IMG/VR virus record: IMGVR_UViG_3300042691_016123 | Span: 1 to 38,266 of that record | Origin: a virus | Direction: 5' to 3' (one strand) | Length of the DNA: 38,266 bases | Shown: positions 1 through 38,266 of the stretch, piece after piece | Layout: each line of letters starts with the position of its first letter | How positions within the stretch are numbered: the first letter of the stretch is position 1 | Program-made: the position numbers and the translations under genes | Notes under the pieces: generated by a model | Told to the model about the DNA's origin: nothing | The model's input: only the letters and a program-made list of their open reading frames with translations | Databases searched by the model: none

Positions 1-29
1 CTTGGTTTCTAACGGAACTAGTTGGATAA
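1..29 (+). CDS. 3' end of the gene that starts at 37612
   Basis: Bases 1-26 with base 38266 encode AWFLTELVG, and TAA at 27-29 closes the frame. These residues follow directly on the end of the frame that leaves the window at 38266. This is the main evidence that the contig is a circle or a circularly permuted genome. Confidence 0.8.
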
Positions 30-70
30 TGACGCAATACGACTCAAACAACTCTTTGGAATTGGAGTAA
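29..70 (+). CDS. Possible 13-aa mini-ORF between two virion genes
   Basis: ATG at 29 overlaps the preceding TAA (TAATG) and reads MTQYDSNNSLELE before TAA at 68-70. Its last codons, TTG GAG TAA, contain the GGAG that serves the GTG start at 74. It may be a translational bridge between two virion genes, or chance. Too short to support by composition. Confidence 0.3.
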   Translation: MTQYDSNNSLELE

Positions 71-73
71 CCC

Positions 74-415
74 GTGACTGTTATTGTCAAAAACATCGTT
101 CCCGCCAAGACGGTTGAAAACACCCAAACAACGCAATACACTGCGGCAACGGGTGTTACAACTATCATTGATAGTTTTACCGCCACCAACTACAGCGCCA
201 CTGCGGCGACGATTAGCGTTAACTTGGTGACAACTGCGGGTTCTGCTGGTAACAACAACTTGATTACCAAAACCAAAACGCTGCAACCGTCAGAAACGTA
301 TGGCTTCCCTGAGATTGTTCGGCAAGTGCTTAACCCTGGCGACTTTATTTCTACCATTGCGGGCACTGCCAGCGCAATCAACATGCGCGTCAGCGGGCGC
401 GAAGTGACGTACTAA
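74..415 (+). CDS. Small beta-rich virion protein, unknown
   Basis: 113 aa starting at GTG 74, with GGAG at 64-67 correctly spaced. No earlier in-frame start has an SD. The protein is Thr/Ala/Asn-rich with alternating hydrophobic residues, no membrane segment and no Cys, as expected for a small beta-sandwich virion or tail accessory protein. It lies in the tail/ejection block, before a P22 gp7-like gene. I do not recognise a named family. The structural role is inferred from neighbours. Confidence 0.75.
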   Translation: MTVIVKNIVPAKTVENTQTTQYTAATGVTTIIDSFTATNYSATAATISVNLVTTAGSAGNNNLITKTKTLQPSETYGFPEIVRQVLNPGDFISTIAGTASAINMRVSGREVTY

Positions 416-425
416 GGAGTTTGAT

Positions 426-1118
426 ATGGCCGCATGGATGATCCCCGCAGCAATGATCGGTTCTTCCCTTTTGGGAGGATTAACGTCTAACAGGGCTGCA
501 AAAGAACAAGCGGGTGCTGCTGACCGCTCTACTGAACTGCAACGCGAAATGTTTGAGCGGCAGGTAGAACTGCAGGCACCGTTTCGAGAGGCTGGTGTTC
601 GTGCGCTTGGCAAGCTAGAAGCTGCTTCAGAATACACCCCGTTTGGGATGCAGCAATTTCAGGCTGATCCTGGCTACGGTTTTCGCATGTCTGAGGGCAT
701 GAAGGCTTTAGAGCGCGGTGCTGCTGCCCGTGGTGGTTTGTTGTCGGGCAACACCCTGCGAGCAACACAGCGTTTTGGGCAAGACCTTGCATCGCAAGAG
801 TACACCAACGCCTTTAATCGCTACCAAACCGAGCGCAATGCACGGCTAAACCCGTTGCAATCATTGGCAGGTGTTGGGCAAACTGCAACCAACCAACTAG
901 GCCAAGCAGGGCAGTCTTACGCTAGTGGTGCTGGTGAGGCTATGGGCGCTGCTGCTCAAGCCCGTGCATCGGGCTATATGGGCGCTGCAAACGCTATTGG
1001 TGGTGGGTTGAACCAATACCTTAACTACAGCAACAGCCAAGCCCAAAACGCGCTATTGCAACAGGCGCTAAACAGAAACCGTTACGACCCTTCTAACTTT
1101 GCCAACATGGCGTACTAA
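426..1118 (+). CDS. DNA ejection (transfer) protein, P22 gp7-like
   Basis: 230 aa, with AAGGAG just before the ATG at 426. An N-terminal hydrophobic Gly/Ser/Ala segment (residues about 4-20, MIPAAMIGSSLLGG) is followed by a Gln/Glu/Arg helix, then the stretch FQADPGYGFRMSEG and a GGLLSGNTLRATQRFGQDLAS-type segment that I know from podophage DNA-transfer proteins. The C-terminal half is Ala/Gly/Gln-rich. In P22, gp7 is packaged in the virion and ejected ahead of the DNA into the host envelope. Gene order (head-tail connector, then this, then two long Ala-rich proteins) matches gp7, gp20, gp16. Family assignment by eye. Confidence 0.8.
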   Translation: MAAWMIPAAMIGSSLLGGLTSNRAAKEQAGAADRSTELQREMFERQVELQAPFREAGVRALGKLEAASEYTPFGMQQFQADPGYGFRMSEGMKALERGAAARGGLLSGNTLRATQRFGQDLASQEYTNAFNRYQTERNARLNPLQSLAGVGQTATNQLGQAGQSYASGAGEAMGAAAQARASGYMGAANAIGGGLNQYLNYSNSQAQNALLQQALNRNRYDPSNFANMAY

Positions 1119-1120
1119 TC

Positions 1121-2998
1121 ATGGCACTGGTTAACCCAAACATCGCTATGTCTTACCGGCCTACGGTTGAGTACCAGCCGCGTAATGCCTTGGCTGACTA
1201 CGCCCAGGTGCAACAGATCATGGGCGGTCAGCGTCAAATGGAAGTTGCTGACATGCAGCTTGAACAGATGCGCCGAAAAGATCAAGCCATCAGTCAAATT
1301 CAAGCCGCAGCGGCAAAGAATGGTGGTCCAACTGATCGTAGAGAAATTGCAAGGGCTTACCTTAAATCAGGTGTACCAGAATTCATTCAATTCGGTTTGA
1401 CTCTAGAAAAAGATTTGGACGAACTGGATGCGTTTCAAAGAATTATGGGTGGCGGCGCAGCTCCCGCAACTGGCGGCGGCGCGCAGCCTGCGGCCCGTGG
1501 AAAAGCCCCGACTTTTCCCATAGCAGGCAAAGATGTGCCAATGGGAACTATTGGCTCAGGTACTTTTGACAGCGCCCAAATTAACAACATTGGCACGGGC
1601 GCTCAACAGCCTCCGCGTTTGACTAATGTTTTTAACGAGCTACCGCAAGGAGCAGCAACAGGTTTGAATGAAAATCAAATGGCTGCATTTGTGCAGGCAA
1701 ATCCTTATGAACAAGCTGCTTTAGACCGTGCTTTGCCAAGCATGAAAATTCCTGGCGTGTCTGCGGGGCAAGTGCCGGCGTTTTCGCAACTTAGCCGCGA
1801 TCTTTTGTCGCCTGAAACTCGCGCAGCTCAAGATCTGGGCTATGACAAAGCCTTGCCCGCAAGTGCTTTTGCTTCTGCTGCTCAGGCTAACGCTCTTGCG
1901 CCCACTGCGCCGCCTGCAAACGTCAATCAGTTAGCATCTGCTACGGGTGCAGCGCCAGCCGCAGCAACGTCAGATGCTATTGCGGCGCTTCAGGACAGAC
2001 GGAATAAACTTCTCGCATTGGGCACGCCTCGCGCTTTGCAGGCTGCCCAATCGATTGATAAAGACATTGCTTTGATGTCTAAAACCACAACCGCTTCACC
2101 CGGATCAGTTGTGTACGATGCCAGAGGCAATGTAATTGCTACAGTGCCGGCAGCGCCGACCGCGCCGAGAGTTGAAATAATTGGCGTTGCCAAAGGAACT
2201 GACACGCCGGTTTATGTTGATAAAAACACAGATACGCAATTTACTATTGGTATAGATGCATCTGGCAAACAAACGCGAGTCCCGTACACAGGCGGGGTAA
2301 ACAGATCAACCAGCACCGTCACAGCGCCTGTTGATGTCAAAGTAAACGCGTTTGTACCGGCTAGCGAAACCGCGCAAGCCGAGTACATGAAAGGCGCAAG
2401 AACTACCTTTGAGGCGTTAAGAAACGCGCAGCCTACGCTTGACAACATTGAAAAAGCTAAGGCTCTTGTGCCGGGCGCGAAAGGATTTATGGGCACCGGA
2501 GGCGAACCGCTTCTGGCTGCCGCAAGTTTTCTCAACAACCGGCTTGGAACCTCCATCAACACCACCGGCGTCACAGACGCTCAAGAACTGCGGTCTAGGC
2601 TGTTTTTCGGTATTCTGGACAATCTTAAAAAGTTGGACTCTCAGCCGTCGCAACAGCAACAAATGGCGTTGCAACAAGCCTTGGGCAGCATCGGAACAGA
2701 CCCAACGGCTTTGCCTAGGGTGCTTGATGCTTTTGGCGACAGTATTCGTACAAAAGTTGACCTGTACAACGCTGACGTTACTAGCGCAGAGGATCGCGGC
2801 GTTAAGTTCCCGTATAAACCACAAATTCAATTGAAGCCGCGCGCGCCTTTGCCCGGTGAATCTGCCGCACAAACCCCAGGTGCTGCGCCAGCTATCCCAC
2901 AAGCGGCAATCGACGCTCTTAAAGCTGGCCGGGGGACTGACGCGCAATTCGACGCGATTTTTGGGGCGGGCGCAGCTAAACGTGCAAGGGGGCAGTGA
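1121..2998 (+). CDS. Ejected internal virion protein (gp20 position)
   Basis: 625 aa, Ala/Gln/Pro-rich, starting 2 nt after the previous stop. The N-terminal 100 residues are helical and Gln/Arg-rich (tandem QMEVADMQLEQMRR-like segments). A low-complexity Ala/Pro/Gly linker follows (about residues 115-280), then a helical C-terminal domain (about 420-560). No catalytic motif is seen. Position and composition fit the second ejection protein of P22-like phages. The last codons read RARGQ-stop and their bases GCAAGGGGGCAG form the SD of the next gene, the same junction that recurs in the early region (see findings). Confidence 0.75.
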   Translation: MALVNPNIAMSYRPTVEYQPRNALADYAQVQQIMGGQRQMEVADMQLEQMRRKDQAISQIQAAAAKNGGPTDRREIARAYLKSGVPEFIQFGLTLEKDLDELDAFQRIMGGGAAPATGGGAQPAARGKAPTFPIAGKDVPMGTIGSGTFDSAQINNIGTGAQQPPRLTNVFNELPQGAATGLNENQMAAFVQANPYEQAALDRALPSMKIPGVSAGQVPAFSQLSRDLLSPETRAAQDLGYDKALPASAFASAAQANALAPTAPPANVNQLASATGAAPAAATSDAIAALQDRRNKLLALGTPRALQAAQSIDKDIALMSKTTTASPGSVVYDARGNVIATVPAAPTAPRVEIIGVAKGTDTPVYVDKNTDTQFTIGIDASGKQTRVPYTGGVNRSTSTVTAPVDVKVNAFVPASETAQAEYMKGARTTFEALRNAQPTLDNIEKAKALVPGAKGFMGTGGEPLLAAASFLNNRLGTSINTTGVTDAQELRSRLFFGILDNLKKLDSQPSQQQQMALQQALGSIGTDPTALPRVLDAFGDSIRTKVDLYNADVTSAEDRGVKFPYKPQIQLKPRAPLPGESAAQTPGAAPAIPQAAIDALKAGRGTDAQFDAIFGAGAAKRARGQ

Positions 2999-4668
2999 TG
3001 GCGACAAATCCGTTTGCTCAATTTGCCGCGCAGCCAAACCCGTTTGCGGAATTTACCGCCGCACCGCCGTCCGGTATTCCAGGCCCGCGCCAGCCGCCGT
3101 CTACGCTAGACGTTGCCGCTAGCGCCCCTTACAAAGCGATTGCCGGTGTTGCGGATTTGTTTATCAATACTCCGCAAAACATTGCCAACATTGCCAAGAT
3201 GGCGTATGGCACGGCAGTGACCGCAGCCGGTCGCCCAGAACTAGCGCCTGAAGTGAGCGCTCCGCGTCAGCCGGTTACAGAACTCTTGCAGCGTTATGGG
3301 ATTACGGCTACGTCAGGCCCATTTATAAAGCCTACAGAAGGCATGACGACCGGCCAGCGCATTCTTGATATCGGTCTGCAAGCCGCTACAGGTGGCGCAA
3401 TCTCGCCCGCAGCGTCTTTGCGTGAAGTAGGCTCAAGTGCGCTTAAAGGTTTGGCTGCTGGCACTGCTGGTCAAACCACTACTGAGCTTACAGGTAGCCC
3501 CGTTGCTGGTATGGCTGTTGCTATGGCAACGCCAACCGCAATAACAAGCGCCGCGCAATCAAAACAGGCAAGATTGCAAGCCGAAAAGGCTCGTAATGCC
3601 GTGCGGGATTTGACCATTCGCGCAGGTCAAGCAGAAAACTTGGTGGTTACTCCGGGTAGTGTTACACCAAGCGTACAAAATGTGCTTATTGAACGTTTAG
3701 CCGGTAAAACAAGGACGCAACAAGAATTTTCAACAAGAAATCAGGTTGAGTATGACCGACTTGCTAGGCGAGCTGTTGGGATCGGTGACGCTGATCCTCT
3801 TAGCCGCGAAAACATGCGCCAGATTCGTAGCCAAGAGTATCAAAAGGGCTATGAGCCTCTAAACCGAGTTGGCGCTGTGCAAACAGATCAGCAATTTAAT
3901 GCTGCGCTTAACAATGTGTTGTCTGCTTACACTGGGCCGGGTAGGTCATTCCCTGGCGCTATTCCGCAGCCTGTACAAGATTTGGTTGCAAACTATCGCG
4001 TAGGGCAGTTCAATTCTGCCGATGCAATTGCTGCGACTCGCACACTACGCGAACAAGCAAATAACAACATCCGCGCTGGTGGGGATAACGCTTCAGTTGG
4101 TTTGGCGCAACGTGCAATTAGCAACGCGCTAGAAGATCAAATTGAGCGTAGCTTGCAAACTTCGGGCAACCCTAACGCTCAGGCCATGCTTGACCAGTTT
4201 CGCGCATCACGACAACGTATGGCAATTAGCCATGCGGTTGAAGACGCAATTGTTGAAGGCGGCGGCTCAATCAACGCCCGACAATTGGCAAACGATTTGC
4301 AAACACGAGGGCGCTATCTAAGTGGCGATCTTGATCTAATTGCAAGGTTTGCCAATATTGCACGACCTGTGACCATTCCACCCAATACTTCTGGCACGCC
4401 CGGTGCGGGCACTATGGTTGTTGGCGGCGGGCTTGGCGCTGGTGTTGGTTCTTTAATTGGCGGCACACAAGGTGCAACTTTAGGTGGCATGGTCGGCACT
4501 TTGGCTCCTAACGCAATTTCATATGCCGCTCGAAATTATTTGGCTTCTGGCATGGGGCAGCGCCGAGCATTGCCAACATATGACCGGCCAATCAACAGTT
4601 TGATGGCAACACAACCGCTTAACAACGCATTGTTGTCTACGTTGATTGCTACTCCGCTTGCCCCATGA
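2998..4668 (+). CDS. Ejected internal virion protein with glycine zipper (gp16 position)
   Basis: 556 aa. I chose ATG 2998, whose SD AAGGGGG lies in the last codons of the preceding gene. A GTG one codon earlier is possible. The N-terminus carries two PNPFAEF-like repeats (NPFAQFAAQ, NPFAEFTAA), a motif common at the start of large ejected proteins. Residues about 470-500 form a Gly-rich zipper (GGGLGAGVGSLIGG) of the kind that inserts into membranes, consistent with a channel-forming ejection protein. The middle is helical. No lysozyme or transglycosylase motif was found. It ends in a 4-nt ATGA overlap with the next gene. Confidence 0.75.
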   Translation: MATNPFAQFAAQPNPFAEFTAAPPSGIPGPRQPPSTLDVAASAPYKAIAGVADLFINTPQNIANIAKMAYGTAVTAAGRPELAPEVSAPRQPVTELLQRYGITATSGPFIKPTEGMTTGQRILDIGLQAATGGAISPAASLREVGSSALKGLAAGTAGQTTTELTGSPVAGMAVAMATPTAITSAAQSKQARLQAEKARNAVRDLTIRAGQAENLVVTPGSVTPSVQNVLIERLAGKTRTQQEFSTRNQVEYDRLARRAVGIGDADPLSRENMRQIRSQEYQKGYEPLNRVGAVQTDQQFNAALNNVLSAYTGPGRSFPGAIPQPVQDLVANYRVGQFNSADAIAATRTLREQANNNIRAGGDNASVGLAQRAISNALEDQIERSLQTSGNPNAQAMLDQFRASRQRMAISHAVEDAIVEGGGSINARQLANDLQTRGRYLSGDLDLIARFANIARPVTIPPNTSGTPGAGTMVVGGGLGAGVGSLIGGTQGATLGGMVGTLAPNAISYAARNYLASGMGQRRALPTYDRPINSLMATQPLNNALLSTLIATPLAP

Positions 4669-5084
4669 ACGTTTATCTAGCACTACGGCATACTGACAGC
4701 CCTGGCCTGCCGGGGTTGTTTTCTAAGTACACCCGTTGGCGGTTGCACACACGTTATCCACACGCCGGTATAGCAATAGATGACCTGATGTACCACGCCA
4801 CTGCCAAAGATGGCTTACATGTTTCTTTCTATAAGCCTGAAGAATGGGACTTAATTCCCATCAAAATATCTGCTGAAGACGTTACTTCACAATTCAAAGA
4901 AACCAAGTATGATTGGTTTGGATTGTTATGGTTTATATTACCGTTCAGGGCAAGTAAGCGGAGTTGGCTGTACTGCTATGAATGGTGCTGGTTGTGTATG
5001 ACCCGTCAACTCCCCACGCAACGTGTTACGCCAGAAAATTTATTGGCTTTAGCATTAGGGGTTAATGTATGGAGAAAACCGTGA
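4665..5084 (+). CDS. Candidate permuted papain-like (NlpC/P60, YiiX-type) cysteine hydrolase
   Basis: 139 aa, ATGA overlap with the upstream ejection gene. The layout matches the circularly permuted papain-like fold: an early His in YPHAGIAIDD (residues about 36-45), a following MYHATAKDGL strand, and a late Cys in YCYEWCWLCM (about 103-112) where YiiX-like enzymes carry their catalytic Cys. Such enzymes cleave amide or ester bonds in lipid or peptidoglycan substrates. It stands between ejection and lysis genes, so it could act on the envelope at entry or lysis. The family call rests on motif spacing, and the general-base pair is not proven. Confidence 0.55.
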   Translation: MNVYLALRHTDSPGLPGLFSKYTRWRLHTRYPHAGIAIDDLMYHATAKDGLHVSFYKPEEWDLIPIKISAEDVTSQFKETKYDWFGLLWFILPFRASKRSWLYCYEWCWLCMTRQLPTQRVTPENLLALALGVNVWRKP

Positions 5085-5347
5085 GCTGGAGATGGTTTAC
5101 TGAGAAGGTCTTGCCCGGCTTGTTTGTTGCCATGACTATAGCGGTTGTTGGTGGCGCTGTTGGCATATACCGCACAATCGACGATTTGTCTTATGCGGTG
5201 CAAAGCCATCAAAAAGACATTACGCTTCTTCAAGTTTCCGTGAAAGAGTTGCAAGCAAATTCAGTCACTCGATCTGAATTGCTTGAAACGATGAAGCGCG
5301 TAGAGCAGCAGCTAGAGATCATGATGCTGCGGGCCAAGATCAAATAG
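5081..5347 (+). CDS. Single-TM protein with C-terminal coiled coil, lysis cassette
   Basis: 88 aa from GTG 5081. GGAG at 5073-5076 sits 6 nt before it and GTGA gives the usual 4-nt overlap, so I prefer it to the in-frame ATG at 5069. A hydrophobic segment (about residues 8-28, VLPGLFVAMTIAVVGGAVGIY) is followed by a charged heptad-patterned tail to the end. This N-terminal-anchor-plus-coiled-coil design is that of an inner-membrane spanin or holin accessory protein. Adjacent genes are a 3-TM holin and an endolysin. Its exact lysis role is inferred. Confidence 0.7.
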   Translation: MSWRWFTEKVLPGLFVAMTIAVVGGAVGIYRTIDDLSYAVQSHQKDITLLQVSVKELQANSVTRSELLETMKRVEQQLEIMMLRAKIK

Positions 5348-5357
5348 AAGGCCAACA

Positions 5358-5825
5358 ATGCTAGAGACTCTACTCGGCGGCGTATTTGGCGGTCTACTGC
5401 GCCTAGCGCCAGAGGTTTTTAAACTCTTTGATCGCGCCAACGAACGCAAGCACGAGCTGGCTATGCTTAGTGCTGAAATGGAGTTTGCCAAGGTGCGCGG
5501 CGAGATTGCCATGCGCCAGACCGAGGCCCAGATGACGATGGCCGAGGTTGAAGCTATTGGCGAGGCATTTAAAGAGCAGTCTGAAACTGCAAAAGCTGCT
5601 GGCTCTATGGTGGCTGCTATCTCTGCAATGGTTCGGCCCACAGTAACCTACATGTTTTTAGGTCTGTACGCTGCGGTAAAAGTGGCGGCTTTTCTAATTG
5701 CCATTGAGCAGGGTGGCAACTGGAAAGAAGTCCTCACTACGATGTGGGGTAGCGACGACCTAGCCGTCTTCAATATGATTATTTCGTTTTGGTTCGTGGG
5801 TCGTGTCTACGAGCGCAATCGCTGA
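5358..5825 (+). CDS. Holin, 3-TM (GTA-holin-like) family
   Basis: 155 aa, GAAGG 6 nt before ATG 5358. An N-terminal amphipathic segment (LLGGVFGGLLRLAPEVFKLF) and a long charged helix (about residues 25-80) are followed by hydrophobic helices near residues 84-104, 105-121 and 135-150, ending RVYERNR. This matches the phage/gene-transfer-agent 3-TM holin family. It would open the inner membrane to release the endolysin. The endolysin gene starts inside its last 23 bases. Confidence 0.8.
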   Translation: MLETLLGGVFGGLLRLAPEVFKLFDRANERKHELAMLSAEMEFAKVRGEIAMRQTEAQMTMAEVEAIGEAFKEQSETAKAAGSMVAAISAMVRPTVTYMFLGLYAAVKVAAFLIAIEQGGNWKEVLTTMWGSDDLAVFNMIISFWFVGRVYERNR

Positions 5826-6276
5826 AGCGGTAGAGGTTGCAGCCGCACTGTGCCGACCGTTTGAAGGCTTGCGGCTAAAGCCCTACATCTGCCCGGCTGG
5901 CTACTCTACTATTGGTTACGGCACCGTCTACAAACCAGACGGAACCAAGGTCACTATGGACCACCCGCCAATCACAAAAGAAACCGCTGAAGCGTGGCTT
6001 GTGCATGAGTTGAGGCACAACTACCTAGCAGGCGTTTTGAAGGCTTCTCCGAGCCTTCTGGCGCGTCCCAAGGTGCTTGGTGCAATGGCAGACTTTGCCT
6101 ACAACCTCGGCGTTGCTCGATACCGTTCAAGCACACTACGGAAACGCATTGATGTGCAAGATTGGACCGGAGCCAGAGAACAGCTTGCTTTGTGGGTGTT
6201 TGGGGGTGGCAAAAAGCTTCCAGGCCTCGTTAGGCGGCGATCCGCTGAAGCTGCGTTTCTGCCCATAAAAACCTAG
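5803..6276 (+). CDS. Endolysin, GH24 lysozyme
   Basis: 157 aa from GTG 5803, overlapping the holin gene by 23 nt. It shows the T4/R21-type glycoside hydrolase 24 catalytic pattern E-x8-(D/C)-x5-T as Glu21, Cys30 and Thr36 (FEGLRLKPYICPAGYSTIGYGT region), with Cys in the middle position as in many lambdoid endolysins. It cleaves the MurNAc-GlcNAc bond of peptidoglycan. No signal-arrest TM is obvious, so export through the holin is likely. The SD for the GTG is weak, which suggests coupling to holin translation. Confidence 0.9.
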   Translation: MSTSAIAEAVEVAAALCRPFEGLRLKPYICPAGYSTIGYGTVYKPDGTKVTMDHPPITKETAEAWLVHELRHNYLAGVLKASPSLLARPKVLGAMADFAYNLGVARYRSSTLRKRIDVQDWTGAREQLALWVFGGGKKLPGLVRRRSAEAAFLPIKT

Positions 6277-6293
6277 CCTACAAAATAGCCAAG

Positions 6294-6473
6294 TTACTTC
6301 CCAAAGTTGATACCAGCTATCAACGCGACCAATAGGCAAATAAAGCCAACTAGCACCATCGCTAGTTTGTCGCTAAATTTGTCGTCACGGCAAGCGCAAG
6401 GTTTGCCATCAATGGTAAAGCCGGTGTTGTTACACAGACGGCAACGAGATTCCCAATTTTGCGGATCGCTCAT
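6294..6473 (-). CDS. Small zinc-knuckle membrane protein
   Basis: 59 aa. The ATG at 6473 overlaps the upstream stop as ATGA. Residues 11-28 carry four Cys in two pairs (CRLC, CAC) with a TGFTIDGKPC segment between them, like a half DnaJ-type zinc knuckle. Residues about 36-55 form one hydrophobic helix (LAMVLVGFICLLVALIAGI). It is the last gene of the long leftward early operon and converges on the endolysin gene. Function unknown. Confidence 0.7.
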   Translation of the reverse strand: MSDPQNWESRCRLCNNTGFTIDGKPCACRDDKFSDKLAMVLVGFICLLVALIAGINFGK

Positions 6474-6676
6474 TTTGTCAGTACCTCTCTGTAAGCGTTA
6501 ATTGCAGTCTTCAGGGCTTTACGCAATTCGTTGATTTGATCCTCTTGTTCCTTAAGCTGTAGGAACATTTCTGTTGCCACTTGTGCTAGGTTTTTGTGGT
6601 GCCAGCTTGCGAAGTCTGGCACCTCCGTGAGTGGCTTTGGGGACGGGTCTTTCTTCAGTGTGGAAAGCATACTCAT
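6470..6676 (-). CDS. Small helical protein, unknown
   Basis: 68 aa from ATG 6676; an in-frame TTG at 6733 would add 19 residues. The C-terminal half is a strong coiled coil (QLKEQEDQINELRKALKTAI). It overlaps the 3' end of the zinc-ribbon gene upstream by 125 nt in another frame, and its stop forms ATGA with the next gene. The weak SD makes the start uncertain. No family recognised. Confidence 0.6.
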   Translation of the reverse strand: MSMLSTLKKDPSPKPLTEVPDFASWHHKNLAQVATEMFLQLKEQEDQINELRKALKTAINAYREVLTK

Positions 6677-7034
6677 TTGATGTTTTTTCCCTTGTGGTTC
6701 TTTGATAAGCCGGTATGCCAGCGCGACGGGCAATTGTGCTAATCATGTTTTCACTAAGTTTGAATGTTCTGGCGATTACAAAATGTTTTTCCCCGGTTCG
6801 CATCATGTTCAAGATTTGTTCGTTTCTTGCGTAAAGTTTTTGTTTTTTCTTGATCGCTGCGACATGCGGCCCAAGATGCTTTTTTAATGTCTCTACCAAA
6901 CCATCGTCTATTTCGTAGGTAAAGAATTTATTCCCGCATTGACCGCACCCCCTGCGCCGTCGCATCACTAGCGCCGACATTTCTGTCCTGGTTTCTAAAA
7001 CTGTTGTCTTGCACCCGCACATACGGCAGTTCAT
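6552..7034 (-). CDS. Zinc-ribbon plus HTH regulator, NrdR-like N-terminus
   Basis: 160 aa from ATG 7034, chosen because GGAGG lies about 7 nt upstream and because it is the Met directly before the first Cys pair. Residues 3-40 form a four-Cys ribbon (C3, C6, C30, C33; CGQCGNKFFTYE) like the N-terminus of NrdR and of short phage regulators. Residues about 82-107 look like a helix-turn-helix. This suggests a DNA-binding regulator of phage or host genes, but the ATP-cone of NrdR is absent. The tail after about residue 110 is basic and low in order, and overlaps the next gene. Confidence 0.7.
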   Translation of the reverse strand: MNCRMCGCKTTVLETRTEMSALVMRRRRGCGQCGNKFFTYEIDDGLVETLKKHLGPHVAAIKKKQKLYARNEQILNMMRTGEKHFVIARTFKLSENMISTIARRAGIPAYQRTTREKTSNEYAFHTEERPVPKATHGGARLRKLAPQKPSTSGNRNVPTA

Positions 7035-7131
7035 TAGTTGGCCTCCATCCGAATTTTCTCCATGTTGCTTGAATGTCTGTCGCCGCAGCGGGCACATACT
7101 TAAATTTTGGGTCAAGAATACGAGATTTCAT
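6928..7131 (-). CDS. Small phage protein overlapping the zinc-ribbon gene
   Basis: 67 aa. The ATG at 7131 forms ATGA with the upstream stop, the same linkage as nearly every gene here. Residues 6-30 (LDPKFKYVPAAATDIQATW) look like a conserved N-terminus I associate with small phage early proteins. The last 35 codons overlap the zinc-ribbon frame by 107 nt and look less natural. Real translation to the end is uncertain. Function unknown. Confidence 0.5.
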   Translation of the reverse strand: MKSRILDPKFKYVPAAATDIQATWRKFGWRPTNELPYVRVQDNSFRNQDRNVGASDATAQGVRSMRE

Positions 7132-7370
7132 TGATTTGACCTTTCCCTTCGCGCAATGCGCTTTTTGTAAGCATCAATATAAACTAGACCTTCTCCAGCA
7201 TGTACAACTTGATCCATGTACGTTGCGCCCTTTCGCAAATCACTCAGGCTTGGCATTGATACCATGTTTTCTTGTGGATAGCGCAGATCAGCCGCATCAG
7301 CGTCTTGCCGTGCCAACGCTTCTAACTTAGCTCGTCGCTCTGGCTGAACCGCATCTTCAAACTTTTTCAT
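7128..7370 (-). CDS. Small early protein, unknown
   Basis: 80 aa from ATG 7370. GGGAGGA lies just upstream, so the in-frame ATG four codons earlier is in fact part of the SD. Charged N-terminal half, with basic residues at the C-terminus (YKKRIARRERSNQ). ATGA overlaps at both ends place it firmly in the leftward operon. No family recognised. Confidence 0.7.
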   Translation of the reverse strand: MKKFEDAVQPERRAKLEALARQDADAADLRYPQENMVSMPSLSDLRKGATYMDQVVHAGEGLVYIDAYKKRIARRERSNQ

Positions 7371-7744
7371 TGATCCTCCCATGCGTCAATTGCGGCTGCG
7401 CTTGCTGCGCCACCAAGTAAAACAATAGGCGACACCCATTGCTTGTCTACAAGCCTTTGGCTGCGTATGTACTTATCCATCTGTGCATTGGTTAGCCGCT
7501 GCGTTACAGGCGCAACGTAATGGTCTTGCGGGTACACAAACGGCTTAATACGACAATTCCACTCGTCGGCAATCTGCTTTGCGTGCGCCTCATCAGTCAC
7601 CACAGCACCGCGCTTCTCGGCAAACGTCAGGCAGTTGACGCCGCTCTTGTTTATCACGCCCCACCATGTCGGGCCGATCTGTTCAGCGCGGTACGGACCA
7701 ACGGCAAAGTACTTAGACGGCAAAGCGGTTACATTCTTGACCAT
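7367..7744 (-). CDS. Early protein with C-terminal hydrophobic segment
   Basis: 125 aa from ATG 7744; no strong SD, and its start lies inside the 29-aa membrane-peptide gene, so it may be translationally coupled to it. N-terminal beta-type segment with YFAVGPYRAEQIGPTWWGVI, a middle region with EAHAKQIADEWN, and a C-terminal Ala/Gly/Val stretch (VLLGGAASAAAI) that could be a short membrane anchor. No family recognised. Confidence 0.65.
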   Translation of the reverse strand: MVKNVTALPSKYFAVGPYRAEQIGPTWWGVINKSGVNCLTFAEKRGAVVTDEAHAKQIADEWNCRIKPFVYPQDHYVAPVTQRLTNAQMDKYIRSQRLVDKQWVSPIVLLGGAASAAAIDAWEDQ

Positions 7745-7818
7745 AAAAACAACACGTCCGCAACCAACCAACACCAAACAACCAGACCAACGGCAACAAC
7801 AACAATGTCTTGTTTCAT
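7729..7818 (-). CDS. 29-aa single-TM microprotein
   Basis: ATG 7818 overlaps the upstream TGA as ATGA, with AAGG 10 nt before it. The peptide is almost wholly one hydrophobic helix (MKQDIVVVAVGLVVWCWLV, then ADVLFLWSRM). Overlap linkage and coherent TM composition argue that it is translated. Function unknown. Confidence 0.6.
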   Translation of the reverse strand: MKQDIVVVAVGLVVWCWLVADVLFLWSRM

Positions 7819-8045
7819 GTGTCTGACCTTGCTCGGATGGCTTTGGCTTCCATGTCACGCACCGCGTCCATCAGCTTGTCTGCGCCGGTCTTACGGGATT
7901 CAATCAGCGCCGCACACGCCTCGCGCTCGGCTGCCTGGGCCATGTGGAAGAAGCGTTCAAGCCTGGGCAAATCAGCATCGACTGCCCACATACGCCTGTC
8001 AGAAGGCCAGCACGCTTGCGCCATGCGGATGATGTCTTCTCTCAT
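7815..8045 (-). CDS. Small early protein, EREACA/IRAR family copy 1
   Basis: 76 aa from ATG 8045, SD GCAAGGGGGCAAG inside the end of the gene upstream. It starts MREDIIRMAQ and contains AEREACAALIESRKTGADKLMDAVRDMEAKAIRAR. The same C-terminal blocks occur in the products at 8314-8523 and 11434-11706, and the N-terminal block in those at 8042-8317 and 11703-11966. The RARGQ tail is degraded here to RARSDT. A helical, soluble protein of unknown role, product of local duplication and recombination. Confidence 0.75.
   Translation of the reverse strand: MREDIIRMAQACWPSDRRMWAVDADLPRLERFFHMAQAAEREACAALIESRKTGADKLMDAVRDMEAKAIRARSDT
7828..7928 (-). repeat. 100-nt dispersed coding repeat, copy 1 of 3
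   Basis: The bases coding ALIESRKTGADKLMDAVRDM through KAIRAR are near-identical in DNA to 8327-8428 and 11447-11547. It is the shared 3' half of three early genes with different 5' halves. Confidence 0.8.
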
Positions 8046-8317
8046 TCTTGCCCCCTTGCTCGTATGACAGCGCCACCCTTGCGCTTCGCTGCTCGTATGG
8101 CAGCGCCACCCTTGCGCTTCGCTGCTCCAACTTGCGCCCATGCCGTCCAAGTGTCAGCCTCTGCCTCAAAGGCCTTTGCACACGCCTCGCGCTCGGCTGA
8201 GGCGACAAGAACGGCAAAGCGTTTTAGCCTCTCCATATCTTTAGTGCCGGGTAAGTTGTCAACTGCCACGTCGGGCCACCCAGCCTCCCGCGCCATACGG
8301 ATGATGTCTTCTTTCAT
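8042..8317 (-). CDS. Small early protein with 11-residue tandem repeat, EREACA family copy 2
   Basis: 91 aa from ATG 8317 (SD AAGGGGG in the upstream gene's tail). It starts MKEDIIRMAREAG like the products at 7815-8045 and 11703-11966, has AEREACAKAFEAEADTW, and then carries two in-frame copies of an 11-residue unit AAKRKGGA(A/V)IR coded by a 33-nt tandem repeat, before RARGQE. The repeat makes the tail strongly basic. Unknown function. Confidence 0.75.
   Translation of the reverse strand: MKEDIIRMAREAGWPDVAVDNLPGTKDMERLKRFAVLVASAEREACAKAFEAEADTWTAWAQVGAAKRKGGAAIRAAKRKGGAVIRARGQE
8058..8123 (-). repeat. 33-nt tandem repeat, two copies
   Basis: Units 8058-8090 and 8091-8123 differ at one base (GTATGACAG versus GTATGGCAG). 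The unit is 11 codons, so copy-number change keeps the frame. It lies beside the conserved RARGQ gene junction and includes its GCTCGTATG flank, which suggests slippage or unequal exchange at the junction. Confidence 0.9.
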
Positions 8318-8523
8318 GACTGCCCCCTTGCTCGTATAGCTTTTGCTTCCATATCACGCACAGCGTCCATCAATTCATTCGCGCCGGTCTTACGGGATTC
8401 AATCAGCGCCGCACACTGCTCGCGCTCGTCAGCTTGCCCTTTTTTGTAGGCGTTCTCAGCCATCTGAACCGCATCAGATGCAAGCACCCGAAGATCGCCG
8501 TAAAACATTGTTGCTGGCGTCAT
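8314..8523 (-). CDS. Small early protein, EREACA/IRARGQ family copy 3
   Basis: 69 aa from ATG 8523, SD AAGGGGG in the last codons of the gene upstream. N-terminus TPATMFYGDLRVLASDAVQM, then ADEREQCAALIESRKTGANELMDAVRDMEAKAIRARGQS. About 100 nt of its 3' half is nearly identical in DNA to 7828-7928 and 11447-11547. Helical, no known domain. Confidence 0.75.
   Translation of the reverse strand: MTPATMFYGDLRVLASDAVQMAENAYKKGQADEREQCAALIESRKTGANELMDAVRDMEAKAIRARGQS
8327..8428 (-). repeat. 100-nt dispersed coding repeat, copy 2 of 3
   Basis: See 7828-7928; closest copy, differing at scattered bases. Confidence 0.8.
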
Positions 8524-8801
8524 GTCTGCCCCCTTGCCTTGAGCATGGCATCGGCCACTGCGTATGCAGACTTGGCCCAGATCGGAAAGAGTTCTTCTGC
8601 GGGCTGGTTGCCCCACACCCGACCCATCAAACCCTGCATCGCCTTGCCCGCGAAGTAATCGCGCAGGGTCATTCCTGCAAGCTGTCTGGACGCCTGTTTT
8701 AATTGCGCGTCATCAAGTTCGCCATCCTTATGCATTTGGGCGAGGACTACCACATGTTCATACGCCTGCGGAAACGCTGGCCCGCCTGTTTTGTCGCTCA
8801 T
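8520..8801 (-). CDS. Small early protein, GMTLRDYFAGKAM family copy 1
   Basis: 93 aa from ATG 8801 (AGGAG upstream). It begins SDKTGGPAFPQ, has AGMTLRDYFAGKAMQGLM in the middle, and ends YAVADAMLKARGQT. The product at 11963-12196 has the same three blocks. I know this block pattern as an uncharacterised protein type in early regions of proteobacterial phages. ATGA linkage on both sides. Function unknown. Confidence 0.8.
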   Translation of the reverse strand: MSDKTGGPAFPQAYEHVVVLAQMHKDGELDDAQLKQASRQLAGMTLRDYFAGKAMQGLMGRVWGNQPAEELFPIWAKSAYAVADAMLKARGQT

Positions 8802-9499
8802 TTCGGTTCTCCTGTGATGTTGTGCGCGGCTTCTGCAAATCGAGCGCCCGCCGTAAATAAATCCAAATCAGAGCACGAAAGGACGCGACGACCTAATTCA
8901 ATCTGCTCATCCGTCAGCGGCTGGCGCTGTGCTGCGGGTGGGGTGGGCGCTGAGTTGGCTCGTTCCCATTGCTCAATTCGCGCTTTCACCCGATCCAGCA
9001 ACGGCGTGTAATTTGAGCTATGCCCGCAGTCGGACAAGATCATTTCAGCCAACCATTGGAGCGATACCCGCGCCACAGGCTCCTGCACAGGTGCTGGCTG
9101 TGCGGGTGGGGTGGTGTAGAACGGCTGCCCAACAGCAAACATTTTTCCATCGGCAAATCGCAAAGTTCCATCTTTACGCATCCATGCCACCGGCTCCTGC
9201 TGTGCTGGCTGTGCTGCGGGTGGGGTGGTGTAAAGCAATTTGACTCGGTGCTTTGGAAATGCTGACTCTATTCGCATTGCTGTACCCATAAGACGTGTGG
9301 AAAAGCCACTTAGCACACTTTCAATGTCGTAGTCCATTGCCCACGCCACAGGCTCCTGCTTCTCAGCCGCCTCAATGGCGGCATTGAGGGCGGTGATGGC
9401 GGCTTCAACTTTAGGGTCGTTTGGCTTTCCAGACCCAATGCGAAACCATTTTTTGTGGTGCAGCGCCTCCAGCGCCAGCTTCATTGCTTTAATGCTCAT
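8798..9499 (-). CDS. Early protein with QEPVAW/YTTPPA repeats, copy 1
   Basis: 233 aa from ATG 9499 (GGAGGACGAA before it). N-terminal helix IKAMKLALEALHHKK, then three QEPVA(W/R) blocks, each followed within 30-60 residues by a YTTPPA(A)QPA segment, and a C-terminal domain with LTDEQIELGRRVLSCSD. The product at 12847-13296 has the same N-terminal plan with fewer repeats. The family is common in betaproteobacterial and pseudomonad phage early regions and has no known function. The repeats look like low-complexity linkers joining short exchangeable modules. Confidence 0.8.
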   Translation of the reverse strand: MSIKAMKLALEALHHKKWFRIGSGKPNDPKVEAAITALNAAIEAAEKQEPVAWAMDYDIESVLSGFSTRLMGTAMRIESAFPKHRVKLLYTTPPAAQPAQQEPVAWMRKDGTLRFADGKMFAVGQPFYTTPPAQPAPVQEPVARVSLQWLAEMILSDCGHSSNYTPLLDRVKARIEQWERANSAPTPPAAQRQPLTDEQIELGRRVLSCSDLDLFTAGARFAEAAHNITGEPK

Positions 9500-10076
9500 T
9501 TCGTCCTCCAGCGTCTATCGTGCCATGTTTGCACAGGTACAGCGGTTTAGAAAAATATCCGCTACAGCCTCCTTGACATTCGTGATTGCAAATAACATCA
9601 TCAAACATTTTGTTTATAAATTCATGGCATAGCTCTTTAAACTTTGGCGTATATGTTAATACGCCGCTTTTAGATCGAGCAATTTTTTCACCATTCTTAA
9701 AATAAACCAAAACTTGTCGGCTATCTGCATACCCGTTGCTAACCAACGCATCAGGTATGTAATAGACAAAAGATTGCAATATGTAGTAACAGTTTCTTTC
9801 AAAACCATTGTTTACCCGTTCATGGCATAACTCTTTAAATTTCGGGGTGTATGTACGAATACCGTTTCCAGACCTAGCAATTTCTTTTTTGTTTTTAAAA
9901 TAGCGGTTGTTTACATGCTCATCAGGTATGACCGTGGTATAAGTGTCAAGCAATACTTTAGGATTCCAAGGCTCATCTATACAAGAACGATCTGTATAAC
10001 TCCAAGACTCTGGATTCCAGGGTTCATTTAAAAAATACAAATTGCGCCAAGTTATAGAATTGTGTTTATCAGTCAT
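9489..10076 (-). CDS. AT-rich insert gene with an internally duplicated domain
   Basis: 195 aa from ATG 10076, with AGGA 7 nt upstream. Residues about 49-90 and 107-157 are two copies of one unit, each with YFKN, EIARS or KIARS, then TYTPKFKELCHE. The N-terminus has its own duplication (NEPWNPES, DEPWNPKV). The C-terminus holds a Cys/His cluster (CNHECQGGC, LCKHG) that may bind zinc. The gene is visibly richer in A and T than its neighbours, suggesting recent acquisition. It overlaps the next gene by 11 nt. No family recognised. Confidence 0.75.
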   Translation of the reverse strand: MTDKHNSITWRNLYFLNEPWNPESWSYTDRSCIDEPWNPKVLLDTYTTVIPDEHVNNRYFKNKKEIARSGNGIRTYTPKFKELCHERVNNGFERNCYYILQSFVYYIPDALVSNGYADSRQVLVYFKNGEKIARSKSGVLTYTPKFKELCHEFINKMFDDVICNHECQGGCSGYFSKPLYLCKHGTIDAGGRNEH

Positions 10077-10084
10077 GACGCATC

Positions 10085-10192
10085 CTAAAACGGTGCTGGT
10101 TCATAGTCGTCCTTGCTAGGGTCAAACTTATCAGGCCCAGGCGGTTGCCCAGGCCTGTCCAAAGGGTTAGGAAACTTCGGGAACGGCCACAT
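10085..10192 (-). CDS. 35-aa proline-rich microprotein
   Basis: ATG 10192, overlapping the upstream gene's end by 26 nt. The product begins MWPFPKFPNPLDRPGQPPG and ends in an acidic-aromatic tail (DPSKDDYEPAPF). Its TAG is followed by GGA and the ATG of the next gene, and its last codons hold that gene's SD (TTTTAGGATG). Pro-rich composition and coupling support translation. No function can be given. Confidence 0.55.
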   Translation of the reverse strand: MWPFPKFPNPLDRPGQPPGPDKFDPSKDDYEPAPF

Positions 10193-10355
10193 AAGATTGC
10201 AAAGCCTCGATGAGTTCCTGCATCTGCTTTTGGTTAAGCTGGGCATTCATAGAGCCGCAAATTGCGTTGATAGACAGCCACACGCCTCCGGTGGTGGGCA
10301 TTGGCGAGACATATACTGTTTGCTCACCTGCTCTTACTTGCTTGTACGCATTCAT
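10167..10355 (-). CDS. Small early protein, unknown
   Basis: 62 aa from ATG 10355. The SD CTGGAG lies in the last codons of the HTH gene upstream, which argues for this start over an upstream in-frame ATG at 10445. Beta-strand-like N-terminus (TVYVSPMPTTGGVWLSI) and helical Gln-rich C-terminus. No family recognised. Confidence 0.65.
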   Translation of the reverse strand: MNAYKQVRAGEQTVYVSPMPTTGGVWLSINAICGSMNAQLNQKQMQELIEALQSYVAVPEVS

Positions 10356-10356
10356 G

Positions 10357-10563
10357 TCAATTCTCCAGTTTGTAATACCACTTATCACCCCTGCGTTTGC
10401 AGGAAATACTGAACCCGTTTTGCCGTAGCTCTGAGATGATTGCACTCACAGCGCAGACACGGGCTTTTTGTATGATCCCAAGAGTCGTTAGCTCTTTGTT
10501 TTTCTTCAGAACCCTGAGCGTCCTGAGCAGTCTCGGGCTGTTGTTAATGTCGGCGTACCGCAT
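10357..10563 (-). CDS. Winged-helix/HTH DNA-binding protein
   Basis: 68 aa from ATG 10563. Residues 9-66 have the pattern of the short phage winged-helix family (HTH_39-like): SPRLLRTLRVLKKNKELTTL, then CAVSAIISELRQNGF as recognition helix, then a wing with ISCKRRGDKWYYKL. Likely a DNA-binding regulator of early genes. Its last codons supply the SD of the next gene. Confidence 0.75.
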   Translation of the reverse strand: MRYADINNSPRLLRTLRVLKKNKELTTLGIIQKARVCAVSAIISELRQNGFSISCKRRGDKWYYKLEN

Positions 10564-10565
10564 AA

Positions 10566-10823
10566 TCAAAAGGGCACATCATCATCAAAATCAGGCTTCG
10601 CTTGACGCACTGGCCGAGCCTGTTGTTCTTCTTTCTTCGGGTCATTAAGATACGCCCAGCCGTCCCATCCTCCTTCCTTGAGCGGAATGGTGTCCAGCTT
10701 CAACATCGCACCATTGCGCGTCTCGATGATGCTGCCAATGCGGGTGTACCGCTTCTTAACTTCGCCCTGGGCGTTTTTGTACTCGCCCGTCACACAGCTA
10801 ACTTCCTTCAAAATTTTGCTCAT
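10566..10823 (-). CDS. SSB-like small protein with acidic DDDVPF tail
   Basis: 85 aa from ATG 10823 (ATGA with the exonuclease gene). A compact beta-rich body (KRYTRIGSIIETRNGAMLKL, WDGWAYL) is followed by a basic linker and the C-terminal tip DFDDDVPF, which closely resembles the acidic protein-interaction tip of bacterial single-stranded-DNA-binding proteins (DDDIPF). It lies beside an exonuclease in the recombination operon. I infer a role as a phage ssDNA-binding or partner-recruiting factor. The body is shorter than a classical SSB OB fold. Confidence 0.65.
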   Translation of the reverse strand: MSKILKEVSCVTGEYKNAQGEVKKRYTRIGSIIETRNGAMLKLDTIPLKEGGWDGWAYLNDPKKEEQQARPVRQAKPDFDDDVPF

Positions 10824-11437
10824 GATTCCATCCTTTGCTTAAGCACTTGCACTTTTTCATCTACCTCTGCCAAGAACCGCACAACTTCAGTCTCTGCGTT
10901 TTGCACCCACTCGTCATCAGCATTTACCCTGACGATGACCATCTGTAGCTTGTCAGGAAAGCGGCTGTCGTACACAACGTAATCACACCATTGCCGACCG
11001 GCGCAGCGCATCTGCCACTGCATCTGAGCGAAATACTTTCCGGGCACGGTGTTGCATAGCAGCATGTCTAAAAAGGTCGCGGACTCTGGGCACTTGATCT
11101 CTACCATGCCATCAGCCCCGACAAGGCCATCAGGAGAGGCTCCAGCCATCTCAATCGTCGGGTGCAACATAAACCCCACTTCCTCAACCATCACGCCTCT
11201 ATAAGCCTCATACGCTGCCCTAGCAAACGGCTCTTGCTCGATGCCCCACTGCATAGCCGCATTGGTGTAGCCCTCTGCCCTAGTGCCGGTGATTCGCTCC
11301 AACACTAGTTGCGTCATGTAGTGCGCTCGATCAGCCCCGTAGCCGGTTTTGGTCTTTGCCAGCACTTTGTGCAAGTTGCTGGCCGTCACTTTCCCGCATC
11401 TGGCGCTTTGCCATGCATCAGTCCCTTGCTCAATCAT
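10820..11437 (-). CDS. YqaJ-type viral recombinase exonuclease
   Basis: 205 aa. Lambda-exonuclease/YqaJ fold signature: Glu-rich GIEQEPFARAAYE (about 65-78), SPDGL with Asp103, then EIKCP with Glu113 and Lys115 (the D...ExK nuclease centre), and a QMQWQM helix around 138-143. It would degrade 5' strands of dsDNA ends to make 3' overhangs for the annealase coded upstream in the same operon. Its SD lies in the RARGQA codons of the gene upstream. Confidence 0.9.
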   Translation of the reverse strand: MIEQGTDAWQSARCGKVTASNLHKVLAKTKTGYGADRAHYMTQLVLERITGTRAEGYTNAAMQWGIEQEPFARAAYEAYRGVMVEEVGFMLHPTIEMAGASPDGLVGADGMVEIKCPESATFLDMLLCNTVPGKYFAQMQWQMRCAGRQWCDYVVYDSRFPDKLQMVIVRVNADDEWVQNAETEVVRFLAEVDEKVQVLKQRMES

Positions 11438-11706
11438 GCTTGCCCCCTTGCTCGGATGGCTCTTGCTTCCATATCACGCACGGTGTCCATCAATTCGTTT
11501 GCGCCGGTCTTGCGCGACTCAATAAACTTTGCACACGCCTCGCGCTCCATTGCAATAGCCGTGTCAATCATGTTGCGGGAGTTGCGGTACGCTTGCGAAT
11601 ACGAACCACCATCTCCAGCAATAAACGTATGACAGGGGAGGCACAACAAACCGACAAAATGGCCTTGATGTGCGTGGTTTTCGCAGTCTTTGACGGCGCA
11701 CTTCAT
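11434..11706 (-). CDS. Zinc-finger head fused to the EREACA/IRARGQ tail, copy 4
   Basis: 90 aa from ATG 11706 (SD AAGGGGG in the upstream gene). Residues 3-25 have Cys at 3, 8, 22 and 25 with His between them, a small zinc-binding module. From about residue 52 the sequence is EREACAKFIESRKTGANELMDTVRDMEARAIRARGQA, shared with copies at 7815-8045 and 8314-8523. It therefore looks like a chimera: new head, conserved tail. Function unknown. Confidence 0.75.
   Translation of the reverse strand: MKCAVKDCENHAHQGHFVGLLCLPCHTFIAGDGGSYSQAYRNSRNMIDTAIAMEREACAKFIESRKTGANELMDTVRDMEARAIRARGQA
11447..11547 (-). repeat. 100-nt dispersed coding repeat, copy 3 of 3
   Basis: See 7828-7928; more diverged copy, here attached to a zinc-finger head, upstream of the exonuclease gene. 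Confidence 0.75.
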
Positions 11707-11966
11707 GACTGCCCCCTTGCTCTGATGGCATCTCTACAATCGGCATATGCTTTGTTGTACCGTTGCTGAACTTCAGCCACTGGGCCATACATCACCATGC
11801 GATCACACACTTTCGCACACGCTTCGCGCTCATCAGCCCGGACAAGTTCGGCAAAGCGTTTGTCTCTTAGCGCAGACCACTCATCATCGTTTGGCTCCAT
11901 ATCTTTTGTGTGAGTGTCGGCGTATTCTGCTGCCTGACGCGCCCATTTGATGATGTCTTCTTTCAT
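11703..11966 (-). CDS. Small early protein, MKEDII/EREACA family copy 5
   Basis: 87 aa from ATG 11966 (SD GGGGG in the upstream gene). Starts MKEDIIKWARQAAEYA, has RFAELVRADEREACAKVCDRM and ends CRDAIRARGQS. N-terminus matches the product at 8042-8317. Helical, no known domain. Confidence 0.75.
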   Translation of the reverse strand: MKEDIIKWARQAAEYADTHTKDMEPNDDEWSALRDKRFAELVRADEREACAKVCDRMVMYGPVAEVQQRYNKAYADCRDAIRARGQS

Positions 11967-12196
11967 GACCGCCCCCTTGCCTTGAGCATGGCGTCGGCCA
12001 TTGCATACGAATCCAGTGCAGCACCCATGCGCCAGTCTTCATCCGGGAAGCAGTCGCACTGGTAAAGAACGACCTGCATTGCCTTGGCCGCGAAGTAGTC
12101 GCGCAGGGTCATGCCTTCTGAGTACCCCGTAGCCATCGGCACAAAGGCTTGGTAGTTCTTGGTTGGAAACGCTGACCCGCCTGTGTTGTAGCTCAT
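11963..12196 (-). CDS. Small early protein, GMTLRDYFAAKAM family copy 2
   Basis: 77 aa from ATG 12196, AGGAG 9 nt upstream at the end of the ERF gene. Blocks TGGSAFPTKNY, GMTLRDYFAAKAM and YAMADAMLKARGRS match the product at 8520-8801. In both places it is followed by members of the EREACA family, so a block of two or three genes has been copied. Confidence 0.75.
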   Translation of the reverse strand: MSYNTGGSAFPTKNYQAFVPMATGYSEGMTLRDYFAAKAMQVVLYQCDCFPDEDWRMGAALDSYAMADAMLKARGRS

Positions 12197-12747
12197 GCTT
12201 GCTTCTCCTGCTTGGCACGGGCCACACGAGCGGCCTTGGCATCAATCACCCGCTTAATCAGGTCTTGATGGCCCTGGCAAGCCTCATACGCCTGTTTGTA
12301 GACCGCTTGCAATTCCTCGCCCGTGGTTGTGGCCTCAATAGCTGCCAGCCAATCGGCAATGTCGGGCTTTGGGCCTTTGCGAGCTGCATTGCCATCGTCG
12401 TCTTCCGGGGCGATGCCGCAAGCTGCCATCAGGCTGTAGCGCCGGGCGTAGGTTAGGGCGCTGCCAAACCCCTGGGCATCATGCTTGACGGCTGGAACAT
12501 GCAACTTGCCGCACTCCAAAATCTCGCCAGATTCGTGGATAAAGACTGTCTCCACTGTCACCCCAATGGTGTCTGCGCTGGTGCGCTGTATGAGGGCAAT
12601 TCCAGCCCCGTTTAGCCCTTCAATGACTGCCTCAACGCAGGCCGACAGATCGGCGTAGCGTGAGCGGAAGTGCGGGTTTGTGCTTGTTTTAAGTGCTGGG
12701 CCAAAGGCTTTTTGTGCCTTAACCAGTGCGCTTGCAATCTTGTCCAT
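12193..12747 (-). CDS. erf: ERF-family ssDNA-annealing protein
   Basis: 184 aa from ATG 12747, which has AGGAG 7 nt upstream. It has the ERF signature: ALKTSTNPHFRSRYADLSA near residue 20-35, then GQ-type beta strands, and AQGFGSALTYARRYSLMAACG (about 94-114). ERF proteins anneal complementary single strands during phage recombination and genome circularisation. It is first in the operon that also codes a YqaJ exonuclease and an SSB-like protein. An in-frame ATG at 12786 adds 13 residues and lies exactly 6 nt after the -10 box of promoter A, so a second, leaderless start is possible. Confidence 0.92.
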   Translation of the reverse strand: MDKIASALVKAQKAFGPALKTSTNPHFRSRYADLSACVEAVIEGLNGAGIALIQRTSADTIGVTVETVFIHESGEILECGKLHVPAVKHDAQGFGSALTYARRYSLMAACGIAPEDDDGNAARKGPKPDIADWLAAIEATTTGEELQAVYKQAYEACQGHQDLIKRVIDAKAARVARAKQEKQA

Positions 12748-12780
12748 TTTTTCTCCTAAAAAGACCCCAGCAAAGTGCCA

Positions 12781-12846
12781 GGGCATACGATGATTGTATA
12801 GACCACTAGACAGTGTGGAATAGGGACTTACCCTATGTTTTTCTGC
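12781..12846 (-). promoter_or_regulatory. Promoter/operator cassette A for the ERF operon
   Basis: Reading leftward: inverted repeat ATAGGG-ACTTA-CCCTAT (12820-12836), then 12798-12793 TACAAT as -10, then 6 nt and AUGCC at 12786, where transcription is predicted to start. The leader RNA forms a CCC/GGG stem enclosing GC-ACTTT-GC and continues GGGGTCT, AGGAG. The layout matches cassettes B, C and D. The inverted repeat is centred about 41 nt from the predicted start. Confidence 0.7.
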
Positions 12847-13296
12847 TTAAGTTTGTCTTGTGTGAAGATGATTGCCCATCACATGTGCGCGGGCCGCATC
12901 CCATTTAGCCAGCACTTCGCCGCCACCTTTAAGACCCTTCAACCCCTGAATTAGAACCTCTGTGCAAGGGTGGTAATCAGGCAGTCGCGACTGCTCCTGC
13001 ACAGGTGCTGCGGGTGGGGTGGCGTCATAGAGTGCCCTCACCTCGCGCTTGTTGTGCGGCCACTTTTTGTCGCGGCGCTGCATTTCTTTAATCGCGGCTT
13101 GCTCGTCTTCAAACGCGGGTAGTGCAATAAAGCCATCGCAGTAAACGGCCCACGCCACAGGCTCCTGCTTCTTGGCCGACTCGATGGCGGTGTGAAGGTC
13201 GCTCATGGTTTCATCAGCCCAGGCATGATCGCAATGCCCTCGTCGGGCTGCCTTCAGCGCCTCCAGCGCCAGCTTCGCTGCTTCAATTAGTGTCAT
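12847..13296 (-). CDS. Early protein with QEPVAW block, copy 2
   Basis: 149 aa from ATG 13296. N-terminus EAAKLALEALKAARRG, then KKQEPVAWAVYCDGF, a helical stretch with EDEQAAIKEMQRRDKKW, LYDATPPAAPVQE, and a helical C-terminus. Same architecture as the product at 8798-9499. Last gene of operon B: its stop is next to the inverted repeat of promoter A, with no terminator between. Function unknown. Confidence 0.75.
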   Translation of the reverse strand: MTLIEAAKLALEALKAARRGHCDHAWADETMSDLHTAIESAKKQEPVAWAVYCDGFIALPAFEDEQAAIKEMQRRDKKWPHNKREVRALYDATPPAAPVQEQSRLPDYHPCTEVLIQGLKGLKGGGEVLAKWDAARAHVMGNHLHTRQT

Positions 13297-13499
13297 TTGC
13301 TTGCCCCCTTTATTCCTAACATCTCCGACACATCTTCGATCTCAACGTAATCAAAATAACCGTTGCTCATCGGTGGCCTGCACCTTAGTGCATCTGCAAC
13401 CAATTCAGCTTCTTCAAAGGTTTCGTGCTGTGAATACACATTGCCTAAGCGGCCTGAAGGGTAATACTGCTCCCAAGCTAACACCCAGAACACTTTCAT
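13293..13499 (-). CDS. Small early protein, unknown
   Basis: 68 aa from ATG 13499 (ATGA with the upstream stop). Sequence begins MKVFWVLAWEQYYPSGRLG and looks like a small alpha/beta protein with FEEAELVADALRCR. Compact, no Cys pairs, no TM. No family recognised. Confidence 0.7.
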   Translation of the reverse strand: MKVFWVLAWEQYYPSGRLGNVYSQHETFEEAELVADALRCRPPMSNGYFDYVEIEDVSEMLGIKGASK

Positions 13500-13726
13500 G
13501 TCTTGCTCCTTGCTGGCCACCACTCGGGCCGTTCTGTCCATTCGATGCTTGCTGGCGTAAGACAAGGTGTGTTTGCGGCAATATGCACGTTCCAAACAGG
13601 ACTGGCTCTACCTGCCGAAGCACTCCAGCGCTGCCCATCCCACCAACGAAGTGAGTCGGCATCTTTTTGTACGCTCGCAGGCCACCAGCCAATGCTGGGC
13701 GGCGGCCCTTTGTGCCATTGGGTCAT
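13496..13726 (-). CDS. Small Trp-rich early protein
   Basis: 76 aa from ATG 13726 (ATGA overlap). It begins MTQWHKGPPPSIGWWPAS, contains SLRWWDGQRWSA and ends PEWWPARSKT, with about ten Trp. The RWWDGQRWS stretch resembles the DUF2510-type WWDG motif of short surface-associated domains. No function known. Confidence 0.7.
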   Translation of the reverse strand: MTQWHKGPPPSIGWWPASVQKDADSLRWWDGQRWSASAGRASPVWNVHIAANTPCLTPASIEWTERPEWWPARSKT

Positions 13727-13851
13727 TTTTGTTCCTCCGCTGCCCGCAGTGCAGCAGCCCAGGTGCGCAGAAAGCGCGTCAGGTCTTCTTCTGTCGGGTC
13801 TTCAATCGTGGCGCTGATCTCCAGCCACGCACGCTTCATTGCTTCGTTCAT
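13723..13851 (-). CDS. 42-aa helical protein
   Basis: ATG 13851 and TGA 13723-13725 both sit in ATGA overlaps with neighbours, which strongly supports translation. Product MNEAMKRAWLEISATIEDP, then TEEDLTRFLRTWAAALRAAEEQK, is an acidic two-helix peptide. No family recognised. Confidence 0.7.
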   Translation of the reverse strand: MNEAMKRAWLEISATIEDPTEEDLTRFLRTWAAALRAAEEQK

Positions 13852-14030
13852 TTGGTTTCTCCTGTTGCTTTCTGGAATGCTTCGTTTAGGGCATCTCTTG
13901 CGGCGTGATGCCGCACAACAAGTTTGGCATGAAAATAATGAAAATCGTATCCTTCGTAGTTCTTTCGAGCTTCATCAAAATCGTTTTTTTGCTCAAGGTA
14001 ATCGTCAAGCAAATCTGTGAATGTCTTCAT
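13848..14030 (-). CDS. 60-aa helical protein
   Basis: ATG 14030 with ATGA overlap. MKTFTDLLDDYLEQKNDFDE, then HYFHAKLVVRHHAARDALNEAF: a short charged helical hairpin with a His/Phe-rich middle. Ends KATGETK. I recognise similar short DLLDDYLxxK proteins from phage early operons, without function. Confidence 0.7.
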   Translation of the reverse strand: MKTFTDLLDDYLEQKNDFDEARKNYEGYDFHYFHAKLVVRHHAARDALNEAFQKATGETK

Positions 14031-14248
14031 TTGGCTTCTCCTTTTGCTTTGCCAAGGGCTTCATCTGCATGATTTGCAGAGTACCCAAGCTCGGTCAATT
14101 GCCTCGAACACTTTTTAAGCGCATTTGAAAACTTCAAATTTTCCCAATGCAAACGGCGCAGTTCGGCCAGCATCTCATCAATGTGCCCACGTTTGATCGT
14201 GCCCCGCTCGTGCATCTCTGTCAGTTCCGTCAACCGCTTGTCGTTCAT
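14027..14248 (-). CDS. 73-aa coiled-coil protein
   Basis: ATG 14248 with ATGA overlap. Charged helices (RLTELTEMHERGTIKRGHID, then RRLHWENLKFSNALKKCSRQ). Ends ADEALGKAKGEAK; the GEAK/GETK endings of this and the next gene carry the next gene's SD-like bases (GGAGA). Function unknown. Confidence 0.7.
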   Translation of the reverse strand: MNDKRLTELTEMHERGTIKRGHIDEMLAELRRLHWENLKFSNALKKCSRQLTELGYSANHADEALGKAKGEAK

Positions 14249-14343
14249 TTGATTTCTCCTTCTGGATAAGGGTACGCCAGCGCGTAAAGCTGGGCAATCG
14301 TGAGCAGTTGTGCAAACTGCTCATCCGTTACTGTGTAAGTCAT
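14245..14343 (-). CDS. 32-aa first gene of operon B
   Basis: ATG 14343 with GGGAG 6 nt upstream. Product MTYTVTDEQFAQLLTIAQLY then ALAYPYPEGEIK. An in-frame ATG at 14376 would add 11 residues (MPRCCGLPGVS) and is where transcription is predicted to begin, so a leaderless longer form is possible. Unknown function. Confidence 0.6.
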   Translation of the reverse strand: MTYTVTDEQFAQLLTIAQLYALAYPYPEGEIK

Positions 14344-14373
14344 GCTCACTCCCGGTAGACCGCAACATCGCGG

Positions 14374-19947: not shown

Positions 19948-20183
19948 GCTTGCCGATTGTGGTGGGCTTGCAATCTTTGCGCTTGGGCTAGATATGACGC
20001 ATTGGCTGGATGATCCATTGACCAGCGATCCGGTTCTGTGCCGAGGGTCTGGACATGGGCGATAGCGTCTTCGTATGATGCCATCGGCAGGAGTTTAGAA
20101 CCGACTTCAACGTAAACCCCATGCTTGCCGAGCTTCTCGGCATAGTCTGACGTTGGGTATGCGTAACCGATTGAGTGTTTCAT
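19941..20183 (-). CDS. Small protein, middle gene of cluster D
   Basis: 80 aa from ATG 20183 (AAGGAAACC upstream). An in-frame ATG at 20213 would add MPSGSFKETT and coincides with the AUGCC of the leader module. KHSIGYAYPTSDYAEKLGKH then GVYVEVGSKLLPMASYEDAI and a Gln/His-rich end. Small alpha/beta protein, not recognised. Confidence 0.7.
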   Translation of the reverse strand: MKHSIGYAYPTSDYAEKLGKHGVYVEVGSKLLPMASYEDAIAHVQTLGTEPDRWSMDHPANASYLAQAQRLQAHHNRQAA

Positions 20184-20200
20184 GGTGGTTTCCTTAAAAG

Positions 20201-20275
20201 ACCCTGAGGGCATTAGTGCAACAACGCACCCCATAGCCCACAGAATGGGCTAGATGGTGGGTTGTTGGGCTGCTA
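20201..20275 (-). repeat. Two-hairpin intercistronic element, copy E3
   Basis: GTGC-aacaac-GCAC (20216-20229) and TAGCCCA-cagaa-TGGGCTA (20234-20252), then GGTGGGTTGTTGGGCTGC. Followed on the coding strand by AATGCCCTCAGGGTCT, TTTTAAGGA and the next start. Confidence 0.75.
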
Positions 20276-20536
20276 CTTAGCACGACGGGCGTTAACCGTA
20301 GCGTAAGCCCAATTGGTAGCGTCAGCCTGATTGGCAAAATATTTGCTGCGCTGCTGAACCCCAAATTCCTGCCAATCTCCGTACAGGCACACGCGCCGGG
20401 CGCTTTGCACCCATGCCGCGTATGTGGTGCCGTTATTGTTAAGACCGACAATCCATCCTATCTCACGCCCTTTGCTGTCTTTGCGACCCGTGCCTATGAA
20501 GTGCTCGGACATGTCGTTGTAAGGTGCTTCTGTCAT
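20273..20536 (-). CDS. First gene of leftward cluster D, unknown
   Basis: 87 aa from ATG 20536 with AAGGA 7 nt upstream. HFIGTGRKDSKGREIGWIVG, LNNNGTTYAAWVQSARRVCL and a C-terminus QRSKYFANQADATNWAYATV suggest a small beta-barrel or sandwich of the type seen in short phage accessory proteins. Not recognised. First gene after cassette D. Confidence 0.7.
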   Translation of the reverse strand: MTEAPYNDMSEHFIGTGRKDSKGREIGWIVGLNNNGTTYAAWVQSARRVCLYGDWQEFGVQQRSKYFANQADATNWAYATVNARRAK

Positions 20537-20555
20537 CTTAAATCCTTTTAATAGA

Positions 20556-20629
20556 CCGCCTTGCGAAGTGCTTGCGGCATACCTTCTATTGTCTATGTGG
20601 CTAGACGCTAGTCACTAGGACAAACCCTA
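20556..20629 (-). promoter_or_regulatory. Promoter/operator cassette D (leftward)
   Basis: Reading leftward: TAGGG-TTTG-TCCTA (20629-20616), -10 GACAAT (20593-20588), 7 nt, then AUGCC at 20580. The leader hairpin CCGC-AA-GC-ACTTC-GC-AAG-GCGG (20577-20556) is followed by GGTCTATTAAAAGGA. A 10-codon AUG-initiated peptide (MPQALRKAVY) would start at the predicted RNA end. No rightward -10/ATG pair is present here. Confidence 0.7.
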
Positions 20630-21022
20630 ACAGCTAGCCAAAAATGGCAGGTGGTGCGGCTGTGGTGGAAATTGTGTGTTTCATTGGGGAAACAGGCGAA
20701 AAGGGCTATCACAGCAGTCCCGCCCGCCGGATCACGCACACGCGCAATAGTCATCCAACCGCCTTGCCGACGACAATCTACTACTTGTGTACTACTTTGT
20801 CGCCATTCCGTGCGCTTAACGACAATCAGCCAGGGTAGCGGTCAACCTGGGCCGTGCAATCAATGACCGGTTGCAGATGAGGGGGGGGTGAGGGCCGAGG
20901 GGTGGTGGGTTGATGGTGGTGTAGACCCCGCGAACAATTTTTTTATTACCGGCGAACAATTTTTTTTGTGACGCACTGTTGCGTTACGGCAACATGGCTA
21001 AATACTTGTTTTGATTGTGGGA

Positions 21023-21079
21023 ATAGACCAGGCACCCGAGAGGGGTGAGAACTCTTTGGAGAGTGAGCCTCTGGTTTAT
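21023..21079 (+). ncRNA. Candidate three-way-junction RNA
   Basis: ATAGACCAG (21023-21031) pairs over 9 bp with CTGGTTTAT (21071-21079, one G-U). Inside are hairpins CACCC-GAGAG-GGGTG (21033-21047) and ACTCT-TTGG-AGAGT (21051-21064). Three perfect or near-perfect stems in 57 nt make chance unlikely. Strand not certain. Confidence 0.45.
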
Positions 21080-21223
21080 CTAGGTTAGGGTTGGTTGAAC
21101 CCTCTACGCAACTGGTCCTGTTCAGAGTCTGGTCTTACTGGAGTACCGCATAGTTCACCATGTTTATCGTGGTTGGTCGGCTCTACCTTCCACAGGGCTG
21201 GGTGATGGCCCCCGTGTTTTGAG

Positions 21224-21235
21224 TATACTTGTTTT
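21224..21235 (+). promoter_or_regulatory. Predicted leaderless promoter of terL
   Basis: TATACT at 21224-21229, then 6 nt (TGTTTT) and ATG 21236; no SD. Same -10-to-ATG spacing as cro and terS. Confidence 0.5.
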
Positions 21236-22759
21236 ATGCAAACGCTAGTGTACAAACCGGAAGACGAACAAGAACTTATGGCGACTCTGTGGATGCCTGC
21301 TATTGCAGACGATCCAGAGGCGTTTGTGATGTTTGCGTTTCCGTGGGGTAAAGAGGGTACGCCGTTGGAGCACTTTAGTGGGCCGCGTAAGTGGCAGCGT
21401 GAGGTGTTGCGTGATGTTGCTGCATACGTCAAACGGCAAAAAGGTCTGGTGGACTTTGAGACGTTGAGACATGCTGTGTCTTCTGGTCGCGGTATTGGTA
21501 AATCTGCCCTGGTGTCGTGGTTGACGATTTGGATGCTGTCTACTCGGATTGGGTCTACAACCATCGTTTCTGCCAACTCTGAGTCTCAGCTACGCTCGGT
21601 GACTTGGGCTGAGATTACAAAGTGGTTGGCTATGGCTATCAACAGCCATTGGTTTGAGATTTCTGCAACTAAAGTTGCCCCGGCTGCTTGGTTGACTGCG
21701 CTGGTTGAGAAGAATCTTAAAAAGGGCACGCGGTATTGGGCTATTGAGGGGCGGTTGTGGTCTGAAGAAAACCCCGATGCGTATGCGGGTGTCCACAATT
21801 ACGATGGCGTAATGGTCATTTTTGATGAGGCGTCGGGTATTGCTGATGCAATCTGGTCTGTTACTGGTGGCTTTTTTACTGAAAACACCCCAAAACGGAT
21901 GTGGTTTGCGTTTTCTAACCCACGGCGCAATTCAGGATATTTTTACGAGACTTTTCACTCAAAACGAGACTTTTGGACTTCTCGGGTTGTTGATGCCAGA
22001 ACCGTTGAGGGCACTGACAAACAGGTCTATGAGCAAATCATCCAAGAGTACGGGCCTGATTCGTCCCAAGCTCATGTGGAGGTCTATGGGCAGTTCCCCA
22101 GTGAGGGTGATGACCAGTTTATCGGCAGTTTGTTGGTAGACGAGGCTATGAAACAGCCTGCCTACCAAGACTTTAGCGCCCCGATTGTTATGGGGGTAGA
22201 CCCTGCCCGCTTTGGCGCTGACGCTACGGTGATTGCTATTCGCCGTGGGCGTGATTTGGTCAAGGTCATCAGGCATCGGGGCGATGACACTATGACGGTA
22301 GTGGGTCATGTGATTGATGCCATCGAAGAATTTAAGCCTGCCTTGGTTAACATTGACGAAGGCGGTTTGGGAGCCGGCATTGTTGACCGGCTTAAAGAGC
22401 AGCGATACAAAATCCGAGGCGTAAACTTTGGCAACAAGGCTAAAAACCCGATTATGTATGGCAATAAACGTGCCGAAATATGGGGTGAAATGAAGAATTG
22501 GCTAAAAACAGCCAGTATTCCTAAAGACCGCTTCTTGAAAACCGATTTGATTTCGCCTAAGATCAAGCCCGATTCCCGTGGGACTATCTTTTTGGAGTCC
22601 AAAAAAGACATGAAAAGCCGTGGTTTGGCCTCCCCTGATGCTGCTGACGCACTGGCATTGACGTTTGCGTTTTCTGTGGCAAATCGGGAACAACGTCCAA
22701 CACAGAGTCACTCGCAGGGATACGGGTTTAGCTCAACAACTTCTTGGATGGGTGCTTAA
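21236..22759 (+). CDS. terL: Terminase large subunit
   Basis: 507 aa. ATPase: adenine-binding WQREVL near residue 53, Walker A SGRGIGKSA (83-91), Walker B VMVIFDE (192-198). Nuclease: MGVDPARFGAD with Asp322, VNIDEGGLGAG with Asp374, and SPDAADALA near the C-terminus, the three acidic clusters of the RNase-H-like domain. It pumps DNA through the portal and cuts the concatemer. With a P22-type portal, headful packaging is likely, in line with the circular contig. Its TAA overlaps the portal ATG. Confidence 0.95.
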   Translation: MQTLVYKPEDEQELMATLWMPAIADDPEAFVMFAFPWGKEGTPLEHFSGPRKWQREVLRDVAAYVKRQKGLVDFETLRHAVSSGRGIGKSALVSWLTIWMLSTRIGSTTIVSANSESQLRSVTWAEITKWLAMAINSHWFEISATKVAPAAWLTALVEKNLKKGTRYWAIEGRLWSEENPDAYAGVHNYDGVMVIFDEASGIADAIWSVTGGFFTENTPKRMWFAFSNPRRNSGYFYETFHSKRDFWTSRVVDARTVEGTDKQVYEQIIQEYGPDSSQAHVEVYGQFPSEGDDQFIGSLLVDEAMKQPAYQDFSAPIVMGVDPARFGADATVIAIRRGRDLVKVIRHRGDDTMTVVGHVIDAIEEFKPALVNIDEGGLGAGIVDRLKEQRYKIRGVNFGNKAKNPIMYGNKRAEIWGEMKNWLKTASIPKDRFLKTDLISPKIKPDSRGTIFLESKKDMKSRGLASPDAADALALTFAFSVANREQRPTQSHSQGYGFSSTTSWMGA

Positions 22760-24963
22760 TGCCTCAAGACTACACAGGAATTGCCGCTGCGGGTGCAGTC
22801 AGTAACGGCGGCTCTGCAAAAAACAAAGACGAGTCCGAGGTGCTTGCCACGGCTCGTTCGCGTTTAAACATGGCAATTTCTGCGTTGTCTGAATCGCGGG
22901 AAGATGAAATAGACGATTTGCGGTTTTATGCAGGTTCGCCTGACAACAACTGGCAATGGCCCGCTGATGTGTTGGCAACCCGTGGCGCAGTGCAAGGGCA
23001 GTCAATTAATGCCCGGCCTTGTCTGACGGTCAACAAGCTGCCCCAGCACGTTCACCAAGTTACCAATGAGCAGCGGCAAAACAGGCCGCAGCCCAAGATC
23101 ATTCCTGCTGATGACGGCGCAGACGTTGAAGTAGCCGAAATCTTCAACGGAATGATTCGGCACATTGAATACATTTCCGATGCTGACGTTGCCTACGACA
23201 CGGTTTGCGAAAACCAAGTGTCTTACGGCGAGGGATATGCTCGCATCTTGACCGAGTATTGCGACGACAACACGTTTGACCAAGATATAAAAATTGGGCG
23301 CATCCGCAACAGTTTTTCTGTCTACATGGACCCGCTTATTCAAGACCCGTGTGGGTCTGATGCGCGGTGGTGTTTTATCACTGAAGACTTGCCCAAAGAC
23401 GAGTACGAGCGCCAATACCCTAACGCAGCGCCTATTAGCACGCTGCAAACGCTAGGCGTTGGCGACCAAGGCTTTAGCCAGTGGATGAATGAAAACACGG
23501 TGCGTATTGCCGAGTATTTTTACGTTGAACACAACCAAGAAACGCTGAACCTGTATCCCGGCAACATCACTGCGTTTAAGGGCACGCAAGAAGACAAGAT
23601 GTTGATGATGCAGTTTGGCAAGCCGTTGCGCTCACGCCAATCTGACCGCAAAAAAATCAAGTGGCTCAAAATTAACGGGTACGAAATTCTTGAAAGCGCC
23701 GATTGGGCTGGCGCTTACATCCCCGTTGTGCGGTGCGTCGGTAACGAGTTTGAAGTAGACGGGCGTTTGTACGTCAGCGGGTTGGTGCGTAATGCCAAAG
23801 ACGCGCAGCGCATGTACAACTACTGGGTCAGCCAAGAAGCTGAGATGCTGGCGCTGGCTCCTAAAGCGCCTTTTATTGGTTACGGCGGTCAGTTTGAGGG
23901 TTTTGAAAAGCAGTGGAAGACTGCCAACACGCAAAACTGGCCGTATCTTGAGGTCAACCCAGACGTTACCGATGGTGCGGGTGCTGTGTTGCCGCTGCCT
24001 CAACGGGCGCAACCGCCGATGGCATCGAGCGGGTTGCTGCAAGCCAAAGCGGGCGCATCCGACGACATTAAGTCATCTACTGGGCAGTACAACGCAGCCC
24101 TTGGCATGACTTCAAACGAGCGCAGCGGCAAAGCTATTTTGGCTCGGCAAAAAGAATCTGACACCGGCACTTACCACTACGTTGACAACTACGCTCGGTT
24201 TATTCGTTACATCGGCAGGCAATTGATTGACTTGATTCCCAAAATTTACGACACGCAGCGTATTGCCCGCATCATTGGGCAAGACGGCGAGTCTAAGATG
24301 ATTAAGATCAACCCCATGCAGGCCGAACCTGTAAAGAAGATCACCAATGAAACAGGCGTTGTAATGGAGAAAATCTACAACCCTGGCGTTGGCAAGTACG
24401 ATGTAATGGTGATTACTGGCCCAGGGTTTGCAACCAAGCGGCAAGAGTCTTTGGAAGCGATGGCGCAGTTGTTGCAGGGCAATCCTGATCTTTGGCGCGT
24501 GGCGGGTGACTTGTTTATTAAGAACATGGATTGGCCTGGGGCGCAAGAAATGGCAAAACGGTTTTCTAAAGTTATTGACCCGGATATTTTGGGTGATGAC
24601 GAAGACAACCCGGCGCTTGCTACTGCCAAACAGCAAATGGAAGCCATGAACCAAGAGATGCAGCAAATGGCATCTATGCTGCAAAACGTGCAACAGTCTA
24701 TGGAAGCGCGGGAGTTGCAGATTAAAGAATTTGAGGCAGAGGTTAAGGCTTACAGCGCAGAAACGCAGCGCATTAGTGCAGTGCAGGCTAGCATGTCGCC
24801 CGAGCAGGTGCAAGACATTGTGATGGGCACTATTGCTGCGGCGCTTGACACGGGCGATCTTGTGGCCGGTTCACCTCAGTTGCCTGAAATGCCAGTTGGC
24901 GAAGAAATGCAACCCGAGATGCAACCCATGCCAGAACAAATGCAACAAGGAGCCATGCAATGA
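22759..24963 (+). CDS. Portal protein, P22 gp1-like
   Basis: 734 aa from ATG 22759 (TAATG overlap with terL). RFYAGSPDNNWQW-type N-terminus, VNKLPQHVHQVTNEQRQNRP, ISDADVAYDTVCENQVSYGE, and YVHNYARF-like DNYARFIRYIGRQLIDLIPK are typical of the P22 portal family. The C-terminal 110 residues are Gln/Met-rich and helical (the barrel region in P22). A dodecameric ring at the vertex through which DNA enters and leaves. Length close to P22 gp1 (725 aa). Confidence 0.92.
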   Translation: MPQDYTGIAAAGAVSNGGSAKNKDESEVLATARSRLNMAISALSESREDEIDDLRFYAGSPDNNWQWPADVLATRGAVQGQSINARPCLTVNKLPQHVHQVTNEQRQNRPQPKIIPADDGADVEVAEIFNGMIRHIEYISDADVAYDTVCENQVSYGEGYARILTEYCDDNTFDQDIKIGRIRNSFSVYMDPLIQDPCGSDARWCFITEDLPKDEYERQYPNAAPISTLQTLGVGDQGFSQWMNENTVRIAEYFYVEHNQETLNLYPGNITAFKGTQEDKMLMMQFGKPLRSRQSDRKKIKWLKINGYEILESADWAGAYIPVVRCVGNEFEVDGRLYVSGLVRNAKDAQRMYNYWVSQEAEMLALAPKAPFIGYGGQFEGFEKQWKTANTQNWPYLEVNPDVTDGAGAVLPLPQRAQPPMASSGLLQAKAGASDDIKSSTGQYNAALGMTSNERSGKAILARQKESDTGTYHYVDNYARFIRYIGRQLIDLIPKIYDTQRIARIIGQDGESKMIKINPMQAEPVKKITNETGVVMEKIYNPGVGKYDVMVITGPGFATKRQESLEAMAQLLQGNPDLWRVAGDLFIKNMDWPGAQEMAKRFSKVIDPDILGDDEDNPALATAKQQMEAMNQEMQQMASMLQNVQQSMEARELQIKEFEAEVKAYSAETQRISAVQASMSPEQVQDIVMGTIAAALDTGDLVAGSPQLPEMPVGEEMQPEMQPMPEQMQQGAMQ

Positions 24964-25322
24964 CATGCGAAGCCTTTATGGGCAACTTGTTTTTGGCACG
25001 GGATGTAACGCATTCCGTTCACCTAAACACGCGCAGTTTTTCTAAGCACTCCGCGTTGCAGACGTTTTACGAAGAAGTGATTGAGCTGGCTGACAAGTTT
25101 GCAGAAGCCTACCAAGGCCGCAAAGGTTTGATTGGCCCCATTAGCTTGCAGTCAGCCAAAAAAACCAGCAATGTTGTTGAGTTTTTGGAGCAATCGCTCA
25201 AAGACATTGAAGACACACGCTACAAGGTAGTGGATAAAACAGACACGCCCCTGCAAAACATTATTGATGAAATTGTGGGCCTGTACCTGTCTACTTTGTA
25301 CAAACTACGGTTTCTTGCGTAA
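24960..25322 (+). CDS. Dps/ferritin-like small phage protein (DUF5856-type)
   Basis: 120 aa, ATGA overlap with the portal gene. SFSKHSALQTFYEEVIELAD then KFAEAYQGRKGLIGPI followed by a second long helix pair is the pattern of a phage family with a Dps-like four-helix core that I know as DUF5856. Function unknown. Often next to portal or fibre genes, so a virion or DNA-handling role is possible. Confidence 0.7.
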   Translation: MTCEAFMGNLFLARDVTHSVHLNTRSFSKHSALQTFYEEVIELADKFAEAYQGRKGLIGPISLQSAKKTSNVVEFLEQSLKDIEDTRYKVVDKTDTPLQNIIDEIVGLYLSTLYKLRFLA

Positions 25323-28300
25323 ATGCCTTTTACTGTTACAGGCGGCAAATACGCCCTTCAAACCCTCACGGCTGCGGGCACCAACACGGTCACTGTCAAT
25401 GCGGCGGTGCCTTTTGTTGTTGCAGACTTTCCAAGCATTCAACGCATTGCTTGTCTTTACGCTCCGGCTGGCCCCGATCTAATTGTTAATGGCGACTTTG
25501 CAACCAACACGGATTGGGTTTTAAGCGCAGGTGTCACTATTTCGGGTGGCGCGGCCAACGTTACTGCTGCCGCAAACCTGATCGCGCAAAATGTGAGCTT
25601 GGTAATCGGGCAACTTTATACAGTTACAGTGCAATACACGCGCACTGCTGGCGCAAATTTGCGTTTTTGCAACTCGATGACCAACGCCACAAACATTGTG
25701 GCGACTTTGGCAACGGTCAACACAGCCACACTCACGACATTGCGGTTTAGCTTTATCGCAGTCTCCAATGGTTTCAAGATTGAAGCGGATGGCGCTGTTT
25801 TCACGGGCACGATTGACAATGTGACGCTTGGCATTGGTGCGTCCCTTAAAGGGATTGCTTATGTGCGCCGAGCAACAAGTACCACGGTTCTTGAGCTAGA
25901 AACGCCTTTTTACGATCACGCGACTGGCATTGTCGCTACGCAAGCGGTGGGCGACAGACTCCTGATTTCAAAAAATTGGGCTGAGTGTGCAACAACGGGT
26001 TGGAGCATTTCAAACAACGTTTCTAGCATCACAGACTTTGCGACTGTGGGTGTGCTTGGCGACGAAACAGGGGCTTGCATTTACGATGAATCTCGCGTTA
26101 TGCAGTCAGCAATTGGCAACACAACAACCCCGCCCATCATTTTGCTTGGCGGCGTGTGGGTGCAAGGACATTTGCAAGATTATGCAACTGGTCAAATGTA
26201 TGGCGCTTGCGATTGGAGCCACACATCTACATCTTCGTTTTCTGAAGGTGGTGTTCAGGCGCGTGATCTATCGGCGCACTACATTGTTTACGGGGGCAAG
26301 CGTTCAGTTGTAAACGCCGTGATTATTTGGGAGCCGATGAACCAAGCAAACACGATTTGCCGAGCGAAGACTTTGATTTGGAAAAAAGTTGACGCTCAAG
26401 CTGGCATCCTTGGCCCAGGCGGTGGCAACGCTCCGTGGTTCCCAGGCACTGAAAGCAGGATGCAGTTTATTGACTGTTCTTCAGAGGTTTTAACTGGTTT
26501 CAATATCTGTTGGCGACCCAATAACGCCGTTGTTTCTGGTGGTTCTGCCAAGATTGTGGGTAATGGTGCTTTGGCGGTTTTTGGTTCGGGCTACAACGGC
26601 TTTGCAATTGCCGCGCCATCGGGTCAACGGTTTATCGTGTCAGATGTGCGAAGCGGCGCATTGTGGGATCAATTTTTTATCACTTCGGCTACTGCAAATT
26701 TTACTAATGTGCTGACTCCAATCACTACAGTTGCAAGGCCAAGCGGTAGTGCAACCGTCACGTTCAATTGGTACTTTAAAGGCGCTTACCAAAACCTTGG
26801 CATCGGCTCACTTATTCAAATTCTAAAGGCCGATGGCACGACCACTGAAACGTCTGTCACCACCACCACTACCAATACAGACTTAACTGTTTTGGCAAGG
26901 ACGCACAGCGGAGCGGGCACGGCAAACCCTCCCGTCACCTATAACAACGCTAATTGGACATACGCCATTTGGCGATATGGTTTTGTGCCATTGTCGGGGT
27001 CTTTTGCTCAGTCCAGTTATTCGCTTGGCACGGCGGGCAATTCATTAAATGTGGTGCATGGTGCGTTTTTCAACCAAGTGCTTGATTTGAACATTACTCA
27101 AACCAACTCTGCCACAGTAGCAGCTTACACAGTGTTGTCTGACCTTGGTCGCGTCTACGACTACTCTATGTACGATAAGGGTTTGAACATCACCAATATG
27201 AAGTGGCTGGGCATCGCAAATCAAACTTTTACTATTAGTGGTGTTTCTTTGGTGTACGCTAACAACATCGTTATTGATTCAGCGGCTGCAAGTGTGTATT
27301 TACCCAACACATCAACCAACGTACTGACCATCAAAGCGCCAACCTTGGCAACATCAAGTAAGTTCACCACGCTGCAAGCGGCGGCAATTCAAGTTAACGC
27401 TAGCACTACAGTTTCAGCTAATTTAGTCGGCGCAGTGACAAATGCGGGCACTTTAAGCGGCGCTATTACAGGCGCTGTTATCAACACCGGCACAATTAAC
27501 GGTGCACGCATCACCGGCAACGTTACCCAAGCTACGCCTATCAACCTGACGGGTGTAACGATTACCGGCAACCTTACTTTTAACACTAACACGCCTGTTA
27601 CGGTTACGTTTACCAACAGCAGTGTTAGCGGTACTGTCAGCAACAGTGGTACGGGTTTGGTTACGGTGCAATTAGCTACATCAACCATTGGCACGGTAGG
27701 CACTAACGTGACCACGCAAATTGTGACCGAGCTTAACCTTACGGGGTTGTTGGCAGACTCGCAGATTTACCTGTCTGACGGAACCAACACGCAGGTTGAT
27801 TACGTTTCTAGCAGCGGCACCAGCTACACCTACAACTCTACTGGCGGCACTGGCACTTGGACATGGCGGCTGCGTAAGTACGGTTATCAAGACCAAACCG
27901 GCACGTTTACACCAGCAACCAACAGTGCAACCGTAGCCGCGTTGTACTTGGTTGACTCTTTTGTTAGCGACACGCTTGTTAACGTGACCGCTTACACCGA
28001 CCTTGAAACTACGCAAAAAATCTACGATTACAGTCGGTACTTTGCGACTACAAACACAGGCATTGCGCTTGGGCCGCAGTTCACCAAAGGGTTTGGCACG
28101 CTTACCGCTAACTCAGCGTTTACGCTAGACCCGCTTGCCGTTGCCATGATGGCGGTGTCATCTGGCGTTATCACGCACACAACTGGCTTGAATGAAACCG
28201 CTACTGTGGTTGTAACCGGCAACTTTACACAGGGCACGGCCACACTGTCTAACAACATTAAAATCCGGGCAACCAACCTTGATTCTGAGTTGTTGTTCAG

Positions 28301-28751
28301 CGGTATTGATTCGCTGACCATCTACGCAACCCAAGCAGACGCGCTAACCAACACCTCGCCAGGAGCAAGCTCAAGCACCGGCATCATTCGGTTTTTGTAT
28401 GGCGCATCGTTGTCGGGCGTAACCATGTCGGGCACGGTGTACCTGCGGATTGTGCTTGGCACAGCTATTCAGGTGCAAGCTTTGACTTTGGTGTTGGGCG
28501 AGAACGAGGTTAACCTGTCAACAACCACGCTGCTGCAAGCAATTCCAAGCGAAGTGCTAAACGCAACCGTTGAGGCTAACGTATCTTTGGCAGAATCTTT
28601 GAGGCTTGCAAATTCTGTATTAGGTGGTAAAGTGAGCGGCGCGGGAACTGCAACCGAAACGTTCCGCGACATTAACGACACTAAAAACAGGGTTGTGGCT
28701 GACGTTGACAACAACGGCAACCGAACTGCAATTACGCTGGATTTGTCATGA
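25323..28751 (+). CDS. Long tail fibre / adhesin
   Basis: 1142 aa, ATG directly after the previous stop. Residues about 50-175 form a carbohydrate-binding-module-like insertion (LIVNGDFATNTDWVLSAG start) inside an N-terminal domain. About 690-800 is a Thr/Val/Gly repeat resembling a beta-helix with a 16-20-residue period. Two copies of a module, about 530-615 and 800-905, share W(T/A)W or W(T)YAIWRYG, NSATVAAY and the signature Y-D-Y-S-x-Y, so the gene has grown by internal duplication. C-terminus has a helical VEANVSLAESLRLANSVLGG. Likely receptor-binding virion protein. Confidence 0.8.
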   Translation: MPFTVTGGKYALQTLTAAGTNTVTVNAAVPFVVADFPSIQRIACLYAPAGPDLIVNGDFATNTDWVLSAGVTISGGAANVTAAANLIAQNVSLVIGQLYTVTVQYTRTAGANLRFCNSMTNATNIVATLATVNTATLTTLRFSFIAVSNGFKIEADGAVFTGTIDNVTLGIGASLKGIAYVRRATSTTVLELETPFYDHATGIVATQAVGDRLLISKNWAECATTGWSISNNVSSITDFATVGVLGDETGACIYDESRVMQSAIGNTTTPPIILLGGVWVQGHLQDYATGQMYGACDWSHTSTSSFSEGGVQARDLSAHYIVYGGKRSVVNAVIIWEPMNQANTICRAKTLIWKKVDAQAGILGPGGGNAPWFPGTESRMQFIDCSSEVLTGFNICWRPNNAVVSGGSAKIVGNGALAVFGSGYNGFAIAAPSGQRFIVSDVRSGALWDQFFITSATANFTNVLTPITTVARPSGSATVTFNWYFKGAYQNLGIGSLIQILKADGTTTETSVTTTTTNTDLTVLARTHSGAGTANPPVTYNNANWTYAIWRYGFVPLSGSFAQSSYSLGTAGNSLNVVHGAFFNQVLDLNITQTNSATVAAYTVLSDLGRVYDYSMYDKGLNITNMKWLGIANQTFTISGVSLVYANNIVIDSAAASVYLPNTSTNVLTIKAPTLATSSKFTTLQAAAIQVNASTTVSANLVGAVTNAGTLSGAITGAVINTGTINGARITGNVTQATPINLTGVTITGNLTFNTNTPVTVTFTNSSVSGTVSNSGTGLVTVQLATSTIGTVGTNVTTQIVTELNLTGLLADSQIYLSDGTNTQVDYVSSSGTSYTYNSTGGTGTWTWRLRKYGYQDQTGTFTPATNSATVAALYLVDSFVSDTLVNVTAYTDLETTQKIYDYSRYFATTNTGIALGPQFTKGFGTLTANSAFTLDPLAVAMMAVSSGVITHTTGLNETATVVVTGNFTQGTATLSNNIKIRATNLDSELLFSGIDSLTIYATQADALTNTSPGASSSTGIIRFLYGASLSGVTMSGTVYLRIVLGTAIQVQALTLVLGENEVNLSTTTLLQAIPSEVLNATVEANVSLAESLRLANSVLGGKVSGAGTATETFRDINDTKNRVVADVDNNGNRTAITLDLS

Positions 28752-28894
28752 TCCGATACTTGAAGCAAAATTACTTTAACGGTAATAGCATCGGGTATTT
28801 TTCGGCGCTGTCTAACAACGTGTCTGACGTACTCAACGCGGCAGCCCAAACTTTGATTAAACTTAGGTCGTTTACCGAACGAAGGAGATTTTAA
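28748..28894 (+). CDS. 48-aa small protein after the fibre gene
   Basis: ATG 28748 forms ATGA with the fibre stop, and its TAA overlaps the next ATG (TAATG). IRYLKQNYFNGNSIGYFSAL, then SDVLNAAAQTLIKLRSF and TERRRF; the final CGAAGGAGA codons are the SD of the next gene. Coupling on both sides supports translation. Unknown role. Confidence 0.65.
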   Translation: MIRYLKQNYFNGNSIGYFSALSNNVSDVLNAAAQTLIKLRSFTERRRF

Positions 28895-29199
28895 TGTCGA
28901 TGAACCTAAAAGCAATTACTTCGGTAATGGGCTATGAGCAGATCAGTACGCTGACCTCCGCAACAAAATTGACTGTGCCGCAGCGCGACCAAAACGGTCT
29001 TGTGGGCACCCCAAGAATTGCCATCATTACGCCAGAGGCTCAAGCTGTTCGGTGGCGTGACGATGGCGTAGCGCCTACTGCGGCGGTGGGTATGCCGTTG
29101 GCCGCTGGCGTTACGCTGCAATACGATGGCGACCTGACGCAGATTCAGTTTATTGAGCAAACTGCGGGCGCAAAACTCAACATCACTTACTACGTTTGA
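28894..29199 (+). CDS. Small beta-rich virion protein
   Basis: 101 aa from ATG 28894 with AAGGAG upstream. Begins SMNLKAITSVMGYEQISTLT, then TPEAQAVRWRDDGVAPTAAV, VTLQYDGDLTQIQFIEQ and ends NITYYV, a beta-sandwich pattern of small phage surface or decoration proteins. Placed in the fibre block. Role inferred. Confidence 0.7.
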   Translation: MSMNLKAITSVMGYEQISTLTSATKLTVPQRDQNGLVGTPRIAIITPEAQAVRWRDDGVAPTAAVGMPLAAGVTLQYDGDLTQIQFIEQTAGAKLNITYYV

Positions 29200-29206
29200 G
29201 GCTTAT

Positions 29207-29704
29207 ATGCAAGTCTTTGATACTGGTGGAACAATCGACGCAGCCAAGATGCTTGACTACATTGGCAAGCAATTTCAGGCCGATGTTAAAGCAATGATTG
29301 CGGCCCGCGATGAACTGGCTGTGCGCCAAGGCGCTTTGAGCGCGGCTGAGTCTGCCGTCAAAGACCGCGATGCCGCCAAGAAAGAACTAGAAGCCGCAAA
29401 GGCTGAAGCTGCGGCGCTAAAAGCAGAAGCCAAGGCAGACCGTGACGCTGCAAAGCAAGTCTGGGCTAAAGCCAAAGCAGATGCTGACGGCTTGAGCGAA
29501 AAAACGGCTGCTGATGCCGTAACAGCAACAAACAAGCTGCAAGAAATTGAAGCCAAAGAAAAAGCTCTAGCAAGCCGTATTGCCGCTCAAGTTGCAGCGC
29601 AAGAAAGCACCGACAAACAAAAAACCGCTTTGGCCGCGCAGATTGCCGCGCATGAAACTCGCGTCAAAGAGTTTCAATCCAAAGTTGCTGCATTGAGTGC
29701 TTAA
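29207..29704 (+). CDS. Coiled-coil protein of the fibre block
   Basis: 165 aa from ATG 29207 (GAGG upstream). After a 30-residue N-terminal region (VFDTGGTIDAAKMLDYIGKQ) almost the whole protein is a heptad-patterned Ala/Lys/Glu coil (AAKKELEAAKAEAAALKAEA and similar). It may form a rod or a chaperone within the tail-fibre assembly. Function unknown. Confidence 0.75.
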   Translation: MQVFDTGGTIDAAKMLDYIGKQFQADVKAMIAARDELAVRQGALSAAESAVKDRDAAKKELEAAKAEAAALKAEAKADRDAAKQVWAKAKADADGLSEKTAADAVTATNKLQEIEAKEKALASRIAAQVAAQESTDKQKTALAAQIAAHETRVKEFQSKVAALSA

Positions 29705-29706
29705 TC

Positions 29707-30219
29707 ATGCCAGCAGTGTCTTTGTCAATTTTTGGTGGCGTTGGTTCGCAGTTCTTTGACAACAACGGCAACCCGTTGTCGGGTGGAAAAATTTACACTT
29801 ACGAGGCGGGCACATCAACACCGTTGGCAACGTACACATCAAGCACCGGCAACACCGCGCATACCAATCCAATTATTTTGGATGCGGCTGGCCGAGTGCC
29901 TGGAGGTGAAATTTGGAATGCGCTACGTTTGTACAAATTTGTTCTTCGCACCAGCACCGATGTTTTGCTGGCAACCTACGACAACGTAGGAAGCAGTTTT
30001 AATGCTGCTGCAATTATTGCCAACTTTACAGGCAACGGCAGCACGGTTGCGTTTACGTTAGCAAGCGCCCCAGCAAGTGAAAACACAACCAATGTGTACA
30101 TCAATGGCGTGTACCAGCAAAAAAACACCTACAGTGTTGTTGGCGCTGTGCTTACTTTTTCTGAAGCGCCTCCAGGAACGGCACTTTTTGGCTCAAAAAT
30201 TGAAGTAAATTACGTTTGA
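29707..30219 (+). CDS. Tail fibre N-terminal (head-binding) type protein
   Basis: 170 aa from ATG 29707. Residues about 10-70 carry the widespread virion-attachment module: SQFFDNNGNPLSGGKIYTYE, AGTSTPLATYTSSTGNT, NPIILDAAGRVPGGEIWN. About 105-170 is a second small module (NGSTVAFTLASAP, NVYINGVYQQK, EVNYV) common in phage fibres. It stands alone without a distal domain, so it may be an adaptor onto which the next proteins assemble. Confidence 0.8.
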   Translation: MPAVSLSIFGGVGSQFFDNNGNPLSGGKIYTYEAGTSTPLATYTSSTGNTAHTNPIILDAAGRVPGGEIWNALRLYKFVLRTSTDVLLATYDNVGSSFNAAAIIANFTGNGSTVAFTLASAPASENTTNVYINGVYQQKNTYSVVGAVLTFSEAPPGTALFGSKIEVNYV

Positions 30220-30220
30220 T

Positions 30221-30970
30221 ATGCCGCTTACAAAAATTTCAGCACTAACAAGCGCAAGTACACCACTTGCGGGTACTGAAGTTTTGCCTATTGTTCAAAG
30301 CGGCGCAACTAGAAAAGTTGCAAACAATGATTTGCGACCAAGGCAAATTCAATCAAACGCCACTACCGGAGTGTTGCAAGTTGCAGGGCCAAGTGCCGGG
30401 GCAACGCGAGTAATGACAACTCCAGACGCTAATTTTATGGCTGCGCGTACAGACGCAGCCCAATCGTTTACAGGCGATCAAACGCTTGCTACAGGAAACT
30501 TGGTTCAAGGAACTGCTGGCAAAGGATTTAATTTTACCGCCAATGCTAACGCGCCAGGGATGACGAGCGAGTTGCTGAACTGGTATGAGGAGGGGAGTTG
30601 GACGCCCGCCCTTGTGCCTAGCACCAGTGGATTAATTACGCTATCCGCAGCCGCAGCAAAGTACACACGCGTTGGACGCGCTGTAACTGTGACGGGCATT
30701 TGTGAAGTGTCGTCAGTATCGTCGCCGGTGGGCGCGTTGCTGCTGCAAGGCTTGCCATTTACAAACAGCGCCGACACTAGTAGCCGGTCAGCGGCTGCAA
30801 TTTATGCGACGGGGCTAGCAGTGACCGCAACTACCGCAATCATGGGACGAATCATTCCTAGTGAATCACAAATCAGGATTGAAAAGTTTGCCGCAGGATC
30901 AGCATCAGCAATGGCTGGTGATGTGCAAACAAACACAATTATTCAGTTCAACTTGACCTATTTCGTCTAA
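30221..30970 (+). CDS. Tail fibre protein, shaft and tip
   Basis: 249 aa from ATG 30221, 1 nt after the previous stop. Begins PLTKISALTSASTPLAGTEV with VLPIVQSGATRKV, a repeat start found in many phage fibres. Ends with a beta-rich knob (WTPALVPSTSGLITLSAAAA, then YTRVGRAVTVTG), the WTP...Y-x-R-x-G-x-x-V-x-V-x-G pattern common in fibre tips. Shares the LTK start with the next gene. Confidence 0.78.
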   Translation: MPLTKISALTSASTPLAGTEVLPIVQSGATRKVANNDLRPRQIQSNATTGVLQVAGPSAGATRVMTTPDANFMAARTDAAQSFTGDQTLATGNLVQGTAGKGFNFTANANAPGMTSELLNWYEEGSWTPALVPSTSGLITLSAAAAKYTRVGRAVTVTGICEVSSVSSPVGALLLQGLPFTNSADTSSRSAAAIYATGLAVTATTAIMGRIIPSESQIRIEKFAAGSASAMAGDVQTNTIIQFNLTYFV

Positions 30971-30978
30971 GGCTCAGT

Positions 30979-32250
30979 ATGGCACTCACAAAAGTCACAT
31001 ATTCGATGATTTCTGGCGCAATGGTCAACGTGCTTGACTACGGCGCTGTTGGAAATGGGTCAACTGATGACAGCGCCGCATTTATTGCTGCGGCAGCAAC
31101 GGGAAAACCAATTTGGATGCCCCAAGGTGACTACGTTGTCAACGCACCTGTCACAATTACATCTGGCTTGTTTGGCGCTGGCGCTGGAGACACAAATACT
31201 GGCGGTAAAACAAAAATTACCTTGACCGGAACAGGTCAATTGATTGTCGGTGATTGGTATTGCCAATGGGATGGTTTTGAGGTTCGGTCTGCTGTTAACG
31301 GCAAAACCATGATAAAAAACAATGGTTGCAGTTACTGGACATTTACCAACTTTGTCGTATCCAAGATTGGTGTGGCAACAAACCAAGTTGGCATTGACTT
31401 TGACACATCGACAGCCAGCATCTATTTCAACAGGCTTGACAATTTAAACATTCGTTGCGACTACAACGTAAAAATCACAGGCAACGGTACGCAAGTTTTC
31501 AACGCCAACAAACTTGGCATGGGTGTTGGTGGAAACAAGTGGTTTGACTTTCTGTCAGCTATTACGGTTGATTCAACTGTGTTGGCTTGCGACGCAAACG
31601 AGTTTGGCGGTTATTTTGAGTCTGGCGTTAATGTGTTGACGTTCAATGGCGTCGCTTTGCGTCAAAACAGGTTCAGAATTATTAGTGACGTAGTGACCCA
31701 TATTTGGAACAGCGCGGTTACGGTCAATGACATGAACATGTGGGAGATTCTTGATGGTGGGTTTACCTACCAAGGAACGCAGCCACAAAACCAATTGTTT
31801 ATTGGCCCAACAAGTACCAAAGTCAGGGCAAATGACACCAGTAGCACCGGCAGCATTCCAAATGCCACTGCTACCATTATGACGTTTTCCAGCCAAGAGT
31901 TTGACACGCTGTCTGAATTTTCTCCTGGCAACGGAAAGTTTGAGCCGTTGTACGATGGCTACTACCAAATCAGCGCCAGCGCCATCACAGGCGCTTACAC
32001 ATGGCCGTCTGGCACGCGATTTGAAATACGAATCTACGTCAACGGCAATTTTTATCAGTCTGGTATATACGCTGCATCGCAAACGGCGGCGGCGGTGTCG
32101 ATAAAAATGACCAGTTCTGTCGATACGCTGCTGTATTTGAACGGAGGCGTTGATTATTTGGAGATAAAGTTGCTCCACAATCAAGGCAGCGCAATCAACC
32201 TAGACAACGACCCGCGATTTAACTTTGTGAGCATAACTCGCGTGTCTTGA
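30979..32250 (+). CDS. Tailspike: pectate-lyase-like helix with C1q-like tip
   Basis: 423 aa from ATG 30979. Residues about 17-35 (NVLDYGAVGNGSTDDSAAFI) are the standard opening of pectate-lyase-type beta-helix tailspikes. The middle has helix coils with repeated NxF/L turns. From about residue 305 the sequence FSSQEFDTLSEFSPGNGKFE, YDGYYQISASAI, YVNGNFYQSGIY reads as a C1q/TNF-like jelly-roll trimerisation domain. Likely host-glycan binding or degrading spike; no catalytic residues can be named. Confidence 0.82.
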   Translation: MALTKVTYSMISGAMVNVLDYGAVGNGSTDDSAAFIAAAATGKPIWMPQGDYVVNAPVTITSGLFGAGAGDTNTGGKTKITLTGTGQLIVGDWYCQWDGFEVRSAVNGKTMIKNNGCSYWTFTNFVVSKIGVATNQVGIDFDTSTASIYFNRLDNLNIRCDYNVKITGNGTQVFNANKLGMGVGGNKWFDFLSAITVDSTVLACDANEFGGYFESGVNVLTFNGVALRQNRFRIISDVVTHIWNSAVTVNDMNMWEILDGGFTYQGTQPQNQLFIGPTSTKVRANDTSSTGSIPNATATIMTFSSQEFDTLSEFSPGNGKFEPLYDGYYQISASAITGAYTWPSGTRFEIRIYVNGNFYQSGIYAASQTAAAVSIKMTSSVDTLLYLNGGVDYLEIKLLHNQGSAINLDNDPRFNFVSITRVS

Positions 32251-32275
32251 CAAGCGCTTTTTTAACGCATAATCT
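32247..32275 (+). promoter_or_regulatory. Candidate promoter before the scaffold gene
   Basis: TTGACA at 32247-32252 overlaps the tailspike stop, and CATAAT lies 15 nt downstream (32268-32273). Spacing is short, but this is one of the few perfect -35 boxes in the window and it separates the fibre block from the capsid block. Confidence 0.35.
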
Positions 32276-32309
32276 GAGAACTGTACCGGCCCAGTAGACC
32301 GGGGTTCCA

Positions 32310-33110
32310 ATGGAACATGAAATGACTGAAGAAGTTCAAACCTTAGCGGAAGTAGACTCCGCGCAAGCACCAGAAGCAACGGCTGCTACTGTAGTGCAAG
32401 AAACCGCGCCGGTAGTCGCTGAGAATCAACCCGAGCAGACGCCCGAGGAAAAGAAATTTACCCAGGCCGAAATCGATGCGATGATTAGCAAGCGGCTTGC
32501 AAGAGAGCAACGTAAGTGGGAACGCGAGCAACAAACGCGCATTGCACAGCAAGCGCAGCAAGTGCCTCAGAGTTTGCCGTCTGTCGATCAGTTTGAGTCT
32601 ACTGAAGCTTATGCGGAAGCACTGGCAGTTAGGAAGGCTGAAGAACTGATTGCCCAGCGGGAAGTTCAAAAAGCACGCGCTGAAATGCAGTCTGCGTATC
32701 AGGATCGTGAAGAAACGGCTAGGGAAGTTTATGACGACTTTGAACAAGTCGCCTACAACCCAAACCTGACAATTACGAGAGAGATGGTTGAAGCAATTCA
32801 AGCGTCTGAGGTTGGCCCCGATGTAGCCTATTGGCTTGGGTCTAATCCAAAAGAAGCTGATCGAATCGCCCGCTTGTCGCCGCTTTTGCAAGCCAAGGAA
32901 ATTGGTCGTATTGAAGCCAAATTGGCAGATAATCCACCAGTTAAGAAAACATCGTCTGCACCAGCACCTATTACGCCTATTAGCGCAAGAGCTTCCGGAA
33001 ACCCAAGTTACGACACGACAGACCCACGGTCTACCAAGTCGATGAGCGTATCAGAGTGGATTGAAGCAGAGCGTCAGCGGCAAATACGCAAAATGCAGGC
33101 TACCCGCTAA
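32310..33110 (+). CDS. Scaffolding protein
   Basis: 266 aa. Start ATG 32310 or 32322 (GGAA precedes the second). Acidic, Gln/Ala/Glu-rich N-terminus, then KKFTQAEIDAMISKRLAREQ, a hallmark of phage scaffolds, long charged helices, and a basic C-terminus (EAERQRQIRKMQATR) as needed for coat binding. It directs procapsid assembly and leaves before packaging. Directly upstream of the coat gene. Confidence 0.85.
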   Translation: MEHEMTEEVQTLAEVDSAQAPEATAATVVQETAPVVAENQPEQTPEEKKFTQAEIDAMISKRLAREQRKWEREQQTRIAQQAQQVPQSLPSVDQFESTEAYAEALAVRKAEELIAQREVQKARAEMQSAYQDREETAREVYDDFEQVAYNPNLTITREMVEAIQASEVGPDVAYWLGSNPKEADRIARLSPLLQAKEIGRIEAKLADNPPVKKTSSAPAPITPISARASGNPSYDTTDPRSTKSMSVSEWIEAERQRQIRKMQATR

Positions 33111-33130
33111 AAGTTTGAAAGGAAAGTATC

Positions 33131-34330
33131 GTGAGCAATTCGCTTCTTACCATTGACATGATTACTCGGAAAGCTCTGGAGATTCTGGAGAACAACCTAG
33201 TACTCACCCGTAACGTAAACCGTCAGTACGATGACAGCTTTGCTGTTGAAGGTGCCAAGATTGGTTCGACTCTGCGTATTCGTCTGCCTGACCGTGCTTT
33301 GGTCACTGACGGTGCGGCGCTGCAAGTGCAGGACGACAACGAGCAGTTTACGACCCTCTCTGTTTCTAACCAGAAACACATTGGCGTAAACTTCACGACT
33401 GCCGAACTGACCATGCAGTTGGACGACTTTGCAGAGCGTGTGCTGAAACCGCGTATTAGCCAACTGGCCTCCAGCATCGATGCTGATGTGGCTAACGCTT
33501 ATCGCACCATCGGCAACTCTGTGGGCACTCCTGGCACTACGCCCAGCACCTCGTTTGTTTTGCTGCAAGCCCAGCAAAAGCTGAACGAGAACGCTGCGGT
33601 TATGTCGCCTCGTTACGCCACGGTTAACCCTGCTGCAAACGCTGGACTGGTTGAAGGCATGAAAGGTCTGTTTAACCCGACTGATACTGTTTCCAAACAG
33701 TTTAAGAACGGCATGATGGGCACGGGCGTGCTTGGTTTTGAAGAAATCAACATGTCGCAGTCCATCAAGCAGCACCTGACCGGCACTCGCGCTGCAACCG
33801 GCGCTACTACCGGCGCTGCCGTGACCGCTGAAGGCGCTACCACGCTGACGCTGACTGTTGGCTCTGGTGAAACCATCAACCCCGGTGATGTGTTTACCAT
33901 TGCTGATTGCTTTGCCGTAAACCCGCAAACCCGTGAATCCACTGGTTCGCTTTTTCAGTTTGTGGCCCTTGCATCGACTACCGCCACCACGACTGCTACT
34001 GTGACCGTGGCTCCCATTTACTCAGCCAATCATGCGTTGGCTACCGTGAATGCGCTGCCCGCTAACAGCAAAGCCGTTGTGTTTGTTGGCGCTCCTAGCC
34101 AGCAATACGCTCAAAACCTTGTTTACCACAAGGACGCAATCACGTTTGCTACGGCTGACTTGTTGCTGCCTCAAGGTGTTGACATGGCCTCGCGTGCTGT
34201 TCACAACGGCATTAGCCTGCGTATTGTTCGCCAGTACGACATTAACAATGACCGTATGCCTTGCCGTATTGACGTTTTGTATGGTTACGGCGTCATTCGC
34301 GCTCCGATGGCTACTAGGATTTGGGGTTAA
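33131..34330 (+). CDS. Major capsid protein, P22 gp5 family
   Basis: 399 aa from GTG 33131 with AAGGAAAG upstream. N-terminus TIDMITRKALEILENNLVLT, then GAKIGSTLRIRLPDR and HIGVNFTTAELTMQLDDFAE match the P22 coat family, with an inserted beta-rich domain about residues 225-300 in the place of the P22 I-domain, and a C-terminus with RIDVLYGYGVIRAP. HK97-like fold. Gene order portal...scaffold, coat, gp4, gp10 supports it. Confidence 0.93.
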   Translation: MSNSLLTIDMITRKALEILENNLVLTRNVNRQYDDSFAVEGAKIGSTLRIRLPDRALVTDGAALQVQDDNEQFTTLSVSNQKHIGVNFTTAELTMQLDDFAERVLKPRISQLASSIDADVANAYRTIGNSVGTPGTTPSTSFVLLQAQQKLNENAAVMSPRYATVNPAANAGLVEGMKGLFNPTDTVSKQFKNGMMGTGVLGFEEINMSQSIKQHLTGTRAATGATTGAAVTAEGATTLTLTVGSGETINPGDVFTIADCFAVNPQTRESTGSLFQFVALASTTATTTATVTVAPIYSANHALATVNALPANSKAVVFVGAPSQQYAQNLVYHKDAITFATADLLLPQGVDMASRAVHNGISLRIVRQYDINNDRMPCRIDVLYGYGVIRAPMATRIWG

Positions 34331-34360
34331 TCCCTTAAACTTTTTTGAAAGGAATTTATC

Positions 34361-34777
34361 ATGGCACTTCCTAACGGCGGCGGCGGCTATCAAGTTGGCG
34401 ATGGCAACCGCAACGAAACCATTCTTGGGTACATGGCACTACCTCTGTCGCAGGCTGGCACCGCTACCCTGTCGGCTGCTCAGGTAACTGCTGGCGTGCT
34501 TATTGTTGGCTCTGGCGCTACGGCTGCTCAAACCTACACGCTGCCCGCAGCGTCTGGTATTGATGCCGTTGTGTCTAGCGCAGGGGCTGGCAATACGTTT
34601 GACCTGATTGTTATTAACATCGGCACTAGCTCGGGAACCGCTGCTTTGGCAATGGGTTCTGGTACTGGTTTTAGCGATGGCGGTAACGCTACGGTTGCAC
34701 TACCCATCACCTCTAGCGGCATCTTCCGATTTCGCAAGACGGCTGATAACGCCTTTACGGTCTACCGCATTGGTTAA
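34361..34777 (+). CDS. Small Gly/Ala/Thr-rich head protein
   Basis: 138 aa from ATG 34361 (GAAAGGAAT upstream). Gly-rich start (ALPNGGGGYQVGDGNRNETI), then a beta-sandwich-like body (YTLPAASGIDAVVSSAG, FDLIVINIGTSSGTAALAMG) ending FRKTADNAFTVYRIG. Next to the coat gene and followed by a terminator, so high expression and a decoration role are plausible. Not proven. Confidence 0.75.
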   Translation: MALPNGGGGYQVGDGNRNETILGYMALPLSQAGTATLSAAQVTAGVLIVGSGATAAQTYTLPAASGIDAVVSSAGAGNTFDLIVINIGTSSGTAALAMGSGTGFSDGGNATVALPITSSGIFRFRKTADNAFTVYRIG

Positions 34778-34778
34778 T

Positions 34779-34802
34779 CTTGGGGGCTTCGGCCCCCTTT
34801 CT
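34779..34802 (+). terminator. Rho-independent terminator after the capsid genes
   Basis: GGGGGC-TTCG-GCCCCC followed by TTTCTT: six G-C pairs with an extra-stable UUCG loop. It limits read-through from coat and head protein genes into the next unit. Confidence 0.8.
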
Positions 34803-34816
34803 TAAAAGGACGCATC

Positions 34817-35218
34817 ATGCCTAACACCAAAGCAACTGGCGTTGCCTATCTTGATCCGGAATTTAGCTCTTGTTATGCCACTGAGGAACTTGGCTATGCT
34901 GCAGAAGCAAGCGGTACAGTGACTCAATTGACAAACAAGTCTACAGGGGTAACTCTAAACAAGTCTGCTGGTCAAATCACTATGAACGGCGCGGCTTTGG
35001 CTAGCGCCACAAACGTTTCGTTTACGTTGACCAACAGCGCCATTGGCGTAAAAGACGTTGTAGTTTTGAGCGTTTCTTCTGGCGCTACTGCTGGTGCCTA
35101 CAACTGCTGGATTTCTGGCAAGGCCGTTGGAAGCTGCACGATTACCCTGCGCAATATTTCGGGCGGCTCGCTGTCCGAGGCCGTGGTAATCAACTTTGCT
35201 GTAATCCACGTACTGTAA
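34817..35218 (+). CDS. Small Ser/Ala-rich virion protein
   Basis: 133 aa from ATG 34817 (AAAAGGA upstream). TEELGYAAEASGTVTQLTNK then STGVTLNKSAGQITMNGAAL and repeated SFTLTNSAIG, VVVLSVSSGATAGAYN, TITLRNISGG: a beta-sandwich with an immunoglobulin-like rhythm, often seen next to coat genes in such phages. Possible decoration protein. Flanked by terminators on both sides. Confidence 0.75.
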   Translation: MPNTKATGVAYLDPEFSSCYATEELGYAAEASGTVTQLTNKSTGVTLNKSAGQITMNGAALASATNVSFTLTNSAIGVKDVVVLSVSSGATAGAYNCWISGKAVGSCTITLRNISGGSLSEAVVINFAVIHVL

Positions 35219-35227
35219 AACCAAACG

Positions 35228-35248
35228 GGGGCTTTGGCCCCCTACTCT
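35228..35248 (+). terminator. Second GGGGGC terminator
   Basis: GGGGGC-TTTG-GCCCCC then TACTCTT, nearly the same stem as at 34779 but with a weaker T-run, so partial termination is likely. Confidence 0.6.
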
Positions 35249-35249
35249 T

Positions 35250-35441
35250 ATGGCCGCTATTTATCTTACGCATCCGGTTCATGGCGCTAAAGTCGCCACT
35301 ATGGATTTGGAAGTAGATTTTGATGAAAAAAACGGGTGGTCACGCTACAATCCTGACGATCAGGATGATGAGGTTACGCCTCAAGCAATAGTAGCGCCCA
35401 AGCGCGGTCGACCCCGCAAAGTGCCCGACGAAGGAGATTGA
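35250..35441 (+). CDS. Small head protein with AT-hook-like tail
   Basis: 63 aa from ATG 35250. AAIYLTHPVHGAKVATMDLE is a recognisable start of a small phage protein that often precedes gp4-like genes. An acidic middle (NPDDQDDEV) and a C-terminal PKRGRPRK, an AT-hook-type basic motif, follow. Unusual for a short virion protein; DNA contact is possible. Confidence 0.75.
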   Translation: MAAIYLTHPVHGAKVATMDLEVDFDEKNGWSRYNPDDQDDEVTPQAIVAPKRGRPRKVPDEGD

Positions 35442-35442
35442 T

Positions 35443-36174
35443 ATGGCTACATTCACCGCAGGCGATCAGATCAATAGGGCATTGCGTCTGCTGGGTGTAC
35501 TAGCCGAGGGTGAAACGCCTTCTGCGGCAACCTCTCAATCGGGTCTTGCTGCAATGCAGCAAATGATTGATTCATGGAACACCGAAAGACTGTCGGTGTT
35601 TGCAACCATTGACCAAATTGTCAATTGGCCTGTTGGTTCCATCAATGAAACGCTAGGCCCAACGGGTTCGCTGGTGCGGCTGAACGGAACAGCCGTGCGC
35701 CCTATTTTGATTGATGACGCTACTTATTTTAGAGACCCCGGCACGGGCGTGTCTTATGGAATAAAGCAAATCAACCAACAGCAGTACAACGGCATTGCGG
35801 TTAAGACCGTAACGTCTACGTTTCCACAGGTGATGTTTGTCAATAACACCTACCCGGATTTTGACATCTTCATTTACCCACGGCCCACAAGGCTGCTGGA
35901 GTGGCATTTTATCAGCGTGCAAGAACTGACCGAGCCTCCGCTGCTGAACACCGATCTATTGTTTCCACCTGGGTATTTGCGGGCGTTTGCGTACAACCTA
36001 GCAATGGAGATCGCCCCCGAGTTTGGCGTAGAACCAAGCCCGCAGGTTCAGCGTATTGCCATGACCAGCAAGCGCAATCTTAAGCGCATCAACAACCCCG
36101 ACGATGTAATGTCTATGCCGTATTCGCTGATTGCGACTAGGCAAAGGTATAACATCTATGCCGGGAACATGTAA
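35443..36174 (+). CDS. Head-tail adaptor, P22 gp4-like
   Basis: 243 aa from ATG 35443 (GAAGGAG upstream). AGDQINRALRLLGVLAEGET, MQQMIDSWNTERLSVF, then FPPGYLRAFAYNLAMEIAPE and NLKRIN are the family pattern of the tail accessory factor gp4, the first adaptor ring under the portal. Longer than P22 gp4 (166 aa) by a central insert. TAATG overlap with the next gene. Confidence 0.9.
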   Translation: MATFTAGDQINRALRLLGVLAEGETPSAATSQSGLAAMQQMIDSWNTERLSVFATIDQIVNWPVGSINETLGPTGSLVRLNGTAVRPILIDDATYFRDPGTGVSYGIKQINQQQYNGIAVKTVTSTFPQVMFVNNTYPDFDIFIYPRPTRLLEWHFISVQELTEPPLLNTDLLFPPGYLRAFAYNLAMEIAPEFGVEPSPQVQRIAMTSKRNLKRINNPDDVMSMPYSLIATRQRYNIYAGNM

Positions 36175-37610
36175 TGAAAACGCCAATTTTGGGGGCGACC
36201 AATGTGGCACGCAGCGTCAACGCTGCCGATGCCCGCATGGTCAATCTTTTTACAGAAATTTTGCAAGAGGGCAAAGAACCTGCTTTTTTGCAACGCTGCC
36301 CAGGCTTGGAGTTTTTGGCAACTGTTGGCACTGGCCCTATTAGGGGCGTGTGGTCGTTTTCAAACATTGCTACGGTAGCGTTTGTTGTTTCGGGTACGCA
36401 ACTGTACAAAATTAGCGCTAACTACACGGCTACTTTGTTGGGCACTGTTGCGGGTACGGGGCCGGTTAGCATGGCTGACAACGGGACGCAACTGTTTGTT
36501 GCAGCCAACGGCCCCAGCTACATCTACAACAACACAACCAACGTGTTTTCGCAAATTACTGACGGCGACTTTCCGGGCGCTGTGTCGGTAGGCTATCTTG
36601 ATGGCTATTTTGTTTTTAACGAGCCTAACAGCCAAAAGATTTGGATCACCAGCCTGCTTGATGGCTTGACTGTTGACCCGCTTGATTTTGCAAGCGCAGA
36701 AGGTTCGCCTGATGGCGTAGTGGGCATTATTGTTGACCATCGAGAAGTGTGGGTGTTTGGCACCAATTCCGTTGAGGTTTGGTACAACGCTGGGACGCAA
36801 GATTTTCCGTTGCAGCGCATTCAGGGCGCGTTTAACGAGATTGGCTGCGTTTCGGCATACACCTTAGCCAAGATGGACAACGGCATCTTTTGGCTGGGCG
36901 CAGACGCTCGGGGCAGGGGCATTGTTTACCGCGCCAACGGTTACACCGGCCAGCGTATTAGCACACACGCCGTTGAGTGGCACATTCAGCAATACGGCAA
37001 CATTAGTGACGCTTTGGCATACACCTACCAGCAAGACGGCCACAGTTTTTATGTGCTGATTTTCCCAAGCGCCAACACCACTTGGGTGTATGACGCATCT
37101 ACGCAGGCTTGGCATGAGCGGGCTGGGTGGAGCAACGGGCAGTTTACGCGGCACCGCAGCAATTGCCAAATGGTGTTTAACAACAAGGTGATTGTTGGCG
37201 ATTACGAAAACGGAAATTTGTACGCGTTAAACCCTGACGTTTACGCTGACAACGGGCAGATTCAACGCTGGCTAAGAACGTGGCGGGCTTTGCCTACCGG
37301 GCAAAACACACTCAAGCGCACCACGCACCACAGTCTGCAAATTGACATGGAAACAGGCGCTGGCCTAAATGTAGGCCAAGGGTCTGATCCGCAAGTTATG
37401 CTGCGCTGGTCTGATGACGGCGGGCACACTTGGTCTAACGAACATTGGTCAGCCGCTGGAAAGATTGGCGAATACTACCGCCGCGTGTTCTTTCGGCGCT
37501 TGGGCATGACTATGAAGCTGCGCGACAGGGTGTATGAGTTGTCTATGACCGACCCTGTTAAAACCGCCATCATGGGCGCTGAGTTGATTGTTAGCCCTAC
37601 CAACGCTTGA
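36174..37610 (+). CDS. Head-tail hub / DNA stabilisation protein, P22 gp10-like
   Basis: 478 aa. GATNVARSVNAADARMVNLF then RCPGLEFLATVGTGPIRGVW matches the P22 gp10 (packaged-DNA stabilisation) family, with repeating beta-propeller-like blades (LFVAANGPSYIYN, GYFVFNEPNSQKIW, VWVFGTNSVEVWYN, SFYVLIFPSANTTWVYD). It forms the hub that plugs the connector. Length equals the P22 protein (472 aa) within a few residues. Confidence 0.92.
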   Translation: MKTPILGATNVARSVNAADARMVNLFTEILQEGKEPAFLQRCPGLEFLATVGTGPIRGVWSFSNIATVAFVVSGTQLYKISANYTATLLGTVAGTGPVSMADNGTQLFVAANGPSYIYNNTTNVFSQITDGDFPGAVSVGYLDGYFVFNEPNSQKIWITSLLDGLTVDPLDFASAEGSPDGVVGIIVDHREVWVFGTNSVEVWYNAGTQDFPLQRIQGAFNEIGCVSAYTLAKMDNGIFWLGADARGRGIVYRANGYTGQRISTHAVEWHIQQYGNISDALAYTYQQDGHSFYVLIFPSANTTWVYDASTQAWHERAGWSNGQFTRHRSNCQMVFNNKVIVGDYENGNLYALNPDVYADNGQIQRWLRTWRALPTGQNTLKRTTHHSLQIDMETGAGLNVGQGSDPQVMLRWSDDGGHTWSNEHWSAAGKIGEYYRRVFFRRLGMTMKLRDRVYELSMTDPVKTAIMGAELIVSPTNA

Positions 37611-37611
37611 C

Positions 37612-38266
37612 ATGGCAAACTTACAGCTAACCAATATTACACCCCCACGGGTTGCGCTGATTGACCCTCGAACGGGGTTGATCTCGCGTGAGTGGTATCG
37701 GTTTTTTTTGAACATGTTTCAGTTAGTTGGTGAAGGAAAAAACACCGCTTCACTTCAAGATGTTCAACTTGGCCCAATTGCTGCAACGGAAGAAAATTTA
37801 ACCGAGGTTGTTAAAACAGTTGATGGTTTGTCAGTAGCGCCCGCACAGTTAAGCACAGAGGCGCAAATTGCAGAGATTTACAAGCAGTTGCAAGCCATTG
37901 AGCTTGCTGGGTGTTGCGCTCAGTTGCAGGCAATAACCGCAGAGATTCAAAAGCAAATTCAAGCACTTGAAGTGCAGCCGGTGTTTGATCCTGCGCTTAT
38001 TAGCCAAGCCATAGCTAGCTTGTTTTCTGCGCCTGCTACAAAAACCGCAAACTTTGCCGTTGCCGACAACGAGACTTGGTTGATTAACAACAAGTCAGGG
38101 TCTAGCTGCACCGTAACCCTGCCGTCTACTGGGATTAACATTGGGCGCGTATTGCACTTTCAAAACTACCAAAACCAAACTTTGGTATCCGCATCAAGCA
38201 ACGTAGTGCCCTTGGCTGGCGGTACGGCTACAACCGCAATTTTGGAGGCGGTTGCTGGTGCAAATG
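37612..38266 (+). CDS. Virion-associated protein, 5' part (continues at base 1)
   Basis: The frame opens 1 nt after the stop of the gp10-like gene and stays open for 218 codons to the last base. Base 38266 plus bases 1-29 continue it to a stop, giving 227 aa if the molecule is circular. Residues 21-32 (TGLISREWYRFF) are a stretch I associate with tail-region proteins of environmental podophages. Residues about 82-121 are rich in Gln, Glu, Ile and Leu and look like a coiled coil. The C-terminal third is Thr/Asn/Val-rich and probably beta-structured. Its place between the gp10-like hub gene and the ejection genes matches the slot of the tail-needle or other tail accessory protein in P22, but I see no needle signature. 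Function is inferred from position only. Confidence 0.85.
   Translation, partial: MANLQLTNITPPRVALIDPRTGLISREWYRFFLNMFQLVGEGKNTASLQDVQLGPIAATEENLTEVVKTVDGLSVAPAQLSTEAQIAEIYKQLQAIELAGCCAQLQAITAEIQKQIQALEVQPVFDPALISQAIASLFSAPATKTANFAVADNETWLINNKSGSSCTVTLPSTGINIGRVLHFQNYQNQTLVSASSNVVPLAGGTATTAILEAVAGAN

Follow-up and report, generated by a model that had tools for sequence, protein, structure and literature searches.

A C-terminal tail of small phage proteins whose codons probably also form the next gene's Shine-Dalgarno sequence, and the shuffling of gene bodies that end in it

Start signals and exchange sites at gene borders

Shine-Dalgarno (SD) sequences in gene overlaps and boundary sequences between phage genes are both already known. 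Overlapping gene pairs with an intragenic SD are widespread, and removal of the SD substantially reduced reinitiation in four of five E. coli pairs, according to the parts of the report used here (Huber et al., 2019; PMC6728339). The ATGA and TGATG pairs of that report, translated by termination-reinitiation, resemble those described below in that stop and start overlap and the SD lies within the 3'-terminal part of the gene before. Unlike the pairs as presented in those parts, the SD here is spelled out by the codons of a peptide motif conserved in many genes, where it also shapes the residue following an arginine (PMC6728339).

In Cluster K mycobacteriophages, the 13-bp Start-Associated Sequences (SAS), GGGATAGGAGCCC, are SD-containing repeats placed directly before the starts of genes of several families, with the upstream stop codon sometimes inside the repeat (PMC3203893). 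The repeat considered here is likewise placed, but it reads GCAAGG(G/A)G, sits within the coding sequence of the gene before, where it specifies conserved residues, in contrast to SAS in the portions of that paper drawn on (PMC3203893). Two accounts of phage mosaicism are also close, as far as the sections used of each source go. In one, a model summarised in PMC3233612, conserved boundary sequences act as recombination targets; as in that model, a short conserved sequence is found here at gene borders where homology between phages stops, but the boundary doubles as SD and peptide and has a counterpart block within the gene. In the other, proteins with no further relationship have fragments in common that were exchanged recently (Smug et al., 2023; PMC10684548), as they do here; that study concerns mainly receptor-binding, lysis and replication proteins, whereas the proteins here have about 70-100 residues and units of about 110 nt with fixed joints.

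Tails and junctions in the window

The window is the whole stretch of viral DNA analysed, 38,266 nucleotides (IMG/VR record IMGVR_UViG_3300042691_016123). It contains seven exact copies of GCAAGGGGGC against 0.14 expected, a number reached by none of 100 shuffles; with one mismatch allowed, 11 copies are found for 3.8 expected. Every exact copy supplies A-R-G codons among the last residues of a gene and is followed, 5 nt after AAGGGGG, by an overlapping start, in the form ATGA on the minus strand and TGATG at 2998. Complementarity to the antiSD is present at working distance near the 3' terminus of the preceding gene, and the repeat stands directly 5' of starts in three unrelated families. These junctions read GCAAGGGGGC and do not correspond to the 13-bp SAS consensus. 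The exact matches bear out the preliminary description, which had placed the repeat at the ends of the genes stopping at 11963, 11703, 11434, 8520, 8314 and 8042 and of gene 1121-2998, and had called it degraded at 7815, where the gene indeed ends RARSDT over GCAAGGTCAGACACATGA.

Six of the junctions lie on the minus strand, with predicted antiSD duplexes of -10.5 to -12.3 kcal/mol. The first run follows a gene for an ERF single-strand annealing protein (12193-12747, minus strand; PF04404, E 7.3e-22). It opens with 11963-12196, whose translation reads TGGSAFP..MTLRDYFA..YAMADAMLKARGRS and whose A-R-G codons (11971-11980; duplex -12.3) would form the SD of the gene starting at 11966. This next gene, 11703-11966, ends CRDAIRARGQS, carries EREACA codons at 11814-11831, a putative intragenic joint judging from the behaviour of this block across relatives, and has its junction, the candidate SD for the start at 11706, at 11711-11720. 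Gene 11434-11706 follows, with EREACA codons at 11530-11547 and a junction at 11442-11451 that would serve the start, at 11437, of a YqaJ-type viral exonuclease gene (10820-11437, minus strand; PF09588, E 2.5e-28). The second run, also on the minus strand, comprises 8520-8801 (C-terminus YAVADAMLKARGQT; junction 8528-8537, for the start at 8523); 8314-8523 (head MTPATMFYGDL; EREQCA block 8410-8427; junction 8322-8331, for the start at 8317), for which the mechanically listed ORF, 8314-8616, begins further upstream; 8042-8317, with a duplicated AIRAAKRKGG segment and the C-terminus VIRARGQE (EREACA block 8177-8194; junction 8050-8059, for the start at 8045); and 7815-8045 (EREACA block 7911-7928), which ends AIRARSDT over the weakened junction.

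The opening genes of the two runs, 11963-12196 and 8520-8801, form family A (...ADAMLKAR) and match PHROG 2201 (E 1.1e-19 and 1e-19) over positions 137-216 of the 226 in the profile, its C-terminal part. The five others form family B (EREACA...IRARG), which gave no PHROG or Pfam match of note. An alignment of 16 sequences defines B by the head MTRDDIIRMAREA, the core LERFAALVAAAEREACAKVCD and the tail CAxAIRARG, to which the window genes conform by translation. B heads are often replaced. Genes 11434-11706, 8314-8523 and 7815-8045 have in common the body ESRKTGANELMD.VRDMEA.AIRARG, and the head of 11434-11706 is unrelated. A three-helix model of B (pLDDT 84.5) matched no PDB entry at E 0.001 or better. 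The literature search on SD and upstream-gene constraint returned no title or abstract opening concerned with this tail, and the hits for the string EREACA, among the matches listed, were all unrelated; it is solely on the grounds of this literature search that we call the tail undescribed.

The seventh exact copy (2984-2993, plus strand) would be the SD for the start at 2998. It ends a gene, 1121-2998, which an earlier reader named ejection-like; this gene has the C-terminus AAKRARGQ, is unrelated to A and B and gave no PHROG match. The tail belongs to this gene's own family, as a homologue (L170) keeps AKRARG written with other codons, and AGAGGAGG still precedes the start there. The earlier idea that any head may be joined to the tail is thus not borne out in the window, where the carriers are two families of homologues and one unrelated gene. 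In a wider scan for the C-terminal pattern, 98 of 116 assignable junctions belonged to A or to B and B-like genes among the matches listed, 7 of 123 being too short for assignment; all these counts are lower bounds.

Around the runs (7300-12850), promoter-like sites are not in excess (3 for 3.9 expected). Five of the six junction RNAs fold about as well as their shuffles and one folds better (z -2.5), which therefore lends no structural support to strict coupling; no tRNA or regulatory RNA was detected in the window. T4-type phages reportedly possess mobile regulatory cassettes (PeSL), promoter/stem-loop elements between genes that Arbiol and colleagues are said to have described in 2010. As with these elements, a regulatory element here sits at gene borders and is tied to module shuffling; unlike them, the junctions are not enriched in promoters and have a hairpin at just one of the six, the combination of promoter and stem-loop being absent from the window junctions.

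Codon choice and peptide conservation in the tail

Codon choice was compared in 372 tails retained from 521 (481 non-redundant), tails near contig ends and loci from the pattern scan being excluded. Genes in viral contigs were called by our own ORF rules, except in 12 annotated records, and a gene was scored as lacking an adjacent start when no start opening an ORF of 25 codons lay 8-26 nt from the Arg codon. The ATGA phase is found in 195 of 219 coupled B genes and 109 of 120 coupled A genes.

In family B, the last Arg is encoded by AGG in 181 of 219 genes, whereas the Arg two codons earlier, always Arg, uses all six codons and is AGG in only nine (Fisher 5e-71); the EREACA Arg of these genes is CGN in 205 of 210 cases and never AGG. 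Serine after the last Arg is encoded by AGY 22 times and TCN once, against 145:237 elsewhere in those genes. In family A, AGG or AGA encodes the last Arg in 100 of 120 genes whose next start lies 8-26 nt downstream versus 5 of 22 that lack such a start (p 4.5e-8), although a few of these 22 do have an out-of-range start by eye, such as L352 and L443, where the start lies 5 nt after the beginning of the Arg codon and a GGAGG further upstream serves it. The antiSD duplex is -7.5 kcal/mol with an adjacent start and -2.8 without, and the residue after Arg is E or G in 78 of 120 versus 4 of 22. Among synonymous variants, antiSD pairing ranks at a mean percentile of 0.11 (B) and 0.19 (A) in coupled genes and 0.55 in uncoupled A genes. 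The annotated records, 12 of 50 that matched, behave alike: all 10 with an overlap or a gap of at most 3 nt pair at -5.9 to -16.2, while the two with gaps of 20-21 nt show no pairing (+0.7, +1.9) and retain AARSA or AARTA. The claim that the A-R-G codons were chosen as the ribosome-binding site of the next gene is well supported by these comparisons.

The tail could alternatively be a peptide motif and nothing else, with its G-run codons inherited from a common ancestor and the overlap with the next start incidental. The peptide is certainly conserved: I[RKQ]xR follows the core in 197 of 205 ORFs picked for the EREACA core regardless of their tail, and 3' extended genes retain the tail, as do family A genes without an adjacent start; the peptide also persists where no gene starts and the G-run is absent. 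The preliminary description had reasoned that a tail kept without a downstream gene or G-run codons would point to selection on the peptide, and as regards the peptide this is what is observed. However, the codon contrast between the two neighbouring Arg in B, the dependence of codon choice on the start in A, and the ten annotated phages set against the other two already contradict a purely peptidic origin, which we regard as highly improbable.

Conversely, only the DNA might matter, so that any reading frame over the SD would serve and RARG would be a by-product. Two genes (L196 and L199) end RARG*, where their relatives have RARGQA (CAA to TAA), with SD and start intact; the residue after Arg tracks the SD and not the family; and, in the pattern scan, ARGQ or ARGQx over this junction is also the C-terminus of at least 18 genes not placed in A or B, of which one looks B-like. 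Against this, Ile-Arg is near universal before the SD, with free synonymous change in that Arg, and the Arg of A-M-L-x-x-R is present in all 22 A genes scored startless even though the search pattern permitted Lys. An origin in DNA constraint only is thus very unlikely. As the codons fit the SD and yet the peptide outlives the downstream start, the tail is, at the level of sequence, dual-coded. Under dual coding, I-R-x-R in B and A-D-A-M-L-x-A-R in A would be kept for the protein; the A-R-G, A-R-E or A-R-S codons and the residue after Arg would be chosen so as to make AAGG(G/A)G available to the 16S rRNA, GCAAGGGGG serving as SD for downstream translation beyond its peptide coding. With AAGG(G/A)G a few nucleotides before an ATGA-overlapping start, ribosomes ending one small protein would begin the next.

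It should, however, be noted that 11 B genes were scored as lacking an adjacent start, two of which seem to have one by eye, and that the remaining nine all keep AGG or AGA, contrary to the codon loss expected from dual coding. This may reflect inertia, since at least seven are 3' extensions.

The tail thus offers a natural experiment on two signals in one stretch: the Arg within the SD is locked to AGG while a neighbouring Arg of the same peptide varies freely, and family A shows the lock relaxing where the downstream gene has moved away. It also cautions that a conserved motif at the C-terminus of a small phage protein can in part be a ribosome-binding site.

Exchange of heads, bodies and next genes

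Family B bodies measure about 110 nt. Among 49 multi-gene body clusters, formed by single linkage and hence open to chaining, 45 occur with at least two heads and 48 with at least two next genes. With the first base of EREACA, cluster-weighted identity rises from 0.50 to 0.88; starting 6 nt beyond the first base of the next start, it is 0.33. The joints of exchange are the DNA-conserved EREACA block and the SD/ATGA junction, so that, as read from the sequences, head, body and next gene are decoupled at two blocks. Homology between phages stops at A junctions with a frequency of 0.77 and at B junctions with 0.86, compared with 0.66 for nearby ATGA junctions with an SD (p 1.3e-5), some of which may not belong to real genes, and 0.19 for nearby random sites (396 of 497 records kept); it thus ends at A and B junctions more often than at comparable sites.

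The preliminary description had noted differing upstream halves, and upstream halves are indeed exchanged among B genes. Its portable gene-joining cassette stands in part: B genes are strongly shuffled and the junctions are the commonest ends of homology, but what moves is not a free-standing ARGQ, and the joint within the gene is found at EREACA, some 110 nt ahead of the next start, instead of at the tail. Comparison between phages suggests that gene parts are swapped at two conserved seams, one being the tail/SD site.

A dual-coded tail together with two-joint exchange of B bodies is, as a whole, a probable explanation. The body, from the EREACA block to the SD/ATGA junction, would be swapped among unrelated heads and next genes, and the downstream gene would keep its ribosome-binding site after a swap because all bodies end in the same start signal. 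We infer translational coupling, homologous pairing at the blocks, and tolerance of a joint at the junction on account of the start signal being kept. Tentatively, such cassette exchange may diversify small phage proteins, the bodies being swapped by pairing at two blocks, coding EREACAKVC inside the gene and IRARG at its end, whose DNA is constant beyond the needs of the peptide; the end block would double as the next gene's ribosome-binding site, so that accepted bodies would bring a working start signal and the operon would stay translated regardless of the insert.

The pairing step, though not dual coding, competes with a possible reading, itself held with limited confidence, in which exchange is random and illegitimate and joints lie at the blocks only since selection removes other recombinants. 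Other ATGA junctions with an SD, not all of them necessarily true gene borders, also end homology blocks, in 0.59 of informative alignments on average versus 0.13 at random sites, which fits such a filter. The excess of A and B junctions over neighbouring ATGA sites speaks against it, as does the second joint, which lies inside a gene, within a long predicted helix (residues 33-64), at a DNA-conserved block of 27 nt, a length close to the 23-27 bp given for Red-beta (PMC3945230). The synonymous conservation of this block may, however, reflect recent common origin rather than selection. A phage recombinase was considered as a general engine for exchange, but the ERF/YqaJ pair of the window is not general among B carriers, as a selection filter would allow: when ERF, RecT and YqaJ were sought in 45 B-bearing contigs of at least 25 kb (hand-chosen, repeats left out, many of them fragments, without a control group), ERF turned up in 5 contigs and RecT in 3, with one or the other in 8, and YqaJ turned up in 6. 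If two-joint exchange is real, an old question becomes directly testable, namely whether short boundary homologies aim phage mosaicism or selection only filters it, because both joints and the ordinary-junction controls share the same genomes.

It may also be proposed that a discrete mobile cassette, consisting of tail and SD or of SD and downstream gene, is pasted as a unit onto any head. Unrelated genes ending ARGQ do precede B-type heads or a relative of the 11434 head (L273, L288 and L315), but they come from the scan that selected the junction. Ownership of the junction by the downstream gene, suggested by a permutation test (0.648 vs 0.485, p <=0.0005), was rejected: the spacer, which at first seems to track the downstream gene, no longer does so once phage relatedness is controlled within loci (B-B 0.73 vs 0.72; A-B 0.53 vs 0.57). 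At most of the 54 loci with both families, moreover, the junction is of GCGAGGGA type in A and GCAAGGGG type in B. Such pasting is accordingly judged unlikely, although A and B junctions are more alike within a locus than across loci (0.531 vs 0.494, p 2e-4), L426 and L357 have identical 14-mers at their A and B junctions, and both A genes of the window carry a B-type junction.

Junction motif and its carriers

The junctions considered here are gene ends whose A-R-G codons double as the Shine-Dalgarno (SD) motif of the next, overlapping gene. In the 38,266-base window, which comes from a virus record, GCAAGGGGGC has 7 exact matches against 0.14 expected. Six of them close minus-strand genes, with stops at 11963, 11703, 11434, 8520, 8314 and 8042, and the seventh closes the plus-strand gene 1121-2998; the feature claimed for these gene ends in the preliminary description is thus real. 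Each copy encodes A-R-G, with a stop-overlapping start 5 nt after AAGGGGG (7/7). Three mutually unrelated groups make up the carriers: family A (PHROG 2201, genes ending in ADAMLKAR), family B (EREACA core and IRARG tail, with GCAAGGGGG as the SD-bearing stretch) and the ejection-like gene 1121-2998. Family B gave no library match of note. Its relatives in bacterial genome contigs occupy 7 loci: Comamonas, Rhodoferax, Macromonas and Delftia are represented, besides an alphaproteobacterial, a Microbacteriaceae and an Armatimonadetes MAG. The P22-type portal (PF16510), phage lysozyme, ERF and YqaJ carried by the window suggest a P22-like phage.

Homologues of the ejection-like gene, at loci collected from related records, end in KRVRGQ (L167 and L168) or AADKALKGGK (L177), and that of L170 ends in AKRARGGR, spelled CGCGCTAGAGGAGGC, with AGAGGAGG still preceding the start. 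These homologues show that AKRARGQ is native to this gene's family. We read the ejection-like tail as a probable independent arrival at the same solution, with no transfer of the same tail.

Other parts of the window deserve mention. The overlap at 13293-13315, with AAAGGGGGCAAGCAAATGA spelled I-K-G-A-S-K, shows the G5 start signal again, in a gene belonging to neither family A nor family B. At 8050-8130, in gene 8042-8317, a segment of about 33 nt is duplicated in tandem, giving AAIRAAKRKGGAVIRARGQE, and RARG is absent from the inner copy. About 700 nt at 14760-15500 hold no convincing gene and contain repeat-like stretches; neither an Rfam family nor a tRNA was found there. A PAPS reductase-like phage gene (PF01507, E 1.3e-27) lies at 15604-16578.

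Codon choice at the tail and the downstream start

Protein similarity and, as a separate set, the junction pattern were used to retrieve 497 records (3.5 Mb) from which tails were taken; 372 non-redundant tails entered the codon tests. In family B genes having an adjacent start, AGG encodes the last Arg in 181 of 219 and the Arg two codons earlier in 9 of 219, which supports the earlier reading of the tail codons as an SD. This preceding Arg uses all six codons and is an invariant residue, though the search pattern permitted Lys and Gln too. Across 15 other window genes AGG accounts for 10% of all Arg codons, and the EREACA Arg is CGN in 205 of 210 genes and never AGG. Serine following the last Arg is AGY in 22 cases and TCN in one (145 to 237 elsewhere in the same genes), and the two common forms of the ending, RARG and RARS, correspond to the SD variants AAGGGG and AAGGAG. 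When every synonymous spelling is ranked for pairing with the 16S end, the actual four codons stand at a mean percentile of 0.11, against 0.75 for the four codons upstream.

Family A allows tails with and without a downstream start to be compared. With a start within 8-26 nt, the Arg codon is AGG or AGA in 100 of 120 genes, against 5 of 22 with no such start (p 4.5e-8), the duplex energies being -7.5 and -2.8, respectively. The residue after Arg is E or G in 78/120 versus 4/22 (p 8e-5), which argues that the ribosome-binding site shapes the amino acid itself. Among 12 annotated phage genes, the 10 that overlap the next gene or lie no more than 3 nt from it all pair, at -5.9 to -16.2. In phiAH14a p27 (21-nt gap) and Orisa03_00056 (20-nt gap), pairing is +0.7 and +1.9 and each has a separate SD; they nevertheless end in ADAMLAARSA and ADAMLAARTA. 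The peptide thus survives where the SD is absent, and the SD codons disappear where the start is missing. The tail, previously viewed as a start-signal device, does have this role, but its peptide is under a constraint of its own.

Contrary cases exist, since nine family B genes without an adjacent start retain AGG or AGA. In at least seven of them, IRARG is followed by 14-52 extra residues, and some look like fusions to the next gene. Family B proteins with internal IRARG and extra C-terminal residues occur at L138, L044, L377, L189 and L409. The extra residues of L138 (RPWVGLT) resemble the downstream gene of L226 and L317, which suggests an in-frame fusion at the junction. At L196 and L199, TAA replaces the CAA of relatives; the last two residues are gone, and the SD and start are intact.

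Exchange of heads, bodies and next genes

The family B gene can be divided into a head, before EREACA, and a body, from EREACA to the junction (median 110 nt from EREACA to the next start). Blocks of homology shared by two records end at a per-site share of informative alignments of 0.77 at A junctions and 0.86 at B junctions, against 0.66 at nearby ATGA+SD junctions (p 1.3e-5), 0.59 over the whole set of such junctions and 0.13-0.19 at random positions. In family B, similarity of heads is nearly unlinked to similarity of bodies (rho 0.07, 319 genes): bodies are unlike in 78 of 105 pairs with alike heads, and heads in 230 of 274 pairs with alike bodies. Of 303 coupled genes, 150 fall into 49 body clusters with at least two members, of which 45 have at least two heads and 48 at least two next genes. 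In pairs picked for alike bodies and unlike heads, a choice that by itself fixes the high and low averages but leaves joint positions and next genes free, cluster-weighted identity goes from 0.50 just upstream of EREACA to 0.88 from its first base, then to 0.33 beginning 6 nt beyond the first base of the next start; next genes are unlike in 200 of 208 such pairs and alike in 5. When bodies are at least 93% identical (103 pairs), homology is lost within 12 nt beginning at EREACA in 82 and no further than 18 nt from the first base of the last Arg codon in 88. For example, L234 shares its body with L270, the far head and next gene differing and homology reaching about 30-45 nt into the head, and its head with L267, which has a different body. 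Within the window, the ESRKTGANELMD body stands behind three different heads.

The proposal that heads of any kind can be fused to a fixed tail is close to the behaviour of family B, but the tail is no free cassette: what can be exchanged is the body in its entirety, from EREACA up to the junction, and not the tail alone. Among the 123 distinct places listed as matching the junction pattern, B or B-like genes account for 89 and family A for 9; 18 are other (one of them, L293, B-like by eye) and 7 are unassignable. In the 54 loci with both families, an A and a B junction resemble each other slightly, though significantly, more when they share a locus than when they do not (0.531 vs 0.494; p 2e-4). 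This comes from a minority, among them L426 and L357, in which A and B have an identical 14-mer, and from the window's own lineage. An apparent association of the junction with the downstream gene vanishes against other junctions of the same locus. Parts of the literature already describe the components, namely SDs within gene overlaps (PMC6728339), recurrent start-linked SDs of phages (PMC3203893), models based on boundary sequences (PMC3233612) and protein mosaicism (PMC10684548); as far as the literature was searched, their combination in one dual-coded seam is new.

The EREACA block as a second joint

Across 147 genes, each of the nine EREACAKVC positions is mostly written with a single codon (0.69-0.93, except CGT at 0.49), whereas the favoured codon takes 0.11-0.43 of the same residues elsewhere in these genes. 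The alanine-rich codons immediately upstream are also biased, but more weakly. This bias could equally reflect selection, homogenisation by exchange, or recency. According to PMC3945230, Red-beta needs at least 23-27 bp for pairing and RecA 31-34 bp, and Rad52-like phage recombinases, in a tested set including Erf of D3, make mosaics via short, diverged homologies. ERF and YqaJ genes flank the run in the window, yet ERF and RecT gave no match in most B-bearing contigs examined, so that exchange by targeted pairing at the blocks would be plausible only. The consensus block GAGCGTGAGGCGTGTGCGAAGGTG (11808-11831 and other blocks) has GAGG 11 nt before an in-frame GTG, the favoured Val codon there (0.92 vs 0.28 elsewhere); judging from this arrangement, the body possibly has a candidate internal start at the GTG.
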